Positions 1 through 64,000 of a stretch of DNA of 64,000 bases are shown here, one piece after another. Both the position numbers and the translations under genes were made by a program. Source of the stretch: a virus; IMG/VR virus record IMGVR_UViG_3300027963_000058, positions 1-64,000 of that record; one strand, 5' to 3'. The notes beneath the pieces were generated by a model. The model saw nothing but the letters and a program-made list of their open reading frames with translations. It ran no database searches and was not told where the DNA came from. Every line of letters begins with the position of its first letter. Position 1 is the stretch's first letter.

Positions 1-308
1 GCTTTTGAGTTGCAATAAAATAATATTTCTCTTGTGAAGTTGTCTGCGCCTAAGCGTTCAATGTCTTGGTTGAGTTCGGTGTTGCTTCCATAGTATAGCT
101 GCCAGTCTGATTCTATTTTGCTTCTGATTTTTTTACGTTTTTTGTTGCCGTTTTTTAATTTCACTACTCTGTACGTTGTCTTACTAAATTTTGCTAGTTT
201 CTTACCGATATACTTCCTACCGGTGGTGTTGTTTGTGATCAGGTATACAAACCCCACACAGTCTTCGGGCAGTTGTTCGATTGTTTTGTTTTCGTAAAGC
301 CATACCAT
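1..308 (-). CDS. GIY-YIG (SegE-like) nuclease, C-terminus beyond window
   Basis: The reverse strand reads from an ATG at 308 through 102 codons with no stop before the window edge, so the C-terminus is missing. Near the N-terminus GFVYLI is followed about a dozen residues later by KYIGKK, the two halves of a GIY-YIG nuclease core. A Lys/Arg-rich stretch and a DWQLYYGS segment follow, where the catalytic Arg and neighbouring helix sit in this fold. The arrangement recalls the SegE-type GIY-YIG endonucleases of T4-like phages. These are usually free-standing homing endonucleases, though some may be housekeeping nucleases. The catalytic C-terminal Glu is outside the window or unassigned. It lies 16 bases downstream of the 325-1188 gene and is probably its last co-transcribed partner. 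No strong ribosome-binding site is close to the start. Confidence 0.72.
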   Translation of the reverse strand, partial: MVWLYENKTIEQLPEDCVGFVYLITNNTTGRKYIGKKLAKFSKTTYRVVKLKNGNKKRKKIRSKIESDWQLYYGSNTELNQDIERLGADNFTREILFYCNSK

Positions 309-324
309 GGACTAGTAGTTATCA

Positions 325-1188
325 TCATCCTTGGCCATTTAAAAAATTTACAAAATCTATGTTTGTGTTTATGGTAGACGGGGCATCCTTGCAATAATGA
401 GATATCAAAATTTGGTCTAATGTCGACAGTTTGATAGGGGCATCTAGTACAGTTGTTGCATGTGTGTTGTAGCCAAGTATATCTATGTAGGATTGATGAT
501 TGGTATACTTAAATCTATACAGCGGATCTTGAAGCAATAACCATCGGTCAAACATATCTAGTCCAGCGTCTGTAACCCACCTATCTATAGATGATAAATT
601 TCTATTATAGATATCTCCTAATGAAATATTAATGTCAAAATTATTGTCAATTTTTTTTGGTCTATCAGTAATATGATTGAGAATTTCTTTAAGCATAAAT
701 TCTCCAAACAAGTTCTTTTCTTGAAATTTTTGTGCTATTTTAGAATTTTTATATATTTCCTGAGTTACAGTACATCCAACAGCTGATTTTCTGCACCAGT
801 TTTTAATCACAGCTGGGTATAATTCTAGATCATATGTAATGCCAATAGACACTATATCTAAGGATTTTTTTAAAAAAAACAATTGATCAAGTCTGTGCGT
901 ACCGATAATCCACGATTGACTACTTTCTGCTGCTAACTCTTTTAATTTTAATATGTCAGAGTCGTTCCATGTTCTGCCATACCATCTGTTAGTATTCTTT
1001 GGGGTCCACGTAACAATATTGCTTGGAAATAAGTTCTTTAATCGTGGATCAACGCTCTGCAATGCCCGACCAGTATCTAAAATTGCACCATCGTATTGAT
1101 TTTCAAATTGACCAGATTTTCCTAGTAGTTGTTGAATAATATCGCCGCAACTCCCTGGAATCCAAAACATACAATATAGATCAGACAT
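325..1188 (-). CDS. Uncharacterised 287-aa protein, possible sulfotransferase/P-loop-like fold
   Basis: The function is not recognised. The N-terminus MFWIPGSCGDIIQQLL resembles a strand followed by a glycine-containing phosphate-binding loop. Further on, an IIGTHR segment and a VSIGITYD strand recall the order seen in sulfotransferase-like P-loop proteins, and in the N-terminal domain of the radical SAM fusion at 40387 (FYPGAGGNRY, LTHCVN). No complete Walker A (GxxxxGK[ST]) is present, so nucleotide or PAPS binding is only a suggestion. The start overlaps the end of the upstream gene by eight bases, which implies translational coupling. Base composition is visibly AT-rich compared with gp46 and gp47 in the same transcript, as if acquired separately. 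It is the third of three unknown genes between gp46 and the GIY-YIG gene. Confidence 0.6.
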   Translation of the reverse strand: MSDLYCMFWIPGSCGDIIQQLLGKSGQFENQYDGAILDTGRALQSVDPRLKNLFPSNIVTWTPKNTNRWYGRTWNDSDILKLKELAAESSQSWIIGTHRLDQLFFLKKSLDIVSIGITYDLELYPAVIKNWCRKSAVGCTVTQEIYKNSKIAQKFQEKNLFGEFMLKEILNHITDRPKKIDNNFDINISLGDIYNRNLSSIDRWVTDAGLDMFDRWLLLQDPLYRFKYTNHQSYIDILGYNTHATTVLDAPIKLSTLDQILISHYCKDAPSTINTNIDFVNFLNGQG

Positions 1189-1687
1189 GATAATCCAAAC
1201 TTAAAAATATCTGTCCTATTCCATGAGTGGAATTTTTAATATTAACGTAATGTTTATGGCAAGCAAGTTGTTGTTTTTTAAACAAATTGATTGCCCAATC
1301 ACATAATGAATCCACAGATATATTAAGTCTATCGTATTTTATACACGAAAGACTAAAAGTTACTATTATTCTTCCATTGGGCACAAGATATTTTTTATAA
1401 TCTGCAATCATTGTTATCAACTCATCAATGGTTTTATATTTGAATTCAACATTATTGATTAATAATACTGTGGGCACTGGTGCATAATACTGGGTATGTA
1501 CGTCTAGTATGCCTTGATAAATTTCTCCTAGACATTTATGAGCGAACACAGGTCCTGGCAATGTATTGTTTATTATAAATTTTTCTTCTAGAAGTAATTT
1601 TTTGTTGTTGTTCTTAGAATTGTACCTATATAGATGCCATCTTGGCCCATAATGAGATTTCAATATTCGTACTTGTGCTTTAGTCAT
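1181..1687 (-). CDS. Uncharacterised 168-aa protein, possible degenerate methyltransferase
   Basis: Not recognised with confidence. The central part (LLINNVEF, a helix, then YLVPNGRIIVTFS) has the strand-helix-strand pattern of the second half of a Rossmann-type SAM methyltransferase. There, an acidic strand is followed by 'L.pgG.lv'. The glycine-rich SAM loop (motif I) is not visible, and 168 aa is short for a whole domain, so this may be a reduced or inactive relative. It overlaps both neighbours by eight bases, with start and stop codons sharing ATGACTAA-type junctions, so the three small genes form a tight translational unit. It is AT-rich like its neighbours. Confidence 0.55.
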   Translation of the reverse strand: MTKAQVRILKSHYGPRWHLYRYNSKNNNKKLLLEEKFIINNTLPGPVFAHKCLGEIYQGILDVHTQYYAPVPTVLLINNVEFKYKTIDELITMIADYKKYLVPNGRIIVTFSLSCIKYDRLNISVDSLCDWAINLFKKQQLACHKHYVNIKNSTHGIGQIFLSLDYHV

Positions 1688-2150
1688 TGATTGGCCAAAT
1701 TACTTGAGTAACTGGATATATAAAATTTCCAGACATGCCACAGTCATCGCTTTGATATTGTTGAATTGACGGAGCCCGATTAATGTGAGCAGACCAATGC
1801 TGGATTAATTTTAAATCTAAATCGGGTTGATCAACATATAATTCTTGATTGTATTCGGTGTATACTAAAAATTTATTTATAGCAAGGTGTAAAAATTTTC
1901 TTGCTTTGGGCAAACACTGTTCTAGCATCCAATCTATATGTTGTATTGAAACAAACTCAAGATGGTTAATTATTAAAGAAATCACGTCGTGAGTGCTGTC
2001 AGGAACTACAGAAGTGATAAAACAATCTTGGATTGAATTTTCTCTGCAGAAATTTGTAATTAACTCCTGATGTGGAAGAGTGCCCGGATTCTGTAGTCGC
2101 CATAGGCTCTTGCACGGCACAACTGGAAGATGTCTTACCCAAGTAATCAT
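1680..2150 (-). CDS. Uncharacterised 156-aa protein
   Basis: No family is recognised. The chain has several aromatic and histidine residues (WVRHLP, HLEFVSIQHIDWMLEQ) and a Cys pair near DDCGMSG, but no motif that points to an activity. The start codon overlaps the stop of gp46 as ATGA, so it is probably translated by ribosomes leaving gp46. With the two genes downstream it forms a compact AT-rich trio that looks like a later insertion behind the recombination genes. It is most likely a real gene because overlap and spacing fit the operon. Any function would be a guess. Confidence 0.55.
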   Translation of the reverse strand: MITWVRHLPVVPCKSLWRLQNPGTLPHQELITNFCRENSIQDCFITSVVPDSTHDVISLIINHLEFVSIQHIDWMLEQCLPKARKFLHLAINKFLVYTEYNQELYVDQPDLDLKLIQHWSAHINRAPSIQQYQSDDCGMSGNFIYPVTQVIWPIND

Positions 2151-3910
2151 GCAATATCTACATCCGTGCTGTAGCTAGTGTAGCCTTTTTCTTTTACCAC
2201 ACGCAGGATATTCTCCACACGTCCAGCCAGCTCATCTCTGTGACTCACGAGCCAGATACTCTTGTGGCGCTCGCGACTCATCTGCTTGAGCAAGGCCAGG
2301 CTGCTTTCCACACCTTGTGTATCCAGACCACTATCAATCATTTCATCAATGAACAACACATTGATCGGTTGATATAGACTTTCAAACACATCACGGAAGG
2401 CCCAGCTCATGCTGAGTATCAATCTGTTGCGCTCACCTCGGCTGAGATTGTCAAAGTCCAGCTCACGACCCAGCTCTTCGATTGAAACAGTGAGATCATT
2501 CTGGAACACCACTGTATGTGGCAGGCCAATACGGTCCAGGTAGTAGGTGAGTCTGGCATTGAGATAGCCAAGATTCTGTTCAATGATCTTCTTACGGATA
2601 AAACTGTCCTTGCTGGTCAGTAGCTTGAGCAAGAAGTCTTGATGTTCTTGTAGTCGAGTAAGATCATTTAAGGCGTCGTAGGTCACAGTCTGTAAGGCCT
2701 GTGCGGCCATTTCTTCAATCTGTTCTGAATACGGATCAGCTTCAACTCGCTTGCTGTCTATCTGTTGTTGCAAATTGCTGAGTGTGCTACGATGTTTGAT
2801 AGCATCCTCTTCATGATCGTAGAACATCCGGGGTGGTTTACCTAACACGCCCAGGGAGGTGTGGGCAGTCTCAAGTTCTGATAAGAGCTGTGTATATTCT
2901 TGGCACGCCGCTCTTGCTGAATCCAGATCCGTCTGCTTTGCCGCCAAAACTTGTTGGTGCTTAGTGTCGTGGAAGGCCTGTCCGCACGTGTGACATTCAT
3001 GGTTTTCAAGCGTTTGGATTTCTTTGGATAGTTTGGAAATCGACTTCTCTTCGCGACCAATGTCAAGTTTTGTTCGGCTAATCTGGCCAGCCAGTTCATT
3101 GATGTCCTTGCGTTTTTGGTCCCACGTCTTGTGTTCCTTGTGGGCCGCGATCTCGGAGTCAATGTCAATTTCTTGTAACGCCGCAAGGGCCTTCTCAAGT
3201 TCCTGTATATCTTCTGCATGTTTGGTCGTCCATAAGGTCTGTCTACGCTTCAAGGCCGTGATCTGTTCTTCGATGCGCCCGTTGGCATCCTGCACAGCAC
3301 GGATACGGAATTCTTCTTGTGTGATTGCGTCTTTGGTCTGTCGGTTCAGTTCCTTGATCCTATCCGCACGTTCACTCAGCATGGTGATGCCTAGTAGCTG
3401 TTCGATGATGGTTCTTTGATCATTGGCCTTTAAACTCAAGAACGGTTCAGTGTAGGTATTTAATGCCAAGATATGCTTGAACATGTCGTGACTAAGGCCC
3501 AAGGTCTGTTCTATGGCTTCCTGTGTTTCTCTACTATCACCTTGCGCATTGTCTGTGGCGGCCTGTTCTTGGTTGTTCACAAAGAATCGCAACACATTGG
3601 GTTTACGACCACGTTCGATCCTGTACTGTTGCGAACCCACAACAAAATCCAAACTGACCAGCATGTTCTTGCCATTGGTCTTGTTTACTAGATTGTCTTT
3701 TCTTATGTTGCTGAGTGCTTGTCCGTATAGGCTGTAGCTAAGAGCATTGATGATCGTGGTCTTGCCTGTACCATTTCTAGATCCGTCGCCACCAAGGTCT
3801 AGGTTTTCACCCAGCACCAGGGTCAAGTCGCGTCGATCAAAGTCAATGCCTTGTGTGGCAGCACCCACGCTCATGAAGTTTCGTACTGTGAGATTTTTTA
3901 TTTGTATCAT
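2147..3910 (-). CDS. 46: Recombination endonuclease subunit gp46 (Rad50/SbcC-like ATPase)
   Basis: This is the SMC-like ATPase of the phage Mre11-Rad50-type complex, which resects DNA ends in recombination-dependent replication and host DNA breakdown. Walker A is at residues 43-51 (GSRNGTGKT). A long charged coiled coil of about residues 170-430 is interrupted near residue 305 by a zinc-hook CHTCG (CxxC). The ABC signature is LSRGERNRL, and Walker B is LFIDEMID near the C-terminus, followed by a WLVSHRDE switch-His segment. The length (587 aa) is close to T4 gp46 (560 aa). The partner nuclease gp47 lies upstream but, unusually, a radical SAM gene separates the two. The opposite-strand open frames inside this gene are shadows. 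Confidence 0.95.
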   Translation of the reverse strand: MIQIKNLTVRNFMSVGAATQGIDFDRRDLTLVLGENLDLGGDGSRNGTGKTTIINALSYSLYGQALSNIRKDNLVNKTNGKNMLVSLDFVVGSQQYRIERGRKPNVLRFFVNNQEQAATDNAQGDSRETQEAIEQTLGLSHDMFKHILALNTYTEPFLSLKANDQRTIIEQLLGITMLSERADRIKELNRQTKDAITQEEFRIRAVQDANGRIEEQITALKRRQTLWTTKHAEDIQELEKALAALQEIDIDSEIAAHKEHKTWDQKRKDINELAGQISRTKLDIGREEKSISKLSKEIQTLENHECHTCGQAFHDTKHQQVLAAKQTDLDSARAACQEYTQLLSELETAHTSLGVLGKPPRMFYDHEEDAIKHRSTLSNLQQQIDSKRVEADPYSEQIEEMAAQALQTVTYDALNDLTRLQEHQDFLLKLLTSKDSFIRKKIIEQNLGYLNARLTYYLDRIGLPHTVVFQNDLTVSIEELGRELDFDNLSRGERNRLILSMSWAFRDVFESLYQPINVLFIDEMIDSGLDTQGVESSLALLKQMSRERHKSIWLVSHRDELAGRVENILRVVKEKGYTSYSTDVDIA

Positions 3911-3919
3911 TATTTTTTA

Positions 3920-5215
3920 TTATACACTAAAGTCCTGGTCTAGCCAACCAAATTGAGTTCGCCAGTTGGTTTTTCTTCTTACATCCAACTGGTCAAGATA
4001 AGTTTTTAAATTTTCAATATAGATATTATCTCTAATAGAATTCTTTTGTTTATTGGCAATTCCTTCCATGGCAAGAAACCGTCCTTGTTGAATAGAATTA
4101 TTTTTTGGCATTAGCTGTAATATTTTTTCAAAATCGTTGTCAAATACTCCAGATCCAAATATGTACGGATTATCCTGTTGCCCAGATGTATTAAAACTAT
4201 GAATAATTGGTTCTGATTGCCACCGACCTGCAACCTTTGTTTGTTGAGTATTCCAATGATTGATTTTTTCTAATAAAGTTGGCAGGCCCTTAATCGTCAG
4301 CGCAGATATTGCACTGTTAATACTTAAAGATATCCATGGCCGATCAATACAGTATTCAAAATTTTGTAACCATGTTTCAAGATTTAGTCCATACCGCACA
4401 TATTCTTGTTCGGGTCCCCAACAATCTAAACTAGCAGTTAGTTGTAATTGCCATATTTTATTTCTTAACACCAATCTTTCAAATTGATGTATATATTTTT
4501 TAAATCGTTCATGCGGAATATTGAGATTAGATATAATACTAAATGTTAAATCTGGATTTCCGTGTGTGTTCCAAAAGTCAATACTATCGTCTAGTTCTTT
4601 AAGTAAAAACGGCTCTCCTCCTAGTATATGATAGCGTTGAATCACCTGGTAACGATTATCGGTTGAAAGATAATTCCAAAAATCGTTGACCATACGATCG
4701 TAATTTGAATTAAATTGCGATAAACGAACACTATATTCTGTGGCGTCGTTGCCAAAAGATTCGTCAAATTTTCTATTTTCTTCCTCCCACAAGCTACTGT
4801 GATGAGGTCCGCAGTACACACAGGCCATGTTACAGGTATTTTTAAAATATACCTCGACAATAGTTGGGGTAATTGAAGTTTCTTTTGAATTTGTAAGCAG
4901 TTCGGGTGGCACCAACTTTACATTTTCTTGTTGGTACAAGTTAAACTGCCGATCGCTATACCCACCAGATTCTTCAACACTCTGGCAATATTGACAACCG
5001 TCGGCTGGCCACTGTCCGTTCAACATAACAGTTCTTGCAGCAACCTTATCTGGCAAATTATGAAATTGATCAAAATTATCAGGATCAATTGCAAATTTTT
5101 TTGTTCTATGACAGGATGCTGTAGAACCACTGTTAAAATATATAGTACTCCAGGACCATTTTAATAAACAGGCAGTATCTGTTTGTATAGGAAAAATAGG
5201 ATATTTTGCGGGCAT
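3920..5215 (-). CDS. Radical SAM protein with N-terminal Cys-rich (twitch-like) domain, inserted between gp47 and gp46
   Basis: The radical SAM CX3CX2C motif is CNMACVYC (C128, C132, C135), preceded by the strand VEVYF and followed downstream by a GGEPF SAM-binding motif. The first 110 residues carry C16, C35, C74 and C77 in the pattern 'CxxKW..SCHR..CxYC..E..G.SDRQ'. The radical SAM genes at 40387 and 44429 share this pattern, which suggests an auxiliary Fe-S site ahead of the core, as in N-twitch radical SAM proteins. The substrate is unknown. The start ATG is four bases from the gp47 stop, and the stop is nine bases before gp46, so it sits exactly in the recombination operon. It is markedly AT-richer: the line at 4081 has 16 G/C of 60, against 25 of 60 at 2581 in gp46. 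This supports a recent insertion. Confidence 0.88.
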   Translation of the reverse strand: MPAKYPIFPIQTDTACLLKWSWSTIYFNSGSTASCHRTKKFAIDPDNFDQFHNLPDKVAARTVMLNGQWPADGCQYCQSVEESGGYSDRQFNLYQQENVKLVPPELLTNSKETSITPTIVEVYFKNTCNMACVYCGPHHSSLWEEENRKFDESFGNDATEYSVRLSQFNSNYDRMVNDFWNYLSTDNRYQVIQRYHILGGEPFLLKELDDSIDFWNTHGNPDLTFSIISNLNIPHERFKKYIHQFERLVLRNKIWQLQLTASLDCWGPEQEYVRYGLNLETWLQNFEYCIDRPWISLSINSAISALTIKGLPTLLEKINHWNTQQTKVAGRWQSEPIIHSFNTSGQQDNPYIFGSGVFDNDFEKILQLMPKNNSIQQGRFLAMEGIANKQKNSIRDNIYIENLKTYLDQLDVRRKTNWRTQFGWLDQDFSV

Positions 5216-5219
5216 TGAT

Positions 5220-6236
5220 TTATAAATTCTGATATATTTTTAACAGTAATTTTGGATCGTAGAATTCGCTTTCAATATTGGTCAGCTGATCTGTGACAAT
5301 CTGATCCACGCTTTCAAACTTGATTTCACCGGGTGCCATGTCGGCATCTACCGCTGTGCTCTTGACCGGTATCAAGGCCATCTCTCTTAGATTGTAATCC
5401 TTTACAAATGTGTCCTTGATAAAATTGGCTTCTTCGTAGCTGATGTCAATGTCTAACTCTACACGCACATGCATATTGGCTGCTAATAGTTCAGAGGCAC
5501 TGTCGATCACCCGGCTCAATTTCAAGACACGATACAAGGGTTGACCTGGCCAGCTAAAATACTGATCGGCCTGTCCCCACTCTTTGACCATCATGCCACG
5601 ATTGCTGTCGCCGGCATCAGCAAAGTTGTGTGGAAAACAGTTGCCAATATAGTTCACGTTTCGCTTGCTTTGTCTCAAGTGGAAGTGTCCAGAGTACACA
5701 CTTTCGATTCCACCAAACGCATCCACACGGATCTCGCCGTGGTCGGGCATTTCTACCATGGCATTCATTTTAAAATGTGGTAATTCAAAATGTCCAAACA
5801 TGTACTTGGCCGTCATCTTGGGTATGCGTTTGTGATCATCACCAACCAGCCAAGGAGCAATAATGACATCGTCCTTTTGAAACCAGTCGTTCACAATGAC
5901 TATGTTGGGCAAGTGTTTGGCCCACTCGGCTCCGTGTATGTCTCGCTTGTCGCGATAGTATAGATCGTGATTGCCCGGAATAAAATAAAACTGATCAAAG
6001 GCCGCTGATAGTTTTTCCAGGGCCTGCAGGCTAAACTGCAAGGTCTGCAGGTTGATTGATGCACGATGATTGTGCCAATCGCCCAGGAACATACCGGTTT
6101 CGCAACCTTGCGCTTTGGCAGTGGCAATAAACCAATCAACAAATGCTTCACAATCTCTATTGTGGACCAGGCTGTTGCTTTTTAGTCCCCAATGTATGTC
6201 AGTACAGATAGCTGCTTTACGAAATAGATTTGTCAT
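5220..6236 (-). CDS. 47: Recombination endonuclease subunit gp47 (Mre11/SbcD-like)
   Basis: This is the metallophosphoesterase nuclease that works with the gp46 ATPase in DNA end processing. The metal-binding motifs appear in order: CTDIHWG (D13, H15), LGDWH (residues 51-55), PGNHD (87-91), then FGHFE and SGHFHLR, which supply the later histidines. The length of 338 aa matches T4 gp47 (339 aa). It begins 12 bases after the gp55 stop, inside one minus-strand operon led by the late sigma factor gene. Its downstream neighbour is the inserted radical SAM gene instead of gp46. Assignment is firm from the motif series plus the nearby Rad50-like partner. Confidence 0.95.
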   Translation of the reverse strand: MTNLFRKAAICTDIHWGLKSNSLVHNRDCEAFVDWFIATAKAQGCETGMFLGDWHNHRASINLQTLQFSLQALEKLSAAFDQFYFIPGNHDLYYRDKRDIHGAEWAKHLPNIVIVNDWFQKDDVIIAPWLVGDDHKRIPKMTAKYMFGHFELPHFKMNAMVEMPDHGEIRVDAFGGIESVYSGHFHLRQSKRNVNYIGNCFPHNFADAGDSNRGMMVKEWGQADQYFSWPGQPLYRVLKLSRVIDSASELLAANMHVRVELDIDISYEEANFIKDTFVKDYNLREMALIPVKSTAVDADMAPGEIKFESVDQIVTDQLTNIESEFYDPKLLLKIYQNL

Positions 6237-6248
6237 CTAGCTAGTATA

Positions 6249-7148
6249 CTACTCCTCGTTGGATATTACGACCTCTCCGGCAACATGATCTGGGTTACGT
6301 CGTCCAGCATTTTGTCTAGTCCAGCTAGGATTGAGCCCGTTCATTTCTAGTATGTCATCACGTATGTTTTGATTTTTCTTTTCCAGATTCAAGATCCTAG
6401 TAAAGCTATTGGTGATAGCGGCAGTATAATATGCAAAAGGGTTCTGCGATTTTGATTCGTCAAACTGCAGGCCAATTTGGCTAAGCTGTAGTAGGGCTTG
6501 TCCCCGCATTTCTTCATTGTAGGTGTATCCTCTCCAGTTGCTTCGTGTGGCATAGCGTTCGCACAGCTTCATGAACATGGTAGCCAGCTTACGAGTCATT
6601 TTACCATGATCCTTGCTGAACTCACCGTATTCTAGATCGCCCTTCCAGTGGCTCTTGCCCACCAAGAACGGTTCTTTGTTATCGTCCAATCGGTAGTGAT
6701 AAAACGGAGGAAAGTTCAATCTCACATGAACTGGACTTAGTATAGGTTCTTCGATCAGTTCAGCTAACGGATCTTCGGGTTCGAGCTCCAGCTCAAATAT
6801 CTCGTCGATCTTTTTCTTTTTGGTAGCACTTTTAGGTATCTTTTTGGGTGCCATGGGTATGTGTTCCCAACAAGTGATGCGGAACACTAGATCTGTATTA
6901 GGTATCCGTACAGGGTCCACCACTTGCCCAGTTTCTCGCTTGACACGGTCAGCCCTGTTGCGTCTGGCTTCGGCCACTGTGCGTTGATTTATTTTTAACA
7001 CAGTGGGCAGGATAATGTCATACTGATGATCCAGAACCGGATCACGATAGGCGCAATAGCTGTTTTTACTTAGATGTATTTCTTTCAAGATATCTCTGTT
7101 GTTGAGATAGTTGACTTTTGCTGGGGTTTTTGGTATGGTTGTGGCCAC
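6249..7148 (-). CDS. 55: gp55-like sigma factor for late transcription, N-terminally extended
   Basis: The C-terminal third contains WRGYTYNEEMRGQALL, then FDESKSQNPFAYYTAAI and a basic helix LEKKNQNIRDD. This is the sigma-2-like core of T4 gp55, which directs host RNA polymerase to TATAAATA late promoters with the sliding clamp. The protein is 299 aa, against 185 aa for T4 gp55. The extra N-terminal ~190 residues include a Lys-rich then Glu-rich stretch (KKKKIDEIFELELEPEDP) of unknown role. The start is taken as GTG at 7148 because AAGGAG lies eight bases upstream. It is the first gene of the minus-strand operon and is divergent from the virion block it should control. ATAAATA motifs upstream of 7262, 16582 and 34680 fit this role. 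Confidence 0.82.
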   Translation of the reverse strand: MATTIPKTPAKVNYLNNRDILKEIHLSKNSYCAYRDPVLDHQYDIILPTVLKINQRTVAEARRNRADRVKRETGQVVDPVRIPNTDLVFRITCWEHIPMAPKKIPKSATKKKKIDEIFELELEPEDPLAELIEEPILSPVHVRLNFPPFYHYRLDDNKEPFLVGKSHWKGDLEYGEFSKDHGKMTRKLATMFMKLCERYATRSNWRGYTYNEEMRGQALLQLSQIGLQFDESKSQNPFAYYTAAITNSFTRILNLEKKNQNIRDDILEMNGLNPSWTRQNAGRRNPDHVAGEVVISNEE

Positions 7149-7173
7149 TAGTGAATCTCCTTGATGTGTATTT

Positions 7174-7201
7174 ATTTTACAACACTTTTGGCATTTGTCA
7201 A
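7174..7201 (-). promoter_or_regulatory. Sigma-70-like promoter for the gp55-gp47-gp46 operon
   Basis: On the minus strand, TTGACA (7196-7201) and TAAAAT (7174-7179) are separated by 16 bases. This lies about 25 bases upstream of the GTG start of gp55. The -35 box is a perfect consensus. It fits early or middle transcription by host polymerase. Prediction from sequence only. Confidence 0.55.
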
Positions 7202-7235
7202 CCTCTATATCATTATATAGGTGGTTTATTTTTGC

Positions 7236-7243
7236 GATAAATA
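7236..7243 (+). promoter_or_regulatory. Late-promoter-like box GATAAATA
   Basis: GATAAATA differs from the T4 late consensus TATAAATA at one base and lies 18 bases before the first virion gene. It is flanked by a 5-bp inverted repeat (CGATA/TATCG). AGGA follows before the ATG and serves as the ribosome-binding site. The same ATAAATA core recurs before 16582 and 34680. Confidence 0.55.
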
Positions 7244-7261
7244 TCGTATAGGAAAAATATT

Positions 7262-9283
7262 ATGGCTGATTTAACAGGACAGACAGTTACTACTACCAAT
7301 GGAAACACGGTCACCTATGGACCCGATGGCAAGCCCCGGATGAATGTGGCCCCTGATGGCACAACACAATACTATGATGCATTGGGCAACGAAATCAGCA
7401 ACCCTGCTGAAATCAAAGCAACCCAGGCCGCAATTAATTCACAGCCCAACTACAATGTTCCGCCAACTCCGACCAACAACCCCGCTGGCCCACAACCTGC
7501 TAATCCTCCAACAAATGTTGCAGCTCTAGTCGAAGCTGGACAAACACCGCAAACTGCTTTATTGAGCTCTACTGAAAACAGTCAACTTACCACGGCACAA
7601 CAACTTAGTGCTCGGGCGCAAGCAGCAGAACAAAACGCCATAGTAAAATTAACTGAAGCTCAAATTCAACTTGACAAACTGAAACCCGACACAGAAGCAT
7701 ACGACCGGGCACAACAATCAGTGAATCTTTTACGTGAGCAAGCCGAGCTGGCTGAGACGCAGGTACAGGCCGCAAAAGAAAATTTAAAAATAGAAGCGAC
7801 CCTGGCACAGGACGCTGGGCGAATAACCACGGTGACTCCTTCACAACAACCGCCAAATCTCGATAGATTCAATGTGGTATCGTCTAATAAAATAAGTGTA
7901 GCAGCCCAGATTGAGGCCGGGCTTGATCCAGAAACAGCACTGGCCAGTGTTCAGGCTCTTGCAATTGACGATCCGTTTGCCCAAGAAAATGCATCACCAG
8001 AACCTCTTGCCCGCACAATCACTGTGCCCGGCGACTATTCTGTAGTACCAAACAACAACGGCAGTTTTGATGTGGTAGAAACTCAAACTGGAGTCACAGT
8101 AGCATCCGGACTAGATCGCGACGAAGCCAGTTTGTTTGCATACGAACAATCACAGATTGACACCGGGGTTGAGATACCCAATCCAGATGCCGAAGAAGTG
8201 CCCAATCAATTGTCTGGTCCAACCGACGTAGAAGATCCGCTGGCACTGTATGCATCCCAGGAACTGGATGTCACTGGCACTCTAGCAGAATCCTTGACAG
8301 CCCCCAATCCTTATCGTGAACGACAGGCCTACGACGAAGACGGCAATCTCAATCCGGGATTTACTCTAGATGAAGACAACAATCCAGTATTTGTAGGCTA
8401 CGATTTTGTGGAGCCAGCCACGCAGGCCAGCAGTGATCAATCCAGGGCCGTAGCAGCTGGTGCAGCCAATGTAAAAAAACAACAGACTATACTAACTCAA
8501 CAACGAACCCTAAACAACACTGACTGGCGATTGCGCCTGAGTCTAGCAGACAACAGTGATTATCTATACAATGCTGAAAATGCTTTCATACTCAACCCGC
8601 TCAAGTCCAGCAACGGAGTTATATTTCCATATACGCCACAAATTTCTACCAATTACAAGGCCAACTACAATCCCACCGATCTTACCCACAGCAACTATCG
8701 CGGATATTTTTACCAAAACAGCTACACCGACAACGTCACTATAACAGCTGCGTTTACGGCACAGGATACCGAAGAGGCCAATTATCTCTTGGCCGTGATA
8801 CATTTCTTTAGATCAGTGACTAAAATGTTTTACGGACAAAGCCAGAATTTAGGATCACCTCCTCCTATGTGTTTTTTAACCGGGTTTGGAGATTATCAAT
8901 TTAATAAGCACCCAGTATTGGTCACAAGTTTCAACTACAATCTGCCAGCTGATGTGGATTATATCCGTGCCGGCAGCAGTAACAATTTGCAACTGAATCA
9001 AAATCAATTGCGCAACAAACAAGTTCAAACTACCAATAACTCATTGAGCTCGGTTAGGCGATTGGCCACTGCAATAGACTCGTTTGGAAAATCTCTCCCC
9101 AAAGGTGCCAAAGCGACAAGGCCAACGCCCAGTAACCCAAACACTGAAAATCCAACCTATGTGCCAACCAAGATAGACATAGTCATAACCTTGTTGCCAG
9201 TACAAAGTCGTCAACAGGTAAGTCAGGTATTTAATTTACAACAATTTGCCAACGGCAATCAACTCAAAGGAGGATTCTGGTAA
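7262..9283 (+). CDS. Baseplate/tail-tube-cap-like structural protein (gp48/gp54 type suspected)
   Basis: First gene of the virion block. Residues 1-200 are low-complexity (TVTTTNGNTVTYG, NVAALVEAGQTP) with a predicted coiled coil around 110-190. The C-terminal part, about residues 420-600, has a compact domain with FPYTPQIS, HSNYRGYFYQNSYTDN, LAVIHFFRSVTKMFYGQ, PPPMCFLTGFGDYQFN and LPADVDYIRAG. This pattern is typical of a tail-tube-fold protein at the tube/baseplate junction in T4-like phages of aquatic bacteria. The exact T4 counterpart (gp48 or gp54) is inferred from position directly ahead of a gp53-like gene. It ends TAATG, overlapping the next start. It carries two copies of a short motif (VAALVEAG, VAAQIEAG) shared with the protein at 9584. 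Confidence 0.6.
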   Translation: MADLTGQTVTTTNGNTVTYGPDGKPRMNVAPDGTTQYYDALGNEISNPAEIKATQAAINSQPNYNVPPTPTNNPAGPQPANPPTNVAALVEAGQTPQTALLSSTENSQLTTAQQLSARAQAAEQNAIVKLTEAQIQLDKLKPDTEAYDRAQQSVNLLREQAELAETQVQAAKENLKIEATLAQDAGRITTVTPSQQPPNLDRFNVVSSNKISVAAQIEAGLDPETALASVQALAIDDPFAQENASPEPLARTITVPGDYSVVPNNNGSFDVVETQTGVTVASGLDRDEASLFAYEQSQIDTGVEIPNPDAEEVPNQLSGPTDVEDPLALYASQELDVTGTLAESLTAPNPYRERQAYDEDGNLNPGFTLDEDNNPVFVGYDFVEPATQASSDQSRAVAAGAANVKKQQTILTQQRTLNNTDWRLRLSLADNSDYLYNAENAFILNPLKSSNGVIFPYTPQISTNYKANYNPTDLTHSNYRGYFYQNSYTDNVTITAAFTAQDTEEANYLLAVIHFFRSVTKMFYGQSQNLGSPPPMCFLTGFGDYQFNKHPVLVTSFNYNLPADVDYIRAGSSNNLQLNQNQLRNKQVQTTNNSLSSVRRLATAIDSFGKSLPKGAKATRPTPSNPNTENPTYVPTKIDIVITLLPVQSRQQVSQVFNLQQFANGNQLKGGFW

Positions 9284-9582
9284 TGGCTGCATACGATAGT
9301 ACTAGTGCTTATTATACAACCGGCTACAGCCAGTTCTTTTTGGATACCATGACCAATCGGCCTATTCCCTTATTACCGGACGACTTGTCATTTGCTATCA
9401 ATCTAACCTATCAGTACAGACCTGATTTGTTGGCCTATGATCTATACAGCAATCCAGGATTGTGGTGGGTGTTTTATCAACGCAACCCCAACACCTTGAC
9501 CAAGCCGCCTTTGGATTTTGCTGTGGGCGTTGAAATATTTCTGCCCAGGATAGCTACCTTGCAAACAGTGTTGGGATTCTAA
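9283..9582 (+). CDS. 53: Baseplate wedge subunit gp53-like
   Basis: The 99-aa protein contains YRPDLLAYDLYSNPGLWWVF, then NPNTLTKPPLDFAVGVEIFLP. This is the LysM-like core of the T4 gp53 wedge family, in which a small protein ties wedge components together. It is shorter than T4 gp53 (196 aa), so only the core seems to be kept. The start overlaps the preceding stop as TAATG, and the next gene begins two bases after its stop. This implies coupled expression with other baseplate proteins. Confidence 0.8.
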   Translation: MAAYDSTSAYYTTGYSQFFLDTMTNRPIPLLPDDLSFAINLTYQYRPDLLAYDLYSNPGLWWVFYQRNPNTLTKPPLDFAVGVEIFLPRIATLQTVLGF

Positions 9583-9583
9583 C

Positions 9584-11209
9584 ATGGCTGAGATTAAACG
9601 GGTGATTGATGGCTACACCATTTCACTTAATCCTTTCAATGACGGTACAATTTTTTATACCATTACCCAGCCAAACGGTCGTGAATTGTTCAGGTCTGCT
9701 TCGACCATGGAAGCATTCAACCGATTCACCCAATTCATACAAGACGCCGGTGACCCAGACACTGCCGCTATATATAAAGACTTACAGCTTGCAATACCAG
9801 CACTAGATCAACAGGCAAGACAAGCGATTGAAGCGGCAACCCCGCCACCACTAGATGGTGGTCCGGTCAGCTCAGGAGCAGTAGCGGCCAACAATCAGAC
9901 AGCCAGGACAGACGGGGCAACAGCACAAAACCCAACCAGTCTAGTTACTGAGCCCTTGGGTTCTGTAGAAGAACCGATTGTGGTTGACGAGGGCCTGGAT
10001 CCAGATCCAATCAAGTTATCAATAAGCCAAGCTACTCCTGCTCCTAACATAAACACTGGAAGAATAAATGTTGCAGCCCTGGTCGAAGGTGGACTCAGCC
10101 CACAAGAAGCCCTGGACGTTGCTGCCGGGGGCACAGCCAGCTCAGCCACACAACCTGGTGTTGGTGACGGCAGAGCCGACAGTCCTGTAATCACTGGTAA
10201 CTCAACCAAAGACATAATCAAATCCACATTTGGAACAGCCACAAATAGTCGTATCATCACTCAACCCAACATACTTGATGAATATGCCAGCTATACATAC
10301 CAGATCAGTTGGTATCTAATGACCGACGTTCAGTTTAACCAATTAATAAATTCTCCCCAACGCAGTGTAGCTGGCTGGACACTGTTGATGCAAAGCGGCG
10401 GAGCTCCAACAACAACAAGCAATAATTCTACCGGCGCATCAAGTCCGGGCGGACGTAGTGCAATGTTTCCTGTTGATTACTATATAGATGATTTAGAAAT
10501 AACATCCAGCGCGCCCGGAGGAGGAACCCAGATGGCCCACTGTGCCACTGATATCAAATTTAAAGTAACTGAACCCAACGGAATAACCTTGATACAAAAT
10601 CTCTATCGAGCAGTTAGAGAAATAAACACTCCGGGCGGCACATTTATTGATCCAACTGTTCCTGACTACGCCTCTCAAGACCGCCGGGCCAATGCATCTG
10701 GTAGCAATCTTACTCCAAACTACATAAAAGCTCAGTATTGCCTGGTTGTTCGTTTTTACGGATATGACAGCCAAGGCAATTTGTCAGCACCCATAATAGG
10801 TAGATACAACAGACGGGGCACAGGCCAGATCACTACCACTGACCCTAGGGCCATAGTAGAAAAAATATATCCATTTACTCTGACTAAACTTACTTTTCGT
10901 GTAGCTAAAGCACAAGTTGAATACAACATTGAAGCCAAGCCGGTGGCACAAAACGTTGCCATAGGTCAAAATAGAGGAACTATACCTTTTCCTTTCCAGC
11001 TGTCAGGAACCACTGTGAAAGATCTGCTAAGAGGAAATGCACCTTTATCACAACTACCGCCACTGGCAGGCGAGAGAACACCACAGGCAACACCGTCAAG
11101 TTCTAACATTCCGCCCGGTCCTCCTAATCCACGATCAACCAGTGCCGGTGTAGATGCGTTGGGCAACTTTACCGGTGAAAGTGACTCACCAACCCAGGTA
11201 GGAGCATAA
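9584..11209 (+). CDS. Baseplate hub-like structural protein (541 aa)
   Basis: No certain T4 equivalent is recognised. The first ~60 residues (RVIDGYTISLNPFNDGT, FTQFIQDAG) are a short folded segment. A Pro/Ala/Thr-rich linker follows, then a folded region from about residue 225 (YASYTYQISWYLMTDVQFNQL, FPVDYYIDDLEITS, IKAQYCLVVRFYGYD, PFTLTKLTFRVAKAQVEYNI). This alternation of strands resembles a hub or tube-associated domain. The C-terminal ~60 residues are again disordered. The linker holds NVAALVEGGLSPQEAL, nearly identical to motifs in the 7262 product, and the DNA encoding it is also similar. It lies between gp53 and another hub-like gene. Confidence 0.6.
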   Translation: MAEIKRVIDGYTISLNPFNDGTIFYTITQPNGRELFRSASTMEAFNRFTQFIQDAGDPDTAAIYKDLQLAIPALDQQARQAIEAATPPPLDGGPVSSGAVAANNQTARTDGATAQNPTSLVTEPLGSVEEPIVVDEGLDPDPIKLSISQATPAPNINTGRINVAALVEGGLSPQEALDVAAGGTASSATQPGVGDGRADSPVITGNSTKDIIKSTFGTATNSRIITQPNILDEYASYTYQISWYLMTDVQFNQLINSPQRSVAGWTLLMQSGGAPTTTSNNSTGASSPGGRSAMFPVDYYIDDLEITSSAPGGGTQMAHCATDIKFKVTEPNGITLIQNLYRAVREINTPGGTFIDPTVPDYASQDRRANASGSNLTPNYIKAQYCLVVRFYGYDSQGNLSAPIIGRYNRRGTGQITTTDPRAIVEKIYPFTLTKLTFRVAKAQVEYNIEAKPVAQNVAIGQNRGTIPFPFQLSGTTVKDLLRGNAPLSQLPPLAGERTPQATPSSSNIPPGPPNPRSTSAGVDALGNFTGESDSPTQVGA

Positions 11210-11211
11210 GC

Positions 11212-12696
11212 ATGGCTGATCTAACAAACAAACAACAAAATTTAGTCGACGACGGAAAGTTTGGTTCGGGCTTTGGAGCAGGTCCGCGTAGGTTTGGAGC
11301 AAATAATCAACAAACAGTTCTTGGAACAGGAGCCGGAGTAAGACAAGTAGCGCAACCAACACAGACCACTACTACAGCTCCAGCAAAGGCTCCGGCAGCA
11401 CCCACCGGTAATCAAAATTATATTTTTACTGGATTGGTAGAGGCCTTGAATACCTATCAAAATGATTTGGCCAAACAAAACAAATACGACATAGCCGATG
11501 TTTACGAAATTATATTTGAACCAGTGGCTTTGGAAGAATCCACCATTAAAAAACCTGGCAGTACTGACCGATCAAAGACTGCCAACAAGAATAGCGATAC
11601 TGCCAAAGAAACATTAGACCCCAAAACTGATAGAGTAGACAACAACAGTCAAAATTGGCCTATATCTCAAGGCACTCAGGTAGTACAGGCAATTGATCAA
11701 ATTTTGCGCAGTAGCAGTTTTGTGTCAGATCAGGCCTTGCAACAAGTCGATCCTCTCACTCAAGAAGTTTTGCCCAACCCCAAGGCTGGAGGAGGAACCA
11801 CAGTATGGTACAAGGTAAGTGTACAGGCCACAAGCCTTGGTTACGATGTTGCACGCCGAGACTATGCTTATCGTATGACATATCTAATAACTCCATATGC
11901 TGTCAGCAACTTGGAAACACCATTTTTTCCTAAAAGTAGATATCGCGGCAGTCACAAAAGCTATTACTATTGGTTTACAGGACAAAACACACAGATTTTA
12001 AATTTTGAACAGGCCTTTAATACCTTGTATACTCTGATACTCGGTGGTAATGGACCTGTAGCAGCCAGAACACGGCTGACCACAGACTATCGAGACCAGT
12101 ACAGTTACACTGCCATGCCAACCACTACCCAAAAAACTGGTCAGGCAACAGGAACTTATACCAACAACGCAGTTGACAGCCTTACTGATTTTTTTTACGA
12201 TCCAAGCGCCCAAAGCGAAGTCACCCTGCGTATAGTAGGAGATCCTGCTTGGTTACAACAAGGAGAAGCCAGTGGAGGAATTACCAATGGTCAGTTTACG
12301 TTTGCGCCGTTCAATGCTGATGGCAGTATCAACTACGACAGCCAAGAAATAGTTTTTGATATCAGCTGGAACCAGCCGCAAGATTATGATTTTTCTACTG
12401 GAGTCATGAATGTGAACAATCAACAAGGACTTCCAAGACAGAACAACACCTATACTGCCACAGCGGTAAAATCTTTTTTTAGTAAAGGTCGATTTGAACA
12501 AGAACTAAAAGGAAAACAAATATTGGAATCAGCCCAACTTGAACAACAGACCCCGGTTGTTGTTCCGCCTGCTCCTCCAAAAGCATCAGTTCCTAAATTT
12601 GATCCCTACGAACTAAATGAAACCATACGACCAAGATTAACGCAACCAAACAGATTTAATTTTAAATCAAAAAATCGTACAGGAACAGATCAATAA
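11212..12696 (+). CDS. Baseplate hub-like structural protein (494 aa)
   Basis: After a short Ala/Thr/Pro-rich N-terminus, the core contains YIFTGLVEALNTYQNDL, YDIADVYEIIFEPVAL, QVVQAIDQILRSSSFVSDQ, YAYRMTYLITPYAV and FFPKSRYRGSHKSYYYWFTG. This pattern occurs in hub-region proteins of T4-like aquatic phages, but the exact T4 number is uncertain; a gp27-like role is a possibility. It starts two bases after the 9584 gene ends. Together the two adjacent proteins may supply what one hub protein does in T4. The C-terminus is Pro-rich and polar. A gap of 27 bases leads to the gp5-like spike gene. Confidence 0.6.
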   Translation: MADLTNKQQNLVDDGKFGSGFGAGPRRFGANNQQTVLGTGAGVRQVAQPTQTTTTAPAKAPAAPTGNQNYIFTGLVEALNTYQNDLAKQNKYDIADVYEIIFEPVALEESTIKKPGSTDRSKTANKNSDTAKETLDPKTDRVDNNSQNWPISQGTQVVQAIDQILRSSSFVSDQALQQVDPLTQEVLPNPKAGGGTTVWYKVSVQATSLGYDVARRDYAYRMTYLITPYAVSNLETPFFPKSRYRGSHKSYYYWFTGQNTQILNFEQAFNTLYTLILGGNGPVAARTRLTTDYRDQYSYTAMPTTTQKTGQATGTYTNNAVDSLTDFFYDPSAQSEVTLRIVGDPAWLQQGEASGGITNGQFTFAPFNADGSINYDSQEIVFDISWNQPQDYDFSTGVMNVNNQQGLPRQNNTYTATAVKSFFSKGRFEQELKGKQILESAQLEQQTPVVVPPAPPKASVPKFDPYELNETIRPRLTQPNRFNFKSKNRTGTDQ

Positions 12697-12723
12697 CAGA
12701 TCAATATCGAGAAAGAATACTAG

Positions 12724-14238
12724 ATGGCTTTAGATAATTTTCAACGCAGTACCGGAACACCCAACACCTTTGACCAAGATCGTGGCGGGTTACCAGGCTC
12801 CTCTGGCCCCTACATCGGCGAAGTGCGCAACAACAACGATCCTACTCGTATGGGACGTCTGCAAGTGTACATTGAAACATTCGGAGGTCCTGACAAAAAC
12901 AATCAAGATCTTTGGCGCACAGTAAGCTACTGTACGCCATTTTATGGTGCTACACCCAAGGGCGGTAGTGCTGGAACTGGTACCTTTTTAGATGGCAACC
13001 AACAGAGTTACGGCATGTGGTTCACACCTCCTGACATTGGCACACAGGTCTTGTGCTTTTTTGTCAACGACGATCCAGGTAATGGATACTATATAGGATG
13101 CTTGCCAGAAAATGGTATCACACACATGATCCCGGCTATTGGTGCGGTAGGTCAAGATCAAGCACAAACTCAAAATGCCATACAAGGCGAGTATCTAAGC
13201 AGTTCACCAAGGTTGCCGGTTACTGAAATAAACAATGCACCCAGCAATCCTAAAACTAGCGAAAGTCCCACATTCTTCAACGAAAAGAAACCGGTGCACA
13301 GTTATGTGGCTGGTGTGTTATTTCAACAAGGCTTGAACAATGACACTGTTCGTGGCCCAATTGGTTCCAGTGCCCAGAGAGAAAGCCCAAGCAACTGCTA
13401 TGGAATTAGCACTCCGGGTCGCGCTATCTATCAAAGCGGACTGGGTGACACCAACAATCCCAAGGCACTAGATCAACAAACGCTACAAGGCATTGCTGTG
13501 ATTGGACGCCGGGGTGGACACAGTTTTGTCATGGACGATGGAGCACTAAATGGATCTGATAATTTGGTCAGAATCAGGACCGCCAAAGGACATCAGATAA
13601 CCATGAGTGATGACGGCAACTGTTTTTATATCTGTCATGCTAACGGACAGACCTGGGTCGAGCTTGGACAAGAAGGCACACTTGATGTTTACAGCACCAA
13701 CAGTATAAACATGCGAACCGAAGGCACAATAAATCTACATGCCGACGCAGATGTTAATATTTTTGCTGGCGGAAGCATGAATCTCAAAAGCATCAAAGGT
13801 ACCAGTATACAAAGTGATGGAGATGCTGATCTGGCAGGCAAAGGTAAACTCAGCCTGTTTGGAGAAAGCAGCATGGCCATCAAGAGCGGTGGAGGACTGG
13901 CAATCAAGAGCGGTCTAGGCAGTTGGGCGTCAGAAGGACAACTCAGTTTAACTGGCAGCAAGGTCTTGCTCAACAGTGGTGGCGGACAGCCAGCAGACGC
14001 TCCTACTGCAATAACCAAATATCTAATGCCCGGCGTGGAATTTAATCCCAGCACTGGTTGGCAAACCAGCTCTACCGGTACTGAAAGTTGTTGTACCCGG
14101 GCACCCACACACGAACCGTATGCCTATCACAATCAAGGTGTATCTGTGCAGTCTTCAATTGTGCAACCGGGACAACCAAGTCCTCCGCCCGATGCAGCTG
14201 CTTTACCAGCTGGAGTGAGTATCACAAAAACATCATGA
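12724..14238 (+). CDS. 5: Baseplate central spike gp5-like (OB-fold plus beta-helix, no lysozyme domain)
   Basis: The N-terminal ~130 residues form the gp5/VgrG OB-fold: PYIGEVRNNNDPTRMGRLQV, then a segment ending GMWFTPPDIGTQVLCFFV and YYIGCLPE. The C-terminal part (about residues 265-430) has regular short strands: SINMRTEGTINLHADADV, SMNLKSIKGTSIQ, GGGLAIKSGLG. That is the octad-like pattern of the trimeric beta-helix needle. T4 gp5 (575 aa) carries a lysozyme domain between the two. No catalytic lysozyme motif is visible here, so peptidoglycan cleavage must be supplied elsewhere. Its stop overlaps the next start as ATGA. Confidence 0.85.
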   Translation: MALDNFQRSTGTPNTFDQDRGGLPGSSGPYIGEVRNNNDPTRMGRLQVYIETFGGPDKNNQDLWRTVSYCTPFYGATPKGGSAGTGTFLDGNQQSYGMWFTPPDIGTQVLCFFVNDDPGNGYYIGCLPENGITHMIPAIGAVGQDQAQTQNAIQGEYLSSSPRLPVTEINNAPSNPKTSESPTFFNEKKPVHSYVAGVLFQQGLNNDTVRGPIGSSAQRESPSNCYGISTPGRAIYQSGLGDTNNPKALDQQTLQGIAVIGRRGGHSFVMDDGALNGSDNLVRIRTAKGHQITMSDDGNCFYICHANGQTWVELGQEGTLDVYSTNSINMRTEGTINLHADADVNIFAGGSMNLKSIKGTSIQSDGDADLAGKGKLSLFGESSMAIKSGGGLAIKSGLGSWASEGQLSLTGSKVLLNSGGGQPADAPTAITKYLMPGVEFNPSTGWQTSSTGTESCCTRAPTHEPYAYHNQGVSVQSSIVQPGQPSPPPDAAALPAGVSITKTS

Positions 14239-16148
14239 GCATATTCAACTATACTCTTCCTTCAGGTTCTACATTCAGACTATCTGCACCTGCTGGCACC
14301 ACACAGTTACAGGCTGATTTGATATTTTATGGTCAAGTGGCCGCTGGGGCATTGGTGGGCTACAGCCCTGGGCAAACACTGACCGGTGCCGCAACAAACA
14401 TTACCAAGTTTGCGCTTAGTAGATTGGATCGAGGAACAGCCGGAGTTGACAACCAGGCAATACTTTCGTTGATAGGTAGTGGTCTAGGGGCATCAATAGC
14501 AACAAACAACGGACTAGGGATATTGACAAATAATTCACTGAATGCATTGACCAACAGCATATTGAATACATTGGCAAATGACGGACTGGGCATATCAACA
14601 AATAATGCACTACTGAATGCGTTGACAAACAATGGACTAGGGATATTGACAAATAATTCACTGAATGCATTGACAAATAATTCACTAGGTACATTGACAA
14701 CCAGCATACTGGATGCATTAACAAACAATGGATTGAATGCAATTTTGACGTTGAACAATTTGCCCACCAGTACTGGAATACCCGCATTGGTTAACACGCC
14801 GTTGACTAATCCAATTAATCAAGCCAATTTAATAAACATCAACACAGGTCTTCCTGTTGCAGCAATTGGGCCTCTCAGTTCAATACAGGTGCAAGGTATC
14901 CTGGCCCAGGTGGCCAACCTGGTGGATCAGCCCGCCGACACAATGAGTGACGATAAGGGAGTTGGACAATACGGTCTAAGCTGTGTGCAATTAGAACAGG
15001 CCGGGTATGTCAAGCCCAATACTTGGAAACGATTTATATTTGATCCAGCGCCGTTGACCAGTGTACTGAGTTCTCCTGGAATTTGGACTGGCAAAGGCGG
15101 AATTACTACAGCCGCACAATTTTTAGCAAATCCAGGAACACAAACTAGGGCCATGACATCGTTACTACAAGATGGTTACACTGGGCTGGTATCAAATGGA
15201 GTAATAACTCCATCAACCACACAGGCAATAACAGCCAGTGTTGGACAGGTGTTTACACAAAATAGCGTGACCAGTGTCTTGACAAATACCGCAGTGGGAG
15301 ATGTAGGTGCCTTGGTTGCCAACGCAGGAAGATTTGGATCAGCAGCCACAGCAGCCTGGAGTCAGACTAGTAATTTAACAAGTTTAGTAAATGGACAGCT
15401 TCCAAATCCAGCCGGTGTTCTTAGCGGTCTAAGCGGATCATTGAGTACCACGGTTGGTAATATTGGACAAAGTGTTAGCTCGCTGACCAGTAACCTTGAC
15501 ATCACAGGCAAGGCTGCACAGTTTGCCACAGCATTTAGCAATCCAACAAGTGCAATTACTAATTTAGCAAATACCGATGTAGGTGCCCTGGCCACAGGTG
15601 CTCTTGACAATGCCACTGCGGCTGTTTCTGGTGCAATTGACAATGCCACTGCGGCAGCAACCGGCGCTGTCAGCAGTGCGATTGATGCAGTCAACGGTCA
15701 AATAAGCAACGTAACTGATAAACTCAATGGTTTATCTAATTTGAGTTTAGACAGTCTTAGCAATATATTTGGTGGCGGAGCTGGCGATCTAGTAGCAAAA
15801 GTACAAACCGCAGCTGGATTTACAAACACAACAAATCGTGCCACACTGGATGTGGCATTTGTTAAGATACTAGGAAGTTCTAAAATACCAGTGCCTTCGT
15901 TTGAAGCACCATCGGCTAATAGTTTGTCTTTGAGTTCTCTTGCAGATATTTCATCAGCAGCAACAATCCTACAGAACTTAAAAAGCCAAGGCGGTGCGTT
16001 ATTAAGCCAAGTCTCTCAAGCACAAAATACTGTGACAGGGCTAATAAGTCAGGCACAAAATACTGCATCGGGAATATCCACGCAGGCCGGCGGTGTGATT
16101 AGTAATGCTTTAAATCAAGCGAGACCCACCTTTCCACGAATAGGATAA
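14235..16148 (+). CDS. Baseplate-associated repeat-rich structural protein (637 aa)
   Basis: The start is placed at ATG 14235, which overlaps the gp5 stop as ATGA. An upstream in-frame start would run deep into gp5. After ~75 residues (MSIFNYTLPSGSTFRLSAP) comes an Asn/Leu-rich tandem repeat. Then a folded segment, about residues 235-330, has QYGLSCVQLEQAGYVKP, SSPGIWTGKGGITTAAQFL and LLQDGYTGLVSNGVITPS. This recalls a peptidoglycan-binding or baseplate domain found in related phages. The C-terminal half is a long Ala/Thr/Ser/Asn-rich helical region (VSGAIDNATAAATGAV), probably an extended coiled coil. It may lie along the spike or tube. No enzymatic motif was found. Confidence 0.65.
   Translation: MSIFNYTLPSGSTFRLSAPAGTTQLQADLIFYGQVAAGALVGYSPGQTLTGAATNITKFALSRLDRGTAGVDNQAILSLIGSGLGASIATNNGLGILTNNSLNALTNSILNTLANDGLGISTNNALLNALTNNGLGILTNNSLNALTNNSLGTLTTSILDALTNNGLNAILTLNNLPTSTGIPALVNTPLTNPINQANLININTGLPVAAIGPLSSIQVQGILAQVANLVDQPADTMSDDKGVGQYGLSCVQLEQAGYVKPNTWKRFIFDPAPLTSVLSSPGIWTGKGGITTAAQFLANPGTQTRAMTSLLQDGYTGLVSNGVITPSTTQAITASVGQVFTQNSVTSVLTNTAVGDVGALVANAGRFGSAATAAWSQTSNLTSLVNGQLPNPAGVLSGLSGSLSTTVGNIGQSVSSLTSNLDITGKAAQFATAFSNPTSAITNLANTDVGALATGALDNATAAVSGAIDNATAAATGAVSSAIDAVNGQISNVTDKLNGLSNLSLDSLSNIFGGGAGDLVAKVQTAAGFTNTTNRATLDVAFVKILGSSKIPVPSFEAPSANSLSLSSLADISSAATILQNLKSQGGALLSQVSQAQNTVTGLISQAQNTASGISTQAGGVISNALNQARPTFPRIG
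14505..14750 (+). repeat. In-frame Asn/Leu tandem repeats
   Basis: A DNA unit encoding NNGLGILTNNSLNALTN occurs near 14505-14555 and again almost unchanged near 14628-14680. Shorter variants (NNSLGTLT, NNGLNAIL, NDGLGISTN) lie between and after. The reading frame is kept throughout, so this is a protein repeat that can change copy number by slippage or recombination. Confidence 0.85.
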
Positions 16149-16161
16149 GAGTAAATACATT

Positions 16162-16536
16162 ATGACTACGTTTATTGGATTTAATACCATCAATCAAAAC
16201 AAGTATTTTACTTTAACTGATTTTGAACTGATCAAAAGAGACTTGCTAAATGCTTTTAATATTAGACAAGGTGAACTGGTGGGCCGTCCTGCCTACGGAA
16301 CTACCCTGTGGGACATGTTGTTTGAAAATCAAACACAAGATACTTTGCAATCAATGTACACTGAAATCCAGCGTGTAGCAGCCGGAGATCCTAGGATTTA
16401 TATCAGCGCCCTAGAAGTATTCCCACAAGAAAACGGCCTGTTGATACAGCTTGAGCTTACCGTAGTTCCAACCACAGACGCACAAAGATTGAGTGTTTTC
16501 TTTGATCAGACTCAGCGTGTAGCCACGTATGTTTAA
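16162..16536 (+). CDS. 25: Baseplate wedge subunit gp25-like
   Basis: At 124 aa it is the size of T4 gp25 (132 aa). The conserved core FTLTDFELIKRDLLNAFNI, then GELVGRPAYGTTLWDMLFE, then an LELTVVP strand is characteristic of the gp25/TssE sheath-initiator family. In a contractile tail this protein links the wedge to the first sheath ring. It sits 13 bases after the repeat-rich gene and 45 bases before gp6, the same order as in other T4-like phages. Assignment is firm. Confidence 0.92.
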   Translation: MTTFIGFNTINQNKYFTLTDFELIKRDLLNAFNIRQGELVGRPAYGTTLWDMLFENQTQDTLQSMYTEIQRVAAGDPRIYISALEVFPQENGLLIQLELTVVPTTDAQRLSVFFDQTQRVATYV

Positions 16537-16555
16537 CTACCCAGATTATTAATGC

Positions 16556-16563
16556 CATAAATA
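16556..16563 (+). promoter_or_regulatory. Late-promoter-like box CATAAATA upstream of gp6
   Basis: CATAAATA lies 18 bases before the gp6 start, the same spacing as the box before 7262. TGGAAG downstream could be the ribosome-binding site. The core matches the gp55-type late consensus except for the first base. Confidence 0.5.
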
Positions 16564-16581
16564 CAAAACACTGGAAGAACT

Positions 16582-19500
16582 ATGGCTACAACTACAAGAC
16601 AAACTGTAATATTTGGCGTCGAGGATTGGAAACGGATCTATCAAACCTATAGAGAAGCCGACTTTCAAAGTTATGATTTTGAAACACTGCGTAAAAGTTT
16701 TGTAGATTATTTGCGCCTGTACTATCCAGAAACTTTCAATGACTACATTGAAAGTAGTGAATTCATTGCCTTGCTTGACGTCATGGCTTTTATGGGCCAG
16801 GCACTGGCATTCAGAACAGACTTAAACACCAGAGAAAATTACCTAGACACAGCTGAACGTAGAGACAGCGTGATCAAGCTGGCCAATTTGGTCAGCTATA
16901 CTCCGTTGCGTAATACCGAAGCAAGTGGTTATCTCAAAGTATTCAGTGTCAGTACCACAGAAAGTGTTTTTGACTACAATGGTATCAATCTTGCCAACCT
17001 CACTATAAACTGGGCTGATCCTACCAATCTTGATTGGCAAGAACAATTTACCGTTATTATCAATGCCTCCTTGGTCAATACACAACGCTTTGGTCGCCCA
17101 GGTGCTAGCCAAGATATCCTTGGAGTTGGCACACAAGAATACACTATCAATCTTGTTCCAGGGTTTTTACCAGTGATTCCATATACTGCCACAGTTGATG
17201 GAGTCAACATGCCTTTTGAAGTGGTCAACGCCACCGCAGTAGGACAAGATTACATATACGAACCGCCGCCGTTGCCTATTGGCAGATTCAATGTTTTATT
17301 CCGTAACGATCAATTGGGCTTTGCTAGTGCCAACACCGGGTACTTTTTCTTGTTCAAGCAAGGTACGCTACAAAATCAAGACTTTAATTTGGCCGAAAGA
17401 ATTACAAATCGTGCGGTCAATATAAACATTGAAGGCGTTAATAATACCGATGTGTGGTTGTATCAATTGGATAATGTGGGTAATATCAGCACTTTTTGGA
17501 GACCAGTGCAAAGTGTTTATGCAGCCGCAGTTGAACAGTTGGCCGTAGGCACACAAAATATCTACAGTATTGCCAGTCGAGTAAATGATCAAATCACTTT
17601 GAATTTTGGTGACGGCATATTCAGTACTATCCCTGTTGGCACATTTAGAACTTATGTTAGAGCCAGCAATGGATTGACTTATATTATCAATCCGCAGGAA
17701 ATGCAAAGCGTACAGATCCCCATCAGCTATGTGAGTCGTACTGGGCAAATTGAAACACTGACCTTCACTTGCGGAATTACTCAGCCAGTGACCAATGCCC
17801 AGTCTAGAGAAACCATTGCTGAAATCAAACAACGTGCTCCTGCACAATACTATACACAAAACAGAATGGTCAACGGCGAAGACTATAGTAATTTTCCATT
17901 TACACAGTACAACAGTATACTAAAAAGCACAGCGGTAAATCGTGCCAGCATTGGTACCAGCAGATATCTTGACCTAGTTGATGGTACAGGAAAATATTCC
18001 AGCACTAATATTTTTGCCAGCGATGGTGCCTTGTATGAAAGCAATTTAACACCGGCATTTTTATTCAGTTGGCTCAGTATCAACGACATCAGCGATGTGG
18101 TATATAATCAACTCAATCCATTGTTGGCCAAGGCCGGTATGCAACAGTTTTACTATGCTAATTTTCGTCCAAGACCACAGCTGGCCTCGTATCAATATAC
18201 TTGGCATCTCAGCACAGTTATAACAAACGAAGCCACAGGCTATTTTGAAAACAGTGCAGGACAACCAGTTCCCATTGGTGAGTATGCCAGCAACAATGCC
18301 AAGTATATCACAGTTGGTAGCCTGGTAAAATTTATTCCACCCAGTGGCTATTACTTTGATGCAGAGAACCGTTTGCAAGCAGGCTCAGCAACACAGCCAA
18401 ATCAAAAAATGGTATTGTGGGCAGGTCCCACTGCGGTATATCTAGCAGGTATTGCAGACGGGCTAGGAAATTTACCCGACGGCACAGGTCCAGTGGTGTT
18501 GAATACCTATGTACCAAATGGTGCAATACCCGTAGAAGTTATTCCGTTATTTGTAACAGATATACCCACCAGTCTAAAACAAGATATTGTAAATCAAATT
18601 TATCAAAATCAAAATTTTGGTCTAGGGTATGATAATCTTACAGCCACCTGGTACCTGATTACCAGCAGTAACCTAGACACAAATGCCGAATTCAGTTTAA
18701 CCAACGCACAGAACACATCTGGCACCAATATTGATGCCAGTTGGCTAATACAGTGTACCACCAATGGTGCAAACTATACTGTAATATCACGATCCTTGGA
18801 TTATTTCTTTGGTAGTGTGGCAGAAACAAGATTCTTCTTTTACACCAGCGATCCAATTTATGACAGTCGCACTGGCACTGTGATTAGTGATTATGTAAAC
18901 ATACTCAAAATCAATTCAGAACCCGATACAAACTATCCCTTGCCTGAAGATGCTAGATTGCCCATCATTGCTCAACCAGTCTTAACTGATGGACTCACAG
19001 ATGACTTCCAGGTAGAAGTCAGTTTTGAAACCAGCGCCGGTGGAACTGTTCCTGTTGATCCAGACTTTTTTGACAATCTTGTGGCACCTGCAGTGAGTCC
19101 CAATAACAAATTGGTATTCTTCCAACAGACTGTGGACTTTGACAATTTACAAAGATATCTTTTGGTGCAAAATGGCATAGTCAACAGCGAGTATCCCACC
19201 CAGGACACAATATTGGTGGTGCTAGATCAATACAACATAGGACAGGTATTCTATGCATACAATCAATATCTTACATATGATAATGGCCAACCTAGACCTA
19301 TTACTGACCAAATTTTTTACACATTAGAATTAAACAGCTCTGGTGTAAGAATACTCACAGTCAATAGTACTTTTGTAGCCAGAATTGGTCGACAAGATTT
19401 GTATTTTCAATACAGACACAACAGTCCCCTGACCAATCGTATTGACCCAGGTAGCACAAATATCATTGATGTATATGTGGTCACTAATGAATATTATACC

Positions 19501-20031
19501 TCCTATCAAAACTGGCTAAGAGATGTTACCGGCACAGTGTCAGAACCCAGTCCGCCTACTATAGATCAATTAAACACGGCCTACGCCGGACTTGATACCT
19601 ACAAGATGATTTCAGACAATTTGATTTTGAATTCCGTCGACTTCCAGCCCTTGTTTGGTCGCAAAGCTGATGTTGCACTACGGGCCACTATCAAAGTTAT
19701 CCAGAACGGCCAGAGCACAGCCAGCAATAGTGAAATACGCAATCTTGTGGTGGCCACAATGGAAACTTATTTTGATTTGGCAGCATGGAACTTTGGAGAT
19801 ACATTTTACTTCAGTGAACTTGCGGCCTATATACATCAACAGATTGGAGACATTGTCAGCAGCGTGGTCCTGGTTCCCTTAGATCCACAAAAGAGCTTTG
19901 GTGACTTGTATGAAATAAGATCTGCTCCAAATCAAATATTTGTCAATGGTGCCACAGTCAACGATGTAGAAGTTATTACCGCACTCACCAGCACAAATTT
20001 ACAAACTGCACCTGGTAGTGGAGTAATTTAA
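16582..20031 (+). CDS. 6: Baseplate wedge subunit gp6-like, enlarged (1149 aa)
   Basis: The N-terminus DWKRIYQTYREADFQSYDFE, FVDYLRLYYPETFNDY, SSEFIALLDVMAFMGQALAF and DTAERRDSVIKLANLVSYTP is the conserved start of the T4 gp6/gpJ wedge family. NRMVNGEDYSNFPF in the middle is another family hallmark. The C-terminus (FGRKADVALRATIKVIQ, AAWNFGDTFYFSELAAYIHQ, IGDIVSSVVLVP) matches the gpJ-like end. The length is well above T4 gp6 (660 aa). The extra sequence, roughly residues 480-1000, is Tyr/Asn/Thr-rich beta structure and may form additional baseplate decoration. gp6 dimers form the inner ring of the wedge. Its stop shares one base with the next start (TAATG). Confidence 0.9.
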   Translation: MATTTRQTVIFGVEDWKRIYQTYREADFQSYDFETLRKSFVDYLRLYYPETFNDYIESSEFIALLDVMAFMGQALAFRTDLNTRENYLDTAERRDSVIKLANLVSYTPLRNTEASGYLKVFSVSTTESVFDYNGINLANLTINWADPTNLDWQEQFTVIINASLVNTQRFGRPGASQDILGVGTQEYTINLVPGFLPVIPYTATVDGVNMPFEVVNATAVGQDYIYEPPPLPIGRFNVLFRNDQLGFASANTGYFFLFKQGTLQNQDFNLAERITNRAVNINIEGVNNTDVWLYQLDNVGNISTFWRPVQSVYAAAVEQLAVGTQNIYSIASRVNDQITLNFGDGIFSTIPVGTFRTYVRASNGLTYIINPQEMQSVQIPISYVSRTGQIETLTFTCGITQPVTNAQSRETIAEIKQRAPAQYYTQNRMVNGEDYSNFPFTQYNSILKSTAVNRASIGTSRYLDLVDGTGKYSSTNIFASDGALYESNLTPAFLFSWLSINDISDVVYNQLNPLLAKAGMQQFYYANFRPRPQLASYQYTWHLSTVITNEATGYFENSAGQPVPIGEYASNNAKYITVGSLVKFIPPSGYYFDAENRLQAGSATQPNQKMVLWAGPTAVYLAGIADGLGNLPDGTGPVVLNTYVPNGAIPVEVIPLFVTDIPTSLKQDIVNQIYQNQNFGLGYDNLTATWYLITSSNLDTNAEFSLTNAQNTSGTNIDASWLIQCTTNGANYTVISRSLDYFFGSVAETRFFFYTSDPIYDSRTGTVISDYVNILKINSEPDTNYPLPEDARLPIIAQPVLTDGLTDDFQVEVSFETSAGGTVPVDPDFFDNLVAPAVSPNNKLVFFQQTVDFDNLQRYLLVQNGIVNSEYPTQDTILVVLDQYNIGQVFYAYNQYLTYDNGQPRPITDQIFYTLELNSSGVRILTVNSTFVARIGRQDLYFQYRHNSPLTNRIDPGSTNIIDVYVVTNEYYTSYQNWLRDVTGTVSEPSPPTIDQLNTAYAGLDTYKMISDNLILNSVDFQPLFGRKADVALRATIKVIQNGQSTASNSEIRNLVVATMETYFDLAAWNFGDTFYFSELAAYIHQQIGDIVSSVVLVPLDPQKSFGDLYEIRSAPNQIFVNGATVNDVEVITALTSTNLQTAPGSGVI

Positions 20032-23000
20032 TGGCCAACAATGTACGCTCAGTAGACTTTCTTCCAGAGATATTCCAGACTCCAGTCAACCAACAGTTTT
20101 TGGCCGCAACACTGGATCAGTTAATACAAGAACCAGCATTTAAAAAGAGTCAAGGATTTATTGGTCGCCGTATTGGTCCTGGAGTAAATGCTAATGATCG
20201 TTACGTGGTAGAACCCACTGCGGTACGCAACAACTATCAACTGGAGCCCGGTGTCTGTCAGATCAATCCTGACAATACTCGTCAGGTCATTGATGCTATT
20301 ACCTATCCTGGAATCAATGATGCCCTGGCTTTACAAGGCGCAGTGGTCAATAACCCATCTGATCTGTACAAGAGTGATTACTATACTTGGGATCCATTTG
20401 TTGACTTTGACAAGTTTATAAATTATGCACAATATTACTGGGTTCCGGGTGGCCCAGACGCAGTCACAGTCAGTGCCACAGGAGTTCCTACATTTCAAAA
20501 CTACACAGTAACTCGCAACAGCAACGGATACTATACATTTTCTGGAGTGCGCGGCAACAACCCAACACTTACTTTAGCCCGTCAAGGATCTTATAATTTT
20601 AACATAGCACAAAATGATCAAGTTACCGTACAGTATCGTGTGACCAACAACGGTACCACCGCCTGGACCATCAACTACGACAGCAATCCAACATTGAGCC
20701 TGGTGCGTGGCAATACCTATATATTCAATTTGTCGTTGTCGGCACCATTGCCGTTTTATATCAAAACAGAACTCAGCTTTGGTTCTATTAATCAATACAA
20801 CAATGGTGTCTCTCGTAATGGCTCCGTTACTGGACTAATCACATTTACAGTTCCGCAAGATGCTCCGGATACCTTGTACTATTGCAGTTCAACTGAATTC
20901 AACATGCGTGGGCAATTTGACATTGTTGATGCTGTGGATGGAACAGGTCCTGATTTTTGGATACAAAGCAGTCCGGGAATAAATGGTGTGATACCTGCTA
21001 CTCCCAACATTACTAGCAGAGATGTATATGGTGTTGTCAATAACGGCATTGACCTTGGTATTGTAACTTTTAATACTCCTACAGCAACAGAACAAAGTTT
21101 TTATTATAACCTGCCGCAACTTGGATCAATTCCAAATCAACCTCCTGGCACAGTAGATCTAGTCGTTAATCTTGGTTTCAATCAGATCAACAATATATAT
21201 GTGGATACGTTTTTAGACAGCAATCCCAATGGCATAGACGGAATAACCAATCTCAATGGACGTACTGTCTTTTTTCCAAATTCCAGCAGCTGGATAGTAA
21301 ATGGCCAATATGATGTTCCACCTCAGCCATATGACGCAGCTACATTTAGTAATCTAGAAGAAATAACAAATCCTGCTGTGCAATACGGTATATGGTTGAT
21401 AAATTATGTGCCAGACGTAGACGGGAGATTATACATATCTCTCACTAGTATTTTGTCAGTGCCCAATTTGACACAGTGTAGCGTATTGTTTGGAACCCAA
21501 TATGCCAGCACTAGGTGGTATAAAAACAGTTCTGGTTTCTTTGTAACAATGCCGGCGTTGACTGCTGTGCAAGACATATTGTATTATCAAGATAGTCAAG
21601 ATCCAACCATGATCGGAGTAATAAAATTAGTAGATGTTACTGTTGATGCTGAACTCAAAATAGATGATATAATTGGCAAAACTAATTATACCAGTCCCAA
21701 TGGGGTGACATTTACCAATGGACTAAAAGTTTTATTCACAGGCATAACAGTGCCAGACACCTATTCGGGCAATGAATACTATGTAGAAGGCGTTGGAACT
21801 GCTATACAACTATTGCCAGTTACAGATTTTGTAACTCCTGAAACTTATATTCCAGGATCTCCTGTGGCGCCTGATTATCTTACGATTAATAGAGCCGGCC
21901 CAGATCTAAATCCTTGGTCAAGAAGCAATAGATGGTTTCATGTAGATGTGGTTGAACAAACAGCTCAATACAACTCAGACACAAATCCTCCGGTGCTAGA
22001 TCAAGCATTTCGGGCCAAGCGCCCGATATTGGAATTTAGAGCAGGAACTAGATTATTTGACTTTGGAACGCAAGGTTTGCAACCGGTCAACATTGTGGAC
22101 TTTTCTCAAGAGGACGCCTTGACAACAGTTGAAGGCCAAGAGGAATTTATTACCGACGGTTATACAGTAGTTCAAGGTAGTACTATAATTTTTGCTGGTG
22201 ATGAAGATCTTGCAGTTCGTAATAAAGTTTATCAAGTTGAATTTATTACACCAGACACAATACCTCCGCTGATCCCAGAACCAATTATCAATCTAGTGCC
22301 CATTGCAACTGTGGTCTATGATCAAACAACTGTGTGCCTGGATGGTGATACACTCACCGGTGTCAGTTTTTACTTTGACGGAGTCAACTGGCTTCAAACA
22401 CAACAAAAAACTTCAGTAAATCAAGCTCCACTGTTCAACATCTACAATGCCAGTGGCGTAAGTTTTGGCAATCAATCTACCTACCCAAGTAGTAACTTTG
22501 TTGGTAGTAAGTTATTCAGCTATGCTGTAGGTACTGGATCAAATGATGTAGTTTTAGGATTTCCATTATCCTATCTTAATCTTTCCAACATTGGTGACAT
22601 AGTATTTGATAACAATTTGTACAGCGACAGTTTTAATTACACATCCAACAGCCAAGGATTTACCACAGCACTTAGCACAGGGTTTGTAAGACAGTATCAA
22701 GATCGAATTGTTTTCCAAAGAGAAATTGGCTGGCAAGATGCTGCGGTACAAAGTCAAATTAGACAACAGTTTAGATTTGCCTACGATGGCCGCCCACTAC
22801 AATTAGACCTAGCAGTCAACGCCAATACCGTAGTTCCAGCCATACAGATATTTGTCAATGCCAACTTCTTAGAACCCTACGATACCGCAACAGGTGACTA
22901 CACCTATTCGTATACTACAACGGCTACAACCACAACAATCACTCTGCGTCGGCCTTATGTGGTTGGTGATCTAGTAGAAATACAAGTGCTAAGTGATCAA

Positions 23001-26000
23001 ATAAGCGCCACAGCATTTTATCAAGTGCCCGTCAACTTAGAAAACAATCCATTCAACGGCAACAGCAACCAGTTTACTCTGGGCACTGCAAGAAATCATT
23101 ACAGTACCATTGGACAAAATTTAATCAATCTTGAAGGACCAGTGATTGGTAACAACAACAGTCGCGACCTTGGCAACATTGTTCCTTATGGTCTACAGAT
23201 ACTGCAACAAAGTGCTCCGCTTACCTTGGCCGGATATTTTTTACGCAGTGAAGAATACAATATTTTTAATGCTTTACAGTTTAACAGCCGAGAGTATATC
23301 AAGTTTAAATCATTATTATTAAACACTTCAATAACAAACGACTTTGTCAATTTAACTATACCTCAAATTGTAGATCAGTCAATTGCTATTATCAATGCAG
23401 GCGACACCAGCATCAGTCCTTTTTACTGGAGTGATATGTTGCCCACTGGAACCACAGTGGCATCGAACTCGACCACTGTAACACCAATTACCATAGCAAG
23501 ATTTAACACTGTACAGACTTACGATTTTACTACGTCTAATTACTTGGGGCTGTTGGTGTATGTAAACGATCGATTACTCGCTCGTGGCGTGGAATATGTG
23601 GTTGGAGATGGAACTCCTACCTTGACTATTTTAATTCCGTTAGTGGTAGGAGATGTAGTTACTATCAACGAATACAATCCTACTTACGGAAATTTTGTAC
23701 CAAACACTCCTACCAAGCTAGGTTTGTATCCTAAATACATTCCGCGTATTTACATCAGTACTGACTATGTGAGACCCACGCCAGTAATACAAGGACACGA
23801 TGGCAGCATTACTGTAGCATTTGGTGACATTAGAGATCAGGTCTTGTTAGAATTTGAAAACAGAATTTATAGTAATCTTAAAACAGATGGCAATCCTGTT
23901 CCAATCACTGTGGAACAAGTGTTACCAGGTTTCTTCCGCACAACAGATTATACCGAAGCCGAAATAACCAAGATCCTAGGCGAAGACTTTTTAATCTGGG
24001 TGGGTCTAAACAAACTAGATTATACCGCTCAAGATTACTTGACCAATAACCCATTTACCTACAACTACAGCACAGCTGGAAACAGGATCAACAATGCGGT
24101 ACTAGATCAAGGAGCCTGGCGCGGCATCTATCGTTATTTTTACGATACAATGACACCAAACACTACTCCATGGGAAATGTTGGGCTTTACTGAAAAACCC
24201 ATCTGGTGGGAAGATCGTTATGGTCCAGTTCCGTATACCAGTGATAACCTGGTGCTATGGGGCGATCTTGAACAAGGACTTGTGGCAGATCCAGTAGCAC
24301 CATACATCAAACCCAACTTTGCCAGACCTGGGCTGACCACAGTCATTCCAGTCAACAGCCTAGGAGAACTACTACCGCCACTTGAAAGTGTAGTGGGATT
24401 GTACAATCCCAATGACTTCCGCAAGAGCTGGACAGTAGGCGACGGTGGTCCAGTTGAAGCGTCATGGTGGATGAGTTCAAGTTATCCATTTGCAGTAATG
24501 CGCCTGTTGGCTCTAACTAGACCAGCTGAATTTTTTGCCTTGTTTGCTGATCGAGATCTTTATCGTTACAATGCTGAACTAGAACAGTATCTCTACAACA
24601 ATCGTTACAGACTTGATGGCAACGGATTAGAAATCTATGGCAATGGTGTCAGCAAAGCCAGCTATATCAACTGGATCATTGACTACAATCAACAACGTGG
24701 TATCAACAGCACAACAGCCCTGACTACTGATTTGGCCAATCTTGATGTACGGTTATGTTATCGTATGGCAGCCTGGACTGATCAACAATATCTTGAAGTG
24801 TATCTTGAAAAGTCCAGCCCAGACAGTCAAAATGAATCTTTACAGATTCCTCCAGAAAGTTACAATCTTTTAGTTTATCGAGATCAACCCTACGCACAAA
24901 TTACCTACAGTAGTGTGGTAGTTGAAACTGTGGAAAACGGTTGGGCAGTTTATGGGTATGGCAGTTACCAGCCATACTTTCCAATCATAGTCAGCGCAGT
25001 AAACGGAAAATTACAAACGGTATCAGCCGGTGGTGCCACAGTACAAGTGCCAGCACAGTACACCAACAATGTGACCAACATTCCATATGGATATGTGTTT
25101 ACTAATCGTACCATGATGGTGGACTTTTTATTAAGTTATGGACAGTATCTTGAATCGCAAGGTATGACCTTTACTGAATTGGAAAATGGTTACACACTAA
25201 ATTGGCCACAAATGGCTCAAGAGTTCTTGTACTTTAGTCAACAAGGCTGGCAGACCGGTACCTTGATCAATCTTAATCCGGCTGCAGGGCAACTCACAGC
25301 ATATCGATTGGAATCAGTCGTTGACGACATTTATAGTTATAGTCCTGAAAATCAGTTACTGGATCAAAATCGTCAGACAATACCCACAAGAGATTTGATC
25401 ATACAGCGTGAAGGAAATAGCTTTAAGATAAATCCAGAACCTACAGCCAATCAGGCCATCAGTTTCTTGAACTTACGGTTTACTGATTATGAAAATATTG
25501 TAATCTTTGACAATGTCGATATATTCAATGATTTGATTTATGATCCAGTAACTGGAGCAAGACAAAGCAGAATGTATCTAAATGCATTTAATACAGTTGA
25601 ATGGAACGGCACTCTTGATGCAAAAGGATTTATCCTAAATCAAAACAATGTCAAAGCATGGAATCCAAATTTGAGATATACCAAAGGTGACATTGTACGC
25701 TATAAAAATACCTATTGGCAAGCCAGTGGGCTGGTACAACCAAAGACCAAATTTGATTACAATGACTGGCTCAAAAGTAACTATGCTCTGATCGAGCAAG
25801 GACTATTGCCTAACCTGGCCAACAAAGCTGACCAATTGGCCAACACTTACAACACACAAACTGCTAATTTAAACAACAACAATGATTTGCTGGCCTATAA
25901 CTTGATTGGATTTACACCACGGCAGTACATGGCCGATCTCAATCTTGATGATGTTACACAGGTCAATCTTTATCAACAGTTTATCAAAGTCAAAGGAACC

Positions 26001-29000
26001 ACAAGAGCCACAGACTTGTTTACTCGTGTAAACTTGACCAAAGAAAGCGGTAACTATCAGATTTACGAAACCTGGGGTGTGCTGATAGGAACATATGGTG
26101 CCAACAGTAATAGAAGTTATTTTGAAATTAACCTCAATGAAGCCAAGTTGACTGGAAGCCCGAGCACAGTACAAATTATTCTGCCAGGGCAAACAAGTCA
26201 GGCCAATCAAACTGTGCTATTGAACAATCTCTGGAGTGAAAGCTACAATATCACATCAACTGATATATTACCAACCATATATCCATCCAGCCAGAACACA
26301 GCATTGCCATCAGCTGGATATGTCAACATCGACGATGTGGATATAACGGTTTATACCTTGGATGACCCATCTGCTATTGCCGCCAATCTTAACACAGTAG
26401 GAACTGGCACAAGTATTTGGGTAGCTAGAGATAATCCTTATAACTGGAATATCTATAGATGCACTCAAATTCCTGGAAAACTGACCCAGATAACAGACAA
26501 CTTGAACAGTACCAGTATTGCACAGTTCAGCCAGATTACAACTCTAGCTGTTGGTGACTTGATTATTGTACGCTATTTTGCCGACGGAGTAGATGGTGTA
26601 TACCGTGTGCTAGGACGACCATCACCGACCAGTATCATAATTGCCTATGCATTTACCAATAACAATCAAACCACCTTGACTGGCAATGGCCTAGGATGGT
26701 TTTTACAAACAATGAGAGTCAGTCAGGCCAGTGACGTTGCCACGTTACCATATGCAAATGCATTGGTGCCTGGTGCTCGGGCCTGGGTCGATGACAACGG
26801 ATCCGGCCATTGGGAAGTATTAGAAAAACAAGCGCCTTTCACCTTGACTGAAAGTAAAAATGCTGTAACTCCTCAAACCAATAGTTTGTATGGAACCAGC
26901 ATTGGACAATCAACCAATCATTATAGTTTACTAGTAGGTAGTCCAAGTGCCGCTGATGGTGGCGCAGTATACACCTATCGTCGAATCGCGTCAGCTGGCA
27001 ACGCTGGCACATACGCCAACAACATTGTATTATCATTGCCAGCTGAAGATGTAGCTGGATATGGAAATAGTCTTGAATGGGGCGATAACAATTGGGCAGT
27101 CATTGGTGCCAGTACCAGCCGCAGTGGTCAAGGATATGCTTCTGTGGTATATCAAATTCCTGGCAGTAACAATTACGAGCAAACACAACTATTAACAGCC
27201 TTGAGTAGTAATGCAGTTACAACCAATGCTGTAGCATTTGGCTCGGCAGTAGCAATGAGCAAAGATGAAAGATGGATGTATGTTAGTGCACCAGTTGAAA
27301 ATTTAGTTTATGCTTACGGCAAGGTAGAAATCCCAGAACAGTCAGTGACTTACACAACCGATGGCACTAGCACAGCATACGCCTGGTCACCTGACTTGAT
27401 TATCGACCCAGCATATCCTGAACAATTAGCGGTAATTCTTGACAATCAACCACAATCTTATCCAGCTGATTATACCATACCCTTAGATAGCTCTAACGTG
27501 GTGTTTGCTACAGCACCGCCAGCTGGTGTTCAGTTAGAGATCGCTCGACGAGCTTTCCAATCTTTTGACGGTACTGGATCGGGTGATCCTACCTATGATT
27601 TACAACCATATCTATATACAGCCACCGTTGGTAATACTGCGACAAATATCAATTCATGTACTATTACTGTTGACGGAATAATTCAGCGTCCTTGGATAGA
27701 TTATGTGTTTTCTGATGATGGAAATGTAACTTTTAATTCAGGATCAGAACCTGCCAGTGCCGCTGTAATTAATGTGACTGCTGGCACATACTGGCAGTAT
27801 GTTACAACTCTTCCTACTGCTGGTCTGTCATTGTCAGCCAACGCTGTTTTTGGCACCAGCCTAGCAACCAGCACTGACGGAAGAAGTATAATTGTTGGTA
27901 CCCAAAACGACACAGCCGTAAATGCCGCAGGCAATACTGTGACAGCAGGATCGACCTATGTGTTTGATCGTAGTGTAGTTAGATATGTGGTAACAGATAC
28001 CGCTCAGACCATTTATGCCATTCCTGGCACGTCAATTGATCCAATCTCGGTACTACACAATGATGTATTTTTAACCAACGAGGCCCAATATGTGCCAGGA
28101 CAGTTCTCTGTGGTTGGGTCCAACATTGAATTAGCAAGTTCTGTTACACTGACCATTGGAGACAGTATTGAAATTGAAACCAATGAATTCCAGTTTGTAC
28201 AAAAAATAGTTTCTCAGGCTCCACAAAATGGTGCACGATTTGGAAATGCTGTGGCCATGTGTTCTAATAATTGTAGTCTTTATAGCGGAGCTCCTAGCAA
28301 CACCAATGTCATTGAACAAGATGGTAGTGTTGAACGACAAGCCAATCAAAGTAGACTGTATGGCGTGACAGTCAGCACTATTGCCAACCCAACCCTGACT
28401 CCTGGTACTACAATTCGTATCAACAACATTGAAGTTGCTGTTCCTAACAGTCCTAACAATACTGTGTCTGGATTAGCAACAGCTATCAGTCCTGTAGCAT
28501 GGTCTATTACAAAACAATATTATATCAATGATCGAGTGATTTATAATTATGTTTGTTATATTGCTACCGCATCAAGTTCAGAGAAGGTACCTAGTTCTTC
28601 AAGCGCCTACTGGGACGCATCATTTGTCATACCCAATGTTCAAGCCTCATTGACTGCTGATTTGGAATTCACCGGGGATGGTATTACAAAAATCTTTTTT
28701 GTAGGAACGGTGTATAGTACCGCTGGATCAACCCCGGTAGTTTATGTCAATAATGCATTAAGCTCTGGCTACACCTATAATAACACCTCTCAACAAATTG
28801 AATTTGTATCTGCTCCAGCAATAGGAGTTAAAATAACAGTGGTCACAGGACGATTGATTTTGTCAACTATTAACAATTCATCGGCCCCAGAATTTAACAA
28901 ACTCACAGTATTACCTGGAGTGGGCGGAACAGGATCAGCATTTGCGGAACTGGGATTTAATACTTTTATCTATACACAAACACTATACAGTCCAAATCCA

Positions 29001-32000
29001 GTTGGATACAGTTCTTTTGGTAGTGCAATCAGTATCAATACTGACAGTGTCAACATCGTGATAGGTGCACCAAACGGCAGTGTGTATGAAGCCATGAGCT
29101 TTGATGGTGGCGAAACCATTGTTGACGATAACAGCACGTTCTTTAGTAATCCGGTATCCAACTGTGGTGTAGCGTATACATTTGATTATTTGCCAAGTGC
29201 TCAATCATCAGTGTCAAACACAGGACAATTGGTATTTGGTCAACAAATTTATCAATTGCCTCGACTGGATACTTTTACTTTTGTCGGTGATGGAACCACA
29301 AGAACTTATAATATAAACTCTGTTTATAATACTATTACAAATCCGCCACAAGTTTATTTAAACAATGAGCTCTTAATCCTAGGACCAGACACTTACGACT
29401 ACGCTTATTATTCTTCTACTTATTTTGTTGTGTTTGCAACTGCACCTAGTACGAATTCTCTTATTTTTATTGAAACAGGACAGGCTGGCACAAGTATTGC
29501 AGATCGATTTGGCACAGCAGTAAACTATGTGGATGGACGTCTGATTGTGGGTGCGCCTGGTGTAGATCTTGGAGCTAGTAGTAACACAAACTACGGGTCA
29601 ATGTCTATATTTGATAATGCCAATAATTTGCCAAGTTGGGCAGTAATACATGAACAACAGCCAGTGGTCAACATTGAGCTGATGAATAGTGTATACAGTT
29701 TTGATAAACTGTTAAACAGCACTCAAACCTATTACGACTTTATTGATCCACTACAAGGCAAGATACTGGGAGTGGCTGCTCGCAATATCAATTACATTGG
29801 TGCAGTAGATCCAGCCAATTACAATACAGGAACCATACACAACAACGGCACTGCCTGGGGATCTGCTCATGTGGGAGAAATTTGGTGGGACACTGACACT
29901 GTGAGATTTATCAATCCCAACCAAGATGATATTGTGTACGCAAGTAAACGCTGGGGCCAGATATTTCCAGGTAGTCGTGTAGACATTTATCAATGGATTC
30001 AAAGTGACGTTCCTCCTGCTAGTTATATTGGCATCGGAACTCCATTAAGTGCCACTAGTTATACGGTGTCATCGATACTGACTGCCAATGGAGTGTTTGC
30101 CAGCTATTACTATTATTGGGTACGGGGAATCAACACTGTAGACACAGCCAATGGAAAAAATTTAAGCACCACAGCCATTGCCAGTTATATTGCCAATCCA
30201 CTTGGCAGCGGTCTACCTTATATAGCCGCACTAAATTCTAGTACTGTGGCACTATACAATGCGGTAGGATTAATCAGTGCTCAAGATACAATTTTACACA
30301 TTGAATATGAACGTCAGATTGGTGGTGCTAATGCTAACATCCATACTGAATATCAATTTGTAAATGAAGGCAAAGCCGACAGCTTTGTTACTGATTCAAT
30401 CTATCAAAAATTACAAGACAGTTTGTGTGGAGAAGACGTATCTGGTAATTTGGTTCCAGATCCATTCTTGAGTCCAGGTCTGCGTTACGGAGTACAATTC
30501 CGTCCACGGCAGAGCATGTTTGTCAACAGATATACAGCATTACAAAACTATCTTGGCCGAGCTAATACTATACTGGCACAATATCCTATCTCAGAGTTAC
30601 GCACTTTCAATCTGTTGAACAGCAGTGAAAGTATTCCAAATGCCACAACAGCAACAGCTACAGCGGCCACTATCTCTGGAAACATATTGACTGTGGCTGG
30701 CACAATCACTGGAGTGTTTGCCTTAGGACAAACCATAAGCGGCACCGGCATTCCTGGTCTAGTCACAATCTTGGATTATGGAACCGGAACTGGCGGAGAA
30801 GGAACATATACAATCAGTGCCAGTCTCTCTATCACAGCACGCACTATAACTGGTACTACTGGTTATAATCAAGTTGTTTCTAACTTGACTGTGTTAGGTT
30901 ATCAAAATCTTGCCGCTGTCAATCTAGGATATCGTTATCTGGTCTTGACTGACAGCAGCCAAGGTGGACGATGGACCATATACGAAGTGGTCACTGACCC
31001 CTTGACAGACATCACTGCAACTCGAACTACCTTGTTGGTTCGCATACAAAATTACGATACATCGTTATATTGGAGTTACATCAACTGGAATCAGCCTGGA
31101 TACAACAGTTCAATACAGCCTGTTGCTCAGGTTGCCATCACAGCCGATCTACAAGCATTAAGTATCAATCAGGCACCTATTGGCAGCAGTGTGCAGGTCA
31201 ATAACAACGGCCAAGGAAAATATGAAATTTATTTAAGAATTGACACTGGGTGGGAACGTGTGGTACTCGAAGATGGCACTATTGCTTTTGATGCTGTGCT
31301 ATGGAATTATGCACTTGGTCCTTATGGTTTTTCGGCCGAAGTATATGATGCACAATACTTTGACCAGGCTCCTACAATTGAAACTAGAAAAATTATTCAG
31401 GCTATTAATCAAGAACTGTTTACTAATGAGTTTTTGATATATCGCAATGAACTATTGATATTGATGTTCAAATATATCTACAGTGAATTTACAGCCCCAG
31501 TCTGGTTAATGAAAAGCAGCTTTATCAATGTGGATCATAAACTGCGTGCCCTGGAGGCGTATCAGCTGTATCAACAAGACAATCAAACTTTTGTGGAACA
31601 ATATCTACAAGAAGTAAAACCCTATCATGTGCAAACTCTAGCATTTAATTTGGTCTATGATGGATTGGATCTCTATCCTGGATCAATGAGCGACTTTGAC
31701 GTACCAGCCAGGTGGGATAACACAGTTGAAATCCCACAGTTTGTAAGTCCGGTGTTAACCCCTTACACCGACTCTGTGAGCTTGGTTGAATCATTTGTCA
31801 GTGACACCGCTCCAAATGCAGCTATATGGACAGAAACTCCTTGGCAGTCGTGGTTCAATAATTATACCTTGAGCATTATCGGTGCAACTGTAGTAACTGG
31901 TGGATCTGGATATAATGTAGTTCCTGAAGTGGTGTTTGGAACCGAATGGCAAGCTGATACGGTTTATACTATTGGACAACAAATTTTTTATGTTAGTGGT

Positions 32001-33815
32001 CCAACCAATAATTTATACACGGTCACTGCATCTGGAACCACAGGAAATATTCCTCCATCATTCACGTCCGGGTCAGCCCTAAACGGAACAGCTACCTTGT
32101 CCTGGTTTGGCAATGGTGCCAGTGGGTATGCCACACTCAGTGGCACAGGTGGTGTACAATCAGTGATTGTGAGCGACCCTGGGTCAGGCTACACGACAAC
32201 AGCCGCTATAACATTTGTGGGTGGTAATGGAACTGGCGCACAAGCTGTGCCAATCATGACCAATCAGTTGGTAAGAAATTTTACTATTACAATTCGATTT
32301 GATCGTTATCAATATGAAACTACTATATACGAATGGCAAGCCAATTACAGTTATGCGCAAGGAGATCGGGTACGTTGGCACAACCTAGTTTGGTCTGCCA
32401 ACAGTGCTGTTTCAAGTGCCACATTTAACATAGACCAATGGACAGATATCACTATTCCTGTGGACGCTGTTGACATTGTGGCTGGTAATACCTATACCAT
32501 AACTTCTTTAGGAACAGTCACAAGTCCAACCAATTTTACTTTGATTGGTGCATCTCAAAACATAGTTGGAACACCGTTCATTGCAACAGGAGCAGGCACA
32601 GGAACTGGAACCGCAACTATTTTATTAAGTGGTGTAGATCGTACCATGGGCTATTATACTCCTACTCCAAACATGCTGGGACTCAGTTTGCCATTGTTGA
32701 TTGCAGGTGATCATTATCCAGGTGTGCAAGTAATGGCTCCAAATTTTGATCAAGATATAATAGCTGATCCTGACATACTTGATGCTGTGTATTCCAGTTC
32801 GTATCTTGACACATTCCTGGGAACACGTCCAACTGATATCAATGTTGATGGCGGTGGCTACATTGATGTATTCAGCAGTTATGCTCCAGAAGAACTGGTG
32901 CCCGGTAGCGAATTTGATACCTTGGATTTCCGTGTATATACCACCGGCGGTCCAACCAACGGAGCTGATTTTAGAATATTCCAGGACATGCGTGGATTAC
33001 AATTGACCTATATCATCAATGATGAGACTACTACTGAATTGGCTCAAGACCTAGGCACCACCGATGACATAATTTATGTTGACAATGCTGGCGCTTTGGC
33101 TGTTCCAAATTTGGCTTCAAATCGATGGGGCGTGTTGACTGTTGGTGCTGAAAGAATTATGTACCGTGAAATTGACCTGGCAAACAACACAGTTAGTGGA
33201 TTGTTGAGAGGAACTGCTGGTACGGCTATCACGGCTCACATCGATGGAGCAACAGTCTACAACATGGGCACTGATAATTTGTTTAGCCAACAATATCAAA
33301 ATTACATTGTGGAAACCACCACCGTGGCCAATGGATCCACTACAGTATTTGCTGCTCCAAACATCACTCTAAGCACATCAACTACTGCCTGGGTAATTGG
33401 TAACACCTACACATCTGGGGATATTGTCATCAACAGCGGCAGTTTTTACAGTGCCAAACAGAATGTACCAGCTGGCACAGCAATCGCCAACACTGATTAC
33501 TGGCAACCACTTGCGGTAGCTGTAGAAGTTTATGTGGGCGGACTACGAATAACAGGAGCAACTACATGGGTGATTGGTAATACCTACTCATTTGAAGATA
33601 TAGTTGTCAACAGCGGCAGTTTCTACAGTGCCAAACAGAATGTACCAGCTGGCACAGCAATAAGCAATACTGATTACTGGCAACCACTCTCCACACCTGC
33701 TGAAGCTTATATTGTAACCAATCAAGCCCCAGTATCAGTCACACTGAATACTGCACCACCAGATGGCGTTGCTGTAACTATATTAGTTCGCAGAGGAACC
33801 TGGATAGACTATTAA
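20031..33815 (+). CDS. Giant baseplate/tail-fibre-associated protein, 4594 aa
   Basis: The N-terminus VDFLPEIFQTPVNQQFLAAT, then KKSQGFIGRRIGPGVNANDRY and YYTWDPFVDFDKFINYAQYYW, is a conserved start seen in very large structural proteins after gp6 in T4-like phages of aquatic bacteria. The gp7 position suggests a wedge or fibre anchor. The middle has seven FG-GAP-like units (about residues 2287-3200). The C-terminal third has several W..G..Y..GD.V...G..Y.A...WQ.L modules like chitin/cellulose-binding CBM5/12 domains, with the last two nearly identical, and 'GGSGY' units near residue 3960. Segments such as WEMLGFTEKPIWWEDRYGPV (residue ~1380) and VEQYLQEVKPYHVQ (~3860) also look conserved. It likely reaches out from the baseplate and helps bind host glycans. 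No frameshift is visible across 13.8 kb. Confidence 0.85.
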   Translation: MANNVRSVDFLPEIFQTPVNQQFLAATLDQLIQEPAFKKSQGFIGRRIGPGVNANDRYVVEPTAVRNNYQLEPGVCQINPDNTRQVIDAITYPGINDALALQGAVVNNPSDLYKSDYYTWDPFVDFDKFINYAQYYWVPGGPDAVTVSATGVPTFQNYTVTRNSNGYYTFSGVRGNNPTLTLARQGSYNFNIAQNDQVTVQYRVTNNGTTAWTINYDSNPTLSLVRGNTYIFNLSLSAPLPFYIKTELSFGSINQYNNGVSRNGSVTGLITFTVPQDAPDTLYYCSSTEFNMRGQFDIVDAVDGTGPDFWIQSSPGINGVIPATPNITSRDVYGVVNNGIDLGIVTFNTPTATEQSFYYNLPQLGSIPNQPPGTVDLVVNLGFNQINNIYVDTFLDSNPNGIDGITNLNGRTVFFPNSSSWIVNGQYDVPPQPYDAATFSNLEEITNPAVQYGIWLINYVPDVDGRLYISLTSILSVPNLTQCSVLFGTQYASTRWYKNSSGFFVTMPALTAVQDILYYQDSQDPTMIGVIKLVDVTVDAELKIDDIIGKTNYTSPNGVTFTNGLKVLFTGITVPDTYSGNEYYVEGVGTAIQLLPVTDFVTPETYIPGSPVAPDYLTINRAGPDLNPWSRSNRWFHVDVVEQTAQYNSDTNPPVLDQAFRAKRPILEFRAGTRLFDFGTQGLQPVNIVDFSQEDALTTVEGQEEFITDGYTVVQGSTIIFAGDEDLAVRNKVYQVEFITPDTIPPLIPEPIINLVPIATVVYDQTTVCLDGDTLTGVSFYFDGVNWLQTQQKTSVNQAPLFNIYNASGVSFGNQSTYPSSNFVGSKLFSYAVGTGSNDVVLGFPLSYLNLSNIGDIVFDNNLYSDSFNYTSNSQGFTTALSTGFVRQYQDRIVFQREIGWQDAAVQSQIRQQFRFAYDGRPLQLDLAVNANTVVPAIQIFVNANFLEPYDTATGDYTYSYTTTATTTTITLRRPYVVGDLVEIQVLSDQISATAFYQVPVNLENNPFNGNSNQFTLGTARNHYSTIGQNLINLEGPVIGNNNSRDLGNIVPYGLQILQQSAPLTLAGYFLRSEEYNIFNALQFNSREYIKFKSLLLNTSITNDFVNLTIPQIVDQSIAIINAGDTSISPFYWSDMLPTGTTVASNSTTVTPITIARFNTVQTYDFTTSNYLGLLVYVNDRLLARGVEYVVGDGTPTLTILIPLVVGDVVTINEYNPTYGNFVPNTPTKLGLYPKYIPRIYISTDYVRPTPVIQGHDGSITVAFGDIRDQVLLEFENRIYSNLKTDGNPVPITVEQVLPGFFRTTDYTEAEITKILGEDFLIWVGLNKLDYTAQDYLTNNPFTYNYSTAGNRINNAVLDQGAWRGIYRYFYDTMTPNTTPWEMLGFTEKPIWWEDRYGPVPYTSDNLVLWGDLEQGLVADPVAPYIKPNFARPGLTTVIPVNSLGELLPPLESVVGLYNPNDFRKSWTVGDGGPVEASWWMSSSYPFAVMRLLALTRPAEFFALFADRDLYRYNAELEQYLYNNRYRLDGNGLEIYGNGVSKASYINWIIDYNQQRGINSTTALTTDLANLDVRLCYRMAAWTDQQYLEVYLEKSSPDSQNESLQIPPESYNLLVYRDQPYAQITYSSVVVETVENGWAVYGYGSYQPYFPIIVSAVNGKLQTVSAGGATVQVPAQYTNNVTNIPYGYVFTNRTMMVDFLLSYGQYLESQGMTFTELENGYTLNWPQMAQEFLYFSQQGWQTGTLINLNPAAGQLTAYRLESVVDDIYSYSPENQLLDQNRQTIPTRDLIIQREGNSFKINPEPTANQAISFLNLRFTDYENIVIFDNVDIFNDLIYDPVTGARQSRMYLNAFNTVEWNGTLDAKGFILNQNNVKAWNPNLRYTKGDIVRYKNTYWQASGLVQPKTKFDYNDWLKSNYALIEQGLLPNLANKADQLANTYNTQTANLNNNNDLLAYNLIGFTPRQYMADLNLDDVTQVNLYQQFIKVKGTTRATDLFTRVNLTKESGNYQIYETWGVLIGTYGANSNRSYFEINLNEAKLTGSPSTVQIILPGQTSQANQTVLLNNLWSESYNITSTDILPTIYPSSQNTALPSAGYVNIDDVDITVYTLDDPSAIAANLNTVGTGTSIWVARDNPYNWNIYRCTQIPGKLTQITDNLNSTSIAQFSQITTLAVGDLIIVRYFADGVDGVYRVLGRPSPTSIIIAYAFTNNNQTTLTGNGLGWFLQTMRVSQASDVATLPYANALVPGARAWVDDNGSGHWEVLEKQAPFTLTESKNAVTPQTNSLYGTSIGQSTNHYSLLVGSPSAADGGAVYTYRRIASAGNAGTYANNIVLSLPAEDVAGYGNSLEWGDNNWAVIGASTSRSGQGYASVVYQIPGSNNYEQTQLLTALSSNAVTTNAVAFGSAVAMSKDERWMYVSAPVENLVYAYGKVEIPEQSVTYTTDGTSTAYAWSPDLIIDPAYPEQLAVILDNQPQSYPADYTIPLDSSNVVFATAPPAGVQLEIARRAFQSFDGTGSGDPTYDLQPYLYTATVGNTATNINSCTITVDGIIQRPWIDYVFSDDGNVTFNSGSEPASAAVINVTAGTYWQYVTTLPTAGLSLSANAVFGTSLATSTDGRSIIVGTQNDTAVNAAGNTVTAGSTYVFDRSVVRYVVTDTAQTIYAIPGTSIDPISVLHNDVFLTNEAQYVPGQFSVVGSNIELASSVTLTIGDSIEIETNEFQFVQKIVSQAPQNGARFGNAVAMCSNNCSLYSGAPSNTNVIEQDGSVERQANQSRLYGVTVSTIANPTLTPGTTIRINNIEVAVPNSPNNTVSGLATAISPVAWSITKQYYINDRVIYNYVCYIATASSSEKVPSSSSAYWDASFVIPNVQASLTADLEFTGDGITKIFFVGTVYSTAGSTPVVYVNNALSSGYTYNNTSQQIEFVSAPAIGVKITVVTGRLILSTINNSSAPEFNKLTVLPGVGGTGSAFAELGFNTFIYTQTLYSPNPVGYSSFGSAISINTDSVNIVIGAPNGSVYEAMSFDGGETIVDDNSTFFSNPVSNCGVAYTFDYLPSAQSSVSNTGQLVFGQQIYQLPRLDTFTFVGDGTTRTYNINSVYNTITNPPQVYLNNELLILGPDTYDYAYYSSTYFVVFATAPSTNSLIFIETGQAGTSIADRFGTAVNYVDGRLIVGAPGVDLGASSNTNYGSMSIFDNANNLPSWAVIHEQQPVVNIELMNSVYSFDKLLNSTQTYYDFIDPLQGKILGVAARNINYIGAVDPANYNTGTIHNNGTAWGSAHVGEIWWDTDTVRFINPNQDDIVYASKRWGQIFPGSRVDIYQWIQSDVPPASYIGIGTPLSATSYTVSSILTANGVFASYYYYWVRGINTVDTANGKNLSTTAIASYIANPLGSGLPYIAALNSSTVALYNAVGLISAQDTILHIEYERQIGGANANIHTEYQFVNEGKADSFVTDSIYQKLQDSLCGEDVSGNLVPDPFLSPGLRYGVQFRPRQSMFVNRYTALQNYLGRANTILAQYPISELRTFNLLNSSESIPNATTATATAATISGNILTVAGTITGVFALGQTISGTGIPGLVTILDYGTGTGGEGTYTISASLSITARTITGTTGYNQVVSNLTVLGYQNLAAVNLGYRYLVLTDSSQGGRWTIYEVVTDPLTDITATRTTLLVRIQNYDTSLYWSYINWNQPGYNSSIQPVAQVAITADLQALSINQAPIGSSVQVNNNGQGKYEIYLRIDTGWERVVLEDGTIAFDAVLWNYALGPYGFSAEVYDAQYFDQAPTIETRKIIQAINQELFTNEFLIYRNELLILMFKYIYSEFTAPVWLMKSSFINVDHKLRALEAYQLYQQDNQTFVEQYLQEVKPYHVQTLAFNLVYDGLDLYPGSMSDFDVPARWDNTVEIPQFVSPVLTPYTDSVSLVESFVSDTAPNAAIWTETPWQSWFNNYTLSIIGATVVTGGSGYNVVPEVVFGTEWQADTVYTIGQQIFYVSGPTNNLYTVTASGTTGNIPPSFTSGSALNGTATLSWFGNGASGYATLSGTGGVQSVIVSDPGSGYTTTAAITFVGGNGTGAQAVPIMTNQLVRNFTITIRFDRYQYETTIYEWQANYSYAQGDRVRWHNLVWSANSAVSSATFNIDQWTDITIPVDAVDIVAGNTYTITSLGTVTSPTNFTLIGASQNIVGTPFIATGAGTGTGTATILLSGVDRTMGYYTPTPNMLGLSLPLLIAGDHYPGVQVMAPNFDQDIIADPDILDAVYSSSYLDTFLGTRPTDINVDGGGYIDVFSSYAPEELVPGSEFDTLDFRVYTTGGPTNGADFRIFQDMRGLQLTYIINDETTTELAQDLGTTDDIIYVDNAGALAVPNLASNRWGVLTVGAERIMYREIDLANNTVSGLLRGTAGTAITAHIDGATVYNMGTDNLFSQQYQNYIVETTTVANGSTTVFAAPNITLSTSTTAWVIGNTYTSGDIVINSGSFYSAKQNVPAGTAIANTDYWQPLAVAVEVYVGGLRITGATTWVIGNTYSFEDIVVNSGSFYSAKQNVPAGTAISNTDYWQPLSTPAEAYIVTNQAPVSVTLNTAPPDGVAVTILVRRGTWIDY
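26888..29625 (+). other. Seven FG-GAP-like blades inside the giant protein
   Basis: Seven units share the pattern 'yG.s/aV......l.vGap....Ga.Y.y'. They are YGTSIGQSTN..LLVGSPS, YGNSLEWGDN..VIGAST, FGSAVAMSKD..YVSAPV, FGTSLATSTD..IVGTQN, FGNAVAMCSN..YSGAPS, FGSAISINTD..VIGAPN and FGTAVNYVDG..IVGAPG. Seven is the blade number of integrin-type beta-propellers. The later blades are separated by inserted domains. Confidence 0.65.
33384..33690 (+). repeat. Recent direct duplication of a carbohydrate-binding-like module
   Basis: Two in-frame copies of about 125 bases (33386-33512 and 33563-33689) encode WVIGNTY..DIV(I/V)NSGSFYSA, then KQNVPAGTAI.NTDYWQPL, with few differences. They lie near the 3' end of the giant gene. 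High DNA identity points to a recent duplication, or to repeated gene conversion. Confidence 0.9.
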
Positions 33816-33819
33816 AATA

Positions 33820-33838
33820 CCCCAAGGTTTTCCGGGGG
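33820..33838 (+). terminator. GC-rich hairpin after the giant gene
   Basis: CCCC (33820-33823) and GG (33826-33827) can pair with CC and GGGG (33832-33838) around a TTTT loop, five bases after the stop codon at 33815. No T-run follows on the plus strand, so it may be an RNA stability element instead of a classical terminator. Confidence 0.35.
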
Positions 33839-33861
33839 CTGTAAAACAAGCTAAATAAAAT

Positions 33862-34011
33862 ATGACTGATAAAAACCAGACAACCAAACAAACTGTTACT
33901 GAAAAAACCCCACAGCGTCGTCCCAACGATACCGGAACTATTTCAGTACAAGGACATATAAGGATTTCGGATCCTCAAACCAAGCAGGTATTTGTGGAGA
34001 AACGAGCATGA
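33862..34011 (+). CDS. Small structural-paralog ORF (49 aa)
   Basis: An ATG at 33862 opens 49 codons ending in TGA at 34009-34011, overlapping the next start as ATGA. The first 25 residues are polar. The rest reads GTISVQGHIRISDPQTKQVF, then VEKRA. This matches the N-terminus of the adjacent protein (KIEGFVKIHDPRTGEILVDKKNAI) in order and spacing. It is therefore a short paralog of the beginning of its neighbour. It could be a remnant of a duplicated gene or a functional small capping protein. The tight overlap favours translation. The box CTAAATAA before the start is a poor late-promoter match. Confidence 0.65.
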   Translation: MTDKNQTTKQTVTEKTPQRRPNDTGTISVQGHIRISDPQTKQVFVEKRA

Positions 34012-34631
34012 TAATCACTCCTGGACTAACAAAAATTGAAGGTTTTGTAAAAATACACGACCCCAGAACAGGCGAAATTTTAGTAGATAAAAAGAATGCC
34101 ATACACTATGAAAATATCAGTATCTGTATGGCTCGTACTCTAAGCGACCGATCTTTGGTACAAGGCGGAGGATTTATCTATGACATGGCATTTGGCAACG
34201 GTGGTAGCGCAGTAGATCCTACTGGAGTTATAACCTATTTGCCCCCCAATACTGTGGGCATTAACGCAAGTCTATACAACGAAACCTACGTTAAAGTAGT
34301 GGATGATAACAGCGCAGCCAATCAAGACCCTGGTAACAACTACATGACTGTGGTACACACGTCAGGACAACCTTACACCGACATTATTGTGACCTGTTTG
34401 CTAGACTACGGTGAACCAGCAGGACAACAGGCCTTTGATAACAGCACCAATTTCAATGGCGAATACGTGTTTGATGAACTGGGATTGCAATGTAAAGTTG
34501 GACCCAGTGCAGGTGATTTATTGTTAATTACCCATGTAATCTTTCATCCTGTGCAAAAAAGTTTGAATCGTCAAATACAGATTGATTACACGTTACGAAT
34601 CCAAACTCTTACTAACTTGAGTAGAGCATAA
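34008..34631 (+). CDS. T4-like virion structural protein (207 aa, fibre/wedge-associated)
   Basis: The protein begins with KIEGFVKIHDPRTGEILVDK and KNAIHYENISICMARTL. It continues with GFIYDMAFGNGGSAVDPTGV, YVKVVDDNSAAN and DIIVTCLLDYGEPAGQQAFD, then FVFDELGLQCK. I recognise this series as a conserved structural protein of T4-like phages of aquatic bacteria that lies after the gp6/giant gene region. Its exact T4 equivalent (a gp8-like wedge position is possible by order) is not proved. It overlaps the short paralog upstream by four bases, and a late-type box lies at its stop codon for the next gene. Confidence 0.65.
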   Translation: MIITPGLTKIEGFVKIHDPRTGEILVDKKNAIHYENISICMARTLSDRSLVQGGGFIYDMAFGNGGSAVDPTGVITYLPPNTVGINASLYNETYVKVVDDNSAANQDPGNNYMTVVHTSGQPYTDIIVTCLLDYGEPAGQQAFDNSTNFNGEYVFDELGLQCKVGPSAGDLLLITHVIFHPVQKSLNRQIQIDYTLRIQTLTNLSRA

Positions 34632-34659
34632 ATATGCTTATGCTACAGAATAATAAATA
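34627..34659 (+). promoter_or_regulatory. Two late-promoter-like boxes (CATAAATA, AATAAATA)
   Basis: CATAAATA (34627-34634) sits within the inverted repeat AGCATA-AA-TATGCT (34625-34638) and overlaps the stop codon of the 207-aa gene. AATAAATA (34652-34659) lies 20 bases before the ATG at 34680. The second has the spacing seen at 7236 and 16556 and is the better candidate. Confidence 0.5.
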
Positions 34660-34679
34660 TAACGGGATCGAATAAACAA

Positions 34680-36080
34680 ATGTCATATACAATAACCCTA
34701 ACAGATGGAACCATATTTGCAACTATAGCAGACGGTACAATCAACACTTCTGCCAATCCAGCTGTAACATTGGTAGGTAAAAATTACGCTGGATATGGAG
34801 CATTCTTAGACACTAACTTCATGAGAATGTTAGAAAATTCTTCTTTCAATACGGCACCACCTGCTCCAATAACTGGACAACTTTGGTGGAACAATACTCC
34901 AAACGCTGGGCAACTTTCTGTTTATATGGGTTCGGCCTGGAAATCGCTTGCTGCCTTGGTCGTAGCAAACTCAACTCCTAGCACATCAGTTTATAGTACC
35001 ACTGGCGATCTTTGGTATGACACTGTAAATCAACAGGTAAACATCTGGACTGGTGCTACCTGGTTGTTGGTAGGTCCACAATTTAGTGCAGGTACAGGTG
35101 TAACCGGTGCCTTTGCCAATGTGATAACTGATAGTATTAGTGTAACTCATAAAGTGATAGAGTTAGTGGTCAATAATAATGTAGTCGGTATCATCAGTGA
35201 AGACACAGTATTTACACCTCAAACAACCATTCCAGGTTTTGCCAACGTCAATCCTGGACTACAATTGGCCAATGTTTCAAACGGTGTGGGCGGTGCTAGT
35301 GTTCCATCATACTGGGGACAAGGCAATGTAGGTGTAAGCGTACAAGGCAACGTCAGCGCCAACGTATTCTTGGGTAATGGTAGTCAATTGACTGGAGTAT
35401 ACGGTAATGCCAACGTAGCTACCTTTATGGGTAGTGGCAACAGCATGAACATCAGTGTCACTGGTACCGTCAATACCACTTCAATAGTATCTGCTACTGG
35501 TAACATAACTGGTGGTAATGTGCTATTTGGTGCAGGTGTTGTAAGTGGAACTGGTAATATTACTGGAAATACATTACGAATTTCAAGTATTACTAATGCC
35601 AGCGGCAATATCTCGGGCAATATTGGTAATAGCACATCTTATTTTAACACTGTGTTTGCAAACACATTCGCTGGTACTTCCACTACGGCCTTATACGCTG
35701 ACGTTGCAGAACGATTTTCTGCAGATGCTGAGTATGAACCTGGTACCGTGGTTGAATTGGGCGGATCGGCAGAAATTACAAGATCCACAACAGAATTAAG
35801 CGACTCTGTGTTCGGTGTCATAAGTACACGAGCAGCATATTTAATGAATAGTGGTGCTGGATCTGATTTGACTCATCCTCCGGTTGCAATGACCGGCCGA
35901 GTTCCTGTACAATGTACTGGTGTTATACACAAAGGCGATCGATTGGTCAGTGCCGGACATGGCGTTGCAAGATCTGCCAATCCTGGAGAAGCCACAGCGT
36001 TCAACACAATTGGCCGAGCACTTGTGGACAAATTAGATTCAGGTGTGGGCATGGTTGAAGCTATTGTAACAATTAAATAA
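34680..36080 (+). CDS. Fibre-like virion structural protein (466 aa)
   Basis: The N-terminal domain YTITLTDGTIFATIADGTIN, VTLVGKNYAGYGAFLDTNFM and PITGQLWWNNTPNAGQLSVY is a conserved attachment-type domain in myovirus fibre proteins. The middle (residues ~200-330) is Gly/Asn/Thr-rich with repeated ATGNITGG, GNISGN and NGSQLTG patterns typical of trimeric beta-fibres. The C-terminus ALYADVAERFSADAEYEPGT, FGVISTRAAYLMN and GRVPVQCTG is a conserved terminal domain in related phages, reminiscent of knob or chaperone-like ends. It probably forms a short fibre or whisker. It is preceded by a late-type box, so it is likely expressed with the virion genes. Confidence 0.7.
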   Translation: MSYTITLTDGTIFATIADGTINTSANPAVTLVGKNYAGYGAFLDTNFMRMLENSSFNTAPPAPITGQLWWNNTPNAGQLSVYMGSAWKSLAALVVANSTPSTSVYSTTGDLWYDTVNQQVNIWTGATWLLVGPQFSAGTGVTGAFANVITDSISVTHKVIELVVNNNVVGIISEDTVFTPQTTIPGFANVNPGLQLANVSNGVGGASVPSYWGQGNVGVSVQGNVSANVFLGNGSQLTGVYGNANVATFMGSGNSMNISVTGTVNTTSIVSATGNITGGNVLFGAGVVSGTGNITGNTLRISSITNASGNISGNIGNSTSYFNTVFANTFAGTSTTALYADVAERFSADAEYEPGTVVELGGSAEITRSTTELSDSVFGVISTRAAYLMNSGAGSDLTHPPVAMTGRVPVQCTGVIHKGDRLVSAGHGVARSANPGEATAFNTIGRALVDKLDSGVGMVEAIVTIK

Positions 36081-36098
36081 AGTTGGAATTAATAAAAA

Positions 36099-37055
36099 AT
36101 GACATATACAGCCGGTAGCACTATTGTAGCAACAGATTATAATGGGTTTGTCAGCACCACAGCTGGTGCCAATGTAAATGCCACCTGGAACTCAACCTAC
36201 GGTCAAACAGCAATAAGCACAGTAAGTGCTGCTGGTAGCATAACAGCAACACAATGGGCTACTCTAGTAAACACTATCACAAGTATGGGCAGTCATCAAC
36301 CTACTGTTATCACTAGTAGAGCCGCACCAACTGCAGGTACTACCATATCAATTCTGGCCGCAGTAAATACCGACATTACCAACTGCTACAACAACAGGCT
36401 GAATGCCTATGCCTCGGGTAGCCAATACACTGGATGGACCGGTACCAACAGCAAGACCTCAGCAACTGGCGCAGGTACAAATGCTTGGTCAATTGCATTT
36501 GTCAATGATGTGGCCTTCTCTAGCAGTACTACCAAAGATTACTTTTTTGGAGCAGGCGGCATAATCCGTTTACAGTTCAGCAAAACCAGTACCGGCACTG
36601 ACATTGATCCAGACTGGAATGCTTTTGCCACAGCCTGCGGAACATTGTCGTTCACTGGAACCAGTACAAGCAAAACCATCGCCGGTGTCTCCTATCAAGG
36701 AACTAATAAAATTGCCGGCTCGGGAACCCCAACCACGTTGGCCACCAGTATTGGTGCTGCACAGTTGACTGGAAGCAATCAAGAAATATTCCTACAGTAC
36801 ATAGGTGGAGCATACACTACTTCATATATCCAAGTGCAGGCATACAATTTAAGCGCAAGTGTGATACGGTTTACCGCCAATTGGGTACAACCAGCCGTAG
36901 GCGGAGCCGGACAAACCAACAACATCACGGGCGGTACAGCTGCAAGTGGTGCCACACCTGGCACAGCACCATGCACAATTTGCACCTATTTCCCACCAGA
37001 AACCACATACTTGTCCAATAGCTGGGGCACACCAACTGTAGCCGCTACACTGTAG
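36099..37055 (+). CDS. Fibre-like virion structural protein (318 aa)
   Basis: The N-terminus YTAGSTIVATDYNGFVSTTA, GYGQTAL-type YGQTAISTV and TATQWATLVNTITSMGSHQ form a repeatable pattern seen in structural proteins of related phages. The remainder is Thr/Ser/Gly-rich. WSIAFVNDVAFSSSTTKDYF, FGAGGIIRLQFS and FLQYIGGAYTTSYIQVQAY suggest a beta-rich distal domain. The C-terminus has a CTIC pair, which could be structural. It is the last gene before a sigma-70-like promoter at 37093, so it probably ends the late virion unit. No enzyme motif is visible. Confidence 0.6.
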   Translation: MTYTAGSTIVATDYNGFVSTTAGANVNATWNSTYGQTAISTVSAAGSITATQWATLVNTITSMGSHQPTVITSRAAPTAGTTISILAAVNTDITNCYNNRLNAYASGSQYTGWTGTNSKTSATGAGTNAWSIAFVNDVAFSSSTTKDYFFGAGGIIRLQFSKTSTGTDIDPDWNAFATACGTLSFTGTSTSKTIAGVSYQGTNKIAGSGTPTTLATSIGAAQLTGSNQEIFLQYIGGAYTTSYIQVQAYNLSASVIRFTANWVQPAVGGAGQTNNITGGTAASGATPGTAPCTICTYFPPETTYLSNSWGTPTVAATL

Positions 37056-37092
37056 CCGCTACTACCACCTAACCAAATTGGCACAACAACAG

Positions 37093-37121
37093 TAGACTTC
37101 CAACGTATTTTGTAGTATAAT
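37093..37121 (+). promoter_or_regulatory. Sigma-70-like promoter opening the accessory island
   Basis: TAGACT (37093-37098) and a perfect TATAAT (37116-37121) are separated by 17 bases, six bases before the ATG at 37128. The late ATAAATA core is absent. This suggests early/middle transcription of the following genes by host-type polymerase, and a very short leader. Confidence 0.55.
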
Positions 37122-37127
37122 ACAATT

Positions 37128-37442
37128 ATGGATACCAATCAACTAGTAGAACATGGCCGTGCTAGATTTGAACATGCTCAGTCTCGACGTGTACTTAAAG
37201 AAAAATATCAAGCCAAACTGACCTTTGCCTATAACGGTGGAATGTGGTCAGCTGGTCCTGAACTTATCAATACATTAACAGCGTCCGTGGAAACGGGCCA
37301 ACAAGGCTTGGTTCTTCTTGACTTGTACGATACACCTGTTAGAGTAGATTATCGAGAACTACTAACATTGGCACAACAACGCTGGCAAGAACAAATGACA
37401 GCCTGGTTGATTGAACACGACGAACTAAACAAAAACAGATGA
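37128..37442 (+). CDS. Conserved phage protein of unknown function (104 aa)
   Basis: The function is not known. The sequence reads LVEHGRARFEHAQSRRVLKE, KYQAKLTFAYNGGMWSAGPE, VLLDLYDTPVRVDYRELLTL and QQRWQEQMTAWLIEHDEL. It is a compact alpha/beta protein, and proteins of this pattern occur beside virion genes in T4-like phages of aquatic bacteria. It sits directly after a TATAAT box and overlaps the next start as ATGA, making it the first gene of the accessory transcript. A virion or assembly role is possible but unsupported by motif. Confidence 0.6.
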   Translation: MDTNQLVEHGRARFEHAQSRRVLKEKYQAKLTFAYNGGMWSAGPELINTLTASVETGQQGLVLLDLYDTPVRVDYRELLTLAQQRWQEQMTAWLIEHDELNKNR

Positions 37443-38242
37443 CACAAGGAGTTGTAATATTTGCCTACGCCAACAAACTGATCGACTATGTGGCCTTGGC
37501 AGCCTGGAGTACTAAGAATATACATCGTCATTTGGGTCTCCCGGTCTGTGTTGTTACTGACGTTGTTGATTTACCTGGCACATACCAATTCGATCAAGTC
37601 ATACACGCTGACAAGCAAGGAAACAATTCCAGATACTTTACCGACTTTGGCGACAGCGTGACATGGTACAATCATGATCGCATGACAGCCTATGCCGTGA
37701 GTCCATGGGATCAGACCCTGGTCTTGGATGCAGACTATGTGGTAGCAAGTGATCAATTAAAAGTATTGTTCGATGTTGATATAGATTTCTTGGCACATGA
37801 TCATGCATATGATGTTACCGGAGGTGACACATTTGCACAGGACAACTGGTTTGGACGATATCGCATGCCCATGTCATGGGCCACTGTAATGCGTTTCAAC
37901 CGCAGTCAAACCTCTGAATTGATATTTGATGCTATGCAAATGATAAGAGACAACTGGACCCATTATAGACGCTTGTATGGCGTATCTGATGCCACCTACA
38001 GGAATGATTATGCATTGACCATCGCTCAACTGCTTGTAAATGGGCAGGTACTAGATTGGCCTAGCATTCCATGGGGACTGGCCACAGTTACTCCAGATGC
38101 ACAACTGACACAGTTAATCAACAAACACTATCGAGTAGACTATCGGACTGTGTCGGGTCAGTCACGGTATATCACATTAAATCAAGACTTTCATGCCATG
38201 GGCAAACGACATCTAGGAGACATTGTTGCCAGTACTTGCTGA
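37439..38242 (+). CDS. GT-A-like glycosyltransferase candidate (267 aa)
   Basis: The order fits a GT-A fold: VVIFAYANKLIDYVALAAWS near the start, a second strand PVCVVTDVV, then TLVLDADYVVAS holding a DxD (DAD), the metal/nucleotide-sugar site. A later LLVNGQVLDWPSIPWG and FHAMGKRHLGD resemble the acceptor side and the late His of GT8-like enzymes. The same plan occurs in the next gene (IKLEADMIVAS), so the two are diverged paralogs. The substrate is unknown. Genes overlap at both ends, consistent with one operon. A nucleotidyl- or sugar-transferase role is likely from the fold, but the reaction is inferred. Confidence 0.6.
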   Translation: MTQGVVIFAYANKLIDYVALAAWSTKNIHRHLGLPVCVVTDVVDLPGTYQFDQVIHADKQGNNSRYFTDFGDSVTWYNHDRMTAYAVSPWDQTLVLDADYVVASDQLKVLFDVDIDFLAHDHAYDVTGGDTFAQDNWFGRYRMPMSWATVMRFNRSQTSELIFDAMQMIRDNWTHYRRLYGVSDATYRNDYALTIAQLLVNGQVLDWPSIPWGLATVTPDAQLTQLINKHYRVDYRTVSGQSRYITLNQDFHAMGKRHLGDIVASTC

Positions 38243-39008
38243 ACGTGGCTATCTAATACCAGCCATTGATAATGCTACAACAGACTATCTGGCCTGTGCT
38301 GTCCAGCTGGCTCGTAGTATCCGTGAGTTTCATCCTGATGCACAAATTGCCGCTGTTACAACACGACGATTAAGTGATCCAGTATTTAATCATGTGATTC
38401 CTTTGCCACATGGTGATCAAAGCGCCACAGAAAACAAACAATGCAACGACTGGCAGGTGTTTGAAGCTAGTCCATTTAGACAAACTATCAAACTAGAAGC
38501 TGACATGATTGTTGCAAGTCCCGTTGATCATTGGTGGACCTTGTTTGAACGGCGTGATGTGGTGATTAGTCAAGGCTGTAGAGACATTTATGATCAGCCT
38601 GCTCGATCCAGATTTTACAGACAACTATTTGATCGCAATCATCTTCCAGATGTTTACAATGCTATCACTTATTGGCGCCTGAGTAAAACAGCAAGAGATT
38701 TTTTTGATCTAGTAAGAAGCATATTTGAAAATTGGTCTGACTATCAACGCTGTCTCTTAATGCCCGATGCAGAACCGTCCACAGATGTGGTATATGCTAT
38801 GGCCGCAATCTTAATGGGGCCAGACCTTGTTACATTGCCTTCGGGACTTGGTCCTACAATAACTCACATGAAACAACACATAATACCAACGCAAACACCG
38901 GATTGGACTAAAGAATTAGTATGGGAATATCCCAACCTTAGGATACAGACAGTGGCACAATGGGGAGTAATACACTACAACACAAAGACTTGGCGTGCTG
39001 ATGGATGA
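38226..39008 (+). CDS. GT-A-like glycosyltransferase candidate (260 aa, TTG start)
   Basis: A paralog of the preceding protein. YLIPAIDNATTDYLACAVQL, AQIAAVTTRRLSD and TIKLEADMIVASPVDHWW, with E-A-D at the DxD position, are followed by DVYNAITYWRLS and a WGVIHYNTKTW end. No ATG lies near the conserved N-terminus. AGGAG at 38215-38219 is followed six bases later by TTG 38226; a TTG at 38223 is also possible. Use of TTG and overlap with the upstream stop suggest reduced, coupled translation. The likely role is transfer of a sugar or related group onto the island's product. Alternatives are non-catalytic relatives, as the first acid of DxD is replaced by Glu. Confidence 0.6.
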   Translation: MPVLAERGYLIPAIDNATTDYLACAVQLARSIREFHPDAQIAAVTTRRLSDPVFNHVIPLPHGDQSATENKQCNDWQVFEASPFRQTIKLEADMIVASPVDHWWTLFERRDVVISQGCRDIYDQPARSRFYRQLFDRNHLPDVYNAITYWRLSKTARDFFDLVRSIFENWSDYQRCLLMPDAEPSTDVVYAMAAILMGPDLVTLPSGLGPTITHMKQHIIPTQTPDWTKELVWEYPNLRIQTVAQWGVIHYNTKTWRADG

Positions 39009-39360
39009 TACTACAAAAAACTTTTGGCAGGCGTTCCAGGACTGGCAGGCTACACCTGTGGAATACAAGCCACCCATTCAACGACTCTATTACGATGACA
39101 ACGGCATGCCATTATTTTACGTGGATCAAGATCTTCCAGGTAATTATATTGATCTAGATGGTGCCAGTTACGTTGTAGCAGACATGAATATCCGTGTTGT
39201 TGACGGTAAAATTGTAAAAATTAAACAGCCTGTTTATATAAAAAAATTAATGCCTGATTTGGAATCGGGCACATGTTGCCATCCTGATACTGTATGCATA
39301 GTAGTCGATGACACTGAACCTTGTACCAAATGGAATTTAAAAACTTATGAAAAAAATTGA
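39001..39360 (+). CDS. Conserved phage protein of unknown function (119 aa)
   Basis: The start is ATG 39001 inside the end of the previous gene (stop 39006-39008). WQAFQDWQ, PIQRLYYDDNGMPLFYVDQD, LPGNYIDLDGASYVVADMNI, RVVDGKIVKI and TCCHPDTVCIVVDDTEPCTK, then WNLK, form a small beta-rich protein. Similar proteins occur in T4-like phages of aquatic bacteria, without an assigned function. The four cysteines (CC, C, C) near the C-terminus could bind metal or be incidental. It overlaps the next gene by 14 bases. Confidence 0.6.
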   Translation: MDDTTKNFWQAFQDWQATPVEYKPPIQRLYYDDNGMPLFYVDQDLPGNYIDLDGASYVVADMNIRVVDGKIVKIKQPVYIKKLMPDLESGTCCHPDTVCIVVDDTEPCTKWNLKTYEKN

Positions 39361-40273
39361 CATAGCTGATCTAGATTGTATCTACCTAACATATGATGAA
39401 CCCGAACGTGAAGAGTTCTGGGTCAAAATCCGTAACATGATTCCTTGGGCTCTCAGAGTTGATGGAGTTAAAGGATCGGATGCTGCACACAAGGCAGCTG
39501 CGGCCGCAAGTACCACTGAACGTTTTGTTCTAATTGATGGTGACAACTTGCCAGAAGAAAAGTTTTTTAATCTCACTCTAGAGTTACCTGACGCCCAATG
39601 GGAAAGTGCTGTGTTTCGCTGGCGTGCCCGTAATCATGTCAATGGGCTTATGTACGGCAATGGTGGATTAAGTTCATGGACTAGAACATTTGCCAATGAA
39701 ATGAAAACACACGAAGCCACGGATGGTCGTGTGGCTACCGAAGTAGAGTTTTGTTTTGATCCGTTATACTGGGCCATGCACGATTGTTATAGCACAACAT
39801 ACCCCAATGGATCAGCATTCCATGCTTGGCGTGCGGGCTTCAGAGAAGGAGTCAAAATGTGTCTCAATCAAGGAGCTCGACCAAGTCTTGCCGAGTTCAA
39901 GACACGAGTGCATCATAGAAATCTAGATCATTTGACCATTTGGCACAACGTAGGACGTGACGTAGAACATGGCATCTGGGCAATAGCCGGCAGCAGAATG
40001 GGCACTTACATGACCATGTTGACTGAATGGGATCATTGCCTGGTACAGGATTTTGATGCTCTTGCTGAAATATATAAAACGGTAGACGGACACAATCCTG
40101 AAATAATACTGGGTCGTGTGGCTGAAGACCTATACAAACAATTGGACTTGCCCATGACCGTGATAGACGCACAGGCCAGCAGGTTCTTTAAGCATCACTA
40201 TCGTAGCAATTGGCACAACCGCGGAGTCATGACACGTGAGATTGATGTGATTAGAAGTCAGGAAGGTTGGTAA
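39347..40273 (+). CDS. GT-A-like protein, stand-alone version of the domain ending the 1395-aa repeat protein
   Basis: IYLTYDEPEREEFWVKI at the start, then ERFVLIDGDNLPEEKFF with a DGDN (DxD), then WESAVFRWRARNHVNGLMYG and NGGLSSWTRTFA, then GSAFHAWRAGFREGVKM. The last two blocks align in order with LTYGHQAIIAYNRELV and DSAWMAWRTAFRECVKL in the C-terminus of the 57149 product, so the two share a domain. The DxD strand and following segment suggest a nucleotide-sugar glycosyltransferase, but no activity is proved. It ends the first accessory transcript; a hairpin and a new promoter follow. Confidence 0.6.
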   Translation: MKKIDIADLDCIYLTYDEPEREEFWVKIRNMIPWALRVDGVKGSDAAHKAAAAASTTERFVLIDGDNLPEEKFFNLTLELPDAQWESAVFRWRARNHVNGLMYGNGGLSSWTRTFANEMKTHEATDGRVATEVEFCFDPLYWAMHDCYSTTYPNGSAFHAWRAGFREGVKMCLNQGARPSLAEFKTRVHHRNLDHLTIWHNVGRDVEHGIWAIAGSRMGTYMTMLTEWDHCLVQDFDALAEIYKTVDGHNPEIILGRVAEDLYKQLDLPMTVIDAQASRFFKHHYRSNWHNRGVMTREIDVIRSQEGW

Positions 40274-40306
40274 TTTGACCTGGTCCTGTGCTGCAACTGT
40301 CAAATT
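40272..40306 (+). terminator. 8-bp inverted repeat after the 39347 gene
   Basis: AATTTGAC (40272-40279) and GTCAAATT (40299-40306) are perfect inverted repeats with a 19-base loop, starting within the TAA stop. No T-tract follows, so termination is uncertain. It could also protect the 3' end of the transcript. Confidence 0.35.
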
Positions 40307-40352
40307 GTTCAATACCAAAAGAAAAACTATTGCTATCTGATTTAAAATTCAG

Positions 40353-40381
40353 TTGATTTAACAAGACAAATACTGTATAAT
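40353..40381 (+). promoter_or_regulatory. Sigma-70-like promoter for the radical SAM cluster
   Basis: TTGATT (40353-40358), 17 bases, then TATAAT (40376-40381), with the ATG at 40387. This is the second sigma-70-like promoter in the island and starts the run of radical SAM genes. Like the one at 37093 it leaves a very short leader. Confidence 0.6.
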
Positions 40382-40386
40382 AAACT

Positions 40387-42324
40387 ATGATTATTGCTTT
40401 TTATCCTGGTGCCGGTGGCAACCGCTACCATCACTATTGTCAAGGCCAACGCACATTTGATAGCAACGTCACTTATGATCATTTATTAAAAAATCAAGAT
40501 TTTAAATATCGTTATTTAGACCACAGTTCTATTGGACTTGCTGACCAAGAATTGATATTGACGCATTGTGTCAATGTTCCTTTGCTTAAAACACTTTTTC
40601 CAAATCAAACAGAAATTGTTGTCATACAAGCAGACCTTGTGCAAAGTTTACGTAGAGAATGGTATCTAGCAGACCAGCATCGAGACAAAAACATGCCCGA
40701 CAAACTTGAACATGCTAAAGCACATTGGTCATACCATAAAAAATATTATACAGAATATCCAATGGATATCACCGGATCCACAGTCGTGGTTGATCTTGCC
40801 GATGATAGTGATTTTTCTAAAATCATGCAAGGCGAACTTGACAGTATCCAATCATCAGAATACGATCAAGCAGTCGCAGAATTCATGCCACATGATTTAT
40901 CAAATATAGCGGGCGATAAGATCGTGGAAGGATTTAAAAGTAAATTTCTTGACGATGCCGAAACAATGAAACAACGCTTGGACAAGGTAAGTCCAAGCAT
41001 GTGTCTAGCCAAGTGGAAACAAGTGAGTTTGCACCTGGCTACTGGTCTCAATAACTCATGCTATCATCCGCCGTTGCATACGATACAATTAGAAGATATA
41101 CAGCGTAGTCCCAGTGGATTACATAATACAGCATATAAAAAAGAACAACGTAAACTAATGCTCGATGGCAAACGTCCCAGTGAATGTAGCTACTGCTGGA
41201 CCATGGAAGATGCCGGTAAACTGAGTGATAGACATTATCGTTCAGGTGAGTCTTGGGCTGCTCGAGACTTTGGAAAAATTGTTAGTGGAGAATGGAACGA
41301 TGATGTCATACCTAGCTATGTTGAAGTCAATTTTAATCATGCTTGTAATCTGGCATGTAGCTACTGTAGTCCTCAATTTAGTTCAACTTGGCAACAAGAA
41401 ATGGATCAGCATGGCGCTTACCCTACTAGCACTAGACACAATGATCCTAGTCACTTTGTTGGTCGCAACAGGCCTATTCCAGTTCGCGACCACAATCCTT
41501 ACGTAGAAGCATTTTGGGCTTGGTGGCCCACACTATATCCTGAACTTGAACACTTCCGTATGACCGGTGGAGAACCTTTACTAGATAAAAATACCTATAG
41601 AGTGTTTGACTATGTGCTGGCCAATCCCAAACCCAACCTGCATTTAAATGTGACTAGCAACTTTAGCGTAGATGAAAAGTTGTGGCAAAAATACAAAGGC
41701 TATGTGAAACAGTTGTGTGAAGGTGAACAGATCGAACACTTCATGCAGTACATAAGTTTGGACTCATGGGGCACCCAAGCTGAATACATCAGACACGGAC
41801 TGGACTTCGATCTCTTATGGGATCGAGTAAATCAATTCCTAACTGAAATACCCTATCGCAACAGCGTGACATTTATTGTGACCATGAACAATCTTTCAGT
41901 GACTGGACTCAGCAGTTTGATGTCTGGCATCTTGGGCCTCAGACAGCTTTACAGCACAACTTACCAGCGTGTGTGGTTTGATACTCCAGTTCTAAGACAG
42001 CCACATTGGCAAAGTCTACAACTGTTGCCCGAAAGCTATTGTGATCAACTGGAACAGTTGTGGGCCTGGATGTTGACTCAAGCAGAAACTCCTGACACAA
42101 GATTCCATGGATTTAAAGATTATGAACTGTCCAGACTGGATCGAGACATTGCCTGGATGCGAGCTGGACAACAGCTAGATCCTGTGTATATACAACAGAA
42201 CAAGGCAGACTTTTATAGATTCTTCACGGAAGCTGATCGTAGACACGGCACCAACTTCTTGAAGACCTTTCCGGAAATGCGTGCATGGTGGTCAGAATGC
42301 GAGTATCATGCTCGGCAATCGTAA
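40387..42324 (+). CDS. Fusion: P-loop-like N-terminal domain + N-twitch radical SAM (645 aa)
   Basis: Residues 1-200 form an extra domain beginning IIAFYPGAGGNRYHHY, with later LILTHCVN and FPNQTEIVVIQADLV. These resemble a phosphate-binding or sulfotransferase-like fold, though no full Walker A is seen. From about 205 the protein is a radical SAM enzyme. The Cys-rich segment has C206 (MCLAKW), C225 (SCYHP), C267/C270 (CSYCW) and EDAGKLSDRHY. The core CNLACSYC is C320, C324, C327, followed by RMTGGEPLLD. The C-terminus ends RRHGTNFLKTFPEMRAWW, as in the 44429 product. The substrate is unknown. It opens the main radical SAM cluster under its own promoter. Confidence 0.85.
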   Translation: MIIAFYPGAGGNRYHHYCQGQRTFDSNVTYDHLLKNQDFKYRYLDHSSIGLADQELILTHCVNVPLLKTLFPNQTEIVVIQADLVQSLRREWYLADQHRDKNMPDKLEHAKAHWSYHKKYYTEYPMDITGSTVVVDLADDSDFSKIMQGELDSIQSSEYDQAVAEFMPHDLSNIAGDKIVEGFKSKFLDDAETMKQRLDKVSPSMCLAKWKQVSLHLATGLNNSCYHPPLHTIQLEDIQRSPSGLHNTAYKKEQRKLMLDGKRPSECSYCWTMEDAGKLSDRHYRSGESWAARDFGKIVSGEWNDDVIPSYVEVNFNHACNLACSYCSPQFSSTWQQEMDQHGAYPTSTRHNDPSHFVGRNRPIPVRDHNPYVEAFWAWWPTLYPELEHFRMTGGEPLLDKNTYRVFDYVLANPKPNLHLNVTSNFSVDEKLWQKYKGYVKQLCEGEQIEHFMQYISLDSWGTQAEYIRHGLDFDLLWDRVNQFLTEIPYRNSVTFIVTMNNLSVTGLSSLMSGILGLRQLYSTTYQRVWFDTPVLRQPHWQSLQLLPESYCDQLEQLWAWMLTQAETPDTRFHGFKDYELSRLDRDIAWMRAGQQLDPVYIQQNKADFYRFFTEADRRHGTNFLKTFPEMRAWWSECEYHARQS

Positions 42325-43360
42325 ACTTATTGTAGATGAATTTTGTGAAGTAAAAGAATTTACGCAAAATTTCCAAGATGGATATTTTTGGAATTTTGCC
42401 GAACACGAAATTTGTGCAGGGGCAGTATATATTATCAGTCGTCAGCAGTTTGCTGAGAACATTGTAAAAATAAAACAGCTGGCCCAAGATCAAATCATAC
42501 TACCGGTGCTGGGTAATCCTGCCGAAGGCTCTGACACCATGTTCAAACAAGCACAGGCTTTGGGAATTTTAGAACTAGTTCAACAAGGAAAAATTATTAT
42601 TATTTCCGGAGGTGATCTACCCGAACACATTCCGCATCTGTTCTATGAAAACTTTTTACCCAAGATCCTGGATTACGATGAAAATTTACAAGCCATTGCA
42701 CAGTACAAAAAAAGTTGGAGTACTGATAGACCCTATAAATTTTTATTTTTAAATGGTCGAGGGCGAGATCATCGTAGACAATTATTGGCTAGACTACACC
42801 CTTTACTTGATGTAGCAATCTGGAGCAACTTGGATTCGGCAGCTGGGCCAATCAAGCTACTGGATCCAGAGCACGAGTTTGAGTTTTATCGGCACAATCT
42901 CGATATTGATCCGTCGGGTTTTGTAAAATATTCATTGTTCGATAACAATTGGGGAGAAATATATCTCAATGCACAACCATATACAGACAGTTATTTCAGT
43001 CTAGTGACAGAAACTGTATTCGATTATCCGTACAGTTTCAGGACAGAAAAAATCTGGAAGCCGATTGCAATTGGACATCCGTTTGTTGTGGCCAGTAATG
43101 CTGGCTACTATCGTGACTTACACAACTTGGGATTTAAAACTTTTGGGGATCTGATTGACGAAAGTTTTGATCTAGAAATGGACAATGTTAAAAGAATGGC
43201 AAAACTCATACACCAAATAGAATGGTTATGTCAACAAGATCTTGCTAAATTTGTACAAGAGTCGTATAATGTATGTAAATACAATCAATCACTGCTTGCC
43301 GAACTTGGACCCAAGATCCGTGCAGAATTTCCCCAGAAGCTCCTAAACTTTATAAAATGA
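42308..43360 (+). CDS. TEK-family protein, possible glycosyltransferase (350 aa)
   Basis: The start is likely ATG 42308, inside the end of the fusion gene; a GTG at 42281 is the alternative. After FLFLNGRGRDHRRQLLARL, where a GT-B second domain might begin, comes YFSLVTETVFDYPYSFRTEK, then IWKPIAIGHPFVVASNAGYY, and GFKTFGDLIDESFDLE. The block 'TEKxxKPI..G.PFv.....l..LGF.TF...iDESfD' recurs in four other genes of the island (43357, 48610, 54873, 56053). The TEK element resembles the donor-site motif of alpha-1,3-fucosyltransferase-like GT10 enzymes, so a sugar transferase is a reasonable guess. Stop and next start overlap as ATGA. Confidence 0.6.
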   Translation: MLGNRKLIVDEFCEVKEFTQNFQDGYFWNFAEHEICAGAVYIISRQQFAENIVKIKQLAQDQIILPVLGNPAEGSDTMFKQAQALGILELVQQGKIIIISGGDLPEHIPHLFYENFLPKILDYDENLQAIAQYKKSWSTDRPYKFLFLNGRGRDHRRQLLARLHPLLDVAIWSNLDSAAGPIKLLDPEHEFEFYRHNLDIDPSGFVKYSLFDNNWGEIYLNAQPYTDSYFSLVTETVFDYPYSFRTEKIWKPIAIGHPFVVASNAGYYRDLHNLGFKTFGDLIDESFDLEMDNVKRMAKLIHQIEWLCQQDLAKFVQESYNVCKYNQSLLAELGPKIRAEFPQKLLNFIK

Positions 43361-44436
43361 TCACTACAATATCTAAAACTTTTCCAGATCATTGGATTTA
43401 TGGCAAGTATGAACAAGAAATTCTTGCCGGCATACAACGTCAGATTGATGCACGATTCCCTGATCAAAACAATCTGTTGTTCAACACCACTTGGCGAGAA
43501 AATCCTGAACATGATGTGGAACTACAGCAGTGTCTTGCTGATGCTGTGCCTGTTGACAATTTGTTTGTGGTATCCACTGTGGATTATTTTTTACCACATC
43601 ACGAGCAAATGGTACTGGACATGATTGAGCGCCTGTCAGTAAAGCACACCTACTTCCTGGGCAACTTTGATACTCCTAGTCCTAGATGGGCTCCTGACAA
43701 TAGCACGACAATTTATTTTAATTTTTTTGCCATCGTGTGTAGAGATAAGTTTGAAAAATATCAGCAGGATGAATTAATTTTGACCGACCCAAAGTATCTG
43801 TTTATCAGTTACAATCGCAAACCATATGCACATCGTTTGGCATTTGTAAAAAAATTAATTGAACACAACGTAAAAGATCTTGGAGTGGTCACTCTAGGTC
43901 GGGCATTTCCTGGTAACACTGGACCTGACAAAGATCTTTATTTTAGCATTGGTGAAAAGAATCAAGACTACGTGAAATATGGACACTGGTACAGTGACAG
44001 TCCCGAAGCCACGTCTCACGATATTCCACATGACTTGTTTAGCCTACACAACATGCACTATTGGAAACATCATTTTTTACACATAGTGGGCGGAACCAGT
44101 CAGTCAAGATGGAATCAATTCCTTACACAGATTGATTTCAAACCCATCATTGGAATGCGGCCGTTCCTGATCAATGGACAAACACAAAATTACGAATTCT
44201 GGCGACGCAATGGATTCCGTACATTCAATCATTATTTTCCAGGATTGGATTTTGAAAAATCTGACACCGTGCATGCAACCCTAATAGATGCAATACGACA
44301 ACTTTCTGCGATGAGTTCTAGTGAGTTATTGGCCATGTACAACATGATGTTGCCGGACTTGATACACAACAGACAACGCTGGTATGCCTGGGCCAATGAA
44401 CAAAAAAATCAAGTGGAGAATTTGTTTGATGAATGA
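43357..44436 (+). CDS. TEK-family protein with altered core (359 aa)
   Basis: YLFISYNRKPYAHRLAFVKK, then GVVTLGRAF, matches the second-domain opening of the family. The later block reads TQIDFKPIIGMRPFLINGQ, then WRRNGFRTFNHYFPGLDFE. The hallmark TEK is replaced by TQI and the DESYD element by GLDF, while FKPI, PF and GFRTF are kept. If TEK supplies a catalytic or donor-binding Glu/Lys, this member may be inactive or have a different donor. An early segment VVSTVDYFLPHHEQMVLDMI may be the first domain. It starts within the upstream stop and ends by overlapping the next radical SAM start. Function is inferred only from the family. Confidence 0.55.
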   Translation: MITTISKTFPDHWIYGKYEQEILAGIQRQIDARFPDQNNLLFNTTWRENPEHDVELQQCLADAVPVDNLFVVSTVDYFLPHHEQMVLDMIERLSVKHTYFLGNFDTPSPRWAPDNSTTIYFNFFAIVCRDKFEKYQQDELILTDPKYLFISYNRKPYAHRLAFVKKLIEHNVKDLGVVTLGRAFPGNTGPDKDLYFSIGEKNQDYVKYGHWYSDSPEATSHDIPHDLFSLHNMHYWKHHFLHIVGGTSQSRWNQFLTQIDFKPIIGMRPFLINGQTQNYEFWRRNGFRTFNHYFPGLDFEKSDTVHATLIDAIRQLSAMSSSELLAMYNMMLPDLIHNRQRWYAWANEQKNQVENLFDE

Positions 44437-45763
44437 TTTAGAATTCCGCCAGCAAGTATTGGACACCAAAAGTTCCAGCTTTTGTGCAGCCAAATGGTAC
44501 AATGCTACCATATGGTTAGGATCAGGACAGACTACCAGTTGCCATCATCCATTGCCACATGCTGTTGATCCAGAAGAGCTTGAACACAATCCCAGTGCGC
44601 TACACAACACGCAACGCAAGAAAATGGAACGTGAGCAGATGCAAAAAGGCGAACGTCCCAGCGGCTGTGAGTATTGTTGGAAAATAGAAGACATTGGTCG
44701 AGATAACATCAGTGACCGTGTGTACAAGAGTCGAATTTACCCCTTAGAGGATTTATCATATGCATACCGAACACCACCAGAAACAGACATTAACCTACGC
44801 ACCCTGGAAATCTCGTTTGACCGTACTTGCCAATTGGCTTGTAGCTATTGTAACCCTGCTTTCAGTAGCACATGGGTTAGGGACATACGACAAAGCGGCC
44901 CCTATACCAATCTGGTGTCTGATGGGCGCAATCACTTTACTCATATTCATGCTAGTAGTCAACCGTTCCGCCGTGGTGAAACAAATCCGTATGTGGAAGC
45001 ATTCTTCAAGTGGTGGGAAACAGACCTACACCAAAGCCTCCAAGAGCTAAGGATCACTGGCGGTGAGCCCTTGATGAGCGGCGACACCTGGAAACTACTA
45101 GATTGGTTCAAGAACAACAAAGGGCGCAGCCGGACACGACTGGCTATCAACAGCAATTTAAGCATGGCCTATGACATAGTTGATCGTGCCATCACAGCAT
45201 GCGAAGGCACTGAACTGGATATCTATACCAGCATGGAAAGCGTAGGCTCACAAGCTGAATACATCCGAGACGGCCTGGACTATGACCGCTGGTGTTACAA
45301 CATGACACAGATCATGGATGCCAAGCAGGTGCGTGGGCTACATGTGATGTGTACTATCAACGCACTTTGTTTAGAAAGCCTTCCTGAATTGCTTACTCAA
45401 CTCATGTCATGGAAAAGCCTTGCCGGTGCGGACTTTCCAAGTTTTACATTAAATATCTTGCGTTTCCCCAGCTTTCAAAGTGCTTTGGTATTGCCTGACG
45501 AGATTAGAACACATCATCAACAACGCCTACAAACTTGGTTAAACACGTGGGATCGTAATATCCATTTACACGAGCATGAACGTAATCATGTGCAGCGTTT
45601 AATCGATTACCTAGACGTAGTTAAAACTCCACACAGTGAAGCATTTGATCGTGTGAGTTTGTTAAATGATTTCAAACAATTTTATACACAGTATGATCAA
45701 CGTCGTGGGCAAGATTTTGCAAAAACATTTCCTAACTTGGCAGATTGGTACAACACATTATGA
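44429..45763 (+). CDS. N-twitch radical SAM protein (444 aa)
   Basis: ATG 44429 is preferred because GTGGAG lies about ten bases upstream and the frame begins MNDLEFRQQVLD; an upstream ATG at 44384 would add 15 residues overlapping the previous gene. The N-terminal Cys-rich module has C19 (FCAAKW), C38 (SCHHP), C80/C83 (CEYCW) and NISDRVYK. The core CQLACSYC is C134, C138, C141, after LEISFDRT, with RITGGEPLMS downstream. The C-terminus ends RRGQDFAKTFPNLADWY. It closely parallels the second domain of the 40387 protein and the 3920 gene, forming one subclass ('CxxKW' type). Substrate unknown; an Fe-S dependent radical modification is expected. Confidence 0.88.
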   Translation: MNDLEFRQQVLDTKSSSFCAAKWYNATIWLGSGQTTSCHHPLPHAVDPEELEHNPSALHNTQRKKMEREQMQKGERPSGCEYCWKIEDIGRDNISDRVYKSRIYPLEDLSYAYRTPPETDINLRTLEISFDRTCQLACSYCNPAFSSTWVRDIRQSGPYTNLVSDGRNHFTHIHASSQPFRRGETNPYVEAFFKWWETDLHQSLQELRITGGEPLMSGDTWKLLDWFKNNKGRSRTRLAINSNLSMAYDIVDRAITACEGTELDIYTSMESVGSQAEYIRDGLDYDRWCYNMTQIMDAKQVRGLHVMCTINALCLESLPELLTQLMSWKSLAGADFPSFTLNILRFPSFQSALVLPDEIRTHHQQRLQTWLNTWDRNIHLHEHERNHVQRLIDYLDVVKTPHSEAFDRVSLLNDFKQFYTQYDQRRGQDFAKTFPNLADWYNTL

Positions 45764-47412
45764 CCTTAGATGAAAAAGTAGCAGAGTACAAAACAAAATA
45801 CACAGTACTAGCTGTTATCGACCTGGATCACTGGCATGATTTAAAAATATATCAGCAAGATCCGTGGTTGCGTGATACATTGACATCATTGCATCAAGAA
45901 GTTTATACAAATGATCAACGCATTTTATTAACCTTGTCAAGATGTAACAACGCAGAAATACTGTTAGAACGACTACAACATTGGTTATACAACGTAGATA
46001 TTTCTAGTTTTTTTATTGCAATACTATCAAACGATCCTGATATTGCTCAATTATGGAAATCTGGTCCAGACATGTCCGGTATAACTTTTGATTTTTTCCA
46101 AAGTGAAAAGTATATCGATGATAAAGATCAAGCTACGTCGAGTTATAATAATAGCGAGTTGGTAAACCCAATAGATCTTGACGGTCGAGAACAATTTTTA
46201 TTAAAGGAATCAAAAACATTTTGTATGTATCCGTGGATACATCTTCATACTTATCCTACTGGTGAAGCATATCCGTGTTGCCAGGCAGAAATGAAAGTGG
46301 GTTCAATTGGAAACAGCCGTATCAATACACTCAGTGAAATATGGAATAGTCCTAAGCAAAGACAACTACGACAGGATATGTTAAGCGAAACATTTAATCC
46401 AACTTGTGGAAGATGTTATGAACAAGAAGATAGCGGATTTTTTAGCGGAAGACGAAGCGCAAATAAACATCATGGTCACCACATTAAAAAAGTCAAAGAC
46501 ACTCAAGCAGATGGCACTGTACAAGACTTTAAAATGACCTATTGGGACATACGCTTCAGTAACTTGTGTAATTTAAGTTGCCGTAGTTGTGGACATATCT
46601 TTAGCAGCAGTTGGTACCAGGATCAGGTTAAATTGGCTGGAGGAGATTGGAAGGATCGTAATCAAGTGTTGAACTATGCCGGACGTACAGAAACAGACAT
46701 GTGGGAACAGTTGATACCACATTTGGATTATGTAGAGCAGATTTACTTTGCCGGTGGCGAGCCCTTGATGATGAAGGAACACTATAATATTTTGGATGAG
46801 CTAGAACGCAGAGGACGTTTTGATGTACGGTTAATCTACAATACAAACTTTACACATATCAAACTAAAAGACCGTACAGTCTTTGATTACTGGAAACGAT
46901 TTAAATCAGTAGCAGTTGGAGCAAGTCTAGACGCTATGGGCCCACGTGCTGAATATATAAGAAAAGGCACAGACTGGTCTGTAGTAGAATCAAATCGTAA
47001 ACAAATGCTGGAAGTATGCCCAGAAGTTGATTTCTATATCAGTCCTACACTCAGCATTATGAATGCGTTACATTTACCAGACTTCCATCAAGAATGGGTT
47101 GATCAAGGCTTGTTAAAACCGCAAGATCTCAACATAAATATCTTACAAGATCCGTTTCATCTCAGGATTGATCTGGCCCCAAAAAATTACAAGGATCGTA
47201 TACACGCTCGATTTCAAGAACATCTAGAATGGTTACGTCCTTTAGATCCATTGCAAAGAGCCACTGTGGGTTTTGAGAGTGCTATTAATTTTATGTCAGC
47301 TGCTGACAACACACATTTGCTAGATACATTCTGGCGCAAAACACATGAACTTGACAACATCAGAAATGAAAATATATTGACAACTATCCCTGAATTGAAG
47401 GCATTACTATGA
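45760..47412 (+). CDS. N-twitch radical SAM protein with extra N-terminal domain (550 aa)
   Basis: The start is ATG 45760, overlapping the upstream stop as ATGA. Residues 1-145 form an extra AT-rich domain (TVLAVIDLDHWHDLKI, FFIAILSNDPDIAQLW) of unknown role. Next is the Cys-rich module C155 (FCMYPWIHLHTYPTGE), C173-C174 (PCC), C216 and C219 (CGRCYEQEDSG). The radical SAM core CNLSCRSC is C270, C274, C277, preceded by YWDIRFSNL, with YFAGGEPLMM later. It belongs to the 'CxxPW...PCC' subclass with the 47409 and 49622 genes. The RRSANKHHGHHIKK stretch is unusually basic and histidine-rich. Substrate unknown. Confidence 0.87.
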   Translation: MTLDEKVAEYKTKYTVLAVIDLDHWHDLKIYQQDPWLRDTLTSLHQEVYTNDQRILLTLSRCNNAEILLERLQHWLYNVDISSFFIAILSNDPDIAQLWKSGPDMSGITFDFFQSEKYIDDKDQATSSYNNSELVNPIDLDGREQFLLKESKTFCMYPWIHLHTYPTGEAYPCCQAEMKVGSIGNSRINTLSEIWNSPKQRQLRQDMLSETFNPTCGRCYEQEDSGFFSGRRSANKHHGHHIKKVKDTQADGTVQDFKMTYWDIRFSNLCNLSCRSCGHIFSSSWYQDQVKLAGGDWKDRNQVLNYAGRTETDMWEQLIPHLDYVEQIYFAGGEPLMMKEHYNILDELERRGRFDVRLIYNTNFTHIKLKDRTVFDYWKRFKSVAVGASLDAMGPRAEYIRKGTDWSVVESNRKQMLEVCPEVDFYISPTLSIMNALHLPDFHQEWVDQGLLKPQDLNINILQDPFHLRIDLAPKNYKDRIHARFQEHLEWLRPLDPLQRATVGFESAINFMSAADNTHLLDTFWRKTHELDNIRNENILTTIPELKALL

Positions 47413-48617
47413 ACATTCCACATGATCAATTTTGTGTGTTGCCCTGGGTCAGTTTGGAAACCAGCCCAATTGGCACAGTGAGGCCATGCTGTCTGGCTGA
47501 AGAAGAAATTGTTGATGACGCAGGTAACAAGTTTGATCTCAACACAGCAAACTTTAGCAACATACAAACCAGCCAGTACATGCAGGATCTAAGACAACAG
47601 TTTTTAGACCAAAAGAAACCAGCCGCTTGCAGAAAATGCTGGCGAGAAGAATCAGCCGGTCGTACTAGCAAACGTATGCATACTTTGGACAGACTCAAGC
47701 ACATGATTACCGATTCTGAATGGACTGCGGATGCCAAACCCTTGATGTTTTTGGATCTAAAACTAGGCAACATCTGCAATCTCAAATGTCGTATATGTGG
47801 CTCATGGAGTTCTAGTACCTTTGCCACCGAAGAACTAGCCGATCTGCCACCAGGAGAAGATCGCAAAAGTAATCATCACTACCATATGCTCAAGCAAGGA
47901 GCGTGGCCTAGAGAGAATCCCACGTTCTGGACTGAAATTGATCAGGTAGCGGATCAAATACAGTACATAGAATTTACCGGTGGTGAGCCATTCATGATCA
48001 AGGAACACTTTGATCTGTTACAAGGTCTAGTCGATCGAGGTCTAGCCGGGCAGATTGAAATACATTATAACACCAATGGCACGCAATGGCCCGAACACGC
48101 AGAGGCAATCTGGAAACATTTTAAAACTGTGGAAATAGCATTCAGTATTGATGATGTGGGCGATAGATTTGAATATCAAAGATCAAATGCTGTATGGTCA
48201 GAAGTATGCGATAACATTGAACGTTTTAGACAAATGCGCAATCGTAATCCACGCATCAGATTACAAGTATGCACCACAGTAAATGTGTTCAATGTTTACT
48301 ACATAGAACAAGTGGCCAATTGGATCAACACACAAAGTTTTGATTTTGTGTACTGGAACATGATGCACGAAGCCTACTACTTTAGCATCAGCACTTTGCC
48401 CGAATCAGCCAAACAGTCAATTGCAACAAAATTACAATCTGCACAAGTTGATGCACGAACACAACATGAGTTTGCACAAATCATAGACTTCATGATGCGT
48501 GGTGTCAGCCTAGATGGCAACATATTGCGTATGCGTGTAGCAGATCTTGATCGCAAACGCAATCAAAATTTAACACAGGTGCAACCTGAACTGGCTGCCT
48601 TGATCGACTATGCGTAA
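47409..48617 (+). CDS. N-twitch radical SAM protein (402 aa)
   Basis: The Cys-rich N-terminus is C9 (FCVLPWVSLETSPIG), C27-C28 (PCC), C74 and C77 (CRKCWREESAG). The core CNLKCRIC is C123, C127, C130, preceded by FLDLKLGNI, with YIEFTGGEPFMIKEHFDLLQ downstream. The protein ends DLDRKRNQNLTQVQPELAAL, a variant of the C-terminal tail shared by the set. It starts as ATGA inside the upstream stop and overlaps the next gene by eight bases. It is the most compact of the 'PW..PCC' type members, so it may show the minimal functional domain set. The reaction is not inferable. Confidence 0.88.
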   Translation: MNIPHDQFCVLPWVSLETSPIGTVRPCCLAEEEIVDDAGNKFDLNTANFSNIQTSQYMQDLRQQFLDQKKPAACRKCWREESAGRTSKRMHTLDRLKHMITDSEWTADAKPLMFLDLKLGNICNLKCRICGSWSSSTFATEELADLPPGEDRKSNHHYHMLKQGAWPRENPTFWTEIDQVADQIQYIEFTGGEPFMIKEHFDLLQGLVDRGLAGQIEIHYNTNGTQWPEHAEAIWKHFKTVEIAFSIDDVGDRFEYQRSNAVWSEVCDNIERFRQMRNRNPRIRLQVCTTVNVFNVYYIEQVANWINTQSFDFVYWNMMHEAYYFSISTLPESAKQSIATKLQSAQVDARTQHEFAQIIDFMMRGVSLDGNILRMRVADLDRKRNQNLTQVQPELAALIDYA

Positions 48618-49629
48618 ACTGGTTTACATGTGGCTTCCTGGTCAAGCACCTGAATGGTTCCGTGACGCATTGCCAGAAAATTACCCAATAGAAATTTATG
48701 ATCCAGCGAAAGAGTACGATCTAGACACCGTTTTTTATTATGACCTGTACGGATACTATCGCGAAAATATCAAGACTTATCTAGAGCGTGGACACCGAGT
48801 GATTCTTGACGCAAAAAATGAACATTATATTCAATATCGTTTTCATTGGATATTTTTATTGTTCTTGCAATACCCAGGACAAGGCATGATTTTGATCAGT
48901 GGCGATCGTGCCAAACAGATCCCTGGACTCCAGATACAAGCCACTCCGTATTGGTACTGGATCATGGACCAACCTAGATTACAAGCAATAGGATTAGATC
49001 AGTATCACCCTGTTCCTACGCAAGAGAAAAAATTCTTCATGAGCCTGGGCAAGACTCGAATAGCTCGTGATTATCTGTACGACAGGCTTGGAGATCTCTT
49101 ACAAGACAGCGTACACAGTTATTTGGGTCGCGGTAGGTACTTACCAAATGACCGAAAACAAGACGAGGTTATAGGAATAGGTTTTGATCGGTATGTAAAC
49201 ACCGACTGGTTAGATGCAACTTGTTTTACCTTGGCTGTTGAAACTTATGTAGATGATTCTGATCTATCTGGATTTAGCCTGACTGAAAATGATGGTTTTT
49301 TCTTGTGCGAAAAAACCTATAAGCCATTGGCTTGCAAGCATCCTTTGTTGATGGTTAGCACCCAGGGAAATTTATCACATCTACGCAATCAAGGGTTTGA
49401 ATCATATCCTGAGCTATGGGACGAAAGTTATGATGATATTCCAGATTGGCAAACAAGAATAGATCGCATAATACAGATAGTGCATGACTTTGATCCGCGT
49501 ACTCTTGATAATCCTGTGATTCAAGAAAAGCTATTGTATAATAGCGTAAGATTTTTTGATAAAGATTTAACAACACATTTATTAAATAGCACCGTAATCA
49601 ATCCGTTACTGGAGTTTGTTAATGCTTGA
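48610..49629 (+). CDS. TEK-family protein, possible glycosyltransferase (339 aa)
   Basis: The N-terminus MRKLVYMWLPGQAPEWFRDA, then TVFYYDLYGYYREN, looks like a first Rossmann-type domain. KFFMSLGKTRIARDYLYDRL opens the second. The signature is FFLCEKTYKPLACKHPLLMV, then NQGFESYPELWDESYDD. So CEK replaces TEK, while KPL, HP and DESYD are kept. It lies between two radical SAM genes and overlaps both, which ties the family to the radical SAM enzymes by operon structure. A sugar-transfer function is inferred from weak GT10-like resemblance; other nucleotide-binding roles are not excluded. Confidence 0.6.
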   Translation: MRKLVYMWLPGQAPEWFRDALPENYPIEIYDPAKEYDLDTVFYYDLYGYYRENIKTYLERGHRVILDAKNEHYIQYRFHWIFLLFLQYPGQGMILISGDRAKQIPGLQIQATPYWYWIMDQPRLQAIGLDQYHPVPTQEKKFFMSLGKTRIARDYLYDRLGDLLQDSVHSYLGRGRYLPNDRKQDEVIGIGFDRYVNTDWLDATCFTLAVETYVDDSDLSGFSLTENDGFFLCEKTYKPLACKHPLLMVSTQGNLSHLRNQGFESYPELWDESYDDIPDWQTRIDRIIQIVHDFDPRTLDNPVIQEKLLYNSVRFFDKDLTTHLLNSTVINPLLEFVNA

Positions 49630-50914
49630 TTCACCTACCTTGTGCATGGCACCCTGGACTCATACGTACTTGAGTCCACAGACCGAACGCCGGCTGTGTT
49701 GTGCCAGTCGTGAACCAGCACAGAACTTTGAACAGTATATAGATACCAGTTCCGGCACTGGCCGTTACATTCCCGTCACTCTAGATGACCACTGGAACAG
49801 CGAGCACATGCGGTCAGTACGCAAGAGAATGATGGCTGGAGAAACACTGCCCGAGTGTGATGTTTGTAACAGCAAACTGCTCAACACTGACGTGTATAGG
49901 AGTTACTTCAATAGCCTGTTTGGTCATAAGCGTGATCAGATTGAATTGACCACAGATGCCACAGGACATACTAGTATGTTACCAGTCAGCTGGGATTATA
50001 GATTCAGCAACCTTTGTAACTTTAAATGTCGCATGTGTGGTGACATGTTGTCAAGTGCTTGGGAAAGTGAACAACGACAGCATGACATGATTGATTGGAC
50101 CAACACAAAAAACAGTTGGATGCGGCCAGAAGTCAAAGCTGAGATAACTCAATTCCAAGACACGCAGATTGAAGCCGAGTTTGCTCAAGCAGTAGAGCAA
50201 CACAGGGTAGAAGAAATATACTGGGTAGGCGGAGAGCCACTCATGTATGAACAACACTGGCGCTATATGCGCAGAATTATTGAACTAGGAGATGGACAAC
50301 GTGTTTACGCTAGATATAATACTAATCTTAGCCGTGTCAACTACGGTAGTAGCAATCTGTATCGCGATATTTTATCTGGGCTACGAGACTGGCAGATCTG
50401 TGCAAGCCTTGACGGAACCGGACAGATTGGAGAATACATCCGTACAGGACTCGATTACCCTGCATGGCTTGCGAACTTTAAGCAAGGAGTACAAATAGCA
50501 CGCCATTCAAGGCAGATGCGTATAGACTTTACGCTTACCTTACCTGGCATGTTTGAAGTGAAAAATATCACACGTCTAGCACAAGAATTACAGGTTGATA
50601 TACTAGCCAAAGTGGTATTCTCATTCTCACCAGACATTGTGATGAGCCCCTTGGCCTTGCCAAGGACCATATTAGATCCTTGGCTAACGGAATTGATTGA
50701 GCAAACCTCAGGAGCCATGCAGTCCGTATTAACACAGTTACGATCGCGACCGACCTTTGAGGAACAATGGCCTGACACTTATCTAGCCGGTATCAAGAAA
50801 GGCAAAAAGAGAATATTGCAGCTTGAAAAAATCCGTAAAGACCTGTATACTATGAGTAATATCCTGGCATCGAGACCAGCTGTATTAGAATGGTGGAACC
50901 AAATTGACAATTAG
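49622..50914 (+). CDS. N-twitch radical SAM protein (430 aa)
   Basis: The start is ATG 49622, overlapping the upstream stop by eight bases; a TTG six bases earlier is less likely. The Cys-rich module is C8 (LCMAPWTHTYLSPQT), C26-C27 (LCCAS), C79 and C82 (CDVCNSK). The core CNFKCRMC is C132, C136, C139, preceded by WDYRFSN, with IYWVGGEPLMYEQHW downstream and ASLDGTGQIGEYIRTGLDYP. A frame around KKGKKRILQLEKIRK near the C-terminus is basic and helical. It belongs to the 'PW..CC' subclass. The next gene begins with TTG inside its 3' end. Substrate unknown. Confidence 0.88.
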   Translation: MLDSPTLCMAPWTHTYLSPQTERRLCCASREPAQNFEQYIDTSSGTGRYIPVTLDDHWNSEHMRSVRKRMMAGETLPECDVCNSKLLNTDVYRSYFNSLFGHKRDQIELTTDATGHTSMLPVSWDYRFSNLCNFKCRMCGDMLSSAWESEQRQHDMIDWTNTKNSWMRPEVKAEITQFQDTQIEAEFAQAVEQHRVEEIYWVGGEPLMYEQHWRYMRRIIELGDGQRVYARYNTNLSRVNYGSSNLYRDILSGLRDWQICASLDGTGQIGEYIRTGLDYPAWLANFKQGVQIARHSRQMRIDFTLTLPGMFEVKNITRLAQELQVDILAKVVFSFSPDIVMSPLALPRTILDPWLTELIEQTSGAMQSVLTQLRSRPTFEEQWPDTYLAGIKKGKKRILQLEKIRKDLYTMSNILASRPAVLEWWNQIDN

Positions 50915-51989
50915 AGTCGTACTAAGGAACCCGCTGGATTCAACTGATCAAGTGGATTATACAATACGAGCAGAAGATCATGAGCTGGCACAGGACTGGC
51001 AACATGCTCTTAAAGATCTATTGCAATCGGGTAACCTGTTAGAAAAAAACTTTTGTTTTATGGGATTCCCTGACACAGCAAGGACCTTGGACTATTTGTG
51101 CAACGAGCTTAATCAACACGTTAAAACAATTAATGCATTTTTTCCTGATTACCGTATTGCAGAATCATTTAGTCCTGATAATGTATTAGCAGGAGATTAC
51201 GCCGACCATGGCATTAATCATGACGTAATGAACATATTACATAATCATTTTGAAATATTACAAGGTACTGTTTGGAGTCTTAGCGAATATTACAAACGAG
51301 CAGACTATGAAACAAAATACGCCATTAGACAGTTAAACAATATCTGTCATGAAATGGAGAATCTTATACTGAGTCAACGTAAAGCAAAAACTAGTCCATT
51401 TTGGGTCAGACCCAGTCAAATTACTACATTTTTAAATGCTCCTAGACTAGACCTTAAACCTGTCCATAGACAAGGATTTGCTACTAACGGATATGATAGA
51501 GTACTAGGCGGAGTGTATATGCACTGGACTCAAATAGGAAAGACTCTATATGAAGTTTTTAAAGATGAAGGTGCTCCGGTATTGACTGACGCGGTGTGCG
51601 AAGCTATTACTGAATTGCGTTATTATTCCGGTGAATTTGATGTGGAATGGGGCAACAATGTAACTTTTGCTGGTGACAATCCCTGGCACAATCGGGACCA
51701 ATTGGCTTTCAAGGCATGGCTGATAGAAAACAATCGAGATCCATTGGATCTCAATCTAAGCCTAGGATACTTACCACTAGGGCAAGTGGACCTGCGCAGC
51801 AGTTTTGGTACTGCTAAAAGTTCTGACATATGGGAAATACTGTCAGCACATTTGGATATCTATAGTATAGAAATTGACGGTGTATCACAAAAATTCAATT
51901 ACTGTTGGACCGACGCTAATTATAAACAAATGCAAATTGATATGATGAAACCTGGATATGATTACTCAACTAAAGGAGCACGACCATGA
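50904..51989 (+). CDS. Uncharacterised 361-aa phage protein (TTG start)
   Basis: No family is recognised. Visible blocks are FCFMGFPDTARTLDYLCNEL, HDVMNILHNHFEILQGTVWS, ADYETKYAIRQLNNICHEME, then a strand-rich half with YDRVLGGVYMHWTQIGKTLY, CEAITELRYYSGEFDVEWG and PLDLNLSLGYLPLGQVDLR. The helical first half with several His/Glu/Asp residues could bind metal, but no known motif is clear. TTG 50904 is chosen as start because no ATG lies near the N-terminus and GGTGGA precedes it. It overlaps the radical SAM gene upstream and the 33-codon ORF downstream, so it is co-expressed. Position between radical SAM and carbamoyltransferase genes suggests a pathway role. Confidence 0.55.
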   Translation: MTIRVVLRNPLDSTDQVDYTIRAEDHELAQDWQHALKDLLQSGNLLEKNFCFMGFPDTARTLDYLCNELNQHVKTINAFFPDYRIAESFSPDNVLAGDYADHGINHDVMNILHNHFEILQGTVWSLSEYYKRADYETKYAIRQLNNICHEMENLILSQRKAKTSPFWVRPSQITTFLNAPRLDLKPVHRQGFATNGYDRVLGGVYMHWTQIGKTLYEVFKDEGAPVLTDAVCEAITELRYYSGEFDVEWGNNVTFAGDNPWHNRDQLAFKAWLIENNRDPLDLNLSLGYLPLGQVDLRSSFGTAKSSDIWEILSAHLDIYSIEIDGVSQKFNYCWTDANYKQMQIDMMKPGYDYSTKGARP

Positions 51990-52087
51990 ACTGGATTAAA
52001 AACATAATTAACCGTATTCGACTAGAAATACGATACCGCAAGAAATTAAAAGAATTACGCAAACGAGATCCTTTTATCTATAAATGA
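51986..52087 (+). CDS. 33-aa basic small protein
   Basis: ATG 51986 opens 33 codons, ending TGA 52085-52087. GGAG at 51975-51978 gives a good ribosome-binding site seven bases upstream. Both ends overlap neighbours as ATGA (361-aa gene, carbamoyltransferase). The product is MNWIKNIINRIRLEIRYRKK, then LKELRKRDPFIYK: amphipathic, strongly basic, helical, with an aromatic tail. It might be a membrane-surface helix, an anchor for the carbamoyltransferase, or a nucleic-acid-binding peptide. A peptide substrate of the radical SAM enzymes is a speculative alternative. Coupled starts and stops on both sides strongly favour real translation. Confidence 0.65.
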   Translation: MNWIKNIINRIRLEIRYRKKLKELRKRDPFIYK

Positions 52088-53568
52088 AATTGCAGAACAT
52101 CCTTGGCATCAGTGCCGGGTTCCATGACGCAGCCGCCTCGGTAATCAACACCCGGGGTGAAATCTTGTTTGCTGGACATAGCGAACGCTATAGTAAAAAG
52201 AAAAACGATGCCGACATACATCCGGGATTGCTGTGTGATCTTGGCCGATATGCAATTGATCATGTGGCCTATTACGAACGACCTTGGAACAAACAACTAA
52301 GACAACTATATTCAGGGCAAGGTATTGAATGGTCAAAACTAACCGTACGACAGATACTCAATCAGCAATTACACGGTTATTTTTCGCATACTACCGTCAG
52401 TTCGTACAACCATCATTTGAGTCATGCCGCCGGGGGATTCCAAACTAGCACGTTTGATCGTGCCACAGTTGTGGTCATTGATGCCATAGGCGAATGGGAC
52501 ACTGTGAGCATATGGGGTGCTGAATATCGGAATGGCCAGGCAAGATATCGAAGACTTTGGCGACAACAGTATCCACACAGCATAGGACTATTTTATACTG
52601 CCATGACTGATAGGATAGGACTTAGACCCATGGAAGATGAGTATGTACTAATGGGCATGGCGGCTTACGGCACTGATCGGTTGACCAAACATCTTGATGA
52701 TCTAGTCATTGAAGATTTAGACGAGATACAATTACGACAGAACTTCCATGCCGGAGTAGATGAAAACTTCTTGGCGTCAACTGAAAATGAAGATATTGCC
52801 ACCGCAACACAGCAAGTAGCAGAAACTTTGATATATAGTATTATGCGCCGAGCAAGATCATTTGCCTGGAGCACAAATCTAGTATACTCGGGCGGGGTCG
52901 CCCTGAATTGTTTGGCTAATAGAAATCTTGGAGAGTATTTTGAAAAAATTTGGATCATGCCTTGTCCTGGTGATAGCGGCAGTAGTCTTGGTGCGGCCGC
53001 CTTGGCCTACGGGGGACGATTACAGTTCGACCATGCATACCTTGGTCACGACATCGGTGGACCATATCCTGTCAACGCCGTACTCCGTAGTCTCTTGGAT
53101 GATAGAATCTGTGGTGTGGCATCCGGCAAAGCAGAATTTGGTCCCCGGGCGCTGGGGAACAGGAGTCTCCTCGCCGACCCGCGAGGACCAGATATAAAGT
53201 ATCTTGTAAATGCAATCAAGCGTAGACAGCAATTTAGACCGTTTGCTCCAGTCATCTTAGAGGAGCATGTCGACGAGTATTTTTTTATGCCTAAAAATTG
53301 GGTCGACAGCAAGTATATGCAGATCGTTGGGTATTGCAGGCATCCTGAATTATATCCTGCTATCACTCATCATGATGGCACCAGTCGCATACAGACTGTA
53401 CCCAACGACGGTAGTGGAATAAGATCCTTATTAGAAGCGTGGTATGCGTCCACTGGCTGTCCCATGTTGCTAAACACCAGTCTCAACATCCGCGGAGAAC
53501 CCATGGTAAACGATCGTAGAGATGCTGATCGTTTTGAAGAATTGTATAACATTCACGTTTGGTCGTGA
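52084..53568 (+). CDS. Carbamoyltransferase (NodU/CmcH/TobZ family)
   Basis: The N-terminal Kae1-like domain begins NILGISAGFHDAAASV and contains NHHLSHAAGGF (about residues 109-119), the metal-binding His motif. VIDAIGEWDT and YSGGVALNCLANRNLGE follow, then a GDSGSSLGAAALAYG nucleotide segment. The C-terminal YrdC-like half has KAEFGPRALGNRSLLADPR, FRPFAPVI and LLNTSLNIRGEPMV. These enzymes transfer a carbamoyl group from carbamoyl phosphate via an adenylate to a sugar or antibiotic hydroxyl. The length of 494 aa is slightly short for the family. In this island the acceptor is probably the glycan made by the neighbouring transferases. The gene converges with the minus-strand gene 12 bases away. 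Confidence 0.93.
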   Translation: MKLQNILGISAGFHDAAASVINTRGEILFAGHSERYSKKKNDADIHPGLLCDLGRYAIDHVAYYERPWNKQLRQLYSGQGIEWSKLTVRQILNQQLHGYFSHTTVSSYNHHLSHAAGGFQTSTFDRATVVVIDAIGEWDTVSIWGAEYRNGQARYRRLWRQQYPHSIGLFYTAMTDRIGLRPMEDEYVLMGMAAYGTDRLTKHLDDLVIEDLDEIQLRQNFHAGVDENFLASTENEDIATATQQVAETLIYSIMRRARSFAWSTNLVYSGGVALNCLANRNLGEYFEKIWIMPCPGDSGSSLGAAALAYGGRLQFDHAYLGHDIGGPYPVNAVLRSLLDDRICGVASGKAEFGPRALGNRSLLADPRGPDIKYLVNAIKRRQQFRPFAPVILEEHVDEYFFMPKNWVDSKYMQIVGYCRHPELYPAITHHDGTSRIQTVPNDGSGIRSLLEAWYASTGCPMLLNTSLNIRGEPMVNDRRDADRFEELYNIHVWS

Positions 53569-53580
53569 ATATTATCGATG

Positions 53581-53820
53581 TTAAACTATCTTGGCGCTGA
53601 CCGGGCTTAAAGCATTAACAATTGCCAGGTATTCATTTGCAGCTGCCAGATCTACCCAAACGGCTGTAACAGTATGAGCAGAATCAGCATCTACTTCTGG
53701 ACTTGATCTTGAAATTAACTTGTTAGATTCACTCATTTCTTTAACCATTGCCTCTATTGCGTTAGCGGTTTCTTCACTGTGTGGACCGATCCATTCTACT
53801 TTTGTAGTTACTGTTGCCAT
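53581..53820 (-). CDS. Small conserved-looking protein (79 aa)
   Basis: The function is not recognised. MATVTTKVEWIGPHSEETAN, AIEAMVKEMSESNKLISRSS and HTVTAVWVDLAAANEYLAIV suggest one small ferredoxin-like beta-alpha-beta domain of the kind found in dimeric alpha-beta barrel proteins. A strong ribosome-binding site (AAGGAG, five bases before ATG) stands out among these tightly coupled genes, so it may be made in large amounts. It follows the amidinotransferase by 36 bases on the same strand and ends 12 bases from the convergent carbamoyltransferase. Confidence 0.65.
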   Translation of the reverse strand: MATVTTKVEWIGPHSEETANAIEAMVKEMSESNKLISRSSPEVDADSAHTVTAVWVDLAAANEYLAIVNALSPVSAKIV

Positions 53821-53856
53821 AAAAACTCCTTATATTCGATATTGTTATTTATGGTA

Positions 53857-54876
53857 TTACAGATAAGATTCTAATCCACCACGACGTGACAGATCCTGTG
53901 TGCAACAACTGATGCCACCATCCCAAAAGTAACTGTGTCTTAGTTCGCTAATGATAGGATTGATTCTATGCCGTTTGCAAAAATCAAACACATCTTTGTT
54001 GTAGGCACTAAAAATAACGTTCTCTTCGTCTAGGACCAGACAGTTGACATCAAACACAGTTTCAGCCACAAACCCGGTCCATTTTTTCAAATAGGTATCT
54101 ACAAATGCAGTAAATTCGGGCGTAGGAGTCTGCCCTTGCACATACCACGCACCTGGATTGGCGTCCCATTTGAACTTGCCCACTTCCATGGCCGCCCATA
54201 TGCTCGAATCCCACAGTTTCAATACTTCCCAGCCGGGAAAATCTTCAGCCAAGTGCAAGTGCATGTCATGTTTACTGCTCAATATCACTCCAGGTTTCAG
54301 GATAGCAAATACAGCATCTCCATGTCCATCAGTAACAGCTTCGTGTATGCGATATTCAGGACCAAGACAATTTTCAATAATCCAGTTAGTTTGTGTAGGA
54401 GTTAGGAAATCACTGTTGTCAAAGAACACGTCTCGACCCACTCGCACTATACAACTGGCACTGGCACCATTCAAAACACAATCAGGATCCCATGCACTCT
54501 TGTGCGGGCTGATTACCTGACCAGCATAGTTGGCGCAGATGCTGTCTAGTTCTGGCATTGCTAACACTCGTAGTAATTTTTGTCCCAGAGTTATTTGCCA
54601 GTCTCGCGGAGTCAAGGGTGGCAACGGAGCCCCACCACCTTCGGTTTGATGCCAAATAAACGAATCTTTGTTGGGTAAATCGGGTCGATGCACACTAGCA
54701 CCATATGTTTCTATAGTTTTTTGTAATTGATTCAAGTCTTCTTCAGTCTCGGCTAAAATTTGCTGTAACTGATTGCGAACCTGTGGGTTATCAATAAAAT
54801 CAAAGTAGTCTGGACTATAAGCTCGACCCACAACTACTTCTTGTAACGGTTGCCAACTGGTATAGGAATTAATCAT
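53857..54876 (-). CDS. Amidinotransferase (StrB/GATM-like)
   Basis: WQPLQEVVVGRAYSPDYF at the start, SIWAAMEVGKFKWDANPGAW-like residues in the middle, and ISCCTQDLSRRGGLESYL at the C-terminus give the amidinotransferase signature. The catalytic Cys is in the CCTQDLSRRG segment, the His in DGHGD and an Asp upstream, as in GATM and inosamine-phosphate amidinotransferase. Such enzymes move an amidino group from arginine to an amine. With 339 aa it is close to StrB-like sizes. The acceptor is unknown; an aminosugar made by the DegT-type enzyme at 61293 would fit but is inference. It overlaps the upstream 54873 gene as ATGA. Confidence 0.85.
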   Translation of the reverse strand: MINSYTSWQPLQEVVVGRAYSPDYFDFIDNPQVRNQLQQILAETEEDLNQLQKTIETYGASVHRPDLPNKDSFIWHQTEGGGAPLPPLTPRDWQITLGQKLLRVLAMPELDSICANYAGQVISPHKSAWDPDCVLNGASASCIVRVGRDVFFDNSDFLTPTQTNWIIENCLGPEYRIHEAVTDGHGDAVFAILKPGVILSSKHDMHLHLAEDFPGWEVLKLWDSSIWAAMEVGKFKWDANPGAWYVQGQTPTPEFTAFVDTYLKKWTGFVAETVFDVNCLVLDEENVIFSAYNKDVFDFCKRHRINPIISELRHSYFWDGGISCCTQDLSRRGGLESYL

Positions 54877-56069
54877 TTTAGTCTTTCAAGTAAGTTATTT
54901 AATCGTGAAGATTTGTTGTGTGAAAATAATTGTTGATTGTGTATTAGGTCTTCTTGACACTGATCGAACAACTGTGCGATTCCTTGTTGTTGTGCTTTCA
55001 TGATCGAATCAGTCAACTGGATCCAGCGTTGTGTATGATCTGGTTCAAGGTCATAGCTGTTGTCTAACACATGATCAAAAACTCGATAGCCCAAATCTCT
55101 CAAGGCCTGTAGGCTACCTACACCACCTGCAATAAAAAACATCTGACCGTGTTTGATAGGTTTAAATGTTTTTTCAGTAATGAACACTCCGCCGCTTTGA
55201 TCTAGATCAAATTGACTTTCCAGCACAATATGACAGTAAGCATCGGTAAAATATTTTGGTTCAATTAAAGCATGATTGTTACGCTGGTCTTGGGTGAGTT
55301 CATCGCTGAAGTAGGGTGCATGTGCAATAAACTTTGTGAGATACCATCGCAGTTGTCCAATGGTGTCAATTTCAATTGGATTGTCATTGGTACAGTTATC
55401 GTCGTCGGGTGTGTCATCGGGTGCTTCACAATAGCTCCAGTAGCTGTTGCTCAATATGTCTAGACGATTTAAATCAGCAACAGCAGAAGCTCTCCACCAT
55501 TTGTGAATACGATTTAAACAAACAAATTCGCGTGATCTTTTATCTGTATGGATAGGGAATGGCGGAATTTGAATATTACGTTGATAATACCAAAACTCAA
55601 AGTCGTGGAATGTGACAAATCCTTCTAGTTCATCTGCTTTGGAATTAGCACTGACAAATCTATAACACCCGGCAGGTAACTGGTGTTGCTCTACCAATTT
55701 ATCAAGACGTTGTTTGATACGTGCAGGATTATCACCTTCGTGATAGAAGAACAAGACCTGGAGATTCCTATCACGCACAGCAGATTGCACAGTAACCGGT
55801 AATAGGTCAAAGTAATCTATTTCAAAGTGAAAGAATCCTAAACAAATGGGATAAAATGAATTGGCTGGAAATTGTTCGACAGTAAAGGTATTGATCCGGA
55901 TACCGTGCGATTCACAATATTCCTGTATGCGTAACGGTGTGGTATAGGGCCAATGGTTGCCAAATTCTCTCCAACTCTGTGTGTATGGCTCGGCCTGATG
56001 ACGAGCTAGAGCTGGATATATTTTTGTACGTATTACTGCATCAACCACAAAATTAAATTCTAAATTCAT
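54873..56069 (-). CDS. TEK-family protein, possible glycosyltransferase (398 aa)
   Basis: VVDAVIRTKIYPALARHQ opens a first domain. FFYHEGDNPARIKQRLDKLV and EFVCLNRIHKWWRASAV may be the hinge. The family block is VFITEKTFKPIKHGQMFFIA, then DLGYRVFDHVLDNSYDLEPD. All hallmark residues (TEK, FKPI, SYDLE) are present. AGGAG lies upstream with good spacing. The gene overlaps the next one at each side: ATGA with the amidinotransferase, 17 bases with the 56053 gene. Longer than the other members by about 40 residues, mostly in the first domain. A transferase role is inferred from the motif and island context. Confidence 0.6.
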   Translation of the reverse strand: MNLEFNFVVDAVIRTKIYPALARHQAEPYTQSWREFGNHWPYTTPLRIQEYCESHGIRINTFTVEQFPANSFYPICLGFFHFEIDYFDLLPVTVQSAVRDRNLQVLFFYHEGDNPARIKQRLDKLVEQHQLPAGCYRFVSANSKADELEGFVTFHDFEFWYYQRNIQIPPFPIHTDKRSREFVCLNRIHKWWRASAVADLNRLDILSNSYWSYCEAPDDTPDDDNCTNDNPIEIDTIGQLRWYLTKFIAHAPYFSDELTQDQRNNHALIEPKYFTDAYCHIVLESQFDLDQSGGVFITEKTFKPIKHGQMFFIAGGVGSLQALRDLGYRVFDHVLDNSYDLEPDHTQRWIQLTDSIMKAQQQGIAQLFDQCQEDLIHNQQLFSHNKSSRLNNLLERLK

Positions 56070-57150
56070 CTAACATCTCCTGGAGTTCTTGCCATAATAT
56101 AGATTCAAACCCACCACGATAAAAATGGTTATAGTTGTGTTCGACTATGGGCAAACAGGCCTGGTGTATGTCATTGCGTTCCGCTACAGATAAATTATCA
56201 AGATCTTTTAATAGTCGAGTTACTGCTTCAATTCTTTTCACATCGTCAGTTTCTAGATCGTAACTTTCGTCAAAGATTTCATCAAAGGTCTGGAATCCAT
56301 ATTCGCGTAGGTAGGCCAATGATCCTGCTGGAGCTACCAGTACAAATGGCATTTCTAATGCTATAGCTTTGAATGTTTTTTCTGTGATGTGTAATCGATC
56401 GCCAAAGTAAACAGTTTCAGTAGGAACGTAGATCAAACTGTCTGCGGCTTCCTCATAGTTCCCTAGCCAACAACTGGTCATGATTTGAGTGTCTTCGCCA
56501 GCAAACAGTTTAGGTAGGTCAGCCTGCTCAAACACTTGCATTATGTCGGGATATATGTTACAATACTTACTAGCCACCACACTGATGTCAACATTTTCGT
56601 AAGCACAAGTCCTAGGAGCTGTGATATGATTGTGATCAAGTTGGTTTTTAAATACATTATATAAAAATAACACACGATGATCACGCTTGCCAGCCACAAT
56701 ACGATTGGGACTCATAAAAGTTCGAGTAGGCTTGCGATCTCCGGCCCGGTCGATCAGGTATGTTCGATCATATCCGCGGAACCAATCAAGACAGGCCCAG
56801 CCATGGAAGAAATAGTAGTGACTGGTCCAGCCATAGGTTCTACAAAGTTCTCGAACATATTCACCACGTTCACTGACAACAATGTGTCCAGATGGTGGGT
56901 TTGGCCAATTAATATCCTGGTTGCGGTAAACAACATCTTTGAACAAAGATTCGTGCAAATCCAAATGAACAGGCTCTTGATCATGCAAGTACACATAGTC
57001 AGTTTCTACAATATCGTCAGACCCTAGGTTAAATAAGTGATCGCAATCAGTATACCCAAATGGATCACAAAAAAATACACGAGTGCCTGGTCTCTGTTCC
57101 TTGAACCATGGCCAAATGGTATTGTTATAAATTTCATCTATTCTAATCAT
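56053..57150 (-). CDS. TEK-family protein, possible glycosyltransferase (365 aa)
   Basis: The N-terminus IYNNTIWPWFKEQRPGTRVF, then VYLHDQEPVHLDLHESLF, resembles a first Rossmann domain. TRTFMSPNRIVAGKRDHRVL is the domain boundary. The signature is LHITEKTFKAIALEMPFVLV, then EYGFQTFDEIFDESYDLETD, complete but with KAI for KPI. Its ATG is head-to-head with, and shares bases with, the start of the divergent 57149 gene. Its promoter must therefore lie inside that gene (candidate at 57155-57183). First gene of the minus-strand set leading to the amidinotransferase. Confidence 0.6.
   Translation of the reverse strand: MIRIDEIYNNTIWPWFKEQRPGTRVFFCDPFGYTDCDHLFNLGSDDIVETDYVYLHDQEPVHLDLHESLFKDVVYRNQDINWPNPPSGHIVVSERGEYVRELCRTYGWTSHYYFFHGWACLDWFRGYDRTYLIDRAGDRKPTRTFMSPNRIVAGKRDHRVLFLYNVFKNQLDHNHITAPRTCAYENVDISVVASKYCNIYPDIMQVFEQADLPKLFAGEDTQIMTSCWLGNYEEAADSLIYVPTETVYFGDRLHITEKTFKAIALEMPFVLVAPAGSLAYLREYGFQTFDEIFDESYDLETDDVKRIEAVTRLLKDLDNLSVAERNDIHQACLPIVEHNYNHFYRGGFESILWQELQEMLDEFRI
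57101..57131 (+). promoter_or_regulatory. Weak sigma-70-like promoter inside the 56053 gene
   Basis: TTGAAC (57101-57106) and TATAAA (57126-57131) are separated by 19 bases, upstream of the ATG at 57149. The spacing is wide and the region is coding on the other strand, so this is only a candidate for driving the 1395-aa gene. TATAAAT also resembles the late core. Confidence 0.3.
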
Positions 57151-60100
57151 GTTTGATATATTTTATTCTGGTATAAAACCCAATATGTTTGTTCATGAAC
57201 GTGAAGCATTGGATATTGAACATGCTAAATCATTGTCACGCACTAGATATTTTTGGTGGATCACATACTTAGCGGACTATACAGGGTGGGATTTTTTATG
57301 GGAACCATCACCGTGGCAGGCTAACCAGCGGCATGCCTGGCTAGATCAATATCATGTTGACGCCGGTCTATACCTTGTTCCAACTGCGGGCTACAATGAC
57401 ACCCACTATCATACTGATCAACGGGTACATAGATTACCCAATATTGATTTTTGGCATGTGCCAGTCTGGATTGATCCTGCAAGTATAAATTATAGATGGG
57501 CACCCAACTCCACAGATCCGCCTTACATCTATGAGTTTCCTGTAGAATGGGATTGGGACCGAGTAGGCGGGCCTGAATACCGAATACCCGGTGCCACTGA
57601 ACGCAAATACGTGGATGTGTTTGTTGCTTGTACACAGTCGGACCGAGGGAACTGGCAAGTACATGATGCAGTAGACAGCAACGATCCAGTGTTTAGATGG
57701 CATCCAAATCCGTTGGATCCTGCTATGATCTATGTGTTTGGCAATCAATGGTGGCCGGCTGAAGTTCGTGCCAGTGTAGAATATCATGTGCCTGGTGCCA
57801 CAGTAAAAAAATATATGACGGATATCCGCACTGTGCGGTTACCGGACCCGGGCAAGTTCACATGTTTATATCCTTGTGAGTTTGATTGGTCATGGGAACC
57901 AGATCCGGGAGATCCGCCTTACATCTATGTGTTTGGTAATCAATGGTGGCCCGCAGAAAAAATGCCTACAGTTGAATATCATGCCGCAGGTGCTACTGAA
58001 CGCAAGTTCATGGATCAACCTGCAACCTTGCTTGGAGATCAAACAAATTGGCAAGTCTTGGCGGATGTAGACGCATTAAGCATAGATTATTCGTGGCAAC
58101 CAGATCCAGGAGATCCGCCTTACATCTACGAGTTTGCTACACAATGGCAACCCAATGGTGGTGCTAGATATGTGGTTCCAGGTGCCACTGAGGTCAAGTA
58201 CATCGACATACAGCATCACAGGATCGATGATCCAACGCATTGGCAAATTCCTGTTGAGATTGATGCTACTACCGTTGACACCAGTTGGCATCCAGATGCC
58301 ACAGAACAACCTTACATTTATGAATTTGCCACACAATGGCAACCCAACGGTGGTGCTAGATATGTGGTTCCTGGAGCCACTGAGGTCAAGTACATTGACA
58401 TACAGCATACCAGGCTAGGTGATCCAATGCATTGGCAAATTCCCGCTGAAGTTGATGTGGCCACAGTTGACACCAGTTGGCATCCAGATGCCACAGAACA
58501 ACCTTACATTTATGAATTTGCCACACAATGGCAACCCAACGGTGGTGCTGTATATCATGTGCCCGGCGCTACAGAACGCAAGTATGTTGCAATACAGCAT
58601 GGTAGATTGCCCAATGAACAGGCATTTAAAAAACTAGAATCGATACAAGGGTTTGATTACTCTTGGCATCCAGACAACACAGAACCACCTTACAATTATG
58701 TGTTTGGCAATCAGCACTGGCCAGGCACAGAAATGCCCACGGTTGTGTATGAAATGACAGGCGCTGAACAAACTAAGTTTGTCGACGGTCCTGTTGCTAA
58801 ATTAGCCCGGTGCATGGACCATTGGAAGCTGTGTGAAGATATCGATCAGGACGAATGGGATTGGACCTGGCGACCAAATCCTCAAGATCCTGCTTACATA
58901 TATGTGTGGGGCAATCAGTGGAACCCACCTGAGTTTAAAACCAGTGTCCAGTATACAGTTCCAGGCGCAACAGAAGTAAAGTACCAAGATCGTCGCACAC
59001 GTAGACTACCACAACCCAAATTGTTCAAGCATAACTTGACTGTGAGCATGTTTGACTACTCTTGGGAACCCAATCCTTTTGATCCTCCTATGACGTATGT
59101 GTTTGGAAATCAGTGGAACTCGGCTGTGCTTGAACCCACAGTGATTTATCCAGCCGGTGGAAACGAAATCAAATATGTTGACGATATTGTTGCTACTGTG
59201 GCGCAAGATATTGCCGCTTGGAAGTTGTTGGATAAGATTGAAGAGTTTGATTATTCATGGAGACCAGATCCCACTGACCCACCTTACATCTATGTGTTTG
59301 GGAACCAATGGCTTACACCTGAGCAACGCCCAGCACTACAGTATCGAGTAGCAGGTGCAACAGACATCAAGTACATGGAATACCCACGAGCACGTCGACG
59401 TGGAGATAAATTACGTTTTGTTCGACACTATCCTGTGACATTTGATTGGTCGTGGGAACCTGATCCAGGCAGTCCTCCTTACAATTATGTGTTTGGTAAT
59501 CAGTATTATTCTGCAGAAGTCATGCCCACAGTAGAATATCATATGCCTGGGGCAACAGAACGCAAGTACATGGATATTGGTGCCGCATTGTTACCAAATC
59601 ATGATAATTGTTGGCACACGATTGTTAATTGTGCATGGGATTATACTTGGCGGCCTGAACCTGGAAGTCCAGCTTACGTCTATGTGTTTGGCAACCAATG
59701 GTGGCCAGCAGAGAAAATGCCCACAGTAGAATATCATATGCCTGGCGCAACAGAACGCAAATATATGTCTGGACCAGTGGCTCAATTACCAGTAGACATG
59801 ACCCAATGGCATGTGCCCGAGTATGTTGATATAACTGACATGGATTTTTCCTGGGTACCCGATCCAGGCGAACCACCTTACATTTATCAGTTTGCTACAC
59901 AGCACCAAAAGACAGGTGGCCCACAATATCGAATGATAGGCGGCACTGAGTTCAAGTATGTGGATATGATGCGAGCCGAAGTCAAGCAAGAAGCCGCACC
60001 CATATTTGAAATCGATCACCTGGATGGCAACGCTGGACAGATTGAAGGAGTCGTTCGCAAGGTACGCTACTTTGACAACTACCGAGATACACTAATAAGA

Positions 60101-61336
60101 TTGGCTAAAAGCCTTGTTGGTGAGTATGAACATGTATGGATCTGTTCCAGCATCTGTGATTATACCAAGTTTGATTTTAGCTGGCATCCAGAAACATGGC
60201 AAAGCACAATGTTACATGTGTTCGCTTCGGACAAAGAAAAGTTTGGTGATACATTTTACATGCATGTTCCTACCTTTGCTGAACGTGCTGAAAAGAAAGA
60301 GCTATTGGAATGGTACAGTGTAAATTATGTGCCACGTAAGAGTGTGCCACGTAGACCTTTACCAGTGATCGAGCATGATTTTGACACACACGTTGAAGCC
60401 ATTAAAACTGTTGATTGGACTGGACCGTTGGCCATATTCTCTACCGGCCAACCTATAACCCAGATACCAACTGTTCCGTTATGGCGAGAACCGACTAAAA
60501 CTATCGTGCCACTTAGTGCAGGTGCAAGCAAAGTGATCGTGCCAAAATCAGCAGTTCCTTATGTAAAGACACAGGCATACGATTATCCTTATATTGATCG
60601 TACACAAAGACACATGTGTACGGATCAACCGTTGGACATAGTGTTTATTGACAATGGTGAACCCACCGCTGAACATAACTACAAACAGTTAAGTGAATCA
60701 GCCAGTCTTAGGTGGATAAATCGCATACATCGTAGCAGTGGCATCAATGGTCGTGTGGCAGCATATCGAGCTGCTGCTGAATTGAGTCAAACTCCGTGGT
60801 TCTTTGCTGTGTTTGCCAAATTACAAGTAGAAAAAAAGTTTGACTGGGCATGGCAACCAGATCGATTACAAGAACCCAAGCACTATATCTTTCATGCATA
60901 CAATCCTATCACAGCACTGACTTACGGCCATCAGGCCATAATTGCTTACAATCGTGAATTGGTATTGACAAATACTGCACCAGGACTGGACTTTACACTT
61001 GATCAAGCACACGAAGTAGTTCCTGTGCTGTCGGGCGTAGCCATGTACAACGACTCAGCCTGGATGGCCTGGCGCACAGCCTTCAGAGAATGCGTTAAAC
61101 TAAAACACAGTTTACCCGATGTAGAAAACGAATACCGTCTCAGTCAGTGGTTATCAAACACCCGTACTTTCAGGAGTCTATTACAAAACAGCGAGTGGAG
61201 TGTGCGTGGCGCCGAAGACGCAGTTGAATACTACGAACAGGTCAATGGGGATTTTGTTGAGTTGAAAAAGAGCTACGACTGGGCCTGGTTGGCTAGCTAT
61301 GCTTTTCTAAAGAGAAATCTAACACCTGATCAATAA
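57149..61336 (+). CDS. 1395-aa tandem-repeat protein with GT-like C-terminal domain
   Basis: No described family is recognised. Residues ~114-950 are about 13 tandem units of 60-70 aa: 'FDYSWxPDPxDPPYIYVFGN', 'QWWPAEKMPTVEYHMPGATE', 'RKYMD', a linker, then a Trp-rich strand. Three consecutive units (R4-R6, DNA period 192) are nearly identical. Divergent versions occur at residue ~47 (GWDFLWEPSPWQ), ~1008 (FDFSWHPETWQ) and ~1230 (FDWAWQPD). The C-terminus (about 1170-1395: LDIVFIDNGEP, GRVAAYRAAAELSQTPWFFA, LTYGHQAIIAYNRELV, DSAWMAWRTAFRECVKL) parallels the GT-A-like protein at 39347. The repeats may be copies of the strand-loop segment after the sugar-nucleotide site, serving as a binding or scaffold array. 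Its 3' end overlaps the convergent 61293 gene by 44 bases. Confidence 0.8.
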   Translation: MFDIFYSGIKPNMFVHEREALDIEHAKSLSRTRYFWWITYLADYTGWDFLWEPSPWQANQRHAWLDQYHVDAGLYLVPTAGYNDTHYHTDQRVHRLPNIDFWHVPVWIDPASINYRWAPNSTDPPYIYEFPVEWDWDRVGGPEYRIPGATERKYVDVFVACTQSDRGNWQVHDAVDSNDPVFRWHPNPLDPAMIYVFGNQWWPAEVRASVEYHVPGATVKKYMTDIRTVRLPDPGKFTCLYPCEFDWSWEPDPGDPPYIYVFGNQWWPAEKMPTVEYHAAGATERKFMDQPATLLGDQTNWQVLADVDALSIDYSWQPDPGDPPYIYEFATQWQPNGGARYVVPGATEVKYIDIQHHRIDDPTHWQIPVEIDATTVDTSWHPDATEQPYIYEFATQWQPNGGARYVVPGATEVKYIDIQHTRLGDPMHWQIPAEVDVATVDTSWHPDATEQPYIYEFATQWQPNGGAVYHVPGATERKYVAIQHGRLPNEQAFKKLESIQGFDYSWHPDNTEPPYNYVFGNQHWPGTEMPTVVYEMTGAEQTKFVDGPVAKLARCMDHWKLCEDIDQDEWDWTWRPNPQDPAYIYVWGNQWNPPEFKTSVQYTVPGATEVKYQDRRTRRLPQPKLFKHNLTVSMFDYSWEPNPFDPPMTYVFGNQWNSAVLEPTVIYPAGGNEIKYVDDIVATVAQDIAAWKLLDKIEEFDYSWRPDPTDPPYIYVFGNQWLTPEQRPALQYRVAGATDIKYMEYPRARRRGDKLRFVRHYPVTFDWSWEPDPGSPPYNYVFGNQYYSAEVMPTVEYHMPGATERKYMDIGAALLPNHDNCWHTIVNCAWDYTWRPEPGSPAYVYVFGNQWWPAEKMPTVEYHMPGATERKYMSGPVAQLPVDMTQWHVPEYVDITDMDFSWVPDPGEPPYIYQFATQHQKTGGPQYRMIGGTEFKYVDMMRAEVKQEAAPIFEIDHLDGNAGQIEGVVRKVRYFDNYRDTLIRLAKSLVGEYEHVWICSSICDYTKFDFSWHPETWQSTMLHVFASDKEKFGDTFYMHVPTFAERAEKKELLEWYSVNYVPRKSVPRRPLPVIEHDFDTHVEAIKTVDWTGPLAIFSTGQPITQIPTVPLWREPTKTIVPLSAGASKVIVPKSAVPYVKTQAYDYPYIDRTQRHMCTDQPLDIVFIDNGEPTAEHNYKQLSESASLRWINRIHRSSGINGRVAAYRAAAELSQTPWFFAVFAKLQVEKKFDWAWQPDRLQEPKHYIFHAYNPITALTYGHQAIIAYNRELVLTNTAPGLDFTLDQAHEVVPVLSGVAMYNDSAWMAWRTAFRECVKLKHSLPDVENEYRLSQWLSNTRTFRSLLQNSEWSVRGAEDAVEYYEQVNGDFVELKKSYDWAWLASYAFLKRNLTPDQ
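57155..57183 (-). promoter_or_regulatory. Candidate sigma-70-like promoter for the 56053 gene
   Basis: On the minus strand TTGGGT (57178-57183) and TATATC (57155-57160) are separated by 17 bases, ending four bases before the ATG of the 56053 gene. It lies inside the coding start of the divergent repeat protein. The match is modest and the DNA is AT-rich, so the call is weak. Confidence 0.3.
57488..59995 (+). repeat. 13-unit coding repeat array, period near 190-210 bases
   Basis: Units can be indexed by the 'PPYIYVFGNQW' block. The block cttacatcta/cttacattta starts at 58119, 58311 and 58503 in three consecutive units, an exact 192-base period. These three share long near-identical DNA, including the segment coding ATQWQPNGGA. 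Other units have diverged in DNA but keep the protein pattern. The reading frame is maintained, so selection acts on the protein. Confidence 0.9.
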
Positions 61337-62441
61337 CGTATTCTACTTCTAGATCAGTCAGCTCAGGATATAGCGGCAGGCTCAAACAGCGACGACTTAA
61401 AGCACTAGATCCTGACAGGATATCTGGTCCAGGACATTTCTGATACACTGGCATTTCGTGCAAGGGCTGAGCATAATGAATGCGTGTTTCAATTTTGTGT
61501 AGATCAAGATGTTGCTTGAGCATATCTCTACAGTCCGCATCAACTACAAATTTATGATAGGCATGTGTGCTGTAGTTGGTTTCGTCTATGAGACTGCGTA
61601 TGCCAGAACCTTTGAGTCGATCCATCCAGTAACGCACTATCACACTACGCCGCTTCTGCCATGCATCAATGTAGCGACTTTTAACCAGCATCTGGGCACA
61701 ATCTATTTCACTCATCCTGCTATTGCTACCAGTCAGTCCATGATCGGGCTTGCCATTGTCTCGCCACCCACGTGCAAACTCTAACAGATTTAAATTGTCA
61801 GTTACTACAGCACCGCCATTGCCATAGTTGCCAAGATTCTTCATAGGGTCAAAGCTAAGAGCCGCGGCCAATCCTGTGCGGTTGCCGTTGTCGCTCAGCC
61901 AATGTTGGGCCGCATCTTCAACAACAGTGCCCATGCCTTTGAGATTTTTTACACGCCCACTAGACACACTTGAACCAAACATGCCAACCTGTACTATGAT
62001 CTGGTAGCTGATAGTGTTATCAATTTTTTCATAATCGGCCATGCCGTGGAAATTGGTATCTAATAATACAACCTCGTATCCAGCTCTAGTGAAGGCATTG
62101 GCCGTGGCCGCATAGGTAAAGCTGGGGATTAGAGCTCTTGGTGGAACTGGTACAGGGTGGATATACTTGCGACCAAACTCGGCTATGATTTCTAAAGCCT
62201 GTGTGCCCGAGTGGCATGTGACAGCATACTTGACATGATTTCGGCGTGCCAACCAATTTTCAAACTCAGCTGTGTAATTGCCGTTCATGAGCTGGCCCGA
62301 TCTTAATACTTCATCGGTTGCATCAAGTATCTCGTTACGGATCGTGCTATACTGTTTTTTTATTCCGGTAAAAGGAATTGTTAAGCCACTGGAAGTAATT
62401 TTCAAATCCTTTTTCGATGTCAATTGTGGGGTTGAAAGCAA
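61293..62441 (-). CDS. DegT/DnrJ/EryC1-type PLP aminotransferase
   Basis: IPFTGIKKQYSTIRNEI, then LRSGQLMNGNYTAEFENWLA, YAVTCHSGTQAL, VVEDAAQHW and SFDPMKNLGNYGNGGAVVTD give the sugar aminotransferase family. K201 (counted from the TTG at 62441) lies where the PLP lysine sits, and the HAYHKFVV segment and C-terminal RRCLSLPLYPELTDLEVEYV follow. It converts a keto-sugar nucleotide to an aminosugar nucleotide. No ATG precedes the conserved N-terminus. TTG codons at 62441, 62423 and 62405 are candidates, so the start is uncertain, but all lie inside the 3' end of the epimerase gene. It converges with the repeat-protein gene, overlapping by 44 bases. Confidence 0.88.
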   Translation of the reverse strand: MLSTPQLTSKKDLKITSSGLTIPFTGIKKQYSTIRNEILDATDEVLRSGQLMNGNYTAEFENWLARRNHVKYAVTCHSGTQALEIIAEFGRKYIHPVPVPPRALIPSFTYAATANAFTRAGYEVVLLDTNFHGMADYEKIDNTISYQIIVQVGMFGSSVSSGRVKNLKGMGTVVEDAAQHWLSDNGNRTGLAAALSFDPMKNLGNYGNGGAVVTDNLNLLEFARGWRDNGKPDHGLTGSNSRMSEIDCAQMLVKSRYIDAWQKRRSVIVRYWMDRLKGSGIRSLIDETNYSTHAYHKFVVDADCRDMLKQHLDLHKIETRIHYAQPLHEMPVYQKCPGPDILSGSSALSRRCLSLPLYPELTDLEVEYVIDQVLDFSLEKHS

Positions 62442-63327
62442 AATCTTTTGTTGCTGCAGATATATTTAACTGCCCACGAACCGGGAACTCTCGATCTCGC
62501 GTGTTGATCTGTATAGAACCAGTACCAGCAATGGCCACGGCTAACTCAGCCGCTTCCAGTAGTCCACGGCTTGTGCCTCGCGTGATATTATAAGTGCTAT
62601 TACCAGCAAGTTCGCTTAAGGTGGCTTGCGTTATGCCTTGTGCTACATCATCCACATGTGTGAAATCCAAGTATTCATTGGATCCATTTACCTGTATCTC
62701 TCCGCCACGCATGGCTGCGAGAAGAAACCGTGATACCACACGATCTTCTACATCTCTTGGTCCGTATACTGCGCTGGGTCTCAATATAGTGTAGTCAGAT
62801 CCAGTCCTGGCAGCATAGTCTCGCACCAACCATTCGCCGGCCAATTTCATGATACCGTATTGTCCAATTGGACGACACTGAGCTGATTCATGTAGTCCAC
62901 TAACATGTTCTTCTTTGAAATCACCATACACCATGCTTGAACTCACATAAACAAATCTTGACACCTGGTTCTCTTTGCAGGCTTCTAGTAGACTTAGTAG
63001 GCCTTCACTCATGGTTCTGCTACCTAGTGCTGGATTGCTATTGACCACTTTTTGTCTGGGGAAACTGGCAAGATGGATCACAGCTTCAGGTCGGTGAACT
63101 CGCATCATCCAGGTCATACTAGCTTGGTCAGCTACGTCGACCCGATAAATCCTGTCTGTTTTAATGTATTCTCTACGTTCTAGGATCAAGGATTCAAGTT
63201 CATCTCGAGGTACAATACCATAGTCAGTTTGTGTATCTGTTATGAAGATTTCGTGTCCTTGTGCTTCTAACATGTGCACCACACGATGGCCTATAAAGCC
63301 AAGTCCTCCGGTTACTAGTATTTTCAT
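62347..63327 (-). CDS. NAD-dependent sugar-nucleotide epimerase/dehydratase (SDR)
   Basis: The start is ATG 63327 (MKILVTGGLGFIGHRVVHML), overlapping the upstream stop as ATGA; a GTG nine bases earlier is less likely. GGLGFIG is the GxxGxxG NAD motif, EAVIHLAS follows, then YVSSSMVYGD with the catalytic Ser, and YGIMKLAGEW with the YxxxK pair. TILRPSAVYGPRD and LDFTHVDDVAQGI are standard extended-SDR blocks for UDP/dTDP-sugar enzymes. With the aminotransferase overlapping its 3' end it should supply a modified sugar nucleotide. The exact sugar cannot be read from sequence. Confidence 0.9.
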   Translation of the reverse strand: MKILVTGGLGFIGHRVVHMLEAQGHEIFITDTQTDYGIVPRDELESLILERREYIKTDRIYRVDVADQASMTWMMRVHRPEAVIHLASFPRQKVVNSNPALGSRTMSEGLLSLLEACKENQVSRFVYVSSSMVYGDFKEEHVSGLHESAQCRPIGQYGIMKLAGEWLVRDYAARTGSDYTILRPSAVYGPRDVEDRVVSRFLLAAMRGGEIQVNGSNEYLDFTHVDDVAQGITQATLSELAGNSTYNITRGTSRGLLEAAELAVAIAGTGSIQINTRDREFPVRGQLNISAATKDFAFNPTIDIEKGFENYFQWLNNSFYRNKKTV

Positions 63328-63566
63328 TTGCCCCACTTTAGTTTAAGATATGTACAGTCCCGATCTTCAAGCTCGCCGACAATAGTAACACGAAAACCCC
63401 ATGCACCAGGATCTGCGTTACAATGAAATATAGGTTCGCCTACAGCATGTTCCATGCACCACTTGCCGTGTTCGGTCTTTTGCCATTCACTGATGGGAAA
63501 GGCTGCGTATAGGTAAGGATCCTCGACATCGCCCATGGTAAACGTATGGAATGTAATTTTTTGCAT
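63324..63566 (-). CDS. Small conserved phage protein (80 aa)
   Basis: KITFHTFTMGDVEDPYLYAA, then FPISEWQKTEHGKWCMEHAV, GEPIFHCNADPGAWGFRVTI and VGELEDRDCTYLKLKWGK form a compact alpha/beta protein. The pattern recurs in T4-like phages of aquatic bacteria, function unassigned. It lies just downstream of thyX and overlaps the epimerase start, so it may belong to the DNA-metabolism or the sugar set. A TTGCAA-17-TATAAT promoter candidate lies immediately upstream. Confidence 0.65.
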   Translation of the reverse strand: MQKITFHTFTMGDVEDPYLYAAFPISEWQKTEHGKWCMEHAVGEPIFHCNADPGAWGFRVTIVGELEDRDCTYLKLKWGK

Positions 63567-63572
63567 ACAGTT

Positions 63573-63601
63573 ATTATAACACTTTTACGAGTTTGTTGCA
63601 A
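63573..63601 (-). promoter_or_regulatory. Sigma-70-like promoter candidate before the 80-aa gene
   Basis: On the minus strand TTGCAA (63596-63601) and TATAAT (63573-63578) are 17 bases apart. The ATG follows six bases after the -10 box, so transcripts would start at or near the start codon. The short leader resembles those at 37093 and 40353. It overlaps the end of thyX. Confidence 0.4.
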
Positions 63602-64000
63602 CTAAATCGGAGGCCATTGGAAAGATTGTGGCAATAACTCCTGCACAGGCCTGCGCTACCAGTTGATGTTCGCGTTGGGTACCGTTTGCTGATCGCAATT
63701 CGATGAAATGAATCCAGCTTCTCAGCGTACCGTGCATGTACAAACGACTTTCGATAAGCCCTTCTGGTAACACAGCACGAGCTTGTTCTTTGGCTATGCC
63801 GTTAGCGATAGCCCATTCGTATTCGCGTCGAGCGGCATAAATGACTCGTTGTTGAGCTCGGAACCAATCATTTTGTAACGCTGTATCCAGGACTGGCACA
63901 CTATTTTGTCTATTTGTGGTGTCTTGGAGTCGGGCTTCTCGTGTGACAAAATTGAGATCTTGCGTTGGGTCAGCATAGCGTTGAGAGAATTCTTGGAAGC
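63585..64000 (-). CDS. thyX: Flavin-dependent thymidylate synthase ThyX, N-terminus beyond window
   Basis: The minus-strand frame is open from the window edge at 64000 to a TAA at 63585-63587. It begins FQEFSQRYADPTQDLNFV, the region after the ThyX RHR motif that contains the conserved SxRY-like segment. It then has ARREYEWAIANGIAKEQARA, VLPEGLIESRLYMHGTLRSW and IHFIELRSANGTQREHQLVA, which include the conserved R..LP and FI.LR..... Q.E. blocks. ThyX makes dTMP from dUMP with FAD and methylene-tetrahydrofolate. The first half is outside the window. It is a common T4-like aquatic phage gene for nucleotide supply. Confidence 0.95.
   Translation of the reverse strand, partial: FQEFSQRYADPTQDLNFVTREARLQDTTNRQNSVPVLDTALQNDWFRAQQRVIYAARREYEWAIANGIAKEQARAVLPEGLIESRLYMHGTLRSWIHFIELRSANGTQREHQLVAQACAGVIATIFPMASDLVATNS

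Follow-up and report, generated by a model that had tools for sequence, protein, structure and literature searches.

A radical SAM gene as cargo in a variable slot between gp47 and gp46 of a T4-type phage

Introduction

What is a radical SAM gene doing between gp47 and gp46, the genes of two partner subunits? The question is raised by a window of 64,000 nt, the first 64 kb of the 91-kb virus record IMGVR_UViG_3300027963_000058, in which the minus strand reads in order through a gene for a gp55-like late sigma factor (6249..7148; phrog_12791, 5e-75), gp47 (SbcD-like, 5220..6236; phrog_100, 3e-50), the radical SAM gene (3920..5215), gp46 (SbcC-like, 2147..3910; phrog_77, 2.6e-98), three small cargo genes, and the start of a GIY-YIG nuclease gene. 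The radical SAM gene is an intact ORF of 431 aa that lies, as originally predicted, behind a 4-nt spacer after gp47 (5216-5219) and a 9-nt spacer before gp46 (3911-3919), and it is AT-rich, with a GC content of ~0.35 against 0.46 in the flanks. The original prediction saw in this arrangement either mobility of the gene family within phage genomes or a link to DNA-end processing.

An insertion by comparison with near relatives

DNA identity between the window and its relatives L010 and L012 is 88-92%, stops at the gp47 stop codon (window position 5222), and resumes at the gp46 start (3910-3916). Between these points, L012 is empty, its gp47 and gp46 overlapping in an ATGA, and L010 carries three different genes. 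Among relatives whose gp47 is 93-98% identical, the joint takes four states, being empty, occupied by the radical SAM gene, occupied by the three genes of L010, or occupied by a methyltransferase gene (L013). Relative to these near relatives the radical SAM gene is an insertion, and the empty gp46-gp47 junctions that were sought as support for an insertion are present in close relatives such as L012. An assembly artefact is excluded, since the arrangement recurs identically in L009, a second record of the same or a nearly identical phage, and orthologues occupy the same joint in the divergent phages L090-L094, L096, L116, L117, L121, L152, and L160.

The premise that gp47 and gp46 are normally adjacent holds only in part. 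Of nine annotated phages besides T4, three (Cassandra, 2.275.O, and XbC2) have no ORF between these genes, and six do, these being KVP40, Lw1, a cyanophage, Pelagibacter phage HTVC008M (where the ORF encodes a 2OG-Fe(II) oxygenase), Atu_ph07, and Phosso; T4 itself has 46.2 and 46.1 in this position.

Contents of the joint across related phages

A first count found 83 loci with both flanks, 55 of them carrying 0.14-3.9 kb in the gp47/gp46 joint (two only 144 nt). In the dereplicated set of 85 loci, where less than 200 nt counted as empty, 31 slots are empty and 54 filled (0.7-3.9 kb), although these counts overstate independence because many of the relatives are metagenomic contigs and related to one another. 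The filled slots hold the radical SAM lineage of the window (10), other N_Twi radical SAMs (14), GT-B-like genes (11), or something else (19), and the other cargo seen includes a methyltransferase, a sulfotransferase, a SPASM radical SAM, an AMP-binding enzyme, SDRs, a TctC-like protein, and a GIY-YIG nuclease. This set includes loci recruited through the radical SAM itself; among the 66 loci recruited by gp46 alone, 24 are empty and 42 filled, 15 of these with an N_Twi radical SAM. Every cargo ORF (85/85) is in sense.

Control joints between upstream structural genes contained inserts in 0/45, 0/39, and 0/31 cases (Fisher p 5e-27 for the gp47/gp46 slot against these joints). The neighbouring joints of the operon are also variable, gp55/gp47, which is empty in the window, being filled in 17 of 65 loci and gp46/GIY-YIG in 61 of 78. 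In the window, this third slot holds three small cargo genes (1680-2150, 1181-1687, and 325-1188, together 325..2150, minus strand), which are replaced in other phages and absent in L010, where the gap from gp46 to the GIY-YIG gene is ~30 nt. The GIY-YIG gene (about 1..308, minus strand) is the core flank of the third slot; it runs off the window and is complete in L009 (11603-12031, 142 aa).

A gp47 tree of 71 rows requires a minimum of 29 changes in the state of the gp47/gp46 slot, and 6 changes in whether this radical SAM lineage is present. The gp47/gp46 joint serves as a cargo slot: some phages have nothing in it, and others have enzyme genes of different kinds.

The radical SAM enzyme

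The protein encoded at 3920..5215 (minus strand) scores 196 bits against NF033640, the twitch domain-containing radical SAM family (N_Twi_rSAM), for which the curated cut-off is 170. Its radical SAM motif, CNMACVYC (residues 128-135; 4811..4834, minus strand), was placed from the sequence and the orthologue alignment, and the CxxxCxxC cysteines C128, C132, and C135 are invariant across 18 orthologues. Likewise invariant in these orthologues are C16, C35, C74, and C77 in the N-terminal, twitch-like part, a conservation that suggests a second Fe-S cluster at the N-terminus. The enzyme thus has the motif and N-terminal cysteines of the NF033640 subfamily, but it represents a divergent lineage near the cut-off that is found almost only in viral contigs. 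Because the 25 aligned rows of the clade tied to this locus keep the frame, the gene is very likely functional. The genes at 40387 and 44384 had been assigned to the same subclass, and both do belong to NF033640 (307 and 302 bits), but they are just 26-28% identical to the slot protein; the start previously given for the second, 44429, is internal.

An AF2 model of the slot protein (pLDDT 87) comes nearest to BlsE, viperin, SkfB, EpeE, and AprD4, with weak matches (target-normalised TM 0.27-0.48, identity 9-17%) that amount to a likeness of fold, not family membership, with sugar- and nucleotide-acting and RiPP radical SAM enzymes. Viperin is among the best of these fold matches, and nonetheless the protein is not a member of the viperin family NF038283, against which it scores 25 bits (cut-off 180). 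Solved structures included no credible relative by sequence, and a tblastn search for relatives in annotated phages gave no match. The most plausible guess is a sugar- or nucleotide-modifying role, and the enzyme may perhaps act on a sugar, a nucleotide, or another small group in a phage-encoded modification pathway rather than on DNA ends.

A cellular origin of the gene was also considered and rejected, with only 4 matches in 84,980 species genomes, the best of them on an 8-kb contig.

Proposed exchange through conserved flanks and its alternatives

We consider the gp47/gp46 joint to be, probably, an exchange slot within a core-gene operon, its occupant here being one N_Twi radical SAM. Co-infecting phages would recombine through the conserved flanks gp55, gp47, gp46, and the GIY-YIG gene, and the cassette lying between them could be swapped, gained, or lost with the core genes undamaged, a mechanism that we infer from the observed pattern of slot states. 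Since all slot genes are in sense, the cassette would be transcribed as part of the operon. The slot of L059 (3955-7861) holds two cassettes with a fused fragment between them, in open frame, in which gp46 codons 1-42 are joined to gp47 codons 207-338. With an identity of only ~77% to the gp47 of L059 itself, this fragment is not just a duplication made in assembly; it resembles the scar that recombination between two occupied slots would leave.

A transposon-like, self-mobile element would also account for the precise insertion of AT-rich cargo. Pairing left and right slot ends from one locus, however, gave no higher similarity than shuffled pairings across loci, so there is no target-site duplication beyond composition; no terminal inverted repeats span the radical SAM gene, there is no transposase, and the joint and orientation are always the same. 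These observations already contradict such an element, which we regard as extremely improbable, and the missing duplications, repeats, and transposase point to recombination through the flanks. The suggested mobility of the family stands insofar as the empty sites, the many unrelated cargoes, and the repeated changes of state favour it, but there is no sign of self-mobility. It is possible, though in our view rather doubtful, that movement is driven by intronless or collaborative homing. In that case, alleles that are empty or foreign would be cleaved close to the slot by a GIY-YIG or HNH endonuclease, and the neighbouring cassette would be copied in during repair. The variant is possible because the GIY-YIG gene adjoins gp46 on its 3' side in 78/78 loci long enough to show it. 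A nuclease gene also lies within the slot of L043 (GIY-YIG) and of L017 (HNH-like, by eye), T4 has mobB in gp55/gp47, and Lw1 has mobE beside gp46; nucleases of the seg/mob type have target sites at distances of hundreds to thousands of bases (PMC2988022). Most cassettes, however, are without a nuclease, the best PHROG of the GIY-YIG gene is labelled NAD synthetase and is not a homing family (homing endonuclease families come next), and a gene that is universal at these loci marks no difference between donor and recipient.

The history of the lineage bears on two further explanations. In the radical SAM phylogeny, the closest orthologues, 25 in number, group together (support 99/94) and belong to the gp46 locus. 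All of them lie within ~4 kb of gp46 where it is visible (three members are fragments or contigs without gp46), and the clade occupies three positions, gp47/gp46, gp55/gp47, and convergent 3' of gp46, for which five position changes suffice. That the closest orthologues have kept the locus over large divergence is not required of a purely random exchange site and counts against exchange. If the radical SAM worked with the gp46/47 nuclease in DNA-end processing or repair, it might be kept beside it for that reason, and the tight clade would be in keeping with some such linkage. Against this, close relatives with the same gp46/47 have no such gene, or have unrelated enzymes in its place. Glycosyltransferases, methyltransferases, SDRs, homing-type nucleases, and other cargoes share the slot, and where a record contains both gp46 and an orthologue from outside the clade, 37-95 kb separate the two; in these records, the gp47/gp46 joint is filled too, judging by gap size. 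With such mixed cargoes and distant orthologues, the specific role in DNA-end processing that had been suggested is not supported, and we find a nuclease partner quite improbable. Alternatively, the radical SAM could be an old operon gene, ancestral in the joint and repeatedly lost with little exchange, and it does co-diverge with gp46/gp47 in a sister group (L090-L094, L096, L121, and others). In the window's own group, on the other hand, it is sporadic (window, L091, and L152), the window and L091 are not supported as sisters on the radical SAM tree, and unrelated cassettes occupy the same joint at 87-98% gp46 identity, all of which makes an ancestral gene improbable. The lineage is long resident at the locus, yet not every phage has it, and it is found on both sides of gp47.

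Expression of gp46 behind a cassette

In empty slots, gp46 is coupled to gp47 by the ATGA overlap. A cassette would keep gp46 expressed by either of two arrangements, with the last cargo gene overlapping the gp46 start or with a TATAAT box placed 5-10 nt before it. In the window, the 3' end of the cassette carries such a box 8 nt ahead of the gp46 ATG (3919..3924, minus strand), together with a sigma70-like partner, TTGGCT (3942..3947, minus strand), at a spacing of 17 nt. An exact TATAAT is found in the 30 nt before gp46 in 22 of the 54 filled slots, and in 21 it lies 5-10 nt from the ATG. By comparison with these 22, 1000 trials with random positions in the same inserts averaged 0.8 and never exceeded 5; when the 30-nt stretches themselves were shuffled by a first-order Markov model, the average was 4.3 and the highest count 11. 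The box is present in 18 of the 28 cassettes with a gap before gp46 versus 3 of the 26 whose last gene overlaps gp46 (p 8e-5, a value weakened, like the other probabilities for this box, by the kinship of the loci). The distribution makes the box a candidate promoter, possibly leaderless, that would restart gp46, bearing in mind that TATAAT is only six bases. Together with the overlap as its alternative, it makes a concrete prediction about how a gene can be inserted between two partner subunits and be tolerated.

Elsewhere in the window, a similar box, GTATAATA, lies at 37115-37122 and at 40375-40382 (plus strand). The ATGs that follow after 5-6 nt belong to the genes at 37128 and 40387, and the gene at 40387 is the first of the main radical SAM cluster. 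The sequence GTATAATA is over-represented in the window, with 9 occurrences against 2.8 expected.

Relation to known systems

Variable gaps between core genes are a known kind of locus, as the precedents in T4 and other annotated phages indicate. In T4, 46.1/46.2 lie in gp47/gp46, and a-gt, mobB, and others lie in gp55/gp47, so that the same two gaps are used, with genes in sense and 4-nt overlaps, and the cargo there likewise includes a glycosyltransferase (a-gt) and a homing endonuclease (mobB). A T4-type variable gap is marked by alleles that are empty or differently filled between the same two core genes, and the 31 empty and 54 filled slots are of this kind. The T4 gp47/gp46 cargo, however, is two small ORFs, whereas the cassettes here are large, encode enzymes, vary among near-identical phages, and in many cases terminate in TATAAT. 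The free-standing seg/mob homing endonucleases of T4-like phages, which spread by intronless homing, also reside in core-gene gaps and move via flanking homology (PMC2988022); unlike those systems, most cassettes here encode metabolic enzymes and no nuclease. As in the record studied here, many radical SAM genes occur in the T4-like marine contig TARA_ERS488813_N000010, for which 12 are reported (PMC5332604), and in the part of that account covered here, the gp47/gp46 slot is not described. No published account of the gp47/gp46 joint as a hotspot was found in the open-access literature, a scope that leaves aside most subscription journals. What is new here is that enzyme cassettes occur on this scale, that they recur in one and the same joint, and that many end in TATAAT. 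One odd gene thereby leads to a testable rule on where accessory genes are kept in large T4-type phages and how an essential operon stays unbroken in the process.

A shared repertoire in the main cargo cluster

The families found in the slot recur at 40-57 kb of the window, with five N_Twi radical SAMs, five members of a Pfam-less family, and one amidinotransferase-like gene. By HMM assignment of families, the main cargo cluster (40387..51989, plus strand) has the same repertoire as the slot. It contains NF033640-type N_Twi radical SAMs starting at 40387, 44384, 45745, 47409, and 49616 and members of the Pfam-less family at 42281-43360, 43357-44436, and 48610-49629 (all plus strand); two more of the latter lie at 54873-56069 and 56053-57150 (minus strand), beside the amidinotransferase-like gene (53857-54876, minus strand). 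The five-copy family is without Pfam or PHROG matches, and its model (pLDDT 77) best resembles trehalose-6-phosphate synthase, glycogen synthase, and fucosyltransferase at a TM of at most 0.43, weak matches from which we tentatively predict GT-B-like glycosyltransferases. Several long radical SAMs share a domain of ~120 N-terminal residues with this GT-B-like family, where it is also N-terminal, and with a free-standing ORF of 122 aa before the radical SAM gene in L090-L094. The slot radical SAM would be drawn from a repertoire in common with the main cluster, comprising GT-B-like transferases, radical SAMs, and a possible amidinotransferase. Exchange of a little-studied radical SAM subfamily alongside glycosyltransferase-like genes narrows the search for its function.

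On a bolder reading, which we think unlikely as a whole, the three joints of the gp55-gp47-gp46-GIY-YIG operon would be evolved docking sites, at which cassettes bring translational coupling or their own leaderless promoter and, with the main cluster, supply a novel and variable radical SAM/glycosyltransferase modification pathway. If this were true, the pathway might target, for example, virion glycans, the host surface, or phage nucleotides.

The 91-kb record carries 9 radical SAM genes. Most larger relatives (L094, L091, L021, and others) have 13-16 N_Twi matches per phage, not all of them above the cut-off and some with internal stops, and the N_Twi family constitutes a large expansion of one enzyme family in the larger phage records. 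Examples of the shared N-terminal domain are found in L053:3460-5046 (residues 1-130), at the N-terminus of the window's 45745-47412 product, and in L090:5631-5999. The family of the gene at 53857-54876, which is also found in the slots of L047, L060, and L063, shows GH-DG and HC-T motifs that appear by eye to be those of a guanidino-modifying (amidinotransferase)-like enzyme, and it has no Pfam match. In L055, L072, and L084, two separate ORFs make up the GT-B-like protein.
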